Of a DNA stretch of 58,137 nt, positions 1 through 58,137 are shown piece by piece (position 1 is the stretch's first letter; each line of letters begins with the position of its first letter). The stretch is from positions 1 through 58,137 of the forward strand of contig SHUM01000018.1 in the NCBI GenBank assembly GCA_009691245.1, given 5' to 3'. The notes beneath the pieces were generated by a model. It was not told where the DNA came from. It saw nothing but the letters and a program-made list of their open reading frames with translations, and did no database searches. The stretch is from Acidobacteriota bacterium (GTDB taxonomy: Bacteria; Acidobacteriota; Terriglobia; 2-12-FULL-54-10). The position numbers and the translations under genes were made by a program.

Positions 1-2005
1 AGCGGGGAGCAACGTCTCCTTCATCGTGGATGCTCCAGACAGCCCAATTGTCAGCTGAGTTAGTCAAAATGAAACCCTTCTCGGCGTAGACCGCAATCTG
101 GCCGCCTCCAAATCCGCCGGTCTTCGGACCACGGATGACGCGCAATGGTTTGGTGTTGCCGTCGGCGTTGCGATCAAAGATCAACAGACCGTTACTTTTT
201 ACGATCAGGAGATTATGAATCGGGTCAATCGCAACGTGGGGAGTCGCCGATCGGATTTGCGTATCCGGTCCGGTTAGAGAACGTTTCGGCGCCACGTCTC
301 CGTTTGCCATCCGGTCAAATACTAAAACTCCATTGGGGCCGCCTGTTCCTTCGCCTCCGCGATTTCCGCCTGATCCGACGGGAAGGAATATCTCGTTATT
401 GGCAGGGTCCGCAGTCACTGTACTGAGAGCGGTGTAGCCCATTCCCAGGATTCTTGTCTTCGGACCTTGAATGATGCGAATGGGTGGTTCTTCTCCGTTG
501 GAGCTTCCCTTAAATGTCAGGATGGTCTGCACCAGAGGGCTGTTCACAACAATTTCATCGTGAATGGGATCATAGGAAAACCCATGCATGGTCCGGCTGA
601 GCAGCGTCTTATGACCTTCGAGCGTTCTAACGGGAGGCTCATTCTCCTTCGCCATCCTGGCGAAGACCGCAATCTGCGGGTGGGTAACTCAATTCGGCAC
701 CCAGATCTGATCTCGCGCCGCATCGTACGCCAGCGCCTCCACCTTGCCGAACTTCAGCGATACTTTGTTCGCAGGCGCGCTGCGAATGGTGCGGATCGGC
801 GCCACGTTTCCGTTTGCCGTCAGCGGGAATGCGGAAGCCGAGGAGTTGCCGAAGCTGGAGACCCAGAGTTCCTTATTCCTGGTATCGACCGCGACGCCCG
901 AAGGATTCGCCAGACGAGTCTTGTTGCCCTAGATGACTCGGATGGGCGCCACGTCCCCCTGCGACTTGGAATCGAATACCACTACGGACTGGCCCATATC
1001 ATTGGCGATGTAAAGATTTCCAGAATCTGGATCAATCGCCATCTGCGCGGGCCAGTTTAACTGTGTCCTGGGCCCTTGGATGACACGCAGCGGCGCGGTG
1101 TCACCGTCTGTGTTGATCGGGTAAACGGAGATCGAAGGGTCTTCAAATTTGCCGGTGCCAGCGGTCTTATAGTCGCTGACATGTCCCCAGTTGATGACGA
1201 ACATCAAACTGTTCTTCACATCCAGCGCAATGCCATGGATGTCCGATAACCGAGTGCTTTGTCCCTGAAGACTGCGCAGCGGTTTTGCCTCGTTCGAGGC
1301 GCCTTTGCGATACACCGCCACTTCAGGTGGATACTGAACTCCCACGAAAAGCTCTTGCTTTTCTTCATCCACTGCCAAGGCAAAACCGCGATGAGGAGTC
1401 GTAAGGCTGCGGGCGGGCTTGACGTCTCCCTTGGCATCCCGAGGGAACACCACGAACTTGTCTCCGGTGTCGGTCTCCACTGAATAGATTTCCCCATTTA
1501 GGGGATCGACATAAATGCCATTGTTGAACTGGATTTCGGTCTCCGGTCCCTGAATCACACGTTTCGGTTCCGTGAGTCGAGCGCCGGACGGGGTATTGTC
1601 CGTCCTGCTAAATACACGGATGCTCCACGTGTTCTGGTCCATCAGCACGATTTCGTTGAACTGAGTGTTTACAGCAATTCCGCTATAGATGGGGTCGAGG
1701 TCCCGAATCTGACGAGTTGGGGGGCGAGTGATCTCGCGTGTCTCGCCGCCCTCTTCTGCTGCGGCATAAACCGTACTGTCGTAGATCGAGGAAAACAGAC
1801 TCTCGTCCGGCGCTGCAGAGACGGGACGATAAGTGGCCTCAGGCCATTGGCAAATTCCCCCGTAATTGGAAAGCTGCCGGTCCGACACCAATTGGGGTGA
1901 TCCCGTATGTCGCTTCACGCTGGACAAGTAGAGGATGCCTGTGGCGACGGCTAGCAGCCCCGCAAAGATCACCATCCCACTTATGCTCTTCCTTACGCGC
2001 ATCAT
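1..2005 (-). CDS. Secreted beta-propeller-like repeat protein, partial, with in-frame TAG and TGA (candidate selenoprotein paralogue 1)
   Basis: The minus frame starting at 2005 (ATG) or 2002 (ATG, better spaced from AAGGAG) stays open to the window edge apart from TAG at 929-931 (codon 359) and TGA at 689-691 (codon 439). I translated across both; no frameshift is needed. Residues 9-29 form a signal/anchor segment, so the product is exported. The rest is a series of roughly 45-residue units with the recurring pattern GDVAPxRVIQGPxTQL, like NHL/SMP-30-type propeller blades. It is homologous along its length to the protein at 39405-41654, sharing a CQ(W/F) site (C52 here), SEPKRVI-like and LNWP blocks and the TGA position. 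The TAG replaces the Gln of a VIQG repeat motif (CAG to TAG is one transition), which suggests a recent nonsense mutation or a consensus error. The 3' end lies outside the window. Function is unknown. Confidence 0.7.
646..691 (-). promoter_or_regulatory. In-frame TGA followed by SECIS-like hairpin (paralogue 1)
   Basis: TGA is at 691-689 on the minus strand. After 23 nt comes CTTCGCCAGGATGGCGAAG (665-647): an 8-bp perfect stem with loop GGA. The apical loop begins 32 nt after the TGA and starts with G, as the published bacterial SECIS model asks (loop 16-37 nt from UGA, G in the first two loop positions). The next codon is GTT, so downstream translation cannot simply restart at the codon after the stop. 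The 34 nt at 646-679 match 40797-40830 with one mismatch. Confidence 0.55.
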
Positions 2006-2224
2006 TCTCCTTTTGGGAAGTGCTTCGTCCCAATATTTACCAATAGACGAACCTTAACATCATCCATTTTATTGGCGGAGTGGTGATGCCTTTGCAAACG
2101 ATCATCGCGCATGGAAAGCGTTGCCCGGCCAGTTCGGATGATCGTCCGAAACGCTTCCCATAATCTTGCATTCAATTTCAATGATCGTTCCAAGCCGTAC
2201 TGAATTACGGCGGCACCGAGCGAA

Positions 2225-5200
2225 TCAGAAAATCAGTTTGAGCCCAAACTGCATTTGCCGTGGACGCGTCACCTGCGTGTTGATGCGACCGGCCTCGGCG
2301 ATGTATGCGCCCGTCAACGGGTTCAGCGCGCCGGTGGCGGGCAGCCCGAGATTGTTGCGATTGAAGATATTGAAGGCATCGGCCTGTAATTTGATTTCAC
2401 TGCCCTCCGACAAACCGAGCGGAACCGACTTGCTCAGGCTGAAATCAAAATTCACCAAGCCCGGCCCGGTGAGAGTGTTGCGGCCCAAGTTGCCAAAATA
2501 TCCGCTGCCGACTGCGAATCCAACCGGAACCGGTGGGCGGACAAAGGCGCAAGGATCGTAGTAACGCGTTGGGGTGCCCAGTGCTTGGCCAGCCGCGATG
2601 GCTCCAGCCCCTGTGCCGCAACCCGCGGTGGTGCCCGCGGTGATGTTCTCCTGATTGCGCCCAGGAGCCAGCTCGGGCCTTTGCAGATTGGCTCCGCGCG
2701 ACTGATCGGGCGCGTTGCGCGAAGTAACTTTTACGGAGAAGGGCGTGCCGCTCTTGGCACGGAAGATTCCTGAAAGTTGCCATCCACCCAATATGTGTGA
2801 AACAAGCCCGGAATCGGCTGACGAAGGAATAGCCCAAATGCCATTGACCGCAATATTTTGTCCCACATGCAACGCGGACAAGCCGCGATCCGCCTTGGTG
2901 AGATATGCCTGCGACGCCGACCCCTCGTTGTAGTCGGTATTGGCCACTCCCGTCGTCGAGTCATCAACGGACTTCGACCAGGTGTAGGAAGTTTGCAACT
3001 GGAAGCCGCTGCTCATGCGCTTTTTCACTTCTACCTGTAGTCCGTTGTAGAACGACTGCGCGTCCGAGTAGCGCGTCTGGCCCACGCCAGCCCTCGGATT
3101 CACTCGTGGCGTTCCCGCCACCACCAACGGGCGCCCGGAAGCGTCCAGCACATAAGGGGAATTGTTGACATCCGTGTTGCGCCACAGATGAATGCCTCTG
3201 CCGCCCAAGTAGCCAAGTGTAACGGAAAGTGAATTGGAGAATTGCCGTTCCACGGAGAGATTGAACTTCATCTCGTAGGACGGATTCAAGTCCCACTGCG
3301 TGATTTCCAGGAAGGTGATCTCGCCGCCGAAATTGGGACTGAGCAGCGCGGCGCGATTGGCGGCCAAGTCCGCCTCCACCGAAGCAAGATTCCCGAGGAT
3401 CGCGCTGGTGGTGGCGAAGTACGGCTGATTCTTCGCGCCCTGGACCACATAGTGCGCGCTCAACAACTGCATAAAGAAGAGGCCGAATCCGCCGCGCACA
3501 GCGGTCATGCCATCGCCCTTGGGGTCCCAGGCAAATCCCACGCGCGGGGAGATATTGCGTTTCGATGGGTTGTTGAATAAGCCGATATCGGTTTGGAATG
3601 CGGTAGCCGTCGTCCAATCATTCACTGTGGACTCACGGCCGTGGCGTTCATCCGGGCCGGTCGAAGGATCGTAACGCACACCCAGATTCAGCGTGAAATG
3701 GGGACGAATCTTCCAGTCATCCTGGAGGAACACACCGTAAAGATACTGGAGATAGGTGCGCGCATTGTCGAGCCCCGGCGCCGCCGCTGAAAAGGTCAGC
3801 GGGCGCGCATCGGTCAGGAATAGCTCGGCGCTGGACCAACCCATCGATCCATTCAAGCCGGCCGACCCGCCGCGGCGCGACGATTCAACGCGATCAATCT
3901 GCACGCCAAATTTCATCGCGTGCGCCCCGCGAATATACTGGGCGCGCTCATCGAGGGTGAACAGCGTCTGCGCGTGCCGGATTACGTTCTGTGTGTTGAT
4001 GCCGATGGAAGTTACACCGGTGTAGCCCACGCTGAAAAGATATCCGGGCAGCAGCTTGTTCAGGCTCACAGGGTAATCCACCAGCGCAATCTCATCGGAG
4101 CCGAGCAGGGTGCGGTTGGCCGCCAGTCGCGTGGAGAGCAGGAACGTCGGCGAAATGATGTAGTCATGCCCCAACGTCGCATAGCGTGTGTTCATCTCCG
4201 TTTCCGTATTGGTAATGGGGAGCGGGTCCGGACTCGTAATGTCTCCGTTATCCAGCGTGAACCGCAAGAAAAGCGACTGCTTATCATTGAACGCATGATC
4301 CAGCCGCCCGACTACATAGTGCTCATTGATCGGGTTGGGCGAGGAAAAGAAATGCACACCGGCTCCGCTATTCGCTCGCGGCCAGATGTCCAGGTAGGGA
4401 CGCACGGAGGCGGCCACGTTCACCTGCCGCCGTCCGCCGGGCGCATTGGTGTCCGGGACCAGCCCCAGGCGTAAGGCATCATCCGGCACCAGCGGCGATT
4501 GCGTGGCGCCGGAGCGCCGGATGATGCTTTCATAGTTGGCGAAGAAAAAAGTGCGGTCCTGGCGTATCGGGCCGCCAATGGCACCGCCATACTGGTTCCA
4601 TTTGAGAGCGGCCTTATCAGGAATGTCATTCATCGCGCGGGCATTCACCGCGCTGTTGCGGATGCTGTGGAACAGCGTGCCGTGAATCGTGTTGGTGCCG
4701 GATTTGGTGACCATGTTGATCACGCCGCCGCTCGAGCCGCCCACCTCCGCCGAATAGTTGCTGGTGAGCACCTGAAATTCGCGCACCGCATCCACCCCCA
4801 GCATCACGCCAGCAGCGCCGCCGGGCGTGCCGAAGAACGACGGGCTATGAATATTGGTTCCGTCTAGCAACCATGCGGTCTGATCGACACGGGAGCCGCC
4901 CATGGAGATGCGCGCGCCGGTACCCTTGGACATCGCGTTGTCGCCCGTCAGCACGTCGGTAACGCCCGTCTGGACCAGCGGTAGCTGGCTGAAGTCGCGT
5001 CCGTTGAGAGGAAGCTGTTGGATGCGCGTCTCATCCACCACGCCGGATACCGTTCCGGAAGAGGTGTTCACCAGCGGCGCTTCGCCTGTGACTGTCACTT
5101 GCTCGCTCACCGCGCCCACCCGCATGGCGAGGTGGAGCGTGACCTGCTGGCTCAGGGCCAGAGTAACTCCCTGCCGCACCAGCGTTCCAAAACCAGTCAT

Positions 5201-5452
5201 GGAACTGGAGATATCATAACTGCCGGGAGGAAGCTGGGTAATGACGTAGCGACCGACGGCGTCAGTACTGACGGTGCGGTGCGCGCCTGTCGCCGTGTTG
5301 GATGCGGCCACCTGTGCCCCGGGCAATACCGCGCCGCTCTCATCGCTGACAGTTCCGGAGATGGTCCCCGTGGTGGATTGCGTCCAACCGTGTACCGTTC
5401 CAGCAAGAAGCGTAATGATCAACAGTAGTCCGCTCATAAGGTTTTTTTTCAT
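2225..5452 (-). CDS. TonB-dependent receptor with carboxypeptidase-regulatory-like N-terminal domain (Oar-like)
   Basis: Outer-membrane receptor of 1075 aa. A signal peptide covers about residues 1-25, followed by a carboxypeptidase-regulatory-like beta-sandwich at roughly 28-105 (start TGTISGTVSDESG), a plug domain at about 120-230, and a long beta-barrel ending in the LIF terminus expected for barrel insertion. Such very large receptors with this N-terminal domain are typical of Acidobacteriota; the ligand cannot be read from sequence. It is the last gene of the promoter-distal copy of a duplicated four-gene module, 213 nt after the ankyrin gene at 5666-7339, and is similar in domain order and length to the receptor at 11301-14501. 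It most likely imports or binds a large substrate for the exported proteins encoded with it; that is inference from context. Confidence 0.9.
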   Translation of the reverse strand: MKKNLMSGLLLIITLLAGTVHGWTQSTTGTISGTVSDESGAVLPGAQVAASNTATGAHRTVSTDAVGRYVITQLPPGSYDISSSMTGFGTLVRQGVTLALSQQVTLHLAMRVGAVSEQVTVTGEAPLVNTSSGTVSGVVDETRIQQLPLNGRDFSQLPLVQTGVTDVLTGDNAMSKGTGARISMGGSRVDQTAWLLDGTNIHSPSFFGTPGGAAGVMLGVDAVREFQVLTSNYSAEVGGSSGGVINMVTKSGTNTIHGTLFHSIRNSAVNARAMNDIPDKAALKWNQYGGAIGGPIRQDRTFFFANYESIIRRSGATQSPLVPDDALRLGLVPDTNAPGGRRQVNVAASVRPYLDIWPRANSGAGVHFFSSPNPINEHYVVGRLDHAFNDKQSLFLRFTLDNGDITSPDPLPITNTETEMNTRYATLGHDYIISPTFLLSTRLAANRTLLGSDEIALVDYPVSLNKLLPGYLFSVGYTGVTSIGINTQNVIRHAQTLFTLDERAQYIRGAHAMKFGVQIDRVESSRRGGSAGLNGSMGWSSAELFLTDARPLTFSAAAPGLDNARTYLQYLYGVFLQDDWKIRPHFTLNLGVRYDPSTGPDERHGRESTVNDWTTATAFQTDIGLFNNPSKRNISPRVGFAWDPKGDGMTAVRGGFGLFFMQLLSAHYVVQGAKNQPYFATTSAILGNLASVEADLAANRAALLSPNFGGEITFLEITQWDLNPSYEMKFNLSVERQFSNSLSVTLGYLGGRGIHLWRNTDVNNSPYVLDASGRPLVVAGTPRVNPRAGVGQTRYSDAQSFYNGLQVEVKKRMSSGFQLQTSYTWSKSVDDSTTGVANTDYNEGSASQAYLTKADRGLSALHVGQNIAVNGIWAIPSSADSGLVSHILGGWQLSGIFRAKSGTPFSVKVTSRNAPDQSRGANLQRPELAPGRNQENITAGTTAGCGTGAGAIAAGQALGTPTRYYDPCAFVRPPVPVGFAVGSGYFGNLGRNTLTGPGLVNFDFSLSKSVPLGLSEGSEIKLQADAFNIFNRNNLGLPATGALNPLTGAYIAEAGRINTQVTRPRQMQFGLKLIF

Positions 5453-5665
5453 TACTCACCCTTCCTTCCAATGATGGATATACAGAACTGTACACCCGCA
5501 GGCAAAATGGATACCCGCAAATGCCGGATACGCAGGGAGCCTACCCCGACCTACTTACAAATATTCTTCGACCCAGTTTAGATGACTGACTTGTCCACCA
5601 ACGTGCCCGATGACATCACCCGCTCGCCACCGCGGCGGATCATCCTTACTAACTACCAGCCAGGC

Positions 5666-7339
5666 TTACTGACTACCAGTCGGGTAGCGGCTTGGCGCGG
5701 AGACTTTGGTCGCGCCCACCTTGTCCGCTTCGCCGGCCAGGGGAGCCGCGCCCAAGCTTAACAGCAGCTCCGCCGCCGACTTATGCGGGATGGGCTGCTG
5801 GCGAAAGCGCTTATCAAAGGGATCGACCAGGCGCGCCGGATCGCCCAACGCGATGCTCAGCGGCGTCTGCCCATATTTGTCCTTGGCGTTGATGTCGGCC
5901 CCATGCTTCAAGAGCAACTCGATGATGTCGTTTGCACCCACATGCGCCGCGCCGTGCAACGCCGTGCGATTCCCGGCCGCCGTCGCCTTCACATCATTGC
6001 CCAGCTCAATGGCCAGCAGCACTGCTTCCTTCGCTCCCGGTTGCTTGTTCAACGGACGATCACGCAATTGACCGACTCCCGCTGCGGCCATCAGCGGAGA
6101 TGTTCCTTCTTCCGTGCCCAGCCGGGGATTGGCTCCCGCGGTAAGCAGTAAGCGCATCATGCCCACATCGCCCGCGGCAGCGGCAAGGAAAAATGGAGTG
6201 GCGCCCACCTGACGAATCTGCGGCAGGGCGATGCCGCCGCCATGCGCGAAGGGGGGGAAATCCCAAGGAGAAGTTCCACGCGCGATGCGGGCATTTATAT
6301 CCGCGCCTTTGGAGATCAAAACCTTCGCCAGTCCCGGCATGTTCGGATGAAACCACATGCGATCCGTGGGCGCCTGAATCTTTGCGGCGGTAATTCCAGC
6401 CAACCCTTCCTGCACCGCCCAATGCAGCGCGGTGATGCCATTGCCGTCCGGTGCCTTGACGTCGGCCCCGTTCTCAACGAACAGGATGGCTAACTCCTCA
6501 TGCCCGCTGGCCGCCGCCACCAGCAGCGCGGGGCCATCTGGGCCAGCGTAATTAACATTCGCGCCCGCTTGCAGCAGCCGCCTTGCCGAGTCCAGGTCGC
6601 CCGAACGCGCCGCGAACAGCAGCGCCGTATATCCGCCGCGCGAACTGGCCGGATCGTGATGAGTGCGGCTGCGGTCGTGGGTATCGGGCTTTCCAGTAAC
6701 GTGATCCCGCAAACCATAATCGAGAAATGAAAGTGGCGTGAAGGCGTCAGGCACTTTCGTTACCGCATTCACGTTGGCGCCTGCTTGAATGAGCATCGCT
6801 ACGATTTCCGTATGCTGTTGAGAGGCCGCCCACATGAGCGCCGTCTGCCCGCGCCGCGTGGCGGCGTTGACCGTCGCGCCAATTTCCAACATCTGCTTCA
6901 CAGCCAAGGTCACTCCGGTACGCGCGCAAGTCATCAGCGGAGTTTCATCCGTCCACTGCGACGCGTTCGGATTGGCGCCAGCTCGGAGCAGCGCACCCGC
7001 AATCGCCGCATTGGAGTTGGTGCAAGCCAGCGACAGCGGCGTCACGCCATATTCATTCGCGGCGTCCACCGCAGCGTTTGCCTTGAGCAGCAAGGCGACC
7101 GCCGCATCGAGATTCAGATGAGCGGCCCATGCGAGCGCCGTGCCGCCGTCCGGCTCCGGCTGATTCACATCAATCGGTTGGCTGAGTGCGCTCTGTACTT
7201 GCGCGATGTTTCGGCTCTTCACCGCTTTGATCAATTCCAGGTGTTCATCGGCGGCGACAAGCGACCGGCTTCCCATCAGGCAGAGTGCAAACGCAGCGGC
7301 GCCAATCGGCGTGAGGAGTATGGGAGTTCGCTGATTCAT
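5666..7339 (-). CDS. Exported ankyrin-repeat protein
   Basis: The 557-aa product begins with a signal peptide (start MNQRTPILLTP, cleavage after about residue 30), then about ten ankyrin repeats built on units like GxTALxWAAxxGH and LLxAGANVNA spread through the whole protein, ending in a short Pro/Ser-rich tail. The ATG at 7339 was chosen over an upstream codon at 7384 because it starts the signal peptide, has GAAGG about 9 nt upstream, and avoids overlap with the DUF1552 gene ending at 7365. It lies 25 nt downstream of that gene, so the two are probably cotranscribed. Ankyrin repeats are protein-binding scaffolds; here it would act in the periplasm. The partner is unknown, but the same neighbour set recurs at 14621-20152, suggesting it binds a module partner. 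Confidence 0.85.
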   Translation of the reverse strand: MNQRTPILLTPIGAAAFALCLMGSRSLVAADEHLELIKAVKSRNIAQVQSALSQPIDVNQPEPDGGTALAWAAHLNLDAAVALLLKANAAVDAANEYGVTPLSLACTNSNAAIAGALLRAGANPNASQWTDETPLMTCARTGVTLAVKQMLEIGATVNAATRRGQTALMWAASQQHTEIVAMLIQAGANVNAVTKVPDAFTPLSFLDYGLRDHVTGKPDTHDRSRTHHDPASSRGGYTALLFAARSGDLDSARRLLQAGANVNYAGPDGPALLVAAASGHEELAILFVENGADVKAPDGNGITALHWAVQEGLAGITAAKIQAPTDRMWFHPNMPGLAKVLISKGADINARIARGTSPWDFPPFAHGGGIALPQIRQVGATPFFLAAAAGDVGMMRLLLTAGANPRLGTEEGTSPLMAAAGVGQLRDRPLNKQPGAKEAVLLAIELGNDVKATAAGNRTALHGAAHVGANDIIELLLKHGADINAKDKYGQTPLSIALGDPARLVDPFDKRFRQQPIPHKSAAELLLSLGAAPLAGEADKVGATKVSAPSRYPTGSQ

Positions 7340-7364
7340 AATCGTAACCTTCTCAATGGATTCC

Positions 7365-8708
7365 TTAAGCCAAACTGAGCCCATCGACCTGGCCGGTGGA
7401 ATCGCCCAGCTTATCTACGCGGACGCCAGCGATATCGAGCAATGTGACGTGCAGATTAGTCATTGGCGTGTTGGGCGTGAATTCCAGATGGCGACCGCCC
7501 ATTTTCTTTCCGCCTCCGCCCGCGACCAGCAACGGCAGGTCCGTCGCCTTGTGCAGATTCCCATCGCTCAAGCCGCTGCCATACAGAATCGCCGAGTGAT
7601 CGAGCAGAGAGCCATCGCCATCTGGGGTCGCGCGGAGTTTTTCGAGGTAGTAGGCCAATAGTTGAGACTGGAACAGGTCAATCTGCGCGACTTTTCCAAT
7701 CAAATTCGGGTCACCCTGATGATGCGACAAAGCATGATGCCCTTCGGCGATGCCAATCTCGCGATAGGCGCGCTCGCTCTTTTCGTGCGCCATGATGAGG
7801 CTAATGACGCGTGTCATGTCCGTCTGGAAAGCGAGTACCTGAAGATCGAACATCAGCCGCGCATGATCGTCATAGGTTCCGGGTATTCCCGTGGGACGGG
7901 CCACTACGGGAAGCTGCTTCGTCGAAGCCTGCTCCTCGGCGCGCTGAATACGGCGCTCGACATCGCGGATGCCGTCCAGATACTCGGAGAGTTTGACGCG
8001 ATCGGACTGCGGAACGCGGTTCATCATGCGCGAGATGTCGCCCGCAACATAATCGAGCAGGCTGCGATTCTGGCGAATGCGGGCCAGCCGCTCGGCGGGA
8101 TCGGTCGAATCGCCTTCGCCGAACATCCGCTCAAAGACGGCGCGGGGATTGCTCTCCATTGGCAACGGCTGCGTGGCGCTGCGCCAGGAAATGGTGTTCG
8201 AGTAAGCGTCATTCACCGGCGTGTCGCCGCCACCAAGCAGGCCCACGGTGTCGAGGGTCAATTCAAGCGAGGCCAACTGTGTCTGTTGCCCCAAATCCTT
8301 CGCGGCCACTTGGTCGGCGGAGACTCCCAACTGCCCATTGCTCCCGCGCAGGCCGGTGAGATACGCGGCGCTGGCCGCGCCGTGATTGCCCATCGGCTCG
8401 CCGGGGCGCACCACCGCCGCCATGTTCGAGAGGTGGCTCACCACCGTCAATCGATCGCGAAAGGGAGCCAGCGGAGCCAGCGTCGGCGGCAGCTCAAATG
8501 CGGTGCCCGCGGCCTTCGGCGTCCATTGATTCATGATGCGTCCATTGGGCACGTAAATCATGTTCAGGCGCACGGGACTCTTCACCACCGTGCCGTCACG
8601 CTCGGCAGCCATAGCCGGCGACATGCTGTCCAGCAGCGGCAGAGCCAGTGTGGCTCCGGCCCCGCGCAGAAACGTCCGGCGTGCGATCGCTTTTTTGAAG
8701 ATCATCAT
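7365..8708 (-). CDS. Tat-exported DUF1552 protein
   Basis: 447 aa. The N-terminus is a twin-arginine signal (ARRTFLRGAG followed by a hydrophobic stretch), so the protein is exported folded. The body matches the DUF1552 family found in Planctomycetota and Acidobacteriota, with features such as VPNGRIMNQW, HALSHHQGD, LLDHSAILYGSG and LPLLVAGGGG that resemble the sulfatase/alkaline-phosphatase-like DUF1501 fold. The enzymatic activity is not established. Its ATG overlaps the stop of the upstream cytochrome gene by four bases (ATGA), a sign of translational coupling and probable complex formation. The paralogue is at 16350-17684. Confidence 0.88.
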   Translation of the reverse strand: MMIFKKAIARRTFLRGAGATLALPLLDSMSPAMAAERDGTVVKSPVRLNMIYVPNGRIMNQWTPKAAGTAFELPPTLAPLAPFRDRLTVVSHLSNMAAVVRPGEPMGNHGAASAAYLTGLRGSNGQLGVSADQVAAKDLGQQTQLASLELTLDTVGLLGGGDTPVNDAYSNTISWRSATQPLPMESNPRAVFERMFGEGDSTDPAERLARIRQNRSLLDYVAGDISRMMNRVPQSDRVKLSEYLDGIRDVERRIQRAEEQASTKQLPVVARPTGIPGTYDDHARLMFDLQVLAFQTDMTRVISLIMAHEKSERAYREIGIAEGHHALSHHQGDPNLIGKVAQIDLFQSQLLAYYLEKLRATPDGDGSLLDHSAILYGSGLSDGNLHKATDLPLLVAGGGGKKMGGRHLEFTPNTPMTNLHVTLLDIAGVRVDKLGDSTGQVDGLSLA

Positions 8709-11158
8709 AATTCTCGTGTCCTCCTCATCTGAAACGGCGTGCTATTCACAATGCCTAAAATCAGCGACGACCAGCGGTAGTCCTGCGCTGCGGCGTCGCG
8801 CAAAATCCTGCGGATGGCCGGGCCGTCATAATACTCAACGCCGCGGCCCAGACCATAGATCATCAATTTTTCAACAATAGTTTGCGCCACCTGCTCACGG
8901 CGCGCGCCCAGGATGCGGCGCAGATCAGCCGGACCGGCAAACTTGGTTCCATCAGGCAGTACGCCCGCCGGATCAATCGGCGTGCCCGCGTCGCCGCCTT
9001 CCTTGGTGCGCCATGTGCCAATGCCGTCAAAGTTGTCGAGCGCCAGTCCAATGGGGTCCATGCGCGCATGGCAACTGGCGCAGACGGGATTGGTGCGATG
9101 CTGCTCCATCCGCTGTCGCATCGTCAGCACGCGACCCCCACGTCCAGTTTCTTCCTTCAGCGACGGGACATCAGGCGGTGGCGGGGGTGGCGGCGTGCCC
9201 AGGATATTCTCGAGAACCCACTTGCCGCGCAGCGTCGGCGAAGTTCGATTCGCATACGAAGTAACGGTCAGGATGCTGGCCTGTCCCAGTAACCCTCGGC
9301 GGTTTTCATCGGCCAACTGTACGCGCCGGAAATGGTTTCCGTAGACGTTCGGTATTTCGTAGAACTCCGCGAGCCGCTCATTGAGATACGTGTAATCGGC
9401 GTTGAGCAGGTCGAGCACGCTGCGGTCCTCGCGCGCGATGCTGGAGATAAACTGCGTGGTCTCCTCCAGAAACGCCTGGCGCAACCCATCATCGAAATCA
9501 GGGAACTGGCGCTCATCGGGCTTCACGTGCAGGATATTGCGCAGAAAAAGCCACTGGCTCGTGAAGTTATCCGCCAGCGATTGCGCGCGGGTGTCAGCCA
9601 GCATCCGCCGTACCTGCTTTTCCAGTTCCGCGGGAGTGTGCAGTTGCCCGCGCTCCGCAGCCTCCAGCAACTGCTCATCCGGAACGCTGGACCACAGGAA
9701 AAAAGACAAGCGCGAGGCCAGCTCCAGATCGCTGATCCGGGACGAGCTTCCAGCCGCTGCGCCCTGCGCATCGCGCTCCATGCGGAACAGAAACTCCGTG
9801 CTCACCAGAATCCCGCGCAGAGCCATCTCCACCGCAGATTCAAAATCGCCCTGCTGGCGCGCGGAGGCAAACAATTCGGTCAGCGGATCAATATCCGCCG
9901 CTGCCACGGGTCGCCGGAACGCCAGCCTCGCCAGTTTGGAAATGATTATTCTGGCGCACGCCTGCTCATCCGTGGGCGATGCCGATGCGGCGGGCCGGCA
10001 AGAAAAGATGCGGGCGCGGCTCGGAGTTTCTCCCAGACCCTTGGCCTGCATCGGGCCGTGGATGCCCACAGCGGCTACCATGGGTAACCCGCCCTTATAG
10101 TCGCCTTTGTCCACGAACAACTGGCGCTCGGGCATGAGTACGGTTTCCGGCTCGACGGTCTCATCCAGAAACGCGACTTGCAGCAGATGCGGGCCAGCCG
10201 TCGCGTGCATTGCGGCTTCCAGCTTCAGGTCCGCGTCAAACTCGTACTTCTCCTGCGCCTCGTCGCCTTTGTAATCCTTGTTGACAAAGGAATAGAGCGG
10301 CCCTGAGAGACCGTGATTCTCGCCACCGATGGTCAGCAGCTTGATGCGCCGACCGTCGAGGCGGACGTCCAGTTGATGCGGCTCCGTAATCCCACGAATA
10401 TAGTTGTCCGAATTGCGGTGCAGGCGCACATGCACGCTGTACTCGCCATCGGCGGGGAAGTTGTGGCGAATGGCCATACCGCCGCGCGAGCCGAAAGGCA
10501 GGTCTTCGCTCATGCGGCCGTCCTGCATGACCTCCTCAGGGATGGAATATTCCGCCGTCACCGGTCTCACATCATGGTCGCCCACGGCAGCGCGGCTGAT
10601 CTTCTCCGCCGCGGCAATGTACTTCTCCGTCAGCAAAGGTGAGATGGAAAGCACTTCTGCGATGTTGTCAAAACCATAGCTGACATCGTCGGCGGGTAAC
10701 AGTTCCGAGGAATCGATATCCACCGCCAGAATGTCCCGCACCGCGTTCGAATACTCCGCGCGGTTGAGCCGATGGATGGCCTTGCGCCCCGGGTTCGGCT
10801 GCGCGGCGGATGCACGATCCAGCTCCGTTTCAAGATAACCGGCGAGCGCTGAGGATGCAGCAGCATCCGGACGCGGCGCGCCAGCGGGCGGCATCGCGCC
10901 GGAGCGCAGCTTTCGTATTACCTTCTCCCAGACCGGTGCATCATGGCTCACCTGATCGAGATCAAGCTGCTCCAGCGACAGGTCCGCGGTGCGCAGCCGC
11001 TCGTTGTGGCAGGTGACGCAATACCTGCCAAGCAGCGTTTGATTAGCCGACGAGGCGGCGGGCGACTCTTTAGCCGTTGTGGAAGCAGTCTGCGCAGCGG
11101 CGCTCAATGCGACCGCAAAGCAAATGGCGGTTCCCACTTTTGTCAATAACTTCGGCAT
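8705..11158 (-). CDS. Multidomain cytochrome c with DUF1587/DUF1595/DUF1592/DUF1588/DUF1585
   Basis: 817 aa, exported by an N-terminal signal peptide. In order it shows a cytochrome c heme site CVTCH near residue 48, a DUF1587 region (HRLNRAEYSNAVRDIL) near 130-190, a jelly-roll-like insert at about 235-330, DUF1595 (LARLAFRRP) near 405, DUF1592 (DLELASRLSFFLWS) near 480, DUF1588 with a second CASCH motif near 710, and C-terminal DUF1585. This domain string is common in Planctomycetota and Acidobacteriota; a periplasmic redox role is inferred from the hemes, substrate unknown. ATG 11158 is preferred because AGAGGA precedes it; an in-frame TTG at 11173 is weaker. The stop overlaps the DUF1552 start by four bases. 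Confidence 0.88.
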   Translation of the reverse strand: MPKLLTKVGTAICFAVALSAAAQTASTTAKESPAASSANQTLLGRYCVTCHNERLRTADLSLEQLDLDQVSHDAPVWEKVIRKLRSGAMPPAGAPRPDAAASSALAGYLETELDRASAAQPNPGRKAIHRLNRAEYSNAVRDILAVDIDSSELLPADDVSYGFDNIAEVLSISPLLTEKYIAAAEKISRAAVGDHDVRPVTAEYSIPEEVMQDGRMSEDLPFGSRGGMAIRHNFPADGEYSVHVRLHRNSDNYIRGITEPHQLDVRLDGRRIKLLTIGGENHGLSGPLYSFVNKDYKGDEAQEKYEFDADLKLEAAMHATAGPHLLQVAFLDETVEPETVLMPERQLFVDKGDYKGGLPMVAAVGIHGPMQAKGLGETPSRARIFSCRPAASASPTDEQACARIIISKLARLAFRRPVAAADIDPLTELFASARQQGDFESAVEMALRGILVSTEFLFRMERDAQGAAAGSSSRISDLELASRLSFFLWSSVPDEQLLEAAERGQLHTPAELEKQVRRMLADTRAQSLADNFTSQWLFLRNILHVKPDERQFPDFDDGLRQAFLEETTQFISSIAREDRSVLDLLNADYTYLNERLAEFYEIPNVYGNHFRRVQLADENRRGLLGQASILTVTSYANRTSPTLRGKWVLENILGTPPPPPPPDVPSLKEETGRGGRVLTMRQRMEQHRTNPVCASCHARMDPIGLALDNFDGIGTWRTKEGGDAGTPIDPAGVLPDGTKFAGPADLRRILGARREQVAQTIVEKLMIYGLGRGVEYYDGPAIRRILRDAAAQDYRWSSLILGIVNSTPFQMRRTREL

Positions 11159-11210
11159 GGTTCCTCTAACCAATTTTTAGAATTGCCGTAAAGCACGTGC
11201 GCTTGGGTAG

Positions 11211-11237
11211 CCACGGTCAGTGTTTTTCTGGCCGTGG
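11211..11237. other. Hairpin between the two duplicated modules
   Basis: CCACGGTCAG and CTGGCCGTGG flank a 7-nt T-rich loop, giving a 10-bp stem with one G-T pair. It lies in the 142-nt gap between the first receptor gene (ending 11301) and the second cytochrome gene (starting 11158). There is no U-run after the stem on the minus strand, so it is not a standard intrinsic terminator; it may still attenuate or stabilise mRNA. Confidence 0.4.
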
Positions 11238-11300
11238 GAATCCCCATTGAAACCACAAGCCCACGGCGAGAAAAACGCTCACCTGGCTACCAGTGCCTCG

Positions 11301-14300
11301 CTAAAAAATGTACTTCAAACCCAACTGCATCTGCCGCGACGAAGTCCGTGTGTTGGTGATGGAACCTGAGCCGGGCGCAATAGCCGCCGCCGCATTCGAG
11401 AAGATGCGGAATTCGGGTTGCGAGAAGTTGGCGTGGTTGAACATATTGAACATCTCCCAGCGGAACTCCAGCTTCTGTCCTTCACGCACCTGGAAGCCCT
11501 TGCGCACGGCCAAGTCCACCGTTACCACGCCAGGCCCTTGCAGCGTGTTGCGGCCCAGGTTGCCGAGGGTGCCTGGCTTCTGCAGTTCAAATGCTTTCAA
11601 GTCGAACCATTGATCCGCCGTGGGATTTTCCAGAATGGGATTGTTCGACGCGCCGGACGCGACGTTGGGCCGCTCCTGATTGCCGAAGATGATGGTGCTG
11701 TTGCCGGCGCGGTCAAAACGGTTGACCACCGAGAAAGGTTCACCGCCTGAATAATTGAATAGTGAACTCAGGCTCCATCCGCCGAGCACCTGACCGGCAA
11801 TGCCGTTCAGGCCGAAGTTGGGAAGGTTGTATGTCCCGTTGACCACCATGTAGTGGCGAATGTCGAAGGCGGCCCGGCTGTAATCGCGGCCACGATCATC
11901 CGGGTCCATCGAGAAGCTGGTGACGTTCTGGAAGTCCGAGCTGCCGGCGATGCCGGAGATCTCATCCATGGTGCGGGAAAGCTGGTAGGTGCCCTCGATG
12001 CTCAGTCCGCCGCGCATACGCTGCTGCATGGAGAACTGCAGCGAATTGTAGTTGGCGTTGGTGTCGAACTCGCGTTGCAGGATGCTCGAGAAGTTTGGAT
12101 TGCGGCGCGGTGCGGCAACGCCATTGAAGCAGTCCGACGCCGGCACGGCGACGCCCGCCACCGTGCTCCCCGCCACGGAGTAGCACTTTTGTCCATTGAT
12201 AAACTGCGTGGGGTTTGCCGTGTTCCACTGCACGTTGCGCGAGTTGTTGCGGCTCTGCGAACCGAGATAACCAATCATGAAGGACGAACTCGAGCTCAAC
12301 TGCCGCTGCATGGTGAGGTTGTATTGCATAGTGTAGGGCTGATGCGGACGGTAATTCATCATTTCCATGGACTGATTGGGATCGAACATCGGGGAATCAG
12401 TGAGCGGGAACTGCACAATCGCGTCAGGGAAGCGAATCGTCCCGTTGGCCGGACGCTGCACGAAGAAACGCTGCGTGTAGGGCAACATGCGCTGGCTGGA
12501 GTCGCGCCAGTAGAGCGCCAGCAACTGGTCGGGATAGACGCCGAAGCCGCCGCGCACTGAGGTCTTCCCGTCGCCGGTCAAGTCGTAGGCAAAGCCGAGG
12601 CGCGGTACGATATTCTTCTTCGACGGATTCAGGAACCAGGGATCGCCGACCGTAACCGTCGGATCGAGCTGGTTGCGCAGTTGCGATACGCGCCCGTTGG
12701 CTTCGCTCACGCCGGTAACAAATTCATAGCGCACGCCAAGATTCAGCGACAGCCGCGGCGTGGGGCGGTAGTCGTCCTGAAAGTAAAACCCGAACAACGA
12801 CTGGCGCATTCCGCGCGTGCCCTCGGTAACGTGGCCTGCTTCGAATCGCGCAGCGTTGGCGGTGAGCACCTCTTCGAGCGAATTGAAGATATATTCGCCG
12901 CGCAGACGGCCGACGTTGATGCTGTTGTAGCGCAGCCGCTTGGCGATGCCGCCGAACTTGATGGCGTGCGCGCCTTTGGCCATGGCCACGTCATTGATGA
13001 CCTCGAACAGATTCTGGCGCCAATACTGCGGGCCGGAACTATTGGTCGAGATGGAAGCGATGACCCCGGGAGTAAAGTGGCCAAAGCCGCGGCCGGGCAC
13101 AAACTCCAGCCGCTCCATCCCCTCGGCGGTCGAGTCGGTGGCCTCGGAGGCGTCGCGCAGAAAGGTGATGCGGAAATCGTTGACCAGTGTGGATGAGACG
13201 ATCTGCTTGTGGTTCAGCACATAATTCTGAATGCGCGACTTGTTGAACATCTGAATCAAGCCCAGGCTGGAGGGCGCGATCACGCTGGCGTTGTCGTAAA
13301 ACATGCGGAACATGAGCGTCTGATTGTCAGTAAGCTGATGGTCGATGCGCGCCACGACATCATCCTGGTCGGTGTTCTGCGAGCCGGCCCAGAAGTATCT
13401 TCCGATGCCGCCACCCAAATCATCTCCATTGGGAAGCGGATAGAGCGCCAGGTAAGGCTTGATGGACTCGGCGACGGTTACGGTGCGTGTGCCAAGATTT
13501 CCCAGACGCGCCGCAGCGGTTGGGACATTATCCACCGTGGTGGTTCCGCGGCGAGCCCGTACTCCTTCGTAATTGGCGAAGAAGAAAGTCTTGTTGTGAA
13601 TCATCGGACCGCCTACCGCCGAGCCGAACTGCGAGCGCTTGAACTCCGGCTCGCCCTTGGGATTGGAAGCGGTTTTGCGGTCGAAGAAATCGCGCGCGTC
13701 CAGATTGTCATTGCGCAAAAAGCCGTAGACCGTGCCATGCAGATTGTTGGTGCCGGACTTGGTAACCGCGCTGACCACGCCGCCGGAGTTGCGGCCAAAC
13801 TCGGCGCTGAAGCCGCTGGTGGAGACGCGGAACTCCTGAATGGAATCGACGCCCAGCATGAAGCCGGAAGCGCCGGCCGGGTTGGTATTGTTGCGCGACA
13901 TCATGTCGGCGCCATCCAGCAGGAAACTCATCTGATGCGGCCGCGCGCCGCCCAGCGACATCTTCTCGCCCGTGCCGGAGAGGGTGGCCTTGTTGCCCGC
14001 GCGCGTGCGCACCACGCCCGGTTCGAGTTGAACCAGATCGGCGAAGCTGCGACCATTCAGAGGCAACTCGCGGATGACGCGCTCTTCCACCACGCCGGCC
14101 ACGGTTCCCGATTGCGTCTCCACCAGCGGAGCTTCGCTGGTTACCGTAACCTGTTCAGTTACGCTTCCCACCGTCATGGTAAGGTCGAGGGCGAGTTGCG
14201 CGCCCACCGTCAGCACGATTCCATGGCGAATCGTGGTCTTGAATCCTGTCAGCGAAACTTCCAGATCATGCGGGGCGGGCGGCAGGTTAGCGAATAGGTA

Positions 14301-14501
14301 GCGGCCGCGCGAATCCGTGGTGGCCGTGCGCGTCTGTCCAGTCTCGGAATTTTTAGCGGTCACCGTCGCGCCGGGAAGCACCGCCTGCGTCTCATCCCGT
14401 ACCGTGCCTTCCAGACGGGCATCGGAGATCTGCGCGCGCAGACTTCCGCTGGCCAGCAAGATCAATATCACCAGCCGGAAACCTCTGGATAGTGCAAGCA
14501 T
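11301..14501 (-). CDS. TonB-dependent receptor with carboxypeptidase-regulatory-like N-terminal domain (Oar-like)
   Basis: 1066-aa outer-membrane receptor with signal peptide (residues 1-23), carboxypeptidase-regulatory-like domain at about 25-105 (LEGTVRDETQAVLPGATV), plug domain at about 115-225 and a beta-barrel ending LKYIF. It has the same architecture as the receptor at 2225-5452 and occupies the same last position in the promoter-proximal copy of the four-gene module, 119 nt after the ankyrin gene. The two receptors are clearly homologous but diverged, so the duplication is old and each copy may take a different ligand. The stop codon is TAG directly after the terminal Phe, showing that TAG is a normal stop in this genome. 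Confidence 0.9.
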   Translation of the reverse strand: MLALSRGFRLVILILLASGSLRAQISDARLEGTVRDETQAVLPGATVTAKNSETGQTRTATTDSRGRYLFANLPPAPHDLEVSLTGFKTTIRHGIVLTVGAQLALDLTMTVGSVTEQVTVTSEAPLVETQSGTVAGVVEERVIRELPLNGRSFADLVQLEPGVVRTRAGNKATLSGTGEKMSLGGARPHQMSFLLDGADMMSRNNTNPAGASGFMLGVDSIQEFRVSTSGFSAEFGRNSGGVVSAVTKSGTNNLHGTVYGFLRNDNLDARDFFDRKTASNPKGEPEFKRSQFGSAVGGPMIHNKTFFFANYEGVRARRGTTTVDNVPTAAARLGNLGTRTVTVAESIKPYLALYPLPNGDDLGGGIGRYFWAGSQNTDQDDVVARIDHQLTDNQTLMFRMFYDNASVIAPSSLGLIQMFNKSRIQNYVLNHKQIVSSTLVNDFRITFLRDASEATDSTAEGMERLEFVPGRGFGHFTPGVIASISTNSSGPQYWRQNLFEVINDVAMAKGAHAIKFGGIAKRLRYNSINVGRLRGEYIFNSLEEVLTANAARFEAGHVTEGTRGMRQSLFGFYFQDDYRPTPRLSLNLGVRYEFVTGVSEANGRVSQLRNQLDPTVTVGDPWFLNPSKKNIVPRLGFAYDLTGDGKTSVRGGFGVYPDQLLALYWRDSSQRMLPYTQRFFVQRPANGTIRFPDAIVQFPLTDSPMFDPNQSMEMMNYRPHQPYTMQYNLTMQRQLSSSSSFMIGYLGSQSRNNSRNVQWNTANPTQFINGQKCYSVAGSTVAGVAVPASDCFNGVAAPRRNPNFSSILQREFDTNANYNSLQFSMQQRMRGGLSIEGTYQLSRTMDEISGIAGSSDFQNVTSFSMDPDDRGRDYSRAAFDIRHYMVVNGTYNLPNFGLNGIAGQVLGGWSLSSLFNYSGGEPFSVVNRFDRAGNSTIIFGNQERPNVASGASNNPILENPTADQWFDLKAFELQKPGTLGNLGRNTLQGPGVVTVDLAVRKGFQVREGQKLEFRWEMFNMFNHANFSQPEFRIFSNAAAAIAPGSGSITNTRTSSRQMQLGLKYIF

Positions 14502-14560
14502 TCTTCCTCCACCCGATTTGACCGTCTGTGCAAACTCTTCAAAGCGCTGTCATCCCGCCC

Positions 14561-14600
14561 GGCGCTGTCATCCTGAGCGCAGCGAAGGACCTGCTGTTCT
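14561..14600. repeat. Intergenic repeat, single arm of the GTCATCCTGAGCGCAGCGAAG family
   Basis: Carries TGTCATCCTGAGCGCAGCG followed by AAGGACCTGCTGTTC, matching one arm of the inverted repeats at 38658-38746, 44135-44232 and 46281-46366. A shorter GCTGTCATCCCG unit lies just before it. Only one arm is recognisable here, between the ankyrin gene end and the receptor start. Confidence 0.6.
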
Positions 14601-14620
14601 CCGGGGAAAAACACGTCCCA

Positions 14621-16315
14621 TTACTGACTCTTCTTGCTGTCCCGCTCGGTGAAATACTCGATACCGTAGCGGCCTTCCACACATCGGCCGACTGGCCCGC
14701 CAGACAAAGTTTCACTCGCCCCGAACTTCTTCAGCAAATCCGTGGTGCTCTTGCGTTCGCGGGGAATCTGGATCAACCCGCGCGAATTGGTTCCGTTGGC
14801 CAGCGTCAGAGGCGTCTGTCCACAGCCATTCTGGACATCCAGCCGCGCGCCTTTTTCAATCAGGTACTGGACAATGTTGTCAGCGCCGATATAGGTGGCG
14901 GCGTGCAGCGCGGTCCAGCCGGTCTCGTTTACCTGATTCACGTCCGCGCCCATCTCGAGCAAAGTCTTCACCGCCTCGAAAGCGCGTTGCGCTTCCGGCC
15001 CGCGGCGGTCGCGGCTGCGACCCAGTCCCGCGGCGGCCAGCAGCGCCGTGGCGCTGCCCTCAAATTGAGCATCATCGGAGTTCTTGCCCACCGGGCTTTC
15101 ACCCTCGTTCACTTTGGTCCCGAGCCGGGTATCCGCCTTTGACTCCGCCAGCAGGCGCATGGAGGGAACATCGCCGGAGGCCGCCGCCAGCAGAAATGGG
15201 GTTGCGCCTTCCACGCTCACGTAGGCGCGACCGCCTTTGCGCAGACGCGCCGGAGGCAATCCCATGCGGGCATTGGCGTCCGCTCCCCTGGCCAGCAGGG
15301 CCTTTACCAGTCGCGGCATGTTGGCGCCATCGAGCGGGCCGGCTTCCTCTTTCTTGGTGGTGGACTGCTGCTCCTGCTGCACGAGCTGCGAGAAAAATCC
15401 CGCGCCCTTGCTCTCCATCAGCGACTTGATGCCGTCGCGCAACGCATAGTGAAGCGCCGTGATGTCGCTGCCGTCGCCGGCTTTCGAGTTGGGGTCGGCG
15501 CCGCTTTCGAGCAGAAACAGCGCCACGTCCTCGTGTCCGTTGGCGGTGGCCAGCAGCATGGTATTGCCGTCCTCCATGGTCGAGTGATTGACGTCCGCAC
15601 CGCGCGCGACTAGCAATTTCGCGCTCTCCAGATCGCCCACCGATGCCGCGAACATCAGCGGCGTGAATCCTCCGCGCGAGCTGATTTCGAGCGTTCCGTA
15701 ATAGGTCTTGTAAATCTTGGGTGTGAAGCCATCGAGCATCTTCGACTGAGCATTGACGTCCGCGCCTTTTCCCATGAGCAGACGGGCGACAGTGGGGTGG
15801 CCTTCGGCGATGGCCCACATTAAAGCCGTCTGCCCCCGGCGCGTGTCTTTGGCATTCACGTCCGCGTTACCATTTAGCAGCGCGGCTACTCCGTCGATCA
15901 GCCCGATGCGCGCGCAGGTCATCAGCGGAGTCTCGCCGGTCCACGTCGCCTGATTGGCGTCGGCGCCGGCACCGGCCAGCTTGAGGACCATGCCCGCGTT
16001 TTGATTCATGCAGGCGATGTACAGCGGCGCGATCCCGTAATCATTGGCTGCATTCAAATCCGCGCCCGCGCCGATCAGCACCTCCACCATCTCCAGATCA
16101 TCGCGATGCACGGCCCACGCCAGTGCCGTGGCGCCATCCGGCTGACGTTCATTCGGGCTGGCTCCCGCTGCCAGCGCGGCGCGCACCTGTTCGCGCGTTC
16201 CTGTGCGCGCGGATTCCAGGAGCCCCAAATCAACGGAGGAAGCCGCCCTCGCGGATATCGAAAGCAAAACCGTCAAAGCAGCCAGCCCCGCCGCGACCGA
16301 TAACTTTTCTTTCAT
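14621..16315 (-). CDS. Exported ankyrin-repeat protein
   Basis: 564 aa. The signal peptide (start MKEKLSVAAGLAALTVLL) is followed by ankyrin repeats through to about residue 530 (units such as GATALAWAVHRDDLEMVEVL and GADVNAQS). The region near 300-325 is Gln/Lys-rich and breaks the repeat array. ATG 16315 is chosen because AGAGGG sits about 8 nt upstream, whereas the ATG at 16321 is too close to it. The gene follows the DUF1552 gene by 34 nt and is the counterpart of 5666-7339 in the other module copy. Periplasmic scaffold role is inferred from the fold. Confidence 0.85.
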   Translation of the reverse strand: MKEKLSVAAGLAALTVLLSISARAASSVDLGLLESARTGTREQVRAALAAGASPNERQPDGATALAWAVHRDDLEMVEVLIGAGADLNAANDYGIAPLYIACMNQNAGMVLKLAGAGADANQATWTGETPLMTCARIGLIDGVAALLNGNADVNAKDTRRGQTALMWAIAEGHPTVARLLMGKGADVNAQSKMLDGFTPKIYKTYYGTLEISSRGGFTPLMFAASVGDLESAKLLVARGADVNHSTMEDGNTMLLATANGHEDVALFLLESGADPNSKAGDGSDITALHYALRDGIKSLMESKGAGFFSQLVQQEQQSTTKKEEAGPLDGANMPRLVKALLARGADANARMGLPPARLRKGGRAYVSVEGATPFLLAAASGDVPSMRLLAESKADTRLGTKVNEGESPVGKNSDDAQFEGSATALLAAAGLGRSRDRRGPEAQRAFEAVKTLLEMGADVNQVNETGWTALHAATYIGADNIVQYLIEKGARLDVQNGCGQTPLTLANGTNSRGLIQIPRERKSTTDLLKKFGASETLSGGPVGRCVEGRYGIEYFTERDSKKSQ

Positions 16316-16349
16316 CGTCATTCCCTCTGATCCCTATCGAAATTGCAGG

Positions 16350-17684
16350 TTAGGACAAATCCACCGTGCCTTTGCTATCGCCCAGCGTGTCAATGGGCGT
16401 GCCCACCACATTGAGCAAGGTGCGATGCAGATTGGCAAACGGAGTATTCTTGGCAACCGAGATGTGTCTGCCGTGATTCTTCAGCTTGCCGGATCCGCCG
16501 CCCACCACCAGCGTGGGCAAGGCCTGCTGCGTATGCAGATCGCCATCGCCCATGCCGCTGCCGTAGACAATCACGGAATGATCGAGCAGGGAGCCATCGC
16601 CATCCGGCGTCGAGCGCAGCCGCTCCAGCCCATAGGCAAACAGGCCCGCCTGGTGCGCGTTGATCTGGGCAGTCAGCTCCATGCGCTCCTGCAAGCCCCG
16701 GTTGTGGGAAAGCGAGTGGTGCGACTCATTGATGCCAATCTGCGGATAGGTCAGGTCGCTCTTCTCACGCGCCAGCATGAAGGTTACGACGCGCGTCAAG
16801 TCGGTCTGCCAGGCCAGCGCCCATAGATCGAACATTAGCTTTGCGTGATCATCGTAGGCCGGAATGCCGACGGGGCGATCCATGCGCGGCATCTCCTTCA
16901 CGGTCGATTGCTCCGCCATCTGAATGCGGCGCTCGATGTCGCGGATGGCATCGAGATACTGCGTGAGCTTCAACTGATCGTTGGGGCCAAGATCGCCCAG
17001 CAAACGGTTCACATCGCGTGAAACGGAATCGAGCAGGCTGCGATTCTCCTGAATGCGCGCCAGTGCGCTGGCCGGGTCCGTGGTGTCGCCGTCGCCGAAT
17101 AGCCGCTCGAAGACCGCGCGCGGCTGATGCTCCACCGGCAGGGGCGTGGTGGGAGTTTTCCAGGCAATAGTGTTGACATACGCGGCGGCATAGCCGGAGA
17201 TCGCGCCCACCAGCTCGGCGGCGTTCTCAATCCCCAGCTCGAGCGAAGCCAGTTGCGTCTGCTTGCCGAACTCGCGCGCCGCCACCTGATCCACGGAGAT
17301 GCCGGTCTGCACGTCATGGTCGGACTTCTTGGGATCGACGCCGGTCAGCCACATGGCCGTGGCTCGCGGATGTCCGCCGCCCATGCCTTCAATGATGGGG
17401 CCACCATCGAGGCCGCTGACCACCGTGAACTGGTCCTTGAAGGCTGCGAGCTTCTTGAGGACTGACGGCATCTCGGTAATGGCCCCGACTTTGGACGGCG
17501 TCCACTGGTCCATCATGATCCCGTTCGGGACATAAACGTAGGCCAGCCGCGTTACCGGTTTGCCCGCCGTGTCCAGCGTCCCGGCAAAGGCAGGCACCAT
17601 CGCGTCCATCACCGGCAGCGCCAATGTGGCGCCCAGCCCGCGCAGGAATGTTCTCCTCGGAATGGCTTTCTTGAAAATCATCAT
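16350..17684 (-). CDS. Tat-exported DUF1552 protein
   Basis: 444 aa with a twin-arginine signal (IPRRTFLRGLGATLALPV) and the DUF1552 landmarks VPNGIMMDQWTP, SHHSLSHNRG, LLDHSVIVYGSG and LPTLVVGGGSG. It is a paralogue of 7365-8708. Its start overlaps the stop of the cytochrome gene by four bases exactly as in the other copy, so the coupling was present before the duplication or is selected. Activity unknown; the alkaline-phosphatase-like superfamily resemblance is family knowledge, not evidence of an activity. Confidence 0.88.
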   Translation of the reverse strand: MMIFKKAIPRRTFLRGLGATLALPVMDAMVPAFAGTLDTAGKPVTRLAYVYVPNGIMMDQWTPSKVGAITEMPSVLKKLAAFKDQFTVVSGLDGGPIIEGMGGGHPRATAMWLTGVDPKKSDHDVQTGISVDQVAAREFGKQTQLASLELGIENAAELVGAISGYAAAYVNTIAWKTPTTPLPVEHQPRAVFERLFGDGDTTDPASALARIQENRSLLDSVSRDVNRLLGDLGPNDQLKLTQYLDAIRDIERRIQMAEQSTVKEMPRMDRPVGIPAYDDHAKLMFDLWALAWQTDLTRVVTFMLAREKSDLTYPQIGINESHHSLSHNRGLQERMELTAQINAHQAGLFAYGLERLRSTPDGDGSLLDHSVIVYGSGMGDGDLHTQQALPTLVVGGGSGKLKNHGRHISVAKNTPFANLHRTLLNVVGTPIDTLGDSKGTVDLS

Positions 17685-20152
17685 GACTCTCGTGCCCTCC
17701 TCATTTGAAACGGCGCACTCTTCACAATTCCCAAAATGATCCGCGACCAGCGGTAGTCGTTGGCCGCCGCATCGCGCACGATCTGGCGCACAACGGAGAA
17801 GTCATAGGACTCAAGACCCCGGCCCAGCGCGTAGGTCAGCATCTTCTCCGTGGCGGTGGTAGCCAGTTGATCGGGACGATCCAGCAACACCTTGCGCAGG
17901 TCGGCCAAGCCCGCGATTTTATAGCCGTCCGGCATGACTCCCACAGTATCAATCGGCATGCCCGCATCGGTGGTTCTTGAGCCGCCGATGCCATTGAATT
18001 TTTCCAGCGCGAACCCAATCGGGTCCATCAGCTTGTGGCAACCCGCGCAGGCTGGATTGGCGCGATGCTGCTCCATCTGCTGCCGCATGCTCATCAATTT
18101 CCCGGACTCGTTCTTCTCTTTCAATCCGGGCACGGCGGCAGGCGGCTCCGGCGGCGGTGTGCCGATCAAATTTTCCAATACCCATTTGCCGCGCACCACG
18201 GGCGAAGTACGATTCGAGATGGATGTAACAGTGAGGAAGCTGCCCTGCCCCAGCAAGCCGCGGCGGTCGTCGTTGGCCCCCGGGAAGGCAAGTGATATGC
18301 GGCGGAACCGGCTACCCACCACGCCGGGAATGCCGTAATGCTCGGCGAGCCGCTGATTGACAAAGGTGTAGTCGGCGCGCAGCAGGTCCAGCAGCGAGCG
18401 GTCCTCGCGCAACAAGCTGGCGAAGAACATCTCGGTCTCCACGCGAAACGCCTCGCGCAGATTCTCGTCAAAATCGGGGTAGACGTCCTTCGATGGATCC
18501 ACCGTCTTCAGGTTGCGCAGGTAAAGCCACTGGCCACCGAAATTCTGTACCAGTGAGTTGGAGCGACTGTCCGCCAACATGCGCCGAATCTGTTGATCCA
18601 GCGCCTGCGGCTCGCGCAGCTTGCCGGTCTCAGCGATGGAAAGAAGTTCCTCGTCGGGGATGCTGGACCACAGGAAGAATGATAATCGCGAAGCCAGTTC
18701 GAGATCGGTGATGTTGTACGGCTTGCCGGGCTTAGCGTCGAACGGGTCGCGCTCGATGCGAAACAGAAATTCCGGAGAGATGAGCAGACGGCGGACGCCC
18801 AGCTCGATTCCCGCCTCAAACCGGTCGCGACTGTTTGCGGCGGAGTCCTTCTGGCTGGACGGCTTGCTGGCCTGGCGGTACAAGCCCATCAGCTCGTCCG
18901 TGTCAACGGTCGTCAGCGGTCTGCGGAAGGCAAGCCGGCCCAGCTTGGTTAATATCTGCTGCGCACAAACCTCCTCTTCTACTTCCTGCCCCGGTACTTC
19001 CTGCCCCGATCTGCATGAAAATATTTTTGCGCGGCTCGGCGTATCCCCCGGACCCTTCGCTTCCACCGGCCCTGTAATGGTCACATTGGCGACCGCCATG
19101 GTTGGTTCATCGCGAATGTTTTCCCGCGCTGCGAATTCGTAGGGGAAAGTAACGCCCAGGGCATGCATTCCCGCTTTTACCGGAACCCGGAATTCGAGCG
19201 GCGTGTCCGCGTTTCGCTCATACTCGGATTGAATGGCGTCGGGAGAAATCGTATCCTGTGCGCCAATGCCGTCGGCCAGACCTTTATGCTCACCACCAAC
19301 CGTAAACAGCTTCAGCCGCGCGCCGTCCAGGCGCACATCCAGTGGATGCGGCTCGGCGATGCCGCGCACCTGAAGCGTCTCGGTGCGCTGCAGCCTGATT
19401 TTGATGAGGTAGTCGCCATCGAGCGGAAAGTAGTGCCGGACGGCCATCCCGCCACGCGAGCCGAATGGCAGGTCTTCGCTGACGCGATCATCTTGCTTGT
19501 AATATTCAGAGACCTTGTAGGCGCCCACTTCGGAGTTGATGCCGGGATTGCCCACGGCTAGACGGCTGATACGGCGCGCCGCGGAAAGATATTTCTCCAT
19601 CAACAGCGGCGAGACGGTGAGCACATCGGCGATATTGTCGAAGCTGCCTCCGGCGTCATCCGCAGGCAGCAGGGAGTCATCCAGAATCTCCAGCGCCAGC
19701 AGGTCACGGATGGTGTTGATGTACTCGGCGCGGTTCAGCCGATGAGCCGCCGAGCGGCGTCCAGGGTTGGGCGCTGCGGCTGCGCTCTGATCCAAAGCAG
19801 TCTCCAAGTAGCGCGCCAGTTCATCCCGGTCAGCGGGAGCGGGCTGCGGAACGCCCTGCGGCGGCATCTGCCCCGCTCGCAACTTTCTGATTACTTTTTC
19901 CCAAATTGCCGGGTCCGCGCCCGGCATTCCCAAGTCCGCCTGGTCCAACATCAATTGCGCTGTCTTCAATTTTTCGTTGTGGCAGGTTACGCAGTAGCGG
20001 CTAACAAACACCCTGTGAATATCTGGAGAAATATTCGCGGTAGGGGGCTCGGTGCCCTGGGCCAATGTGTCGAGGGGAGACACCACCAACGAGAGGAATA
20101 CTACGAGGATGCGTAGCGCCAACATCATAAAGGTTCTGACCATCCCTCGCAC
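17681..20152 (-). CDS. Multidomain cytochrome c with DUF1587/DUF1595/DUF1592/DUF1588/DUF1585
   Basis: 823 aa, exported. Heme site CVTCH at residues 54-58, DUF1587 (HRLNRAEYINTIRDLLAL) near 140-200, jelly-roll-like insert, DUF1595 (LGRLAFRRPL), DUF1592 (DLELASRLSFFLWS), DUF1588 with a second heme motif CAGCH, and DUF1585 at the C-terminus. It is the first gene of the promoter-proximal module copy, so the promoter probably lies in the 140-nt gap before it (20153-20292). The start is uncertain: GTG 20152 has GGAG 8 nt upstream, and ATG 20143 and 20128 are alternatives. Periplasmic electron transfer is inferred from the two hemes. Confidence 0.87.
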   Translation of the reverse strand: MRGMVRTFMMLALRILVVFLSLVVSPLDTLAQGTEPPTANISPDIHRVFVSRYCVTCHNEKLKTAQLMLDQADLGMPGADPAIWEKVIRKLRAGQMPPQGVPQPAPADRDELARYLETALDQSAAAAPNPGRRSAAHRLNRAEYINTIRDLLALEILDDSLLPADDAGGSFDNIADVLTVSPLLMEKYLSAARRISRLAVGNPGINSEVGAYKVSEYYKQDDRVSEDLPFGSRGGMAVRHYFPLDGDYLIKIRLQRTETLQVRGIAEPHPLDVRLDGARLKLFTVGGEHKGLADGIGAQDTISPDAIQSEYERNADTPLEFRVPVKAGMHALGVTFPYEFAARENIRDEPTMAVANVTITGPVEAKGPGDTPSRAKIFSCRSGQEVPGQEVEEEVCAQQILTKLGRLAFRRPLTTVDTDELMGLYRQASKPSSQKDSAANSRDRFEAGIELGVRRLLISPEFLFRIERDPFDAKPGKPYNITDLELASRLSFFLWSSIPDEELLSIAETGKLREPQALDQQIRRMLADSRSNSLVQNFGGQWLYLRNLKTVDPSKDVYPDFDENLREAFRVETEMFFASLLREDRSLLDLLRADYTFVNQRLAEHYGIPGVVGSRFRRISLAFPGANDDRRGLLGQGSFLTVTSISNRTSPVVRGKWVLENLIGTPPPEPPAAVPGLKEKNESGKLMSMRQQMEQHRANPACAGCHKLMDPIGFALEKFNGIGGSRTTDAGMPIDTVGVMPDGYKIAGLADLRKVLLDRPDQLATTATEKMLTYALGRGLESYDFSVVRQIVRDAAANDYRWSRIILGIVKSAPFQMRRARES

Positions 20153-20292
20153 CGCTTCACTCCGACCACTGGAAGCGGACTCAATCCCTTATTCGTGATT
20201 GAGTTATACCCCGGCGTGGGGTAGATGTCAAGCGGATTAAAATGGCCAAAAACAGCTATTGTTAACGGCCCGGTGTTCACCCGCGAAACTAC

Positions 20293-21984
20293 CTAGAAGT
20301 TTGTTCCAGCGGTCCCGTACCTCCTTTTGCCATCCACATAAGTTGCCAGCGGGCGGATCGCGGGGATTACGTCTTCCGGGACGGTCAGCAGGTCGGCGGA
20401 AAGTATCAAGAAATCGGCCAGCTTGCCGGCTTCGATCGATCCCTTGATCGTTTCCTCGAAGGTCATGTAAGCGTTGTTGATGGTAGCCATCCGCAAGGCT
20501 TCCTCCCTGGTTACCTTCTGATTAATGCCCATGGGCCCATAGCCATGGGCGTGCCGCGAGACGTAGAAGTACATTGTCTGAAATGGATTGTTGTCAGGAC
20601 CCGGCCAGTCGCTGCCGCTGGAGACGATCAATCCATGATCCAGCCATTCGCGGACCGGGACGGCGCGCTCGGCGCGAGCCTTTCCCCAGCGCTCCACCAT
20701 TCCCGCGGCGCCTTCGTTCGGCTGGATCTGCGCCGAGATGAGTACGCCCAGTTTTTTCATGCGCTCCATCTGATCGGGGTGCGACAGCAGGGCGTGCTCC
20801 ACGATCCAGCGCTTGTCCCGGATCGGAGCTTCCCGGTCCGCGGCCTCGTAGAAGTCCAGCACCAGGTCCAGCGCCTTGTCTCCATCGACGTGCGGGGAAG
20901 GGCGCCAGCCGTGGCGATTGGCGATCAAAATCGCCTCGCCGTATTTGCCCATGTCCACGTTGGGAGCGCCGACGTTCCCTGGCTGGTTCGCCAGTGGCTC
21001 ACGCAGCATCGTGCCGGGATTGAATTCGGCGATGCCATCCAGGCGCAGCCAGTGGTCGCCGAACCCCGTGCCCACGCCCCAGGGCGCCAGCATTTTCTCC
21101 ACATCTGGGGCATCGTCGGGATTCACTTCCAAACCCATACTCACTCGCTGAATCAGTTTGCCTTCGCGCCATAACTCATAGTAGGCCCGCATGGCATCGG
21201 GAGTGAGTTGTAAGTCACGAACACTAGTGAGTCCCAAGGCAATTTGCTTCCGCTGTATGGCGGAGATTAGTGACTTCTTTTCATCCATAGTGAGTGTGCT
21301 AACCGCAGATGTCGGACCAATCACTGAGTACGGTGAGCCTTGCAGCGTTCCCAAAGGCTCGCCCGTAGCATCCCTGGGGATCGCAGCGCGGCCCAGCGTC
21401 TGCGTATTGCGAGTCACTCCCAGCTTGCTGAAGGCGGCGGTATTCAGGTAGGCCAGCCCGCGAGCCTGGTAAACCACGACTGGATTGTTGGGCGCGGACT
21501 GATCCAGTTCCACTCGCGTCGGAGGCCTTTTCTCCGCCAACTCATTCGGAGTCCAACCCACCTGGCCATAGATTACGCTGCCTGCGGGCACTGATTTAGC
21601 GGCCTCCGCGATGCGGCTCTGCATCTCGGCAATCGACCGCACACCCGCCAGCGAGATGCCCCGCTGCATGACTAGCCCGGCGTGATACTGGTGGTTGTGA
21701 TTGTCCATCAAGCCGGGAATGACTGTATGGCCTTTCAGGTCTGTCTGCAGTGTCCCAGCCTGGGCCAGTGCCCGCATCGCCGCGTTGTCGCCGACCGCAA
21801 GGAACCGTCCATCCCGCACCGCGAACGCCTGCTGAATGCTGAAGCCGGCACCGACAGTAACTACTTTGCCGTTATAAAATATTTGGTCCGGAGCCTGCGC
21901 AAGTGACTGATTGCCACTAACAACGACTAGCATCGCCGCAACAAATGCCCATGACACAATAGGTTTAATGCAGGCCTTCGCCAT
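20293..21984 (-). CDS. Exported amidohydrolase, YtcJ-like (amidohydrolase_3)
   Basis: 563 aa with a signal peptide (residues 1-30). The metal-dependent amidohydrolase fold is shown by GHTVIPGLMDNHNHQYHAG (HxH metal site near residue 97), a DGDKALDL strand, HALLSHPDQ and GSDWPGPDNNPF (Asp metal ligand near 478), and the C-terminal GKLADFLIL segment of the small beta-sandwich. Substrate not predictable; YtcJ-like proteins act on amide or ester bonds of varied small molecules. A diverged paralogue with the same layout is at 32538-34508. It ends in TAG. Confidence 0.85.
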   Translation of the reverse strand: MAKACIKPIVSWAFVAAMLVVVSGNQSLAQAPDQIFYNGKVVTVGAGFSIQQAFAVRDGRFLAVGDNAAMRALAQAGTLQTDLKGHTVIPGLMDNHNHQYHAGLVMQRGISLAGVRSIAEMQSRIAEAAKSVPAGSVIYGQVGWTPNELAEKRPPTRVELDQSAPNNPVVVYQARGLAYLNTAAFSKLGVTRNTQTLGRAAIPRDATGEPLGTLQGSPYSVIGPTSAVSTLTMDEKKSLISAIQRKQIALGLTSVRDLQLTPDAMRAYYELWREGKLIQRVSMGLEVNPDDAPDVEKMLAPWGVGTGFGDHWLRLDGIAEFNPGTMLREPLANQPGNVGAPNVDMGKYGEAILIANRHGWRPSPHVDGDKALDLVLDFYEAADREAPIRDKRWIVEHALLSHPDQMERMKKLGVLISAQIQPNEGAAGMVERWGKARAERAVPVREWLDHGLIVSSGSDWPGPDNNPFQTMYFYVSRHAHGYGPMGINQKVTREEALRMATINNAYMTFEETIKGSIEAGKLADFLILSADLLTVPEDVIPAIRPLATYVDGKRRYGTAGTNF

Positions 21985-21997
21985 AAGTCACCGCCAC

Positions 21998-22810
21998 TCA
22001 CTCGCTTCGTTTGGCATTAGAATTCCAGGCTCGGTCAACGACAGTCCTTTCAGCGATTCCATCCGGACGGGGTGTTTTCCCCGCGCGTGGAGTGGGAGCA
22101 GGATAGGACAATCCTTGGATGAGACTTTTCAAGTCAGCTGGCGGGGGGCAGTCGATGGAGATTTGCCGGCCGGAGCGCGGATGCGTGAACTCAAGGTGCG
22201 CGGCGTGCAGCGCGACGCGTTCAATACGCCGTTCTGCGGATTCTTCGGCGCGATACTTCCGGTCGCCAATCACCGGGTGGCCGGTCGCTGCAAATTGCGC
22301 GCGTATCTGATTCTGCAAACCGGTAACCAGCGATACACGCACCAGCGTTGCTCCGCGCAAGACCTTCTCCACGGAATAGTTCAGTTCAGCCCGCGCTGCT
22401 CCAGGGTCATTCTCATTGCACAGTTCCTGGTGCATTCCCTGGCGACGGAAGTAATGCACCAGAGTGCCAGACTTATCTTCCAGATGCCCACGAATAACGC
22501 CCAGATATACCCGCACCGGCGTATGCTCCAGAAACTGCCTCACCAGCCCATCGCGATCACGCTCCGTCTTAGCAAACAGCAGTACCCCCGACGTGAACCG
22601 ATCAATGCGATGTACGGTGTAGGCGCGCTGTTTTTTCCGCCCCAGCTGCGTGGTTAGCAGAGACCAAGCCGAAATCTTCTTGGGTCCCGGCACGGCGGCG
22701 GGCACCGCAAGCAATCCCGCCGGTTTATCGAGAGCGACCACGGCATCGTCTTCATAGAGCACGCCAACGTCCTGCGAAGAAGGTCGTGGCCGACGGGTAT
22801 TAGTTGGCAC
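21998..22810 (-). CDS. RluA-family RNA pseudouridine synthase
   Basis: 270 aa. The catalytic motif HRIDRFTSG (Asp70) and LDKPAGLLAVP identify the RluA/RsuA-type pseudouridine synthase fold; VTGLQNQIRAQFAATGHPVIGD is the usual conserved C-terminal block. There is no S4 RNA-binding domain at the N-terminus, so it resembles the short RluA/RluC-like or TruC-like members. The RNA target cannot be assigned. It starts 7 nt downstream of the hypoxanthine phosphoribosyltransferase stop, so the two are probably one transcript. Confidence 0.88.
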   Translation of the reverse strand: MPTNTRRPRPSSQDVGVLYEDDAVVALDKPAGLLAVPAAVPGPKKISAWSLLTTQLGRKKQRAYTVHRIDRFTSGVLLFAKTERDRDGLVRQFLEHTPVRVYLGVIRGHLEDKSGTLVHYFRRQGMHQELCNENDPGAARAELNYSVEKVLRGATLVRVSLVTGLQNQIRAQFAATGHPVIGDRKYRAEESAERRIERVALHAAHLEFTHPRSGRQISIDCPPPADLKSLIQGLSYPAPTPRAGKTPRPDGIAERTVVDRAWNSNAKRSE

Positions 22811-22816
22811 GTTGCT

Positions 22817-23392
22817 TCATATTCCCCTCTGGCCTCTCCGGCCCAGGTTCCTATCTTCTGATATTCGGTGATATTCGGTAATATCCGGCAGATCCCGGAA
22901 CGCGCCATCCACATCCAGGCCGTAACCAATCAAGAATGGATCGCCAGAGAGTTGAATTCCCGTGAAAACTTTCTGGGCTTGATCGTTCGCTGCGACGGCG
23001 GCTTTGCCACTCTTCTCGATCAGCACCGCCAGCCACACCTGGTTCGTCTTCTCCCGGACGTGGCCCCGGACATGGCCACGAACTTCGCGGACGATCTTCG
23101 CAATGGTCCGCCCCGTATCGTAAATAGTGTCCGCCACCAACACGGGACTTCCTCCAAAAGACCCTCCCAAAGACCCGCGCAACGAAGAGGGCAGTGCCGC
23201 CGTGGCCGTCGCGCCTTTCTTGGTGCCAACGTAGGAGCGCGCCTGCAGGAAGACAATTCGCGTGGGCGTGCGCATGGCTCGCACCAGATCGGCGGAAAAA
23301 ATGAATGCTCCGTCCATCACGCACACAACCATCAATTCGGTCACCGAATTCTTCCGGCACGCACGGTCGATCTGCCGCGCGAGCCTTTGCAC
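22817..23392 (-). CDS. hpt: Hypoxanthine phosphoribosyltransferase, N-terminus uncertain
   Basis: Purine salvage enzyme joining hypoxanthine or guanine to PRPP. The PRPP loop VADTIYDTGRT is near residues 86-96, and the N-terminal VVCVMDGAFIFSADL and SYVGTKKG blocks fit the family. Two low-complexity insertions are visible: a Gly/Ser run near 70-82 and GHVRGHVR near 106-113. The only uninterrupted start is GTG 23392, which would cut the first family helix. Upstream in the same frame, ATG at 23431 would give MRPLI, then TAG (23416-23414), then QHRIQTTV, which resembles the usual family N-terminus. Either that TAG is a real nonsense codon or a base error, or the protein is short. Confidence 0.82.
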   Translation of the reverse strand: MQRLARQIDRACRKNSVTELMVVCVMDGAFIFSADLVRAMRTPTRIVFLQARSYVGTKKGATATAALPSSLRGSLGGSFGGSPVLVADTIYDTGRTIAKIVREVRGHVRGHVREKTNQVWLAVLIEKSGKAAVAANDQAQKVFTGIQLSGDPFLIGYGLDVDGAFRDLPDITEYHRISEDRNLGRRGQRGI

Positions 23393-23618
23393 AGTAGTCT
23401 GAATTCGATGTTGCTAAATGAGCGGTCGCATCAATGTCTTCCCATGGCCTCTCCCGAAACGAATGATACCACTATCGCGTTCGGGTGATGGCGAACCGTG
23501 AAAATGGTGAGCACTGGATGGGGCTGGAGATATTCAAAAGGAGCGTGGTCGAGACGATTGGGCCGGCCCTGAATTGCCTACTGCGGCGCCTTGCATCACA
23601 ACGGTGGGACGAGCGGAG

Positions 23619-24287
23619 CTAAAAATTGGCGGCGCGGGCAGCGGGATGGCGAACATCCACGCCTTCAATCACAAACACCACATCTTCGGCGATGTTGGTG
23701 GCGTGGTCGGCGATGCGCTCCAGATCGCGCGCCACGAACATCATGTCCACGCACTGGCGCACCGCAGACGGATCACTCTGCATGTAATCGATCAGTTCGT
23801 CGTAGATCACGTTGCGGACCTTGTCCACGGCATCGTCGGAGGCGAGCACGGTGCGCGCCATCTCCACGTCGGCGCGCACAAACGCGTCGAGCGCCGTGCG
23901 CACCATGTTCTCGGTGAGGCTGGCCATGTGCGGGATGTCGATGGCGGGTTTCACCAGCTTCTGTTTCATCAGCGACTGTGCGCGCTTGGCAATATTCTCC
24001 GCCAGATCGCCCATGCGCTCGAGGTCGGTATTGATCTTCATCGCCGCCGTGATCAGCCGCAGGTCGGCCGCCACGGGGGCTTCCAGCGCCAGCAGCCGCG
24101 TGGCCATCTCGTCGATCTCCAGCTCCATGCGATTGATGCGGATTTCATTGCTATGCACCTGCGCGGCCTGCTCGGCATCCTGCGCCACAAGCGCCTGAAC
24201 GCTGTGATACACGCTGGACTCCACCAGCCCGCTCATCTCCAACAGACGTCTTCTGAGCTCGCTCAACTCGCCAGCCAAATGCCGCAT
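23619..24287 (-). CDS. phoU: Phosphate transport system regulator PhoU
   Basis: 222 aa, all-helical protein with the PhoU double three-helix layout. The metal-binding motifs appear as LERMGDLAENI in the first half and LERIADHATNIAEDVV in the second. ATG 24287 is chosen because the family begins MRHF-like (here MRHLAGEL) and AGGGG lies 8 nt upstream; a GTG at 24296 also exists. PhoU represses the Pho regulon through the PstB transporter and PhoR kinase. No pst or pho genes are beside it in the window. Confidence 0.93.
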   Translation of the reverse strand: MRHLAGELSELRRRLLEMSGLVESSVYHSVQALVAQDAEQAAQVHSNEIRINRMELEIDEMATRLLALEAPVAADLRLITAAMKINTDLERMGDLAENIAKRAQSLMKQKLVKPAIDIPHMASLTENMVRTALDAFVRADVEMARTVLASDDAVDKVRNVIYDELIDYMQSDPSAVRQCVDMMFVARDLERIADHATNIAEDVVFVIEGVDVRHPAARAANF

Positions 24288-24531
24288 CGCATGCACCCCT
24301 GCCCCTGATTGTGCAATTCAAATCGTATTCCCGCAAGACATCCGAGCCAATAATTTGATCGGCCCTGTTGCCAATTTGAATACCGCCCCCACAAAACCAT
24401 CGTGGCTCAGCATTCGGTCAGGCGGTTTTCGTGGAGAGGGAAACAAGATTCCGGACACACCCCCATAATCCTCATATCGGAGGCTGGGCGCTAAACTTTA
24501 CAGGGAAGTAAATATAATTCCAGGAAGGGGT

Positions 24532-25374
24532 CTATGAGATATCGCGGGGGCGTTTTACGCCGCTGGCCAGGCCCAAAGTTTCCAGTGTGCGGATGAGGTA
24601 CCAGCCCATGTCCACCTGCCACCAGCGCTGGCCGAAGCGCGCCGAGCCGGCGGCGGAGTGGTGATTGCGATGCCAGTTCTCGCCCCATCCGCCCAGCATG
24701 GGAGGTCCGAGCCACCAGACGTTCTTGCTGCTGTCGCCGGAGTCGTAGTCGCCGAGGTGCATGACGCTGTTGACGAAGCACTGCATGTGCAGCGAGTAGG
24801 TCAGCCGGATCGCGCCCAGCCAGAAGAACCAGACCCAGCCGAAGGCCAGTCCGAAGACAATGGAGATGAGGACGATGGGCGTCTGCACGCGCGCCCAGAA
24901 GTTGAGGTTCTTCTGGTCCAGTTCCGCGCACCAGTTCTTCGTATCCATCGGCTCAAGCTGGTAGAGCCAGCGCAGGTGCGCCCACCAGAATCCGCCGTGC
25001 TCGGGGCTGGAGATGTCCTCCGCCGTATCGGACTTGGCGTGATGCAGGCGATGATAGGCAACCCAACTTCCGGGCGCGCCGGAGCCATTGAACATGGCCA
25101 GAAAAATTAGAATCTGCTCAACCCACTTGTTCAGTGTGACGGTCTTGTGCGAGAGCGAACGGTGGTAACACACGGTGGTGCCCAGCGCTCCGAGGGCCAC
25201 GAACATGGCCGCTCCGGCCACCACGTGCCAACCGGGCAGCGGAAACAAAATGAGTCCCACTACCGCAAGCAAGTGAATGATGACCAGGAACGAAAACGCT
25301 CCCGCCTGCCCGCGGGCAGGTTTCCAGATAGGCTGTTCCCAGGGTTTTAACTCCTGGACGGCAGACTTGTTCAT
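24532..25374 (-). CDS. Membrane fatty-acyl desaturase (acyl-CoA delta-9 type)
   Basis: 280 aa with four hydrophobic segments. The three di-iron histidine boxes are present: HRSLSH at 71-76, HRLHH at 108-112 and HRNHH near 232-236. This matches the stearoyl-CoA/acyl-lipid delta-9 desaturase family, which inserts double bonds in membrane fatty acids. GGAG is 6 nt before the ATG. It is encoded next to a cold-shock gene, and both fit a cold-response role (membrane fluidity); that link is inference. Confidence 0.9.
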   Translation of the reverse strand: MNKSAVQELKPWEQPIWKPARGQAGAFSFLVIIHLLAVVGLILFPLPGWHVVAGAAMFVALGALGTTVCYHRSLSHKTVTLNKWVEQILIFLAMFNGSGAPGSWVAYHRLHHAKSDTAEDISSPEHGGFWWAHLRWLYQLEPMDTKNWCAELDQKNLNFWARVQTPIVLISIVFGLAFGWVWFFWLGAIRLTYSLHMQCFVNSVMHLGDYDSGDSSKNVWWLGPPMLGGWGENWHRNHHSAAGSARFGQRWWQVDMGWYLIRTLETLGLASGVKRPRDIS

Positions 25375-25472
25375 GGGGACTCCAAAATGAGGAATCGATT
25401 GAAAAATTGCAGATTGAGTTGGGATTCGGCGCGGGTCTGACTAGTATTCGTGAGGCCCGCGCCCGAAATCAA

Positions 25473-25676
25473 TTAGAGGCTGATAACGTTGGCGGCCTGG
25501 AGGCCCTTAGGTCCGGTGGTTACTTCAAATTCAACGGCCTGTCCTTCGTTCAACGTCTTGTACCCTTCCGACTGAATCGCCGAAAAATGCACGAAGATGT
25601 CTTCGCCGGACTGGCGCTGGATGAAACCATAACCTTTGCTTGCGTTAAACCACTTCACGGTGCCTTGTTCTTTCAC
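25473..25676 (-). CDS. Cold-shock domain protein
   Basis: 67 aa, a single cold-shock OB-fold with both RNA-binding motifs: KGYGFI (RNP1) and DIFVHFSAI (RNP2). Ends in TAA. The start is GTG at 25676, with AGGAAC upstream. The long untranslated stretch before it (about 140 nt from the predicted promoter) is like the thermosensitive leaders of CspA-type genes. Binds single-stranded RNA or DNA as an RNA chaperone. Confidence 0.95.
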
Positions 25677-25989
25677 AGATGTTCCTCAATACTTTCTCTT
25701 AAAGCTATTTATTGCCTTTCAACTGCATCGAACTTGACGTCCTACTACAGAAGCCTTCGAAAGCATTTGCTTCCAACAGACTCCGGAAAACCCGGTACTG
25801 CAAGAGCAACAAACGCACGATCACTATACCACGAATCAACCTGTCAACGTAAAATCTGTCAACTAAAATGGATTTTGGGCCGTATCCCACGGAGACGCTC
25901 TGCCGGCTGGTTTGATCCGAGCCAGCCCAGCACGCCAGGCACCGCGGAGTGGGATCGCTCCCTGGAATCACCCGGCAACCCCCAGCGGA
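25677..25989. other. Intergenic region with long leader of the cold-shock gene
   Basis: This 313-nt gap holds the 5' leader and promoter of the cold-shock gene. The part at about 25863-25989 shows no other clear element; no ORF here looks real. Confidence 0.4.
25823..25847 (-). promoter_or_regulatory. Candidate promoter of the cold-shock gene
   Basis: Read on the minus strand: TTGACA (25847-25842) and TATAGT (25828-25823) with TG one base before the latter, an extended -10. The spacer is only 13 nt, so the extended -10 would have to carry recognition. A second TTGACA is at 25862-25857. Confidence 0.4.
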
Positions 25990-27927
25990 TCACTGAATTG
26001 ATATTGTAACGGGGTTGGATGCACGGTCGTCTACGGTCACCACCAGGTTGACTTTGCCCCGACCAGCAAGCGAGCGCGGAACGATCAGGTTGAACTGGTC
26101 CAATCCGGAGTAGGTTCCTTGGTCGCCCGCAAAGGCTACGGTGGCAGACACACCTCCGATTGTCGCAGTCACGTTGTTGCCATTCCCTCTGCCGCTGCCA
26201 AAGATCGTTAGGTAGACTTCATCGCTGGGTGGCCCCAGGTTGACTGCCACGGACTCGTATTCACCGCCCGCCGCGCGCACGATTGGCTCGGTGCTGGATT
26301 GGCCATTGGACTGGCCATTGCTGAGGCGATTTACGTAGCCGGCCGCCAGGCCGCTCCCGACTTGAAACAGGTTCGGATAGACGCTGGTGATATTCAGATT
26401 TCCGCTCACCGCTCCGGCGTCGGATACGAGGCGGACTGTCGCGTAACCGCTCGAAAATCCAAGCGGCAGGCGGTAGTTGATCTGGCTGGGCGAGACGTAG
26501 GAGATCACGGCGGGCAGCGTGATCCCCGCAGCGTCGGTGATGGAGAGGGTTGTGCCGCCGAGAGTGGTGGGCCAGTTCGCCGCGGGGGCGATCGCGGTCG
26601 ATGTCGCCAGCGTTGAGCCAAATAGTGCGTAGGCCGTAAGGAGCGCCCCCGGCGCAACCGGTCCGCGCTCCTGTGAGGCCGATGAGACATGCACCGACGT
26701 AGGGCTCACCAATCCCCCGCCCACGTCTGTTCCGCGCGCGTTGCTGTAGCTGGAACCGTCGGCGGGATTAAAGATGGCCACGCCGTTCACCCATACGCCG
26801 CGCGCGCCCAATCCACTACTGGACTTCACGCTCGCCTCGGCGGGAGTGCGTGGGATGGCAAACTGATAGGCCTGCGCGCTGGGATAGTTGCTGAAATTTC
26901 CGCCGCCCTGCAGGGCGTCAAACCACGGTCCCATCGGGTGACTCGCCAGCCCCTCCGCGTTGATATACACCATGGAGTCCGAGTAGCGAATACGCTGCAC
27001 GTCGGCCTTTACCGGCGAACTGGCGCCGCCGCTGGTGCGCGCGCCGGGCACCGGCGCGAACGGCCATGTGTTTTGCGGGCCCGCGGCGGGATTGAATCCG
27101 CTGATTACGCGCGCGTCCTGGCCTGCGTTTTGCGTCTCCCAGGAGCGCAACTGCGGGATCGTTGACGGCTCGGTGTTGAGGAACTCACTCAGGCCGCCGG
27201 GCAGAGTGCGCGCTTGTCCGCCGGTTAGCGCGCCGAAATACTGCATGTTCAAAATATTCGGGAAGGCGGGACCGCCGGTATCCGAGATGGTTACGAAATA
27301 GGCGTAGGTTCCGTTGGGATATTCCGGCGTGATGGTGAAGCGCCCATTGTAAACATCCAGGTCGCCCTGCCCGTCAACTTGGCCCTCAACATGTTCATAG
27401 TCCTCAATGTAACGGCCCAAAGGAAACTGCGCGTTCACCGGCGGGCCGTACTGATTCGGCGCGAGGTTTTGCGGTACGCCGGGATGAAACGTCAGCGCCC
27501 ACGTGGGAAGCAATGTGCGCTCGGTCATCTGGCGCAGACGAAAACCCGAGCGGATGCGGCGCACAGCGCTTGCCGGATTCAGCGGGTTGGAGTAGCCGTA
27601 CGGTCCGTAGATTGGATAGCCATCGAATGACCAGCCGAGGATCGGCGAGTGCACCCATGGCGCGGACTTTTCACGAAAGATAGTGCCGGTACGCGCGGTG
27701 TACGCGGCCTCGATATTGTCATTCAACTGTAGGCGCAGGCATTGCGGGCTGGCGTGATTGTGATACATGCCAGTGCCGGGTTGGTGCGCATTGCAGGTGT
27801 CGGTCGTCTGCGCTTCGCCGAACACGGCCTCGCGCTGCCAGATGCCATCGCCCGATGCGCCGGGAGGTGGCGGTAGCTGTGCGAGTGCATGGGCAGTGAT
27901 CAGGATGAAACTCAGTAGTCTCTTCAT
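25990..27927 (-). CDS. Secreted YHYH-domain protein with Solibacter-type C-terminal domain
   Basis: 645 aa with a signal peptide (residues 1-16). Residues about 45-235 form a YHYH domain, with GTGMYHNHASPQC and GWSFDGYPIYGPYGY as its signature blocks. From about 410 the sequence matches the domain recognised in Solibacter proteins (TIGR03437 type): APGALLTAYALFGSTLA, PAVISYVSPSQINYRLP and FQVGSGLAAGYVN. That C-terminal domain is a strong hint of the host lineage. Its ATG overlaps the sulfatase stop by four bases, so the two are translated together. Function unknown; probably cell-surface or periplasmic. Confidence 0.87.
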   Translation of the reverse strand: MKRLLSFILITAHALAQLPPPPGASGDGIWQREAVFGEAQTTDTCNAHQPGTGMYHNHASPQCLRLQLNDNIEAAYTARTGTIFREKSAPWVHSPILGWSFDGYPIYGPYGYSNPLNPASAVRRIRSGFRLRQMTERTLLPTWALTFHPGVPQNLAPNQYGPPVNAQFPLGRYIEDYEHVEGQVDGQGDLDVYNGRFTITPEYPNGTYAYFVTISDTGGPAFPNILNMQYFGALTGGQARTLPGGLSEFLNTEPSTIPQLRSWETQNAGQDARVISGFNPAAGPQNTWPFAPVPGARTSGGASSPVKADVQRIRYSDSMVYINAEGLASHPMGPWFDALQGGGNFSNYPSAQAYQFAIPRTPAEASVKSSSGLGARGVWVNGVAIFNPADGSSYSNARGTDVGGGLVSPTSVHVSSASQERGPVAPGALLTAYALFGSTLATSTAIAPAANWPTTLGGTTLSITDAAGITLPAVISYVSPSQINYRLPLGFSSGYATVRLVSDAGAVSGNLNITSVYPNLFQVGSGLAAGYVNRLSNGQSNGQSSTEPIVRAAGGEYESVAVNLGPPSDEVYLTIFGSGRGNGNNVTATIGGVSATVAFAGDQGTYSGLDQFNLIVPRSLAGRGKVNLVVTVDDRASNPVTISIQ

Positions 27928-29237
27928 ATGCGGTCGGCTTGGCCTCTGGGATGGGCGCGCAGAATCTGCAACAATTCGTCAGCCTCGTTGGGATATTCGG
28001 TGATGCGGTCGCGCTGCTCCGTGGGGTCGTCAATGATTCGGAAGAGTAAGCGATTGGTGTTCCGGCCCATGACTTGCTCCACAAACTTGAAGTCCCCGCG
28101 AAATACACACGTGTTGGTTCCGCTGCCCAGTATGACCGGGCCGCGCTCGACGGTTGCACCCTCGCGCAGATTGCGCCACATGCTCACGCCGTCCAGCTCC
28201 ACTCCGCCGGTATCGAAACCGATCACCTCGGCCAGCGTCGGCAGCCAATCAAGCAGCGAGATGAATTCCTGATGCACTGCGCCGGCGAGAAGAATGCCCG
28301 GCCAGGAGACGATCGCGGGCACGCGAACGCCGCCTTCAAACGCGCTGCCTTTCTGGCCGCGCAACGGCGTGTTGCTGCCGCCGCCGCTCTGCTGCCCGCC
28401 ATTGTCGCTGGCCCAGATGATCAGCGTGTTTTCCGCGATGCCCTCTTCCTTGAGCGCGGCCAGGACGCGCCCGATGCCGGCGTCCATGCTCTCGATCATG
28501 GCCAGAATGGTCCGCCGTTCGGGATCCTCAATATGCGCGTAGCGGGCCAGATACTCTTCCTGCGCCTCCAGCGGAATGTGCGGCGCGTTGACGGAGAGAT
28601 CGAGAAAGAAAGGCCGCTCCCTATCGCGCCCGCGGATGTAGCGAATCGCCGCCGCAGCCAGCAGGTCGGTGGTGTAACCATCTTCCTCCAGCAACTGCCC
28701 GTTGAGATACCAGTCCAGCCGGTTGCCGATGCGATGCGTGAAGTAGCCTGTCTCTCCGCCCATGTAGCCGTAGTGGGTGTCGAATCCGCGCTTGTGCGGG
28801 AAGTACTCCGGCGCGATGGCACCAAGATGCCACTTGCCGATCAGAGCCGTCTGATAGCCCGCTGCGCTCAACATCTGCGGTAGCAACCGTTCCTTGATCG
28901 GCAACGCTTCGCTCATCGGTATCGGCGCGGGCACGCCGATACGGAACGCCGAGCGGCCCGTCAGCAGCGCCGCACGCGTCGGACTGCGCGTCGACATCGA
29001 GCGGTATTGCTCCAGCCGCACTCCGCTGGCGGCGAGGGCATCGAGATTAGGCGTCTTCACCTCCGCATTGCGATAGCCGATGTCGTTCCATCCGAGGTCG
29101 TCGGAAAGAATCAAGAGCACGTTGGGGGGCGGCGCGGCCTGAACTGCGCGGGCCAGCCGGGCGGAGATCATGGCTCCCAGGGATGCGGCGAGAAAGCCTC
29201 GACGTGTTACGGCATGAACGTTCATCAAGTGAGTCAT
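27924..29237 (-). CDS. Exported sulfatase-like protein lacking the formylglycine Cys/Ser
   Basis: 437 aa with a twin-arginine signal (VTRRGFLAASLGAM). The arylsulfatase fold is clear: SDDLGWNDIGY with metal-binding Asp46-Asp47, KTPNLDALAASG, LLTGR, IGKWHLG, and IIWASDNGGQ. The active-site motif should read C/S-x-P-x-R, but here it is R84-S-P-T-R88. Codon 84 is CGC (28988-28986), one T-to-C change from the Cys codon TGC. A formylglycine cannot form at Arg, so classical sulfate-ester hydrolysis is doubtful. Choices are a repurposed enzyme, a pseudo-enzyme or a base error. The stop overlaps the YHYH gene start. Confidence 0.86.
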   Translation of the reverse strand: MTHLMNVHAVTRRGFLAASLGAMISARLARAVQAAPPPNVLLILSDDLGWNDIGYRNAEVKTPNLDALAASGVRLEQYRSMSTRSPTRAALLTGRSAFRIGVPAPIPMSEALPIKERLLPQMLSAAGYQTALIGKWHLGAIAPEYFPHKRGFDTHYGYMGGETGYFTHRIGNRLDWYLNGQLLEEDGYTTDLLAAAAIRYIRGRDRERPFFLDLSVNAPHIPLEAQEEYLARYAHIEDPERRTILAMIESMDAGIGRVLAALKEEGIAENTLIIWASDNGGQQSGGGSNTPLRGQKGSAFEGGVRVPAIVSWPGILLAGAVHQEFISLLDWLPTLAEVIGFDTGGVELDGVSMWRNLREGATVERGPVILGSGTNTCVFRGDFKFVEQVMGRNTNRLLFRIIDDPTEQRDRITEYPNEADELLQILRAHPRGQADRI

Positions 29238-29588
29238 ACTTTCATCTAACCCTCATCCTGCAACAAAGTCTCGCTGGAATAGCAACGGTATCCTTAGAGT
29301 TTCGTCAGAGTTTCGTCATGGAACTGGGAACCAGAGGGGATGCTTCTCACCTCCTGGAATCGCGCCCAGCAACAGCGCGATCTCCATGGTAACTCTGGTG
29401 GTCAGCCAGATACTCGACTTGTTGACCGGCGCAGTAGTCGAAGTACGGGATGCTCTATTAGCATGGCAGCCGAGCAGGACGCGGCAGCGATGCTTTTCTC
29501 GGTGGGCGCGCTGAAAAAAAACAGAGGCGCTGGTGTACAATACCCCCGACGTGCATTTCCCAACGTGAATTCAACGTGGAGGGCCATC
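29238..29588. other. Divergent intergenic region
   Basis: This 351-nt gap separates the divergent sulfatase and PQQ-dehydrogenase genes and must hold both promoters. A TACAAT at 29536-29541 could be the -10 box for the plus-strand gene, giving a leader of about 40 nt; no convincing -35 is visible. Nothing else recognised. Confidence 0.35.
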
Positions 29589-31430
29589 ATGCTAAGAAAG
29601 CACTTGCTTGCCGCTGTAGTTTGTTGCGCTATCGCGGGACTGCCTCCCCATCTGGCGCTCCGGCAAGCTGTCGCGCAACGCGCCGCAGCTCCCGGAACCT
29701 TCGTCCCCGTCAGCGGCGAGATGCTGCTAAATCCAGACCCGGCCGACTGGCTGATGTACAGCCGCACCTATGACAGCCAGCGCTTCAGCCCGCTGGACCA
29801 GATCAACCGGCAGAACGTGGCAACACTGCGCATGGCCTGGTCGCGCGGCATGGGCGCGGGGGTTCACGAGAATATTCCGCTCGTCCATGGCGGCGTGATG
29901 TACGTGGCCAATCCCATGAATGTGATTCAAGCGCTCGATGCCACTAATGGCGACTTACTCTGGGAGTACCGCCGCAAGCTGCCCGATGACTTGAGTAAGT
30001 CAGTCAACAACGCGGGCCGCGCCCGTACTCTGGCCATCTACGAAGACATGATCTATCTGACAGCTGCGGATGGATTCGTAGTCGCGCTCGACGCGCGTAG
30101 CGGGGCGCTGCGCTGGGAGACTGTCGCGCACGACTACAAGACCGGCGCGCAGCACACCACCGGGCCGATGGTCGCGCAAGGCAAGTCAGGCAACGCGAAA
30201 GTCATCTCGGGCCGGTCATGTCCGGACGCGCGCACTACGCGCTCCAGCTGCTTCATCGTCGCGCATGATGCGCGCACGGGGAAGGAAGTCTGGCGCTTCT
30301 ACACCACAGCCGCGCCCGGCGAACCCGGCGGCGACACCTGGGGCGGACTCGTCGTCGAGCAGCGCATGGCCTCGCCCTGGGGCCTGCCCGGTTCGTTTGA
30401 TGTGACTCGTAACTTGACTTACTGGGGCGTCGCCAATCCGCGACCACACACACGCATGAAGAGACACAACGGTAACGTGGACGCTATCCCGCGTGAGTCA
30501 CCGTCGGAGTTATACAGTAACTCAACCATCGCGCTCGATGTAGATACGGGCAAACTCACTTGGTATTACCAGCATCTGCCCGGCGATGACTGGGATTCGG
30601 ACTTCGCGCATGATCGCGTGCTGCTGCGCACTGTCGTCGCGCCCAGCCCGGCCGAGGTCAAGTGGATCAATCCACGCGCGCGGCGCGACTTGGCTCAAGT
30701 GGCACAGGGCGACGCCACACGCGACATCGCGCTGATGGTCGGCGAACCCGGTGGGCTATGGGCGCTGGATCGCGCGACCGGTGAGTTCCTGTGGGCCACG
30801 CCCTTCCCCTATGATACGCCCAACTTCATCCTCTCACGCATTGACGTCGAGACCGGAAAGACTCACATCAATTGGGATCAGGTTACTAAGGCCGAGGGTG
30901 ATGTCCATCTCATTTGTTACAGCAACACGCGCGGTTACTGGCCTATGTCATACCATCCCGGCAACCAGTCACTCTACATTCCCTATCACGATGACTGCGC
31001 CGAGAAGACCGGCAACATGGGCAGCCTCAACGGCGCGCTCTCGAAACTCGGCCACCGGCCCGGCGCGGACCCCAACAAGTTTTTCGGCATCGCCAAAGTG
31101 AATGTGTCGACGGGGAAGATCACGCGCTTCTATGAGTCGCGCATCGGCAGCAACGGCGCGCTGCTTGCCACCGCGGGCAACCTGCTGTTCTCGGGCGACC
31201 TCAACCGCCGCCTGCGCGCCTTCGACGCCGACTCGGGCAAAGTGTTGTGGGAGTCCATCGTCGGCGGCATCGTGCAGAACAGCACCATCACCTATGCTGT
31301 GAACGGCAAGCAATACGTGGCCATCCTTACCGGCGACGGCGTCTCGCACACCTCCGGCCCGCTGGGCATGACGCCTGACATCAAGCCGCCGCGCGGCCAC
31401 AACGCCATCTACGTCTTTGCGCTCCCGTAA
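29589..31430 (+). CDS. Exported PQQ-dependent quinoprotein dehydrogenase
   Basis: 613 aa. ATG 29589 is chosen over the long frame beginning 29340 because GGAGGG lies 6 nt upstream and a signal peptide (MLRKHLLAAVVCCAIAG) follows. The body is an eight-bladed PQQ propeller, with blades ending in motifs such as DATNGDLLWEYR, DARSGALRWET and DSGKVLWES, and WYYQHLPGDDWDSDF, typical of membrane or periplasmic glucose/alcohol-type quinoproteins. There is no cytochrome domain at the C-terminus, so electrons must go to a separate carrier. Substrate unknown; it is likely a periplasmic alcohol or sugar oxidation. The cohesin-like gene follows 102 nt later. Confidence 0.88.
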   Translation: MLRKHLLAAVVCCAIAGLPPHLALRQAVAQRAAAPGTFVPVSGEMLLNPDPADWLMYSRTYDSQRFSPLDQINRQNVATLRMAWSRGMGAGVHENIPLVHGGVMYVANPMNVIQALDATNGDLLWEYRRKLPDDLSKSVNNAGRARTLAIYEDMIYLTAADGFVVALDARSGALRWETVAHDYKTGAQHTTGPMVAQGKSGNAKVISGRSCPDARTTRSSCFIVAHDARTGKEVWRFYTTAAPGEPGGDTWGGLVVEQRMASPWGLPGSFDVTRNLTYWGVANPRPHTRMKRHNGNVDAIPRESPSELYSNSTIALDVDTGKLTWYYQHLPGDDWDSDFAHDRVLLRTVVAPSPAEVKWINPRARRDLAQVAQGDATRDIALMVGEPGGLWALDRATGEFLWATPFPYDTPNFILSRIDVETGKTHINWDQVTKAEGDVHLICYSNTRGYWPMSYHPGNQSLYIPYHDDCAEKTGNMGSLNGALSKLGHRPGADPNKFFGIAKVNVSTGKITRFYESRIGSNGALLATAGNLLFSGDLNRRLRAFDADSGKVLWESIVGGIVQNSTITYAVNGKQYVAILTGDGVSHTSGPLGMTPDIKPPRGHNAIYVFALP

Positions 31431-31532
31431 GTCATCGGAATACCCGCCGATGCCTACCGCTTCGTAGTAAACTAAAACCGTACCTCGTGCCAGGCCTCGG
31501 CAGAATTGCTTTGGCGGAATTGAGGATGTGAG

Positions 31533-32090
31533 ATGCGGGTGAATGATAAAGTACTTTACGCGATGGCGCTCCTGCTCGCGCTGGCAGCGCCCGTGGCGCG
31601 GGCGCAGAGCAACGGCGTATCGCTCGGCAACGTTTCCGCCGGAGTGAAGTCCAATGTCATTGTCCCGCTGATGCTCGATCTGGAGTCTGAAGACGTGCGC
31701 GTCGGTAGTATCACCGCCACCGTCGGTTATAGCCCAACTATAGTTACATTCGATCGCGCCGAGAAGGGCTTCTTACTGGATGGAGTAAGTGGTAAATTCA
31801 AGGCGACCGCGAAAGTGAGTGGCGAGAAATCCGAGATACAAGTTGAGATATTCACCGAGGGCGAGCCGCGCAAACCATTACGCAAGGGACTCACTCTCTC
31901 ACTCATCTTCAAGATCAACGACTCCGCCACGCTGAACACCAAGATGCCGCTAACTCTTTCAAACGTCCAGGCACTCACGCTCGATCCAGAGCCCAAACCC
32001 GTCCAGCCGCTCGCCGTAACCGCGGGCATGATTGAAGTCCTTTCGCCCGAGAATGTCCCTTTCGTTTCCTGCTTTTTCTTCACCCACTAA
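31533..32090 (+). CDS. Secreted cohesin-like domain protein
   Basis: 185 aa. The signal peptide is cleaved after about residue 24 (VARAQ). The rest is a single beta-sandwich with the cohesin pattern: VSLGNVSAG, IVPLMLDL, VGSITATVGYSPTIVTFDRAEKG and LSLIFKIN. Cohesin-like domains outside cellulosomes occur in many non-cellulolytic bacteria as adhesive modules. No dockerin is encoded nearby. GAGG precedes the start. A run of Phe residues near the C-terminus (CFFFTH) is odd but in frame. Confidence 0.6.
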   Translation: MRVNDKVLYAMALLLALAAPVARAQSNGVSLGNVSAGVKSNVIVPLMLDLESEDVRVGSITATVGYSPTIVTFDRAEKGFLLDGVSGKFKATAKVSGEKSEIQVEIFTEGEPRKPLRKGLTLSLIFKINDSATLNTKMPLTLSNVQALTLDPEPKPVQPLAVTAGMIEVLSPENVPFVSCFFFTH

Positions 32091-32537
32091 ATCATCGGAA
32101 CATTCCAGCCAGCCTAAAGTATCCACTTTCACAGTTATTGCCGCACTGCCCAGATTCCGGGGTTGGGGAATTGGGGTTGGAGGTTCGGGAAAACCAAATC
32201 CAAAAATCACACTTCTGCCCCTTGTTTACCCCTTGCCTAATTCCAATTCGGCCCCAATCTGCCGCCAATTATTCCAAACTATCCAGATCGCCCAAACCCG
32301 CAGTTCTGCCGCCTTGCCAAATTCACCAACATTGCGGAATTTCCGGTTTTGCCGGTCGTCGCGAAACGGTGTTGCGTGACAGTGCCGCGCGCGTCAGCAA
32401 GCGGACACGCCCGCGCGGGCACCATGCTTAACGTCACAACACGACATGAATTCAGGCGCTGGTTTTTCAAATCGGGCATCTTGCCCAGCCGACCGTGTCC
32501 GCTCACTCACGCGCGCGGCTCTGTCACGACGCGCGCC
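32091..32537. other. Intergenic region between convergent genes, mostly repeat DNA
   Basis: This 447-nt gap separates the convergent cohesin-like gene and amidohydrolase. The right half is the inverted repeat element at 32375-32528. The left half is AT-richer and shows nothing I recognise; no ORF here is convincing. Confidence 0.4.
32375..32528. repeat. MITE-like inverted repeat, GACAGAGCCGCG family
   Basis: Terminal arms of about 35 nt, starting CGTGACAGTGCCGCGCGCG at 32375 and ending CGCGCGGCTCTGTCACG at 32528, are complementary with few mismatches; inner part holds small palindromes (GCCCGCGCGGGC, GGGCATCTTGCCC). Related sequences occur at 51560-51588, 51678-51708 and 52681-52776. No coding capacity, so non-autonomous if mobile. 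Confidence 0.6.
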
Positions 32538-34508
32538 CTAGTCGCCGCCGCCACCGGACCATTCGGGTTTGTAGGGGCCCCAGGGCTCGTAGCCTGGCTC
32601 GTAGCGGAACCCGGCGGGCTCCATGTTTAATGCCTTGGCGTAGGGCGCGTCGAGGAACACGATGTTGCCGCCCACCACGGTCATCTGCGGTTTGATCTTC
32701 GGGATATCGGCGATGGGAATCGTCAGATAGTCCTTGTCTAGCACCACGAAGTCGGCGAGCTTGCCCACTTCGAGCGTGCCGAGGTCTTTCTCCTTCATCA
32801 CGTACTCGCTGGCCCAGTTGGTCCACATCTTCAGCACCACAACGCGGTCGAGCGCTTCCTTCGGCAGGACTTTCTTGCCGTCGTTGACTTCGCGCGTCAT
32901 CAGCAGTTGCCAGACGTAGCCGACGTTGGTGTAGCGCTCCATCTGTCCGACAACCTTCACGCCTTGATCCAGCCACGACTTCACTGGCTCGATGAACGCC
33001 TCGACCTCCGGGCCGTAGTCGGCAACATAATCATCGCGGCGCCACATGCGCGGCGGATGCACGCTGACGGTGATGCCCAGCCGCTTCAATCCGGCGATGA
33101 CGTCGGGCTTGTTGCCCAGCGCCTCGGCGTGCTCGATGGTCAGCCGTCGCGCGCGCATCTCTTCGACTGTCGTGCCCGTGTCCTTCATGGACTGCTCGAC
33201 CATGTTGATGAAAATGCGCGCGCCGTGGCTGGCCACGCCGTGAATTCCAGCGAGCCGCCATCCGGCGTCGAGCGCGTTCTTCAGCGTGTCGTAGTAGAGC
33301 ATCCCCGGCGCGGGGCACATCTCGCGCCGCTTGATCACCGCGGGCGCGGGCATATCCGGACCGAGGCAGCCTTGCGGGAAACTCGAATCCCACAGCTCGC
33401 TGGCCACGCCGTTGATCCACAGATAATCATTGCCGAGGTTGGTCAGGTTACCGGTCATCTGATACGCCTGGCGCACCGTCTTCTGATCGCGCGGGCGGCG
33501 ATGGCCTTCCATCAGCAGCGCGAAGCGAATAGGCATGCGGTTCTCGCGATTGAGCATGGCGTAAGTGTCCATCAGTCGCGGATGCGTGAGCCGTGAGCTG
33601 AACGTGGTCAGGCCATGCGCGGCGGCCTTCTCAAGCGTGCGCCGCATCATGTCGGCGATCAGCGTGGTGGGCGTCTTCTCCCAGAAGATTTCCCATTGCA
33701 GTGCGACCTGCCCCTCGACGCCAATCACGCCCTTGGTTCCGGCGTTGGGCACATCGGGCAGCGTCGATTCGTAGTAGTCGTTCAGATCGGGGAAGTAAGT
33801 CTCCATCAGCTTCCACGCCGTCGAATTGATGGTAGCGCGGCTGGCCACCTGCACGATCACGGGATTGCTGGGCGCGATGCGGTCCAGGCGCTCGCGCGGC
33901 TCGAAGTCGCCGAGCGTAACCCAACTGAACACCCGCGAGGCATCGATGCCGTTCTCTTCGCTGGGGCGGATGCCGACGCGCACCCACTCGCCGGGCTTGG
34001 ATTTCGAGATGCCGTCCTTGATGGCGTTCTCGACTTTCAGCCTCGTGGACTCCATGTCCTTGCCCGCCTCGACGCCGATGGAAATTCCCGGCGACTGAAT
34101 GCCCATCTCGGCCGCGATGCGCGCGTCGCCGAAGATGTGTACATGGCTCTCGACGATGCCGGGAATCACCGTCTGACCCTTCAGGTCAAATACCTTGGTC
34201 TCGGCATTGGCCATGGTGCGGATGCGCTCACTGGTGCCTAGCGCCTGCAGGCGGTTGTTCTTCACCGCGATGGCTTCGTAAATCCTGCCGGGGTTCTGGT
34301 TGTACCCGGCGTCGTCCACGCTGATGACCTTGCCGTTCACGTAGATCGAATCCGCGTAGCCCTGCTTGGACACTTCTGTCGGCAGCGTCTGCGCCGATAG
34401 CCTAATCGTCAGCCATCCCGCGCTCATCACCATCACCAGCGCCGCGCTCTGCGTCACTCTCCCCGTCACGCTTAACGCCACGCTCAACAAACCAAATCGT
34501 TTCATCAT
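32538..34508 (-). CDS. Exported amidohydrolase, YtcJ-like (amidohydrolase_3)
   Basis: 656 aa with a long N-terminal signal region (hydrophobic around 8-40). Amidohydrolase blocks: GQTVIPGIVESHVHIFGDA (HxH metal site near residue 120), GVASHGARIFINM, RLTIEHAEALGNKP, VSVHPPRMWRRDD and the terminal GKLADFVVLDKDYL. It is about 90 aa longer than the paralogue at 20293-21984. AAGGAGAA precedes the ATG. Substrate unknown; exported amidohydrolases like this may act on aromatic or cyclic amides, which is only inference. Confidence 0.85.
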   Translation of the reverse strand: MMKRFGLLSVALSVTGRVTQSAALVMVMSAGWLTIRLSAQTLPTEVSKQGYADSIYVNGKVISVDDAGYNQNPGRIYEAIAVKNNRLQALGTSERIRTMANAETKVFDLKGQTVIPGIVESHVHIFGDARIAAEMGIQSPGISIGVEAGKDMESTRLKVENAIKDGISKSKPGEWVRVGIRPSEENGIDASRVFSWVTLGDFEPRERLDRIAPSNPVIVQVASRATINSTAWKLMETYFPDLNDYYESTLPDVPNAGTKGVIGVEGQVALQWEIFWEKTPTTLIADMMRRTLEKAAAHGLTTFSSRLTHPRLMDTYAMLNRENRMPIRFALLMEGHRRPRDQKTVRQAYQMTGNLTNLGNDYLWINGVASELWDSSFPQGCLGPDMPAPAVIKRREMCPAPGMLYYDTLKNALDAGWRLAGIHGVASHGARIFINMVEQSMKDTGTTVEEMRARRLTIEHAEALGNKPDVIAGLKRLGITVSVHPPRMWRRDDYVADYGPEVEAFIEPVKSWLDQGVKVVGQMERYTNVGYVWQLLMTREVNDGKKVLPKEALDRVVVLKMWTNWASEYVMKEKDLGTLEVGKLADFVVLDKDYLTIPIADIPKIKPQMTVVGGNIVFLDAPYAKALNMEPAGFRYEPGYEPWGPYKPEWSGGGGD

Positions 34509-34904
34509 TTCTCCTTCATGGCTTCGCGCCGCATTCGCTCCAAATCTACGGATGCCGCGCGCTCGATCTAAATTTTCCTGTTCGGGCCGGATGGGAATCG
34601 ATCCCGCAGGTCCAGCCGGACCATTATACGCCCGTGGACTCGATTGGAAATTACTTCTTCAGCAGGTTGAAGGCGTGCGTCCAGTTGGTTGCGCAGGAAG
34701 TCCGACGGCATCACCGGGTGCGCAGCAGCTCAATGCCGCGCGCCGCAATTGCGGAGCAAAATGACAACCAGTTCGTGTTATTCTGCGGCGGAAATATTAG
34801 CCCCGCAAGGGGTGGTGAGAAAGTAGCCTCGGGCGCAAGCCCCGGAGTTTTCGTCACACCAACAATACGCGAGCCCCGTTCGGGGCGAAAGAATCTCCGG
34901 CAGC
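34509..34904. other. Intergenic region with repeat
   Basis: 396 nt between the minus-strand M28 peptidase stop and the amidohydrolase start. It contains a solo REP-like repeat (34797-34890) and a short palindrome CCGCAATTGCGG at 34743-34754. The remainder (about 34509-34742) shows nothing clear. Confidence 0.4.
34797..34890 (+). repeat. Solo copy of the transposase-associated REP-like repeat
   Basis: Has the three palindromic units of the repeats flanking the transposase at 42322-42973: AGCCCCGCAAGGGG, a central CTCGGGCGCAAGCCCCGG, and GAGCCCCGTTCGGGGCG, with the same spacing and orientation as the left flank. No transposase is present. Confidence 0.7.
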
Positions 34905-35753
34905 TTACTTGGCGGCGTCAGCCGTCGGAGGCCAGGTGGCGTCCAGATACGCGAGATAGGCGGCAATCAACTTGTAGGTGTCGTAGTAGCTGTCCATCTC
35001 TATCTTGTCCAGCGTGTCTTTCGAGGTGTGCAGAATGGGCAAGGTCTCGGAAGTGATGGAATGAATGTCGATCACGGGGATTTTGGCCTCGAGGAAGGGG
35101 CGGCTGTCCGAGTCGCCGATCTCCTCGACGTCCATCCTTCGCAGCGGCAGTTGCAGATACTCCGCGATGCTGATCAGGCTGTTCAGAAAATTCTTGTCGG
35201 CGCGGCTGGCCCACACCTTGCTGGGCGTCAGTCCCACGGAGTCCACGTTGATCATGGCCACAATCTCGGCCCGCTGCTGCTTACTCAACTGCCGCACGTA
35301 ATCCTTGGAACCGTACAGCCCGGCCTCTTCCTCGGAAAATCCAATGAAGCGGAAGGTGTGCCTGCGTTTCTGCCCGGCCAACGACTTGTAGAAGCTGGAG
35401 AGTAGCGCAGCGCCGCTCCAGTTGTCCGCCGCCCCGTCGCCCGCCTTGGCCTTGTCAAAGTGCGCTCCAACGACAATCACCTTGCCGTCTTCGCCGGGCA
35501 GCTCGCAGATAACATTCGGTATCTTCGACCGCTTGATTTTCTGCAGCGTGAGACTCGGACCAGCGCACTGCTCCTGCTCGAAGAGCGTCTGGATCGTCGC
35601 AGCGCGGTCTTCATTTTTCTGGGGGAGCAACTTCAGCCGCGTCTCAATCAGATCGCGCGCTACGACGGAATACTGGACGCTCTGCGCCAGCAACGGCGCC
35701 GCGCCGCCAAACAACAAGATACAGACGAGCATTCGCAGGATGGTCATCGTCAC
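34905..35753 (-). CDS. Secreted M28-family zinc peptidase
   Basis: 282 aa. Signal peptide at residues 1-24. The co-catalytic zinc M28 fold is shown by VVGAHFDKAKAGDGAADNWSG (His and Asp ligands), SEEEAGLYGS (catalytic Glu and Glu ligand), MINVDSVGL (Asp ligand) and DIHSIT (His ligand). Likely an aminopeptidase acting in the periplasm or outside. Start at GTG 35753 or ATG 35747; neither has a strong ribosome site. It begins 9 nt after the small membrane protein gene, so the two are probably an operon. Confidence 0.88.
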   Translation of the reverse strand: MTMTILRMLVCILLFGGAAPLLAQSVQYSVVARDLIETRLKLLPQKNEDRAATIQTLFEQEQCAGPSLTLQKIKRSKIPNVICELPGEDGKVIVVGAHFDKAKAGDGAADNWSGAALLSSFYKSLAGQKRRHTFRFIGFSEEEAGLYGSKDYVRQLSKQQRAEIVAMINVDSVGLTPSKVWASRADKNFLNSLISIAEYLQLPLRRMDVEEIGDSDSRPFLEAKIPVIDIHSITSETLPILHTSKDTLDKIEMDSYYDTYKLIAAYLAYLDATWPPTADAAK

Positions 35754-35762
35754 GGGAAGCGT

Positions 35763-36092
35763 TCACTTTCTGCGGAAGGCGTTGCGCAGCAGTTTGCCAG
35801 TAACGTAGAAGAATGGCGAAGCAATGAAGGTTGCGACGAGCAGGCCCACTGGCCCACCACGATCTTCTGTGCCCCATCCAACTGCGTCGTAAATGGCCGC
35901 GGCGTAGGTTAGCGGGATACCGCTAACGAAAATCAAGCCCAGCCTGTGCGCGAGCGATACGTCTGGAGAACCCTTCCAGAGAAAGTAATTGAATGAAAGT
36001 CCATTGCGCAAGATGTCAGAAAACAGAATGTTGTGCTGGCGCGCCTCGGCGTTGCGGACAAATTCTGGTTTCTTTTCTTGTTCCTCGACCAT
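35763..36092 (-). CDS. Small membrane protein of unknown function
   Basis: 109 aa. I do not recognise it. The N-terminus is acidic and polar; two hydrophobic segments at about 52-68 (LGLIFVSGIPLTYAAAI) and 80-100 (PVGLLVATFIASPFFYVTG) predict a two-span inner-membrane protein with a basic tail. It sits directly upstream of the M28 peptidase and downstream of the antitoxin gene with a 44-nt gap. Confidence 0.55.
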   Translation of the reverse strand: MVEEQEKKPEFVRNAEARQHNILFSDILRNGLSFNYFLWKGSPDVSLAHRLGLIFVSGIPLTYAAAIYDAVGWGTEDRGGPVGLLVATFIASPFFYVTGKLLRNAFRRK

Positions 36093-36136
36093 GCTGGCAG
36101 CCTCAGACAGAAATATTCCAGCCCGCGGAATATCCC

Positions 36137-36403
36137 TTATATCGCCTTCGTCAGCAGGACTTCGTTAATCAAGGTTTGATACCCGCAGCCCTGCTTCTTC
36201 GCTTCGCGTTTCGCCCACTGCAGGACTTCCGGGTGCAGCCGGATGGACGTGGGAATGAACTTCTCTTCATCTGGCTTCGCCGGACGCCCTCGCACAACCC
36301 GCTTCTTGCCAGTCTCCTTCTCGATGGCCCGGCGAGCCGCGCGGACCTCTCCTGCGGAAATTCTGCGCGCCCTTTCAAATGGGAAATCTCTTGAACTCTT
36401 CAT
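36137..36403 (-). CDS. brnA: BrnA-type antitoxin
   Basis: 88 aa starting MKSSRDFPFERARRIS. The basic linker and the C-terminal ribbon-helix-helix (RPAKPDEEKFIPTSIRLHPEVLQWAKREAKKQG) match the BrnA antitoxin family, which binds the BrnT toxin through its N-terminus and DNA through the RHH domain. The ATG at 36403 is internal to the longest frame; it is preferred because it starts the family-like N-terminus and gives the typical overlap with the toxin gene end (36375). It should repress the promoter at 36669-36698. Confidence 0.82.
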   Translation of the reverse strand: MKSSRDFPFERARRISAGEVRAARRAIEKETGKKRVVRGRPAKPDEEKFIPTSIRLHPEVLQWAKREAKKQGCGYQTLINEVLLTKAI

Positions 36404-36665
36404 ACAGTTTCCTCTCGCGCCGGTTGGCTCGCCGCGCACTAATGATCCGATATACTTGGCGCTCAAATCGGCGGACAAAAACAACCACTAGCACACCATC
36501 ATCGGATTCACCGATGATCCATTCGCGCTCCTCTTCCGCGGAATGTTTCGAGTCAGGCGCGATCAGCGCATACGGGTCGTCGAAAACCGAAATCGCCGCC
36601 AGGAAGGTGATGCGGTGCTTCTTGGCGCTACTATCGGCCTTCTCCAAATCTCAATCGAATTTCAT
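36375..36665 (-). pseudogene. brnT: BrnT-type toxin with in-frame TGA at the conserved Trp codon
   Basis: The frame from ATG 36665 reads MKFD, TGA (36653-36651), then DLEKADSSAKKHRITF and the rest of BrnT: VFDDPYALIAPDSKHSAEEEREWIIG, and RIISARRANRRERKLYEEF. In BrnT family members this start is typically MKFEWDxxK, so the TGA replaces the conserved Trp (TGG to TGA, one change). BrnT is a ribonuclease toxin. With the TGA the toxin is probably lost unless translated from TTG 36647 or by readthrough. The antitoxin frame is intact, a common state for decaying modules. Confidence 0.75.
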
Positions 36666-36668
36666 ATT

Positions 36669-36698
36669 CAGTATATACTGATATTATTTAATGGTCTA
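36669..36698 (-). promoter_or_regulatory. Promoter and operator of the BrnT/BrnA pair
   Basis: On the minus strand, TAGACC (36698-36693) and TATACT (36675-36670) are separated by exactly 17 nt. The -10 box lies inside a perfect 12-bp palindrome CAGTATATACTG (36669-36680), three nt before the toxin ATG. This is the expected place for autorepression by a ribbon-helix-helix antitoxin. The near absence of a leader suggests a leaderless message. Confidence 0.6.
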
Positions 36699-36728
36699 GC
36701 ATTATCGTGCTGAACCCAACAGCCTCAC

Positions 36729-38621
36729 CTACACGTTCTTGGTGCGCTGTGCGGCTAGCGAATATTGCGGATACCAGCTTGCGCCGGCGCCGGTGCCGGT
36801 GGTCTTCACGCGGACATCGAGCAGATAGGGACGGCCGTCCTTCATGGTCTTGAAGGCTTTCAGGATGGCGGGGCGCAGGTCGGTGGTGTTGCGCACCGTC
36901 TCGCTGGGGACGTTGTAGCTGGCGGCGAGGCCCTTGAAGTCCACGTCGGGGTTGCCGAGGTGGGAGATGTAATCGCGTCCGGCCTTGCCCGCCGCGGTGT
37001 CGCGCGCCATGATACGCCAGCGCGTGGCCTCGTAGCTGCCGTTGTTGAGGATTACCACGAGCAGGGGAATCGAGTAGCGCGAGAGCGTCCACAGCACGTC
37101 GGTCTGGCCAAAGAGGAACCCGCCGTCGCCCTGGATGGAGATCACCTGACGATCCGGCAGCGCGAGCTTCACGCCCGCCGCCGCGCCCACGCCCCAGCCG
37201 AGAGCCTGTCCACGCGTGCGGCCAATCTTCCAGCGCGCGTCGGGAGCGAAGTTGAAGAAGCTCGAGAAGCGCCCGTCGTCGCCCAGCTCGGGGACGATCA
37301 CCGCGTCCGGCTCGGCGAGCTGTTCGAGTTCAGCCATCAGCCGGTACCACGGTATCGGCGAGCCTTCCGCCTTGCGCGCCATGTCCAGACGCGCCTTGCG
37401 CGTGCTCGCCGTGAACTTGCTGATCTCTGCGCGCCGCGTCGCAGCCTTGGCTTCGATCTGCGCGGGCGTGGCCAGACTCTTCACCGCTTCGATCAACTGC
37501 TTGGCGATCACGTCGAGATTGCCGAGCAGCGCGGCATCGAGCGGCGTGTTGCGGCCGATCGCTTCCGGATCCGTCGTCGCATGGATCATGGTGGTTCCAC
37601 GCGCGCCGCCTAGTCCACCGGGAAACGCCGGCAGGCCGATGTTCAGGACGCAATCCACCTTCTTCGGGAAGCGCAGGCGGTCCGGCTCACCGATGCACAG
37701 CGGATGCGCGCTGGGGAAATCCATGCCGTAGCCGCGACCCAGCAGCACGGGCATGCCGAGCATTTCGGCGAGCTTTACCAGCGACCCTTGCGCACCGCAC
37801 TGCGTTACTTCAAATCCGGTTACCAGCAGCGGCGAAGTGGAATCGAGCAGCAGCTTGGCCGCCGCCTCGACATCCTTCTCGCCCGCCGCAAGCTGCATGG
37901 GAATGTCAAAGGCCTTGCCGGTAAAAATGGTGGCGCGCAGCTTCTCGCGATAAAACAGATTGCGCGGGATGCGCACATAGGCGGGGCCATAGGGCATCAC
38001 GCTGGCGATCTTGGTGGCGTTGCGCGCGATCTCGGCGATGCGCGCGGCTTCATGAAGCACCCAGCGCCATTTGGTATAGGGGCGCACCGACTCGATCCAC
38101 TCGTCAAGGTCCTCGCCGCCGTCGCGGCCTTCGCTGCCCGTATCGGCGTGATCGCTGAACAAGACCACGGGCGTGCGGTCCTTCATGGCGTTGTACATGT
38201 TCGACGACGCATTCATCATGCCCACACGGCTGAACATGCCGAAGGCGGGCTTGCGCGTGGCCTTGGCGTAGCCGTCGGCGATGGCGACAACCTGCCCTTC
38301 ATGCGTGGCCTGTATGAGCTGAATCTGCGGACGCGTTACCAGCGCATCGCACACCGGGCCGATCCCCGAACCGTTCGAGACGAAGAAATATTTTGTGCCG
38401 GTCTCGATGAGTTGCTCGGTGAGAATTTCACCGCAGGTCCCTTCCATCACGCGGGACATCGACGCCGATGCCGCGGTTGCCGCCGCACCCTGGGTAAACG
38501 GTGCCACGGACTGTAACGCCGCGCGCGCCGCCGCCGCCGTGTATCCCGCCGACACCATCGCGCCAACAAAGCCGCGCCGCGTCAGTTGCGCATTCATCAA
38601 GTCACGCACGAGTTCCCGCAT
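36729..38621 (-). CDS. Tat-exported thiamine-diphosphate-dependent enzyme (acetolactate-synthase-like)
   Basis: 630 aa. It begins with a twin-arginine signal (NAQLTRRGFVGAMVSAGY), unusual for this cytosolic superfamily. The ThDP fold is complete: PYR domain with ATHEGQVVAIADGYAKAT (catalytic Glu), central domain with LLVTGFEVTQCG, and PP domain with the GDGGFLFG to LNNG cofactor motif. GGAGGGG is 6 nt before the ATG. It may be a decarboxylase or carboligase acting outside the cytoplasm, or the signal anchors it to the membrane; reaction not predictable. The upstream neighbour is the small cytochrome. Confidence 0.87.
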   Translation of the reverse strand: MRELVRDLMNAQLTRRGFVGAMVSAGYTAAAARAALQSVAPFTQGAAATAASASMSRVMEGTCGEILTEQLIETGTKYFFVSNGSGIGPVCDALVTRPQIQLIQATHEGQVVAIADGYAKATRKPAFGMFSRVGMMNASSNMYNAMKDRTPVVLFSDHADTGSEGRDGGEDLDEWIESVRPYTKWRWVLHEAARIAEIARNATKIASVMPYGPAYVRIPRNLFYREKLRATIFTGKAFDIPMQLAAGEKDVEAAAKLLLDSTSPLLVTGFEVTQCGAQGSLVKLAEMLGMPVLLGRGYGMDFPSAHPLCIGEPDRLRFPKKVDCVLNIGLPAFPGGLGGARGTTMIHATTDPEAIGRNTPLDAALLGNLDVIAKQLIEAVKSLATPAQIEAKAATRRAEISKFTASTRKARLDMARKAEGSPIPWYRLMAELEQLAEPDAVIVPELGDDGRFSSFFNFAPDARWKIGRTRGQALGWGVGAAAGVKLALPDRQVISIQGDGGFLFGQTDVLWTLSRYSIPLLVVILNNGSYEATRWRIMARDTAAGKAGRDYISHLGNPDVDFKGLAASYNVPSETVRNTTDLRPAILKAFKTMKDGRPYLLDVRVKTTGTGAGASWYPQYSLAAQRTKNV

Positions 38622-38657
38622 GATTACCCCTCCCTACATTTCTACCAATTCCAAATG

Positions 38658-38746
38658 TTGTCATCCTAAGCGCAGCGAAGGATCTGCTTTTCGCTTTTCC
38701 TGACCATCCCGAACAACAGGTTCTTCGCTCCGCTCAGAATGACAGT
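38658..38746. repeat. Inverted repeat of the GTCATCCTGAGCGCAGCGAAG family
   Basis: Arms begin TGTCATCCTAAGCGCAGCGA and end TTCGCTCCGCTCAGAATGACA, complementary with a few mismatches and a spacer of about 45 nt. Intergenic, 36 nt upstream of the thiamine-diphosphate enzyme start and just after the cytochrome stop. Confidence 0.65.
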
Positions 38747-38776
38747 TCCATAGGGTTCTGTGAAAAATCACTGTTC

Positions 38777-39160
38777 TCACTTCGCCGCACTTCGGCGCAT
38801 TGTTGCTGAAACGTTTGCCGCGTTCAATTTCGGCGCCTTCTCCTCATTTTGCGCGCCCTTGTCCAGCGGCTTGTCTGGTCCAAAGTACTTCGACAGATAC
38901 TCTATGACCATCTCGCGTTCGCCCTCCAACAGCGGCGCGCCGCGGCTCACCATATCCTGCACCGTCTCGGTCCACTCGGCCTTCGTCCGCCGCATAGTGG
39001 CGATCACTTCTGTGTCATGGCAGACCGAGCAGGCTTCCTGAACAATCTGCTTGCCGGGGCCGTCAGGAAATCCCTGGGCCTGCCCGGGCGGCGCGAACAA
39101 CGCGCCCGCGAAAAATAAGATCATCATGGAACCGCTGATGGTGGTGATGGCTGTGGACAT
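38777..39160 (-). CDS. Small exported c-type cytochrome
   Basis: 127 aa. Start at ATG 39160, with AGGAGA about 8 nt upstream; a longer in-frame reading to 39280 has no signal. A signal peptide covers residues 1-28, and one heme site CSVCH lies at 44-48 with a distal Met in GEREMVIEYL near residue 90. Residues after about 100 are Lys/Asn-rich. Likely a soluble periplasmic electron carrier, plausibly serving a nearby oxidoreductase. Confidence 0.82.
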   Translation of the reverse strand: MSTAITTISGSMMILFFAGALFAPPGQAQGFPDGPGKQIVQEACSVCHDTEVIATMRRTKAEWTETVQDMVSRGAPLLEGEREMVIEYLSKYFGPDKPLDKGAQNEEKAPKLNAANVSATMRRSAAK

Positions 39161-39404
39161 GGAGAAATCTCCTGAATTATCGGATGGGCGGAGTATAGAC
39201 ACCCATTGGCGTTGAGTCAAGCGACATTGCACGCGTGCCAGTGCCGCGGCCATCAGGAAGCGGGCCGACGGAGCAGCCACGCTGGATCAACTTGGCATTG
39301 ACGTCCTCGAGCGGGGCCCGATTGCTCATGCGCGCGGCACCCTCACGCCCGCCGGGAATTCGTGCTAGACTCGCATCCATTGCGCGCCCTTAATAGGAGG
39401 TTCC

Positions 39405-41654
39405 ATGCAGCAAACTTCAGGCAAGCACACCCCCGCCCACCACCAGTCGTGGATCGCAGTCGCGATCTCGCTGGCTATCGCGGCGGCAATCATCATCACC
39501 AGCGCCCGCGTGCCCTCGCCCGCTTCGGCAAAGGCGCGCAACAGCGCCCAGCCACGGCTCATTTCCATCGAGCCGCTGCCGGAGATGGCCGCCGCCGGAG
39601 ATGGCGCGATGTGCCAGTTCGAGCCGGTGAGCGCCAGGAGTACGTTCGCTGCCGCGATGGCCCTGCAGGCGGGCGCACCAACAGCCGACGCAGCCCGCGT
39701 CAGCAAGGACATTGACCGCGCTCCGGCGCGCACCATCAAGGATCCCAACCCGGCCTTCAGCGCCATCGCCGTCGAGCCGGAGAGCGGAATGCTGGTGGTT
39801 ACCGACGAGAACCTATTCCGTGTGCTGGAATACAACCGCACCGAAAACACGCCGCCGACGGCGCGGCTGAGCGAGCCCAAGCGCGTCATCGGCGGCAACC
39901 TCACCAAGGCCGAGATGATGTGCGGCGTCTATATTGACCCCAAGACGCTCGACACCTACATCATCAATAACGACACGCAGGACTGGCTGGTGGTGTTCTC
40001 GAAGAACGCGCGCGGCAACGTGAAGCCCGACCGCGAGCTGGCCGTGCCGCACGGGACATTTGGAATTTCCGTCGACGAGAGCCGCGAGGAGATGTACCTT
40101 ACCGTGCAGCACTCGAACTCGGTGATCGTCTACCCGAAGTACGCCAAGGGCGAGGACAAGCCGCTGCGCGAGATCATCGGCAACAACACGGGTCTCGAGG
40201 ATCCGCACGGCGTGGCGGCGGACACCAGGCGCAACCTGCTGTTCGTGAGCAATCACGGCAGCGTCATCGCCACCGAGCCGCCCGCGCGCATGGGCGGCCG
40301 GCCGCGCGAGATTGTCGGATCAGGCCGCTTCGAGCAGCCGTCGATCACCATTTTCAATCTGGACGGCGATGGCAACGTAAAGCCGCTGCGCATCATCGAA
40401 GGAGCGAAAACGCAACTGAACTGGCCGATGCAGATCGTCGTCGATGTGGAGCGCGGCGAACTGTTCGTGGCCAATGACATGGATCACTCGGTGCTGGTCT
40501 TCGGCGTGGATGACACGGGCGACGTCGCGCCGCGGCGCATCATTCGCGGGCCGCGTACCGGGCTGCGCAATCCGGTGGGCATCACGCTGGACCCCAAGAA
40601 TCAGGAGCTGCTGGTGGCCAGCATGGGCAACCATCGCGCGCTGGTGTTCCCGCTGAACGCCACCGGCGATGTGGCGCCCAAGCGCATGATCCGCGGCGGG
40701 CCGGCCGATGAGAAAGGGCTCATGATCGGCAATCCCGGCGGCGTCGGCTATGACACCAAACGCCAGCAGATACTGGTGCCCAACTGAGTGGCGCATCCGC
40801 AGATTGCGATCTTCGCCAGGATGGCGAAGGGTGGAGACCAGCCAGTGCGAAACCTTGCCGGCCAGGCCACCAAACTCAGCCGCACCATGCATGACATCCG
40901 CTACGACTCGGTAAACGATGAAATTCTGGTGACCAATCCGTTCGCGCAAGCCATCATCACTTTCCGCGGCGACGCCGACGGCAACGCTACGCCCCTGCGC
41001 ATCATTCAAGGTCCGAAAACTCAGCTTGGCGGCGTGGACCGGCTCGACGTGGACGTGGTCAACAACGAAATTCTGGTGCCCGACGGCGACCGCATCCTGG
41101 TCTATCCGCGCGCGGCCAACGGCGACGTTGCGCCGCTGCGCATCATCGAAGGCGCGAACACGCAGCTGCGCAGCGCGACCACGCTCTCCGTGGACCCCGT
41201 CCACAACCTGCTCGCGGTGGGCTTGAACAAGGCCGGCCGAGCCATCACCATGAACGCCGACGGCACGATGAGCGCGCAATCCGCCGACGCCGACGGCGCG
41301 CTGATGGTGTTCAATCGCCTGGATAAAGGAAACGTGGCGCCGCGTACGCTGGTGCGCGGGCCGAAGTCCGGCATCGTGCGCATCACCCAGATGGCTGTTT
41401 ATTCGCCGCGCAAATTCATGATTGCCACGCAGCCCGGCGAGATCACCGTGATGGAGCCGGAAGAGGCGTTCGTCGGCGTGTGGAGCCTCGACGACAACGG
41501 CAACGTCCCGCCGCTCTACCGCATCGGCGTGGGCCCAAAGACCACCATGAAGAAACCGCGCGGCGTGGTTCTCAATCCCAGGAACAAAGAGATGATCATC
41601 GCCGACATGCGCCTGAACGCCGTGCTGACCTTCTCCTTCCCGGAGATTTTCTGA
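39405..41654 (+). CDS. Secreted beta-propeller-like repeat protein with in-frame TGA (candidate selenoprotein, paralogue 2)
   Basis: One frame runs from ATG 39405 (AGGAGG 5 nt upstream) to the TGA stop after EIF at 41654, 749 residues if the internal TGA at 40785-40787 (residue 461) is read. A signal anchor is at about 15-33. The body is a run of about 45-residue propeller units (GDVAPRRIIRGPRT, GNVKPLRIIEGAKT). It aligns over its whole length with the protein at 1-2005, including the pair C70 here and C52 there in a CQ(W/F) context, and both have TGA at the codon after VPN. If split at TGA, the second half could start at GTG 40788, but that codon is GTT in paralogue 1. Function unknown; a Sec-Cys redox pair in an exported protein is the inference. 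Confidence 0.72.
40785..40830 (+). promoter_or_regulatory. In-frame TGA followed by SECIS-like hairpin (paralogue 2)
   Basis: TGA is at 40785-40787. After 23 nt comes CTTCGCCAGGATGGCGAAG (40811-40829), an 8-bp perfect stem with loop GGA, the same spacing as in paralogue 1. It is coding (Phe-Ala-Arg-Met-Ala-Lys), so protein constraint alone does not explain the perfect base identity at third positions. Confidence 0.55.
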
Positions 41655-41794
41655 GGATTTATCGCTTCAGTGCGACTGGCAGAAATGCTTCCTCTATTGA
41701 GTCAGGAAATGGTTAACACAGCAAGGGGTTGTAGTTTGTGCTGCTAATGCGATACTAATGGACCAGCGTTGGGGCATCAGCAGAGGGGCTGGCA

Positions 41795-42214
41795 TTGAAC
41801 TGCTCGCGCTCAATTCTGAGTATCCCTCTACTGCTATTGGGATGTGCTGCTCCAGCGCTAGTTATAGCACCCCTTGCAAATCAAAAGATCGTCTTAGATG
41901 GTTCGACTGCCGGCTGCTTCTTTTACAAGGCCGACGATTCTGTGCGCCAACATATATTTCAATCTGATGGCGGTCCGGCATGGATGAACTTAGCCCACGC
42001 TGATATGTCGCTGCCGAATCAAGGCAATGAGGTTCGCGACCATCGAACTGTTATGCGGTATGAGGGGGACGGTTATTCTGCAACTGTAGAGGTGGAAGGT
42101 AAATTGGCTTGCCCTGAATGTACTTGGCAGCTAATGAGGGGCACAATTACGGTCTATCGTGCGCGCGATTCTTCCAAAACTGTCCTGGACGTGGAAGGCG
42201 AGTGTGGGTCTTAG
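41795..42214 (+). CDS. Putative lipoprotein, unknown
   Basis: 139 aa. The N-terminus MNCSRSILSIPLLLLGCAAP has a lipobox-like LLLGC (Cys17), so it may be lipid-anchored after signal cleavage. The rest (SDGGPAWMNLAHADMS, VEVEGKLACPECTWQLM) has a CxxC pair but matches nothing I know. It ends 115 nt before the transposase-associated repeat. Confidence 0.5.
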   Translation: MNCSRSILSIPLLLLGCAAPALVIAPLANQKIVLDGSTAGCFFYKADDSVRQHIFQSDGGPAWMNLAHADMSLPNQGNEVRDHRTVMRYEGDGYSATVEVEGKLACPECTWQLMRGTITVYRARDSSKTVLDVEGECGS

Positions 42215-42321
42215 GCAATTTCCACGGTCTCACAACTAGGACTTCTCTTAATCCCGGCCCAAACCAGTTCCTTGACCACCGGGCCGCCGCTCAACCCGGC
42301 CCAGCTGCCACGAGATCCGTG

Positions 42322-42417
42322 GTGAGCCCCGCAAGGGGCGGCCAGAACGTAGCCCGGGGCGTAAGCCCCGGGTCTCCTGTTCCCTATAAGCACGTGAGCC
42401 CCGTAAGGGGCGAAAGA
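42322..42417 (+). repeat. REP-like repeat, left flank of transposase
   Basis: Palindromic units: GAGCCCCGCAAGGGGCG, CCCGGGGCGTAAGCCCCGGG, and GAGCCCCGTAAGGGGCG, each a small hairpin. Same orientation as the solo copy at 34797-34890. Confidence 0.75.
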
Positions 42418-42424
42418 ACTCCAT

Positions 42425-42877
42425 CTATCCCCAAATATATCGCTCGTCGTAATCGATGCGATGCTTCTTCAGGAATTGCAGATATTCCTCCTGAAAGGTC
42501 ATGCGGCGATGATGCTCTTCTTGCCCGGCGATGTACTTCATCACCGCTGTTGCATTCGATTGGCTCACGCTGAATGCGGAATAGGCCGTCTGCCACGCGA
42601 ATGATTTACTCGGTGCGTGATGCCGGGCGACCCAGCGCGTGGAGTTGGCCTTCAGAGTGCGCACCAACTCCGCCACTGATCTTGATGGATGCAGGGAAAC
42701 CAGCAGATGAACATGGTCCGCCGCGCCGTTCACCGCCCGCGCCTTGCATTCCAATTCACGGCAAATTCCGCCAAGGTAGGCGTGCAGATCGCCGCGCCAG
42801 TTGGGATGGATGAGCGGAAGGCGTTCGCGCGTGCTGAATATGATATGCGTGAGCAGACTCGTGTACGTGTGCGGCAT
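42425..42877 (-). CDS. IS200/IS605-type Y1 transposase, REP-associated (RAYT)
   Basis: 150 aa. HUH motif at DHVHLLV (His55, His57) and catalytic tyrosine in VMKYIAGQEEHHRR (Tyr115). Residues such as HIIFSTRERLPLI and FAWQTAYSAFSVSQ are typical of the REP-associated tyrosine transposases, which cut single strands at REP hairpins. It is flanked by matching palindromes. The frame is intact, so the element may be active. Confidence 0.88.
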   Translation of the reverse strand: MPHTYTSLLTHIIFSTRERLPLIHPNWRGDLHAYLGGICRELECKARAVNGAADHVHLLVSLHPSRSVAELVRTLKANSTRWVARHHAPSKSFAWQTAYSAFSVSQSNATAVMKYIAGQEEHHRRMTFQEEYLQFLKKHRIDYDERYIWG

Positions 42878-42884
42878 CGTTTTC

Positions 42885-42973
42885 TATCGCCCCTAACGGG
42901 GCTCGGTTGACGTGGTGATTCATTACCCGGGGCTCACGCCCCGGGCTACGTTCTCCTCGCCCCTTACGGGGCT
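42885..42973 (-). repeat. REP-like repeat, right flank of transposase
   Basis: Reverse complement of the left flank: GCCCCTAACGGGGC, CCCGGGGCTCACGCCCCGGG and GCCCCTTACGGGGC in the same order when read on the minus strand. Confidence 0.75.
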
Positions 42974-43033
42974 CCGACAACGGCGAGCGGAACTGTTATA
43001 CCCTTACGGATTGGGCACTTCACCACTCACTAC

Positions 43034-44086
<1,053 letters not shown>

Positions 44087-44134
44087 ATCCTATTTCCTCC
44101 TACTCTTACTCACCCGCCTCAGGCTCACACTCCT

Positions 44135-44232
44135 CAGGGCTGTCATTCTGAGCGCAGCGAAGAACCTGCTTTTGGTTTTTCTATACCATCTCGGAAAGCA
44201 TATCCTTCGCTACGCCCAGGATGACAGCCCTG
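44135..44232. repeat. Inverted repeat of the GTCATTCTGAGCGCAGCGAAG family
   Basis: Arms start CAGGGCTGTCATTCTGAGCG and end GCCCAGGATGACAGCCCTG, complementary for about 28 nt with a few mismatches; spacer about 42 nt. Sits between npdG and ltaE and could end the F420 transcript as a hairpin. Confidence 0.7.
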
Positions 44233-44252
44233 AAAAATGTTAAGCCAAATTG

Positions 44253-44948
44253 CTAACCAGGCGGCAGGCCGGTGAGGCGCAGGCCGGCGTGGGGGACTTT
44301 GTAGCTGCGGTTGATGCTGATGAGCAGCGCGGTGAGGCTCTCGACGATGCGAGCCGACTCGAGCGCGCCGGCGTCAATGGGGCGCAGGCCGGCGATCAGG
44401 CGGATGAGCGGGAACAGGCGGTCTTTCGCCGCCGCGTCATCGCCGCAGACCAGCACGTCGCAGTCGAGCGGATGCGCCAGGTCCGCCAGGGCTACCGCCG
44501 AGACGTTGTGGAATGCGGCCAGCACGGGAGTTGTCGCTGGGATAACTTCGCGGGCCTGCTCCGCGGCGGAACCTTGCCAGACTCCCAACATACGTGTGGG
44601 CTTGCCGCCGATGGTGGCGGCGAGCGGCACGGTGGCGTCCACCACGAACGCTCCAGCGCTGAGAGATCCTTTGATTTCACGCAGCGTCGCAGCCTGCGCG
44701 GGAAACGGTACGGCGATCACCACAACCGTCGCGCCCGCAGCGGCCTCCGGGTTGGCCATTCCGTTCACGGTTACCACGCCTTTCGCCGCCCCCCGCACCT
44801 TGAGGCGGACATCGTCAGCGGCTTGCAGGGCGCGCGCGGAGTCGCGCGACCCGATGACGGTTTCCACTCCCGCCACAGCCCAGCGGATCGCCAGACCCAA
44901 TCCCAAATCACCGGTTCCGCCAATAATAGCTACTCGCTCTGCGCTCAT
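44253..44948 (-). CDS. npdG: NADPH-dependent F420 reductase (F420H2:NADP oxidoreductase)
   Basis: 231 aa. N-terminal Rossmann motif IIGGTGDLGLGLAIRWAVAG and the second-site IGSRDSARA that binds the NADP phosphate fit the NpdG/FNO family, which exchanges hydride between F420 and NADP. The ATG overlaps the cofH stop by four bases (ATGA), so it is translated with F420 biosynthesis. No F420-dependent enzyme family other than this is seen in the window. Confidence 0.88.
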   Translation of the reverse strand: MSAERVAIIGGTGDLGLGLAIRWAVAGVETVIGSRDSARALQAADDVRLKVRGAAKGVVTVNGMANPEAAAGATVVVIAVPFPAQAATLREIKGSLSAGAFVVDATVPLAATIGGKPTRMLGVWQGSAAEQAREVIPATTPVLAAFHNVSAVALADLAHPLDCDVLVCGDDAAAKDRLFPLIRLIAGLRPIDAGALESARIVESLTALLISINRSYKVPHAGLRLTGLPPG

Positions 44949-46213
44949 ACGTGTGCCTCTTGTTGTGTGGTTAAAGCCTGTTGTGTAGATACAGCCTGAT
45001 GTGTGGTTACAGCTTGTTGTGGAATTGCAGCGGCGGCGAAGCGCCGCAACACGCGATACGATGTGGAGCGCTCCACCGGAATGCGGCCCGATGACTGCCC
45101 ACAGCCTCTAATGAAATTTTGCAACTGCTCGGGAGTGGCCGCGCTGGCCTCGATCTCACCAGACGCGCTGGAAATATTTTCTTCCATCAGCGTCCCGCCG
45201 CAGTCGTTGGCGCCAGCGTCGAGGCACATCTGCGAAATCCGCCAGCCGAGCTTGGGCCAGGAGATTTGCAGATTGGGGATCGCGTTATTCAGCAGGATGC
45301 GCGACAGTGCGTGGACCGCGATGTCTTCTTCCACCGTGGCGCCGGGACGGGCCAGGCCGGTGCGGTAAAGCGCGGTCTTCTCATGGATGAAGCCGAGCGG
45401 GACGAACTCTGTGAATCCGCCATTCTGTTTCTGCATCGAGCGCAGCAGCAGCAGGTGGCGCACCCAGTCGATAGGCTGCTCGACGTGGCCGTACATCATG
45501 GTAGAAGTGGTAGGGATGCCCAGTTCGTGCGCCGTCGAGATGACTTCGATCCACTGCGCGCGCGTGAGCTTGGCGCGAGAGATGACGCCGCGCACGCGGT
45601 CATCCAAAATTTCCGCCGCCGTGCCCGGCAGGCTGCCCAGGCCCGCGTCGCGCAGCATCATTAGATAATCGCGGAGCGGCATCCCGGTGCGCTCGACGCC
45701 GTAAACTACTTCCATCGGCGAGAAGGCGTGAATGTGAATTTTCGGCACACGCGCTTTGATGGCGCGCAGAATCTGCGCGTAATAAGTTCCGTCCATCTCC
45801 GGCGGCAGGCCGCCCTGCACGCACACTTCCGTCGCGCCGAGATTCCAAGCCTGCTCGGCGCGGTCGGCCACCGTGTCGAGCGAATGCCAATAGGCATCGG
45901 GCGCGCGCTGGCTTTTTCCAAAGCAGCAGAACGTGCAGCCCACGAAACAGATGTTGGTGAAGTTGATATTGCGATTGACGACGTAGCTGACCTCGTCGCC
46001 CACCGTGCGGCGGCGCAGGCGGTCGGCCACGTCGGCCACGGCCAACAGCGCATCGCCGCGCGCCTCGGCGACGGCCAGACCCTCGGTCTCGTTCAGATCG
46101 CGGCCCTCCAGCGCGGCTTCGAGAGCACCGCGCAACGGCGCGGGCAATGTTGTCGCCAACTCACCGTACGCGCCCGGCCGCAACGCCAGCGCGACATTTC
46201 TCTTGATGGCCAT
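44945..46213 (-). CDS. cofH: CofH: 5-amino-6-(D-ribitylamino)uracil-tyrosine 4-hydroxyphenyl transferase
   Basis: 422 aa, a radical SAM enzyme making half of the F420 deazaflavin together with CofG. The cluster motif is CFVGCTFC (Cys89, Cys93, Cys96). Other family blocks: VCVQGGLPPEMDGTYY, IHAFSPMEVVYG and MPLRDYLMMLRDAGLGSLPGTAAEILDD. ATG 46213 is used; a TTG at 46219 gives two more residues. The C-terminal 40 residues after the conserved core are a low-complexity TTHQAVSTQQ run. Stop overlaps npdG. Confidence 0.92.
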   Translation of the reverse strand: MAIKRNVALALRPGAYGELATTLPAPLRGALEAALEGRDLNETEGLAVAEARGDALLAVADVADRLRRRTVGDEVSYVVNRNINFTNICFVGCTFCCFGKSQRAPDAYWHSLDTVADRAEQAWNLGATEVCVQGGLPPEMDGTYYAQILRAIKARVPKIHIHAFSPMEVVYGVERTGMPLRDYLMMLRDAGLGSLPGTAAEILDDRVRGVISRAKLTRAQWIEVISTAHELGIPTTSTMMYGHVEQPIDWVRHLLLLRSMQKQNGGFTEFVPLGFIHEKTALYRTGLARPGATVEEDIAVHALSRILLNNAIPNLQISWPKLGWRISQMCLDAGANDCGGTLMEENISSASGEIEASAATPEQLQNFIRGCGQSSGRIPVERSTSYRVLRRFAAAAIPQQAVTTHQAVSTQQALTTQQEAHV

Positions 46214-46280
46214 AAGCAAACTCGAATCAAGTTGAACTGACTATGATACTCCCGGCGGCGCTTACTAACACACTGCAAAC

Positions 46281-46366
46281 GCTGTCATCCTGAGCGCAGC
46301 AAAGTATCTGCTGTTGCTCTCTCAAAAGAAATCAAAAGCAGGTCCCTCGCTGCGCTCGGGATGACG
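46281..46366. repeat. Inverted repeat of the GTCATCCTGAGCGCAGCGAAG family
   Basis: Starts GCTGTCATCCTGAGCGCAGC at 46281 and ends TCGCTGCGCTCGGGATGAC at 46365. It is in the gap between the DUF3500 and cofH genes, a possible transcript boundary within the cluster. Confidence 0.65.
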
Positions 46367-46379
46367 ACGAAACGGAGAT

Positions 46380-47630
46380 TTATTGCCGCGCGGGAGCGTG
46401 CGGGTGATCGTGGTAATGCTGGCGTAGCAGGTCCTTGCCGTAGTCGTTGCCGTTGGGCGTGCGCACCATGGTGTGGATGTGCTCCGTGCCCGGCTGGTTG
46501 GGGTCGGCGACCAGGAAGCGCAGGCTGGCGGGGCGCTGATGGTCGAACTCGATCAGCACCACGGGGCTGTGGATGCGATAGTAAAACACGCTGCCCGCGT
46601 CGCTGCCGCCGATCCAGGCGAACCATGTGCGGTCAAGCTGCGCGCGCACTTCGGCCATCTTCGCGCGAGCGTGGCCGTCGTCCATGTTGTTGATGTAGAG
46701 CGCCGCCAGATCGAGCAGTTGCCGGCGTTGCGCGGAGGACAACTCCTTGGCGCTGACTCCGGCGTAGTCGAGGACCACGTTGTCTTTCCACGCTTCGGTG
46801 AGCAGTTCATTTCCTGTCTTCGAGACTTTCAGGATCGCCTTCTTGCGCTGATCCGCGGTCAACCCGTTAATCATGGCCAGGCCCGCGCGCTGCTCCTCCT
46901 GCAGGACGGCCGTGCCTTTGTATTTGCCTGATTTAGCGATGACCGGCTCGGAGCCGGCGAACGTCGGCGTCATCACCACTTGATCGCCGAGCACAAAATA
47001 GTTGATGACGGCGTGGTGGCCGTCGAACTGCCAGCCCCAGGGTTCATTCGCTGAAGGCTCGCCCATCACCGTGATGTGGTACTGCCACTCGCCGAACTCG
47101 GCGTGGTTGTTGTTGTTCATTTCGGCCAGCGTCTCATTGAGGCGCATGATGTCGCGCGTCTGCTTCAGTCCCTTGGCGCTCAGTCCGGCGCGCAGCAGAT
47201 TGAACGCCGCGGCGCGCTGCGGCTCATTCATCTCGATAAAATTTACGCCCTGACGAACGTAGAAACTTTGATTCATCCACTTGCGCCACTCGTCGTCGTC
47301 CACGGCGAACTTCGATTTGTCGCGCTGTTGAGCACTGAGGCTGGCGAGGAAGGCCACGGCGGCGAGGCGCACCGGCCCGGTGGAGACGCCCGTCGAACGA
47401 ATGGCGAACAGGCCCTGCTCGACCTTCCCATTGGTGGTGATGCCCAGGAAAGGATCGGCGAGACCAGGCACCTCGGCGGCGATCGATAAGCGTAACAGCT
47501 CGGCGGGCGGACGCGCTGCTGGAGATGTTGGCGGCGAGGACGGCGGCGCTTGCGACAGCCCGCGCGGTTGCAGCATGACGATTACCAACGCCATAGCTGA
47601 CAAGCCTGCGAAGAATGCGATGCGTGACAT
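46380..47630 (-). CDS. Exported DUF3500 protein
   Basis: 416 aa. Start ATG 47630 is set by AGGAGG 6 nt upstream and the following signal peptide ([20 protein letters not shown]). The rest matches DUF3500, with [38 protein letters not shown] and [16 protein letters not shown] as conserved segments. Function unknown. It is inserted between cofG and cofH with no coupling to either, so a link to F420 is only positional. Confidence 0.8.
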
Positions 47631-47667
47631 ATAGTCCTCCTGGCGAACGATTCCCATGATCTTACGC

Positions 47668-48873
47668 TTACCGCGACTGCATTGCCTGCCACACGCGTGG
47701 CGAAAAAAACTCAGGCCGCGTTGCGTACTCAGGATACACCGGCAGCCGCTCGCGCAGCTCCAGTCCCTTGCTGGCGGCCAACGCGCGCAGGCTCTCCACC
47801 TGCGGCCAGGGTTTCTCGGGATTGATGAAGTCCACCGTTAGCGGCGAGATGCCGCCCCAATCGTTCAGGCCGGAGTCGAGCAGCATTTCGAGATGCGCGG
47901 GACTCAGGTTCGGCGGCGCTTGGATGTTCATCCTCGGGCCGAACCCGGAGCTGAGCCCAGAGCCGAACCCGGAGCTGAAGATGATGCGCGCCAGCGCCAC
48001 GATGCGCGCGAAATATTCCGGCGCGGGCGTTGGAACATCGCGCATGGGGACCTCCCGCTTCGGCACAAAATTCTGGATGATGACTTCCTGAATGTGCCCG
48101 TACTGCGCGTGAATATCGCGGAGGGTGAGGAGTGAATCGACGATGTCCGCCGGTGACTCGCCGATGCCCACGAGTATCCCGGTGGTAAACGGAATTTTTA
48201 ACTCGCCGGCCTGGCGGATGGTTTGCAAACGTCGCTCGGGGCGTTTGTCGATGGCATCATCATGCGCGCCGCCGGGCGCAAATAGCGCGGGTGAAGTGGA
48301 TTCCAGCATCAAGCCCAGGCTGGCGTTGGACTCGCGCAGACGCTCCAGATCAGACCGCGACATCAATCCGGGATTCGAGTGCGGCAGCAATGTGGTCTCG
48401 GCGAGCAGCAACTCGCTGATCTCGGCGACGTAGTCCAGCGTGCGCGCGTGGCCGTGTGCCGCAAGCCACTCGCGCGCCTCGGGAAACTCCGCCTCGGGGC
48501 GGTCGCCCAGACTGAGCAGCGCCTCGCGACAACCGAGCCTCTCTCCCTTGCGAGCGACATCGAGAACCTCTTCCGGCGCCATCCAATGCGCGCCCGGCTG
48601 GCCTGGATCACGGCGAAACGTGCAATAGCCGCAGCGGTCGCGGCACAGATTGGTCAGAGGCAGGAACACCTTCGGCGAGTAGGTGATTACGTTGTCCGTG
48701 CTGCGCTGCCGCAGTTCACGAGCGATCTTGGCAAGGTTCTCCCAGCCGACGGAGATGGAAGTGAGCAGGAATAAATATTCGGAAGCATGGAGAGCATCGC
48801 CTGAGAGGATGCGCGAAGCGAGGGTTCGCCACTCACTGGCGGAGAGGGCGGTGGAGGCGGGGGCAAGCGTCAT
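47668..48873 (-). CDS. cofG: CofG: 7,8-didemethyl-8-hydroxy-5-deazariboflavin synthase subunit
   Basis: 401 aa, radical SAM enzyme with cluster motif CRDRCGYC (Cys77, Cys81, Cys84). Family blocks: ITYSPKVFLPLTNLC, LPHSNPGLMSRSDL, LKIPFTTGILVGIGE and GGISPLTVDFINPEKPWP. Works with CofH to build the deazaflavin core. An 8-codon duplication encodes repeats of the type SSGFG near residues 300-315, between conserved segments. The ATG overlaps the cofC stop by four bases. Confidence 0.92.
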   Translation of the reverse strand: MTLAPASTALSASEWRTLASRILSGDALHASEYLFLLTSISVGWENLAKIARELRQRSTDNVITYSPKVFLPLTNLCRDRCGYCTFRRDPGQPGAHWMAPEEVLDVARKGERLGCREALLSLGDRPEAEFPEAREWLAAHGHARTLDYVAEISELLLAETTLLPHSNPGLMSRSDLERLRESNASLGLMLESTSPALFAPGGAHDDAIDKRPERRLQTIRQAGELKIPFTTGILVGIGESPADIVDSLLTLRDIHAQYGHIQEVIIQNFVPKREVPMRDVPTPAPEYFARIVALARIIFSSGFGSGLSSGFGPRMNIQAPPNLSPAHLEMLLDSGLNDWGGISPLTVDFINPEKPWPQVESLRALAASKGLELRERLPVYPEYATRPEFFSPRVWQAMQSR

Positions 48874-49547
48874 GCCGTCACCCTGGAACGTGTCTCGATC
48901 AACCGGCGCAACAATTTCGATGTGCGGCCCTCGCGCTCCAATTTATTTGCGATATCTAGAAACTGCATGGCATCTTCCCGCGTGTCGATGTCCGCCGTAA
49001 GGCCGGGCGGCGCGTAGAGGCGTAGCTTCTGGTGATTCGTCTGCGTGTCTTCCAGGTGGCGGCGGCAACTGTCTGGCCCAAAGTGCGCGGTGATGGCGTC
49101 GGGCGGCGTGCGCACCAGAGCATTCGTTCCAGTTCCATCACCGCTGGGCACAACAATCACTTCATATTGGCGCGAGAGCTCCACGAGTTGCGTCAACTCG
49201 TCCGGCGATACGGCGGGCGTGTCAATGGGCACGGAGATAAGAGTCTGCACTCCCTGCTCCACGGCCCAGCGCGTGGCCTGGCGCGTGGACTCGGTGTGAC
49301 TGACTTGCTCCGCTTCTTCCAGACACGTTACGGACGCCTCACGACAGCGCGCGATCACCACAGGCTCGGCGGTGATGACGATCAGCTTGCCGATGAGTTT
49401 CTCGCGGCCCTGCCAACTCAGCAACGTATCCCAGACATCTTCAAACATGGTGCGCGCCAGCAGCTCACGCTCCTCGGGCGTGAGCCAGGAGGCCAAGCGG
49501 TGCTTGGAATCCGCAAATCGTTTGACGGGCAAAAGAACCGCGATCAC
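48870..49547 (-). CDS. cofC: 2-phospho-L-lactate (or PEP) guanylyltransferase
   Basis: 225 aa. The start is taken as GTG 49547, with GGAGA 10 nt upstream; the in-frame extension to 49781 runs through an inverted repeat and is not family-like. The protein begins VIAVLLPVKRFADSKHRLA, and VPSGDGTGTNALV is the nucleotidyltransferase signature. CofC activates the lactyl donor with GTP for CofD; in many bacteria PEP is used instead (FbiD). Stop overlaps the cofG start. Confidence 0.86.
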   Translation of the reverse strand: MIAVLLPVKRFADSKHRLASWLTPEERELLARTMFEDVWDTLLSWQGREKLIGKLIVITAEPVVIARCREASVTCLEEAEQVSHTESTRQATRWAVEQGVQTLISVPIDTPAVSPDELTQLVELSRQYEVIVVPSGDGTGTNALVRTPPDAITAHFGPDSCRRHLEDTQTNHQKLRLYAPPGLTADIDTREDAMQFLDIANKLEREGRTSKLLRRLIETRSRVTA

Positions 49548-49592
49548 AGCAGAGAATCTCCGGGGAACAGAATGCCAGGCCGCAAACCTATC

Positions 49593-49656
49593 TGCGTACC
49601 TTTGTGTCCTCGGTGGTGCAGTACAGTCTTCACCACAGAGGACACAGAGGTCCGCA
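49593..49656. repeat. Inverted repeat in the divergent cofC-cofE region
   Basis: Core arms TGTGTCCTCGGTGGTG (49603-49618) and CACCACAGAGGACACA (49631-49646) pair with one mismatch; outer flanks extend the pairing to about 26 nt per arm. Lies between the divergent cofC and cofE starts. Similar CTGTGTCCTCTGTGGTG motifs are widely scattered in bacterial genomes, from memory. Confidence 0.6.
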
Positions 49657-49781
49657 GAGTATACGGCAACAAAGACATAGGACACTGCCCGCGTCGGGTT
49701 GCTCGTTGACAGTGCGGCGCGAATCGTGCGAAGTTTCCATTCTACTCTGTCGAGCCGGTTCTGGAGGAACGTCAACATCAA

Positions 49782-50576
49782 ATGAATTCAGGCTTCTCCA
49801 TCCCCGAGAGGATCGAATTGTTCGCCGTGCCCGGACTCGGCGAGATCGCGCCGGGCGACGCGCTTGGCGCGATGGTGTGCGCGGCGATGGCGCAGGCGGG
49901 ACTCAGCTTCAGCAACAGCGACGTGCTGGTGGTGGCGCAGAAGATCGTCTCCAAAGCGGAAGGCCGGTTGGTGGAGTTGGCGTCGGTTATCCCGTCGCCG
50001 TTCGCCGTATCGCTGAGCGAATCGCTGGACGCAACTCCTGCGAAAGACCCGCGCGCCATTGAAGTGGTGCTGCGCGAAAGCCGGCGCATCGTGCGCATGG
50101 ATGCCGGACTGATCATCTCCGAAACGCATCAAGGCTATGTCTGCGCGAACGCGGGCGTGGACAGTTCAAACGTACCCGCCGGATTTCTCTCGCTGTTGCC
50201 TGTTGATCCGGACGCTTCGGCCAAGCGGCTGCGCGAAGAGATTCGCATGCATTCGGGACGCGACGTGGCCGTTATTATCTCGGATACATTTGGGCGCCCG
50301 TGGCGTGAGGGTCTGACGAATGTTGCGCTGGGCGTCGCGGGGCTCGCGCCGCTACAGGATTATCGAGGGCAGAAGGACGAGCAGGGCCACACGCTTTCCG
50401 CGACGGTCATCGCCACCGCGGACGAACTGGCCGCCGCCGCTGAGTTGCTGATGGGCAAGACGGCTCGCCGCCCCGCCGTGGTCATCCGTAATTTCCCCAC
50501 GCAGGCAGCGCCGGGCGGCGCTGCAGGAAAAGGGTCGGATATAGTTCGCCCGCGCGAAAAAGATTTGTTTCGTTAA
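49782..50576 (+). CDS. cofE: Coenzyme F420-0:L-glutamate ligase
   Basis: 264 aa. Adds glutamate residues to F420-0. Family blocks: FAVPGLGEIAPGDALG, VVAQKIVSKAEGR, RESRRIVRMDAGLIISETH and SDTFGRPWREGLTNVALG. GGAGGAAC is about 11 nt before the ATG. It is a single-domain CofE, without the FbiB C-terminal reductase domain. It starts the divergent plus-strand arm of the F420 cluster. Confidence 0.92.
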   Translation: MNSGFSIPERIELFAVPGLGEIAPGDALGAMVCAAMAQAGLSFSNSDVLVVAQKIVSKAEGRLVELASVIPSPFAVSLSESLDATPAKDPRAIEVVLRESRRIVRMDAGLIISETHQGYVCANAGVDSSNVPAGFLSLLPVDPDASAKRLREEIRMHSGRDVAVIISDTFGRPWREGLTNVALGVAGLAPLQDYRGQKDEQGHTLSATVIATADELAAAAELLMGKTARRPAVVIRNFPTQAAPGGAAGKGSDIVRPREKDLFR

Positions 50577-50622
50577 CGAATTCACTGTGACGCGCGCGGC
50601 ACTGTGGAACAACTAAACCAAT

Positions 50623-51558
50623 ATGATCACAGTTCTTGCTGGCGGCGTGGGTGCCGCGAAGTTTCTCGAAGGTCTGGCGGCAATTGTTCCGCAGGAGGAG
50701 ATCACCGTCATCGTTAATACCGGTGACGACGCGATTTTCCACGGCCTCCACGTCAGTCCCGACATCGACACCATCATCTACACGCTGGCCGGACTGAACG
50801 ACCGCGAGCGCGGCTGGGGGCTGCTCGACGAGACATACAGTTGCCTGCAAGAGCTGACCGCGCTGGGCGAAGAAACCTGGTTCACCCTAGGCGACCGCGA
50901 CTTCGCCACGCACCTCTATCGCGCGCGGCGGCTGCGCGAGGGCGCGCTGCTCAGCGAAGTAACCAGCGAGCTCACGCAACTGCGCAACCTGAAGCTGAAG
51001 ATTCTTCCCATGACCGACGACCCCGCGCCCACCGTGCTCGACACCTCGGAAGGACGGCTCGGCTTTCAGCAATATTTTGTGGGAATGGGGCAGCGGCCCG
51101 TAGTTGATGCGCTGGACCTCTCCGCCGCGCAGCAGGCCAGCCCCGCGAAAGGTGTGATTCCCGCCATCACGCGCGCCGACGCGGTGATCATCGCGCCGAG
51201 CAATCCGCTGATCAGCATCGGCCCGATCCTCGCCGTGCGGGAGGTGCGCGAGGCGCTGGTGAACACGCGGGCAAAGGTCGCGGCCATCAGCCCCATCATC
51301 GGCGGCAAGGCGCTGAAAGGCCCCGCCGACAAGATGCTCACTTCGCTCGGCTATGGGTCTTCTGCGTCCTCAGTCGCAAAACTCTACGCAGACTTCCTCG
51401 ACATTTTCATTTTGGACCAGCAGGATGAGTCACTAGTAGAAGAGGTTGCACAGGCCTCGATCGATGCTTATGCGATAAACACGATCATGAATTCCGCGGA
51501 GGCTAGAAAGCAGTTAGCGCAAGCTGTGTTAGAAGCGTTGAGAGTGCCGCTGAGCTAA
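50623..51558 (+). CDS. cofD: 2-phospho-L-lactate transferase
   Basis: 311 aa. Transfers the activated (phospho)lactyl group to the deazaflavin FO, forming F420-0 or its dehydro form. The N-terminal LAGGVGAAKFLEGL and VNTGDD, and GLHVSPDIDTIIYTLAGL are CofD signatures; APSNPLISIGPIL is the later conserved segment. Only 46 nt separate it from cofE, so the two are an operon. Confidence 0.93.
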   Translation: MITVLAGGVGAAKFLEGLAAIVPQEEITVIVNTGDDAIFHGLHVSPDIDTIIYTLAGLNDRERGWGLLDETYSCLQELTALGEETWFTLGDRDFATHLYRARRLREGALLSEVTSELTQLRNLKLKILPMTDDPAPTVLDTSEGRLGFQQYFVGMGQRPVVDALDLSAAQQASPAKGVIPAITRADAVIIAPSNPLISIGPILAVREVREALVNTRAKVAAISPIIGGKALKGPADKMLTSLGYGSSASSVAKLYADFLDIFILDQQDESLVEEVAQASIDAYAINTIMNSAEARKQLAQAVLEALRVPLS

Positions 51559-51677
51559 CAGTGCCGCGCGCGTCAGCAAGCGGGCCGGTGGAACACATCC
51601 TCCCGGCATACGGATCGGTCTTGGCGTTATCTAAGCCCATTTTTATAGATACGGTTGAGGGCACTCGCACAATCAAA

Positions 51678-51708
51678 ACAGAGCCGCGATGTTCCATCGC
51701 GGCTCTGT
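51678..51708. terminator. Hairpin between convergent cofD and glycosyltransferase genes
   Basis: ACAGAGCCGCGATG and CATCGCGGCTCTGT form a perfect 14-bp stem with loop TTC. On the minus strand the stem is followed by TTTTGATT, so it should terminate transcription of the glycosyltransferase gene ending at 51714. It also belongs to the GACAGAGCCGCG repeat family; an isolated arm lies at 51560-51588. Confidence 0.6.
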
Positions 51709-51713
51709 CACAC

Positions 51714-52625
51714 CTATGGAGCGGGGATGTCCAGATACGCCAAGCGTTTGGCTTCGCGGCGGCCTAGCGTTACTGAATCCAGAATCAATCCGGTGGCGAG
51801 CGAAAGGAACGCGAGGAGCATCAGGCTGGCCGACAGTACCGCCGTGGGCTGGCGCGGGACCAAACCTGTCTGCGCGTAAGTGATGAACAACGGGATGGCC
51901 AGCGCAAGCGAAGTCGCGGCGGAAAATATCGCGCAACTGCCGAGCAGCGCCAGCGGGCGGACCTCCAGCAGCAGGCGCAGAATCGTCAGCAGAATGCGGA
52001 ACCCGTCGTGATAAGTGCGCAGCTTGCTGGCCGAGCCGGCAGGGCGGTCCTTATACGGCGTGGCGAGCTCGGCGCAGGGCATGCGCAGCTCGAGCGCGTG
52101 AATGGTAAAGGCCGTCTCGATCTCAAAGCCGGCGACCAGCGCCGGGAACGACTTCACGAAGCGCCGCGAGAAAACGCGGTAGCCGGAGAGCATATCGGAG
52201 AAGCGGTTCTCGAACAGGCTCCCCACCAGCCCGGTGAGCAAGCGGTTGCCGAGCACGTGACCAGGGCGATAGGCTCCCTGGCTCCCTGTTACGCGCACGC
52301 CCGTTACCAAGTCGAGTTGCTGGCTGCGCAGCATTTCAACCATGCCCGGCGCGCTGGCCGCATCATACGTATCGTCTCCGTCCACCAGCACATACGCGTC
52401 CGCGTCCACGTCGGCGAACATGCGACAGACCACGTGGCCCTTGCCCTGCCGCGCCTCGACGCGCACCGTGGCTCCGGCCTGGGCGGCCCGCTCGCGGGTG
52501 CGGTCAGTGGAGTTATTGTCGTAGACATAGATGCGCGCCTCGGGCAGCGCCGCGCGGAAATCACGCACCACGGCGCCGATGGCGGCTTCTTCGTTGTAAC
52601 AGGGAATCAGGACAGCGAGATTCAT
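51714..52625 (-). CDS. Family 2 glycosyltransferase with membrane-anchoring C-terminus
   Basis: 303 aa from ATG 52625. The longer frame to 52772 runs through an inverted repeat and is not used. GT-A fold: NLAVLIPCYNEEAAIGAVV, YDNNSTDRTRE, and VDGDDTYDA (DxD-like metal site). Two membrane spans lie near 225-285 (LALLGSCAIFSAATSLALAI, SASLMLLAFLSLATGLIL). Similar to polyprenol-phosphate sugar transferases; the sugar is not predictable. Ends in TAG. Confidence 0.87.
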   Translation of the reverse strand: MNLAVLIPCYNEEAAIGAVVRDFRAALPEARIYVYDNNSTDRTRERAAQAGATVRVEARQGKGHVVCRMFADVDADAYVLVDGDDTYDAASAPGMVEMLRSQQLDLVTGVRVTGSQGAYRPGHVLGNRLLTGLVGSLFENRFSDMLSGYRVFSRRFVKSFPALVAGFEIETAFTIHALELRMPCAELATPYKDRPAGSASKLRTYHDGFRILLTILRLLLEVRPLALLGSCAIFSAATSLALAIPLFITYAQTGLVPRQPTAVLSASLMLLAFLSLATGLILDSVTLGRREAKRLAYLDIPAP

Positions 52626-52680
52626 GGGCTGTGACCTAATCAGCGGCAATTCTTGCCGGCTCTCATCGTGAACTGATTGA

Positions 52681-52776
52681 TGCCGTGACAGAGCCGCGAC
52701 CGGAAGGGAGCGGTGGTCAAATTCCATAGCGAACTTCCTGGGACCGCTCCCTTCCGGTCGCGGCTCTGTCACGGCA
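52681..52776. repeat. Perfect 34-bp inverted repeat, GACAGAGCCGCG family
   Basis: Arms 52681-52714 (starting TGCCGTGACAGAGCCGCGAC) and 52743-52776 are exact reverse complements over 34 nt, with a 28-nt spacer. Lies between the argH end and the glycosyltransferase start. Likely a recent MITE-like insertion, since no mismatch has yet accumulated. Confidence 0.75.
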
Positions 52777-52799
52777 TGGCATCGCTAAAAATGCATGGT

Positions 52800-54239
52800 C
52801 TAATCTCGCCCAACTCCGCGCAGCCAGCGGCGGGCTTCCTTGAGCGCCTCCGCAACACGCGCGGGGGCGGTGGCACCGGCGACGGCGCGGCGGGCGACGC
52901 CCGCTTCCGGCGTGAGCAGGTCGAGCGCGTCTTCGGCGAACTGGTCGGAGTGGCGCTGCAAGTCGGAGAGCGAGCACTCGCTCGGCTGGGTGCCGCTGTT
53001 GGTGTTCTCGAGAACCAGCTTGCCGATGATCTGATGCGCTTGATGGAAGGGGACGCCCTTGTGCGCCAGATACTCGGCCAGGTCGGTGGCGCACAGCCAG
53101 CCGTCCGACGCCGCGCGCTTCATGGGCTTGGGATTCACCTTCACCAGCGAGACAACTTGCGCGGCCAGCACCAGGGCCATCTCCAGTTGCTCGGCGGCGT
53201 CGAAGACCGGCTCTTTGTCTTCCTGCAAATCTCGATTGTAGGTGAGCGGCAGACCCTTCACCGTGGTGGCCAGCGAGACCAGGCTGCCCAGCACGCGGCC
53301 CGTCTTGCCGCGAATCAGCTCGAGCGAGTCGGGGTTCTTCTTCTGCGGCATCAGACTGCTGCCGGTGGAAACCTCGTCGGCCATTTCGAGAAAACCGAAC
53401 TCCTCCGAGGAGTAGAGAATCCAGTCTTCCGAAAGACGGCTCAGGTGGAGGAAGCAAGTAGTCGCCGTAAAAAGAAATTCGAGCGCGAAGTCGCGGTCCG
53501 ACACGGCGTCCATGCTGTTGCGCGAAATGCGCGAGAAACCCAACTCACGCGCGAGCTGTTTACGATTGACGGCGAAGCCGCTGCCCGCCAGCGCGCCGCT
53601 GCCGAGCGGCAGCACGTCGGCTGCATCGTAACAGTTTTCCAGCCGCTCATAGTCGCGCCGGAACATCTCAAAGTAGGCCAGCAGAGTGTGCGAGAACAGT
53701 ACGGGCTGCGCCCGACGCAGGTGCGTATAGCCAGGAAGAATTACAGAGATGTGCGCGGCCGCGGCGCCCGCCAGCGCGTCGAGCATACTGCGCAAAGCGG
53801 CCTGCTGGGTGCGAATGGCTTGCTTGATCCAGATGCGGAAGTCCAACGCAACTTGCTCATTGCGGCTGCGTCCGGTGTGAAGCTTATCGGCCAGCGGGCC
53901 GATCTGCGCGCGCAGCTTCGCGAGTATAAACGTGTGTACATCTTCTTCGCCGGCCCCGGCGAAGTAGTCCGCGCCCTGGCTTCCCATTTCCGTGGCCAAT
54001 TCCGTAGCCAGCGATTGGAGCGCTTTCGCCGCGCGGCGCGCCTCGGTGCGCGAGAGAATGCCGGCACGCTCCAGCGCACGCGCATACGCCAGCGTGCCCA
54101 CCACGTCCGCGTGGGCCAGCCGGTAATCGAAGCGCAGGGAGAATGAAAAGGCCTCCAGCGCTTTACTAGCGGCCTTCTCAAATCGGCCACCCCAAAGCTG
54201 ATAGGGTTGAGTGGCGGATGTTGGCTGTGATTTCTTCAT
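52800..54239 (-). CDS. argH: Argininosuccinate lyase
   Basis: 479 aa. Start at ATG 54239 (MKKSQPT), overlapping the argF stop by four bases; the upstream in-frame extension lies in argF. Family motifs: LWGGRFEK, HTGRSRNEQVALDFR, LPGYTHLRRAQPVL and the catalytic signature GSSLMPQKKNPD. Cleaves argininosuccinate to arginine and fumarate, the last step of arginine synthesis. The four-base overlap with argF shows translational coupling. Confidence 0.94.
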   Translation of the reverse strand: MKKSQPTSATQPYQLWGGRFEKAASKALEAFSFSLRFDYRLAHADVVGTLAYARALERAGILSRTEARRAAKALQSLATELATEMGSQGADYFAGAGEEDVHTFILAKLRAQIGPLADKLHTGRSRNEQVALDFRIWIKQAIRTQQAALRSMLDALAGAAAAHISVILPGYTHLRRAQPVLFSHTLLAYFEMFRRDYERLENCYDAADVLPLGSGALAGSGFAVNRKQLARELGFSRISRNSMDAVSDRDFALEFLFTATTCFLHLSRLSEDWILYSSEEFGFLEMADEVSTGSSLMPQKKNPDSLELIRGKTGRVLGSLVSLATTVKGLPLTYNRDLQEDKEPVFDAAEQLEMALVLAAQVVSLVKVNPKPMKRAASDGWLCATDLAEYLAHKGVPFHQAHQIIGKLVLENTNSGTQPSECSLSDLQRHSDQFAEDALDLLTPEAGVARRAVAGATAPARVAEALKEARRWLRGVGRD

Positions 54240-55219
54240 TCGCTTTTGACCGATCCGCCTTCGCGAGCTAGGAGCAGCCACAGCAGGGCTTTCTGTGCGT
54301 GCAGCCGGTTTTCTGCTTGATCAAACACGACGGAGCGCGGCGACTCGATCACCGCTTCGGTTACTTCCTCACCACGATGCGCGGGGAGGCAGTGCAGGAA
54401 AACCGCGTCGGGCCGAGCCAGCGAGAATAACTCCTCGTTAACTTGATAGGGGGCAAAGAGCTGACGGCGCTGCTCGGCTTCGTGCTCGGCGCCCATGCTG
54501 GTCCACACGTCCGTGTAGAGGACATGCGCGCCCTGGGCCGCCGCGCGTGGATCGTTAGACACGGTTACACTGCCGCCGGTCTGGGCAGCAAACGACGCAG
54601 CCACGCGCACGATTTCGGCATCCGGCTCATATCCTTCGGGTGTGGCCACGGAGATGTGCATGCCCAGCTTCGCCCCAGTAATCAGGAGCGAATGAGCCAC
54701 ATTGTTCCCGTCTCCAATGTAGGCGAGGCGCACCTGGTCCAGCTTTCCAAACACACCTTGGACAGTGAGCATATCCGCCAGAGCCTGGCAAGGATGCACA
54801 CGATCCGATAACGCATTGATGACTGGAATCCGTGCCCAGGTAGCCAACTGTTCGACGGTCGTGTGCCGAAACACACGCGCCGCGATAGCATGCACCCAAC
54901 GATCAAGATTACGCGCAACATCGGCAATCGGCTCGCGCTGGCCGATCTGTTCGCCGCGCAGGTCCATGAACAACGAGGTTCCTCCGAGGCTTTGCATAGC
55001 CACCTCGAAGGTCACACGAGTACGCAGGCTCGGCTTCTCAAACAGCAGGATCAAAACCCTGCCGGAGAGAGACTGCCGGTAGCCGTCTGGGCTGTTCCGT
55101 ATCCGAGCTGCGCAATCGAGGACAGTTTTAGTGTCCTCAATGGTCAGATCGCCGTCAAAGACCAGATCGGAAGCAGAAATTGGCACAGATTGCTGGTTGT
55201 GAATCCCCGTTAAAGACAT
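54236..55219 (-). CDS. argF: Ornithine carbamoyltransferase
   Basis: 327 aa. Start at ATG 55219, with GGAGG 6 nt upstream inside the longer frame from GTG 55231. Carbamoyl-phosphate motif KPSLRTRVTFE (residues about 62-72), HPCQALADMLT and FLHCLPAHRGEEV identify it. Makes citrulline from ornithine and carbamoyl phosphate. argG is not beside it, so the argininosuccinate synthase must be elsewhere. The promoter overlaps two ARG-box-like palindromes at 55240-55273, so arginine repression is likely. Confidence 0.93.
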   Translation of the reverse strand: MSLTGIHNQQSVPISASDLVFDGDLTIEDTKTVLDCAARIRNSPDGYRQSLSGRVLILLFEKPSLRTRVTFEVAMQSLGGTSLFMDLRGEQIGQREPIADVARNLDRWVHAIAARVFRHTTVEQLATWARIPVINALSDRVHPCQALADMLTVQGVFGKLDQVRLAYIGDGNNVAHSLLITGAKLGMHISVATPEGYEPDAEIVRVAASFAAQTGGSVTVSNDPRAAAQGAHVLYTDVWTSMGAEHEAEQRRQLFAPYQVNEELFSLARPDAVFLHCLPAHRGEEVTEAVIESPRSVVFDQAENRLHAQKALLWLLLAREGGSVKSE

Positions 55220-55239
55220 CCCAACCTCCACGGAGCAAA

Positions 55240-55273
55240 TGTATAATTATACAATCATGTGAATAATTACACA
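55240..55273 (-). promoter_or_regulatory. Tandem ARG-box-like operators before argF
   Basis: Two palindromes, TGTATAATTATACA (55240-55253, perfect) and TGTGAATAATTACACA (55258-55273, near-perfect), are 19 bp apart centre to centre. They match the AT-rich TGAATAATTATTCA-like ArgR/AhrC pattern and its tandem arrangement. A TTGACA (55292-55287, minus strand) could be the -35 box; the operators would then cover the start site. Confidence 0.6.
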
Positions 55274-55363
55274 TTGCGACGCAGACTGTCAAGCACCTAT
55301 GGCCACGGCCAAAACCCATGACTTAAGATGGCTCGCTGCGGCAGGAACAGCGCACCTCCCAAT

Positions 55364-55395
55364 GCGCCTACAGGCACTATATGTGCCGTAGGCGC
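55364..55395. other. Strong hairpin downstream of the HU gene
   Basis: GCGCCTAC plus GGCAC pair with GTGCC plus GTAGGCGC (13 bp, one bulged A) around loop TATAT. An outer ACAGCGC/GCGCTGT pair may extend it. Position suits an HU terminator, but no U-run follows on the minus strand. Confidence 0.5.
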
Positions 55396-55452
55396 AGCGC
55401 GGCGCGCTGTACTGCTTCGGAGGATGCCTTCAATTTCCGGCGGGCGGAAAGT

Positions 55453-55758
55453 TTATTTCTTCTTGCCGACGGGGGCAATCGCGTCCTTTGCGGCTTTGGC
55501 CACGCGGAACTTGACCACGGTCTTGGCGGCAATCTTAATTGCTTCGCCAGTCGCCGGGTTGCGTCCCATGCGAGCCTTGCGGGCGGCCTTCACCAAACGT
55601 CCGATGCCAGGAAGAACAAAAACACCGTTCTTCTTAGTCTCGGCGATTGCCGTCTTGGCAATCTCGTCGAGGAATGTGCGCGCCACCTTGTTATTGGTTT
55701 CACACTGCTCGGCGAGGTGCCGAACCAATTGAGCTTGAGTCATTCTTGCTGCTGCCAT
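55453..55758 (-). CDS. HU-family DNA-binding protein
   Basis: 101 aa. N-terminal helices MTQAQLVRHLAEQCETNNK and FLDEIAKTAI, then the beta-arm region with VLPGIGRLVKAARKARMGRNPATGE, a classic HU/IHF DNA-bending arm, and a Lys-rich end. Binds and bends DNA as a nucleoid protein. AAGGAGG directly precedes ATG 55758. Extra N-terminal residues MAAAR are unusual but well placed. Confidence 0.93.
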   Translation of the reverse strand: MAAARMTQAQLVRHLAEQCETNNKVARTFLDEIAKTAIAETKKNGVFVLPGIGRLVKAARKARMGRNPATGEAIKIAAKTVVKFRVAKAAKDAIAPVGKKK

Positions 55759-56023
55759 AGGCCTCCTTGTAAGAATAAAAAATCCGGTTCAGTATACAAC
55801 GCAATCGCTGTGTTTTAAGCGAGTTTTTTAATTTTCATGAAAACTATATTTAAAAAACAAATTTTCTGACCCGCGAGAACCATTGTTTGTAGCACGCGAT
55901 GTTCCTGGTTGGATACGTTATTACCGACCCATATTTCGCGAGCGCAGTAGCCCATTCCCGACGGATGACATACAATGCTGCTTTTGCAGCTTCCCATCGT
56001 ACACCAACGTCGAGCGCAAAACC

Positions 56024-57880
56024 ATGATGGATCGAAATCGTGCGATCACCAACCCGGTTTGGTCTGCGGAACTCAAGGCTGCTTGGGAATCGGTTCCCCT
56101 TGCTGCCGGGCGCTGGAATGCTGCGGGCTCCCCATATCTCTGGATCGTTGTCATTCTCGTCGTCGCGCTTACTCGCTGGCCAGCAATCAGTCCACAATTA
56201 TACTCCTTTGACTCGGTCAATCTAGCATTGGCATTGAATGAATTTAATCCCACACTGAATCAACCGCAGCCTCCGGGGTATCCGGTCTTCGTTTTAGTTG
56301 CCAGATCCCTCTACCCATTATTGGGATCCCCGGAGAATACTTTCGCTGCCATACAGATACTGATCAGCGTATTGGCGCTGGGATTTCTTTACAAACTCAC
56401 GGCGCTTTTATTTTCCGCCCGCGTCGCCTTCATTGCGTGCGCGTTGTTTTTATTCAATCCGGTTTTCTGGTACTCCGGCCTGACATCCCCGCTACGGCCC
56501 CATCTGGCGTTCTTGTCAATCTTGTTTGCCTATTTCTGTTTCCAAGCCATCGAGAACCGGCGCTGGAATTTTCTGATGGCGTCGTTCACACTGGGGCTGG
56601 CGGGCGGATTTCGTCCCGAACTCTCTTTCGTGCTTTTCCCGCTTTGGCTCTGGACTGGATGGCGGTGCGCTGATCTGCGGCTGCTCTTGCGCGGATTCGC
56701 CGTTATCGGCATCACCACCTGGCTGTGGCTGGCGAACTTGGCGGCTGCCTCCGGCGGGTTCGCCAATATGATGGCCTACTTCCAGGAATATCTGAGCACA
56801 CAGACCTTCCAAACCTCTGTGCTCCAGGCCGCGCCGTTGCCCGGCTGGCGACGCATGGTTGGACGCGTGGTGATTTGGCTGAGCCTGGGAGCGCTGCCTT
56901 GGCTCTGGGCCATTCCCTATGGCTGGAAGGATCGCGCGCAACTGCTGGATCGCGTGGACCGTTTTGTTCTCATCGGGCTATGGCTCGTTCCCGCTGCCAT
57001 CTTCAATATGGTGCTGCATAGCGCCGATCCGGACCATCTGCTGGCCTCGATTCCGGTCATCTGCATCATCGGAGGCCTTTGCCTGGATGCCGCGGAGAGT
57101 CGCCTGAATTGTACTTGGTGGACGACGGGGTGGACGGGCACGGCGCGCGCCCGAGCCGTTGGAGCAGTGGCCATCGCAGGTTCTCTGGCCGGGCTGTATT
57201 TTGCTTTCCCGGATGATACTTATGCAAGGACAGGATTGGCCATTTGGTTTTCCGTTGCCCTGGCCATTTTGGTTTGCTCGCCACTGAAGCCATTCGGCCG
57301 CGCGTGGCCACTGCTAACCATCGCACTGATCGGCAACATGCTGCTCTTCTTTGGAGAATTTCCGTTTCCCACGGGACCGGCCGCCGGCGGTTTCCGCGGA
57401 CTAGCTTCGCTGCGGGATGCGTTCCTGGGCGGACGCTACGAAAGTTCCTACGCCCGCATTCGATGGGCTTCCGAGAGAATGGCGGATACCGCCAGAGATG
57501 TCCCACGGATCCGCGCCGCCAGCTCGCGCCCCCTGGTTTTCATCTGGTCCCGCGATGGAGAACCCTCCTGGAGAAAGGTCACTTACTATCTCCCCAAAGA
57601 CAAGGTATACGTCCTGGACGAAGCGGGCGACCCGGGAAGCCCCACATCGCAGGCCGTGCTGTGGACGGCCAACAAACCGTCTGCGCGCTTTTCCGGCACG
57701 GCTCCCGTGCAACTACCCGTCCCTCGCGGTGCCCGCCTGATATGGTTCATTGCGGGCGGCAAAGTTGCGGAACTGTCTCGCACAATCCCGGTCCGGCAAG
57801 CACCCGGATTCCTCTATTCCGATGTGCCCCGCGAAATGGAACGCCTGCGTTGGGGATCGTTCGAGTTCGTTCCACAATAA
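56024..57880 (+). CDS. Multi-spanning membrane glycosyltransferase (GT-C type)
   Basis: 618 aa. ATG 56024 is chosen as the first good start after a poorly conserved upstream stretch; ATG 56027 is also possible. About ten hydrophobic segments (for example SPYLWIVVILVVALTRW, IQILISVLALGFLYKL, LAVALAILVC-like). The first loop has SFDSVNLALALNEFNP and QPPGYPVF, typical of the Asp-containing loop of GT-C enzymes. Probably transfers a sugar from a polyprenyl-phosphate donor. Its C-terminal 150 residues are a soluble domain. Weak ribosome site. Confidence 0.72.
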   Translation: MMDRNRAITNPVWSAELKAAWESVPLAAGRWNAAGSPYLWIVVILVVALTRWPAISPQLYSFDSVNLALALNEFNPTLNQPQPPGYPVFVLVARSLYPLLGSPENTFAAIQILISVLALGFLYKLTALLFSARVAFIACALFLFNPVFWYSGLTSPLRPHLAFLSILFAYFCFQAIENRRWNFLMASFTLGLAGGFRPELSFVLFPLWLWTGWRCADLRLLLRGFAVIGITTWLWLANLAAASGGFANMMAYFQEYLSTQTFQTSVLQAAPLPGWRRMVGRVVIWLSLGALPWLWAIPYGWKDRAQLLDRVDRFVLIGLWLVPAAIFNMVLHSADPDHLLASIPVICIIGGLCLDAAESRLNCTWWTTGWTGTARARAVGAVAIAGSLAGLYFAFPDDTYARTGLAIWFSVALAILVCSPLKPFGRAWPLLTIALIGNMLLFFGEFPFPTGPAAGGFRGLASLRDAFLGGRYESSYARIRWASERMADTARDVPRIRAASSRPLVFIWSRDGEPSWRKVTYYLPKDKVYVLDEAGDPGSPTSQAVLWTANKPSARFSGTAPVQLPVPRGARLIWFIAGGKVAELSRTIPVRQAPGFLYSDVPREMERLRWGSFEFVPQ

Positions 57881-58059
57881 GTTTCCCTCATCGCGTTCTA
57901 GAACTGAATTCGCGTAGATCCCCCTCGGTCCCTCCAGCGATCCATTGTCGCCGGAACATTAAGCTGCCACTGCCTCCCAGCGCATGTCGCTTCAGCCGGA
58001 AAGCGCTGCATTCCTCCGCGTTAACTTGACGGATGCCCGTGCTGCGCCTAAGATGAATA

Positions 58060-58136
<77 letters not shown>

Positions 58137-58137
58137 A

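Follow-up and report, generated by a model that had tools for sequence, protein, structure and literature searches.

Two paralogous genes in a 58,137-nucleotide stretch of DNA from an Acidobacteriota bacterium (contig C18 of a 3.43 Mb genome in 96 contigs; the whole stretch is referred to here as the window) are each interrupted by a TGA at the same codon. Does this codon end translation, or is it read as an amino acid? The original prediction was that both genes belong to a new selenoprotein family. This reading is supported, and none of the refutation tests that were run went against it. The internal UGA is very probably decoded as selenocysteine (Sec), and a new, almost Sec-exclusive bacterial selenoprotein family is the best explanation of the sequences. 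All genomes examined are draft assemblies.

The two copies carry the following features, in positions of the window.

39405..41654, plus strand: copy 2, the complete gene of a putative propeller selenoprotein, 749 residues with Sec461; the terminal stop is the TGA at 41652-41654
39441..39500, plus strand: predicted N-terminal membrane anchor or signal helix of copy 2, residues 13-32 (AlphaFold2 model)
39612..39614, plus strand: Cys70 of copy 2 in an MCxW motif, a candidate Sec partner; conserved in 62 of 66 members
39723..40652, plus strand: predicted first six-bladed NHL-like propeller of copy 2, about residues 107-416 (AlphaFold2 strand pattern; Pfam NHL)
40662..41651, plus strand: predicted second six-bladed NHL-like propeller of copy 2, residues 420-749, bearing Sec461 (single-propeller model, Foldseek)
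40785..40787, plus strand: in-frame TGA of copy 2, very probably read as Sec461 (aligned column with 80 TGA and 2 Cys)
40797..40809, plus strand: helix 1 of the recoding element in copy 2, CCGCAGATTGCGA; four of five pairs form (covariation)
40811..40829, plus strand: helix 2 of copy 2, the bacterial SECIS hairpin CTTCGCCAGGATGGCGAAG, loop GGA closed by A-U (bSECIS model, covariation)
1..2005, minus strand: copy 1, a paralogous gene truncated at the start of the contig; it contains the TGA and an additional TAG
689..691, minus strand: in-frame TGA of copy 1, at the codon homologous to the copy 2 site
667..679, minus strand: helix 1 of copy 1, CCGCAGATTGCGG (covariation)
647..665, minus strand: SECIS hairpin of copy 1, CTTCGCCAGGATGGCGAAG, identical to that of copy 2
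929..931, minus strand: extra in-frame TAG of copy 1; AAA or AAG (Lys) in the nearest relatives

As had been described, both TGAs lie at the same aligned codon within VPN-TGA-V(A/T)HPQIA, and each is followed, exactly 23 nt downstream, by the identical hairpin. The 34-nt stretches that include it (40797-40830 and 679-646) differ at one base, and the 19-nt sequence CTTCGCCAGGATGGCGAAG occurs at only two sites in the window, against 0 expected from 100 shuffles. Past the TGA the frame stays open for 288 codons in copy 2 and for about 229, up to the contig edge, in copy 1. The N-terminal Cys noticed in both proteins (C70 and C52) is also real, being kept in 62 of the 66 members that cover the position.

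Two paralogues with TGA had been claimed; both are confirmed, but the family is larger. A six-frame search of the window's genome gave 21 family genes, and reading them directly showed that each has one TGA, at the codon shared by all, with the hairpin after it. A SECIS covariance model built from the family (R1) finds exactly 21 sites in this genome at 53-75 bits, the next best match scoring 15.5 bits. In relatives it finds up to 39 matches (genome G006), where about 30 sites that were read individually are in frame within family proteins. Over 26 chosen genomes, R1 gave 205 sites in 17 and none in the other nine. Carriers number 20 of 399 genomes across the class and, by protein profile, 7 of 396 across the phylum. 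Isolated matches in new families proved on inspection to be the same propeller protein, and neither a phage pattern scan nor a plasmid tblastn for the family gave a match. As far as seen, the family is patchy and confined to one phylum.

The residue at the site is the most direct indicator of how the codon is read. Among 82 aligned members from 12 genomes the column holds 80 TGA, two Cys codons (TGC and TGT) and nothing else, so that the check suggested for homologues gave Cys and no other residue wherever TGA is missing. The Cys copies are L075 (TGC), L076 and L117 (both TGT). A scan of 84,980 species, whose pattern had Cys at the site and could return only Cys forms, served as a census of these; it found three loci, all in soil MAGs labelled Acidobacteria gp5, namely the two in the alignment and a frameshifted third. 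Only two intact Cys homologues are thus known. In the tree they are sisters nested among Sec members, and the Cys form is therefore derived. At least two pairs of the hairpin are broken in each of the three Cys copies.

The bacterial SECIS (bSECIS) model asks for a loop of 3-9 nt, a stem of 4-16 bp, a G among the first two bases of the loop, a spacing of 16-37 nt and a minimum free energy of -7.5 kcal/mol or lower (PMC13188914). The fit to this model that had been proposed for the window copies extends to 78 of 83 TGA copies of the family, against neither of two Cys copies, and the hairpin covaries. In helix 2, 7-8 pairs carry a loop A-GGN-U, which lies 31 nt from the UGA; in the window the hairpin has a minimum free energy of -12.3 kcal/mol. 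The Arg codon in the loop is AGG in 75 of 83 copies, compared with 243 of 3589 Arg codons (7%) in the same genes. All pairs of the stem form in 89% of copies, but in 16% (sd 4) after synonymous codons were drawn anew, and codons +7 to +13, at the hairpin, are the top window of 565 for synonymous conservation. To judge from these sequence patterns, selection acts on the RNA beyond the protein.

Directly upstream of helix 2 lies a second short helix, helix 1 (CCGCA-gat-TGCGG). Folding of single sequences gives a divided picture: in copy 2 the 24-nt hairpin is more stable than shuffles (z -3.97), whereas the whole 51 nt is not (z -0.44), since another pairing competes with helix 1. The two-helix structure was decided by covariation instead of by the 51-nt fold. 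Across both helices, two-sided changes occur at 8 pairs in 33 cells, against 11.7 after shuffling (0/500) and 2-11 in slid controls. Since kinship alone can beat shuffles, it is the slid controls and the loss of the hairpin in Cys copies that carry this argument. The hairpin that starts 23 nt past the UGA, with its SECIS-type loop AGGNU, would direct decoding, and the short hairpin just upstream would accompany it. That helix 1 also contributes to decoding is part of a wider reading, of a tandem two-hairpin, Sec-exclusive extracytoplasmic enzyme with dozens of paralogues, which taken jointly stands at an even balance of probability.

The sequence downstream of the TGA evolves as coding sequence. 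Mean pairwise identity is 50% before the site and 48% after it. In the closest orthologue pairs dN/dS after the TGA is 0.03-0.19, similar to that before it; when all 93 usable pairs are counted, which include many distant paralogues, the median is 0.44 upstream of the TGA and 0.46 downstream. Purifying selection acts on both sides.

The genome also holds the machinery that such decoding would need. The search for it that had been proposed found all four parts: a tRNA-Sec with anticodon UCA (73.2 bits; ARAGORN agrees), SelA (552 bits), SelB (361 bits) and SelD (358 bits). The SelD gene has an in-frame TGA of its own in G-U-ASK, the known Sec site of this protein. Of the other 16 family carriers, 13 have a tRNA-Sec; those lacking a match are G001 (82% complete), G388 (76%) and G039 (98%), the last of which has SelB. 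In G039, where no match was found at E 1e-10, the tRNA-Sec may be missing from the assembly or unusual. Many members of the class have SelB (51 of 61), and the Sec trait is therefore older or wider than the propeller family. Two Acido-Lenti-1 RNAs lie just upstream of the tRNA-Sec gene (L026, 1263-1308 minus and 1409-1455 plus), and a relative, G003, has two full-length SelB-type proteins above the family cut-off (C197:6211-8094 and C17:10596-12518). The cell's own SelB and tRNA-Sec would decode the internal UGA. Since 28 of 78 family genes, copy 2 among them, also end in TGA, decoding depends on context.

What kind of protein would be made? Sequence searches reveal little beyond repeats. In the N-terminal half, Pfam PF01436 (NHL) scores 28.7 bits against a cut-off of 20, and NHL- or lactonase-type repeats are weakly seen. 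PF10282 (Lactonase, cut-off 21.7) is marginal, with 22.8 bits for copy 2 and 21.2 for copy 1, and indicates repeat similarity only; the 6-phosphogluconolactonase model NF008258 was rejected at 31 bits against a cut-off of 370. NCBIfam holds no model for the family and none of its selenoprotein models matches, and no PDB sequence matches the protein. An AlphaFold2 model from 60 members (pLDDT 89, pTM 0.84) starts with a helix at residues 13-32, continues as a disordered linker, with Cys70 in it, as far as about residue 90, and ends in two propellers, each with six blades by strand count. The second propeller modelled alone reaches pLDDT 92 and pTM 0.90, and Foldseek aligns it with the NHL domain of TRIM71 (TM-score 0.80 by target length), with Brat (0.73) and with peptidyl-alpha-hydroxyglycine amidating lyase, PAL (0.63). 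This single propeller was the informative query; a full-length search, with two movable propellers, was not. The prediction is a membrane-anchored double propeller of the NHL-type six-bladed fold, in which one N-terminal helix would anchor the two folded propellers.

In the model, Sec461 comes directly after a strand of blade one in the second propeller. The corresponding loop of NHL propellers faces the ligand-binding side. Around Sec461 the columns R453, V462, R482, R493, H496, D505 and E506 are invariant, and N460 is also among the most conserved residues. This loop position and the surrounding invariant columns point to an active-site Sec, and Sec461 is probably catalytic. From model and conservation, the protein is most likely an extracytoplasmic, membrane-anchored redox or nucleophilic enzyme, with Sec461 as its putative active residue. 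The near-invariant Cys near the membrane anchor is a possible redox partner that might resolve Sec461; this is a tentative assignment, as the Cys region lacks a confident model.

An alternative that is compatible with Sec decoding is that Sec461 is structural, binds a metal or stores selenium, and is not catalytic. Propellers are often binding scaffolds, and the only other nearly universal Cys lies in a predicted disordered region, as would suit such a role. However, a single strictly conserved Sec amid invariant polar residues resembles an active site and not a store, and replacement of Sec by Cys is tolerated, so that a non-catalytic Sec is unlikely.

The remaining alternatives concern the decoding itself. 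If the TGA were a true stop, the downstream half could be a separate protein re-initiated at the following GTG. The Val codon after the site is indeed GTG at 81 of 85 sites, a uniformity three times that expected for Val codons. However, it is GTT or GTA at four of 83 TGA sites, including copy 1, and the Cys copies run as one continuous chain through the site; from the GTT of copy 1 the original prediction had already judged a restart weak. A split would also run through a blade (the first of the second propeller), neither window copy shows a ribosome-binding motif ahead of the GTG, and the loss of the SECIS hairpin only in Cys copies would be left unaccounted for. Re-initiation is thus highly improbable. 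The near-invariant GTG, which lies outside both helices, is an observation that a restart does not account for.

Another tRNA might read the TGA, either an opal suppressor (an allo-tRNA for Ser, Ala or Cys) or one serving a genome-wide sense code. Allo-tRNAs with unusual stems are known in Acidobacteria (PMC7609411). Such reading fits poorly with TGA as the terminal stop of so many family genes, with Cys as the only alternative residue at the site, and with an element that suits the SelB hairpin model in a genome with complete Sec machinery; it has very little probability beside decoding as Sec. The extra TAG of copy 1 and its place at a contig end might suggest decayed pseudogenes or assembly errors. 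For the family, copy 1 alone excepted, these are refuted by a strictly conserved element, by low dN/dS before and after the site, and by the recurrence of a single TGA in the same column across more than 200 copies in 25 genomes; their probability is negligible. So many copies with the same element also exclude the consensus error that had been considered.

Copy 1 itself calls for more caution. Its TAG (931-929), absent from the earlier description, is the sole TAG seen inside the propeller family. A Lys codon stands at this position in the nearest relatives of copy 1 (71-73% identical), and the dN/dS of copy 1 is still low despite the TAG; the TAG is thus either a recent inactivation or a sequencing error. 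The GC content of copy 1 (0.55) is below that of the window (0.60), and its nearest relatives are from another bacterial family (f3). Copy 1 may be a transferred or recently broken copy, perhaps dead.

The family has multiplied into many paralogues. In the tree, other genera hold orthologues of these paralogues, a pattern that speaks for distinct, conserved roles and against recent copying; the paralogues probably differ in substrates or partners. TonB-like receptors and amidohydrolases recur beside the propeller genes, and a DUF1552/DUF1592 cytochrome cassette is also among the neighbours. In the window, a four-gene cassette is repeated twice in tandem at 2228-20152 on the minus strand (TonB-like outer-membrane receptor, ankyrin repeats, DUF1552 with HXXSHH, and a DUF1592/PSCyt cytochrome protein), and parts of it also adjoin other propeller copies (L167 and L172). 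Adjacent F420 biosynthesis genes lie at 44948-51555 (CofH/CofG-like radical SAM proteins, CofC, F420 ligase and CofD).

Most of the bacterial selenoproteins known so far are thioredoxin-like or metal-redox enzymes, with a few in each genome. Current selenoprotein finders need Cys homologues. In the propeller family these are almost absent, and ordinary gene callers would split each gene at the TGA. No literature report of the family was found in a search that had preprints and subscription papers outside its scope. The 2026 catalogue of prokaryotic selenoproteins comprises 119 families, and its Table 1 has no propeller, NHL or lactonase entry (PMC13188914). The family is absent from this catalogue, from Pfam and from NCBIfam. 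The recoding mechanism is already known; the family, its fold and its expansion in copy number are new.

With the 119 catalogued families (PMC13188914) the propeller family shares UGA-encoded Sec, a downstream bSECIS hairpin with a GG/GU loop, Sec/Cys replacement, and SelA, SelB, SelC and SelD. It differs in its size, several genomes having 21 to 39 of its Sec genes, and in the great rarity of its Cys forms. The fold is shared with NHL-repeat six-bladed propellers such as the NHL domains of TRIM71 and Brat and with PAL; unlike these, the family, only 13-16% identical to them, has two tandem propellers, a membrane anchor and a Sec in a loop. Like the canonical bacterial SECIS of the E. coli formate dehydrogenase type, the element is a hairpin in the coding sequence soon after the UGA with G at the start of its loop (model: PMC13188914), but it has a short covarying hairpin directly before it. 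SelD of the same genome, with its in-frame TGA at the Sec site, is a positive control for Sec decoding; its element differs, since R1, run on the window's genome, did not detect it. More than 200 natural variants of the propeller element, together with Cys forms that lack the hairpin, make SECIS grammar directly testable.

The largest bacterial selenoprotein set reported, of at least 46 genes, draws on many families (PMC12013277). From the propeller family alone, one genome has 21 Sec genes and another 39 SECIS matches, which would mean that the selenium demand of some soil bacteria has been overlooked. The full picture, of near-Sec-exclusive extracytoplasmic propeller enzymes with dozens of paralogues per genome in soil Acidobacteria and tandem two-hairpin delivery, has roughly an even chance of being right; if it is true, the carriers are among the most Sec-demanding bacteria known.
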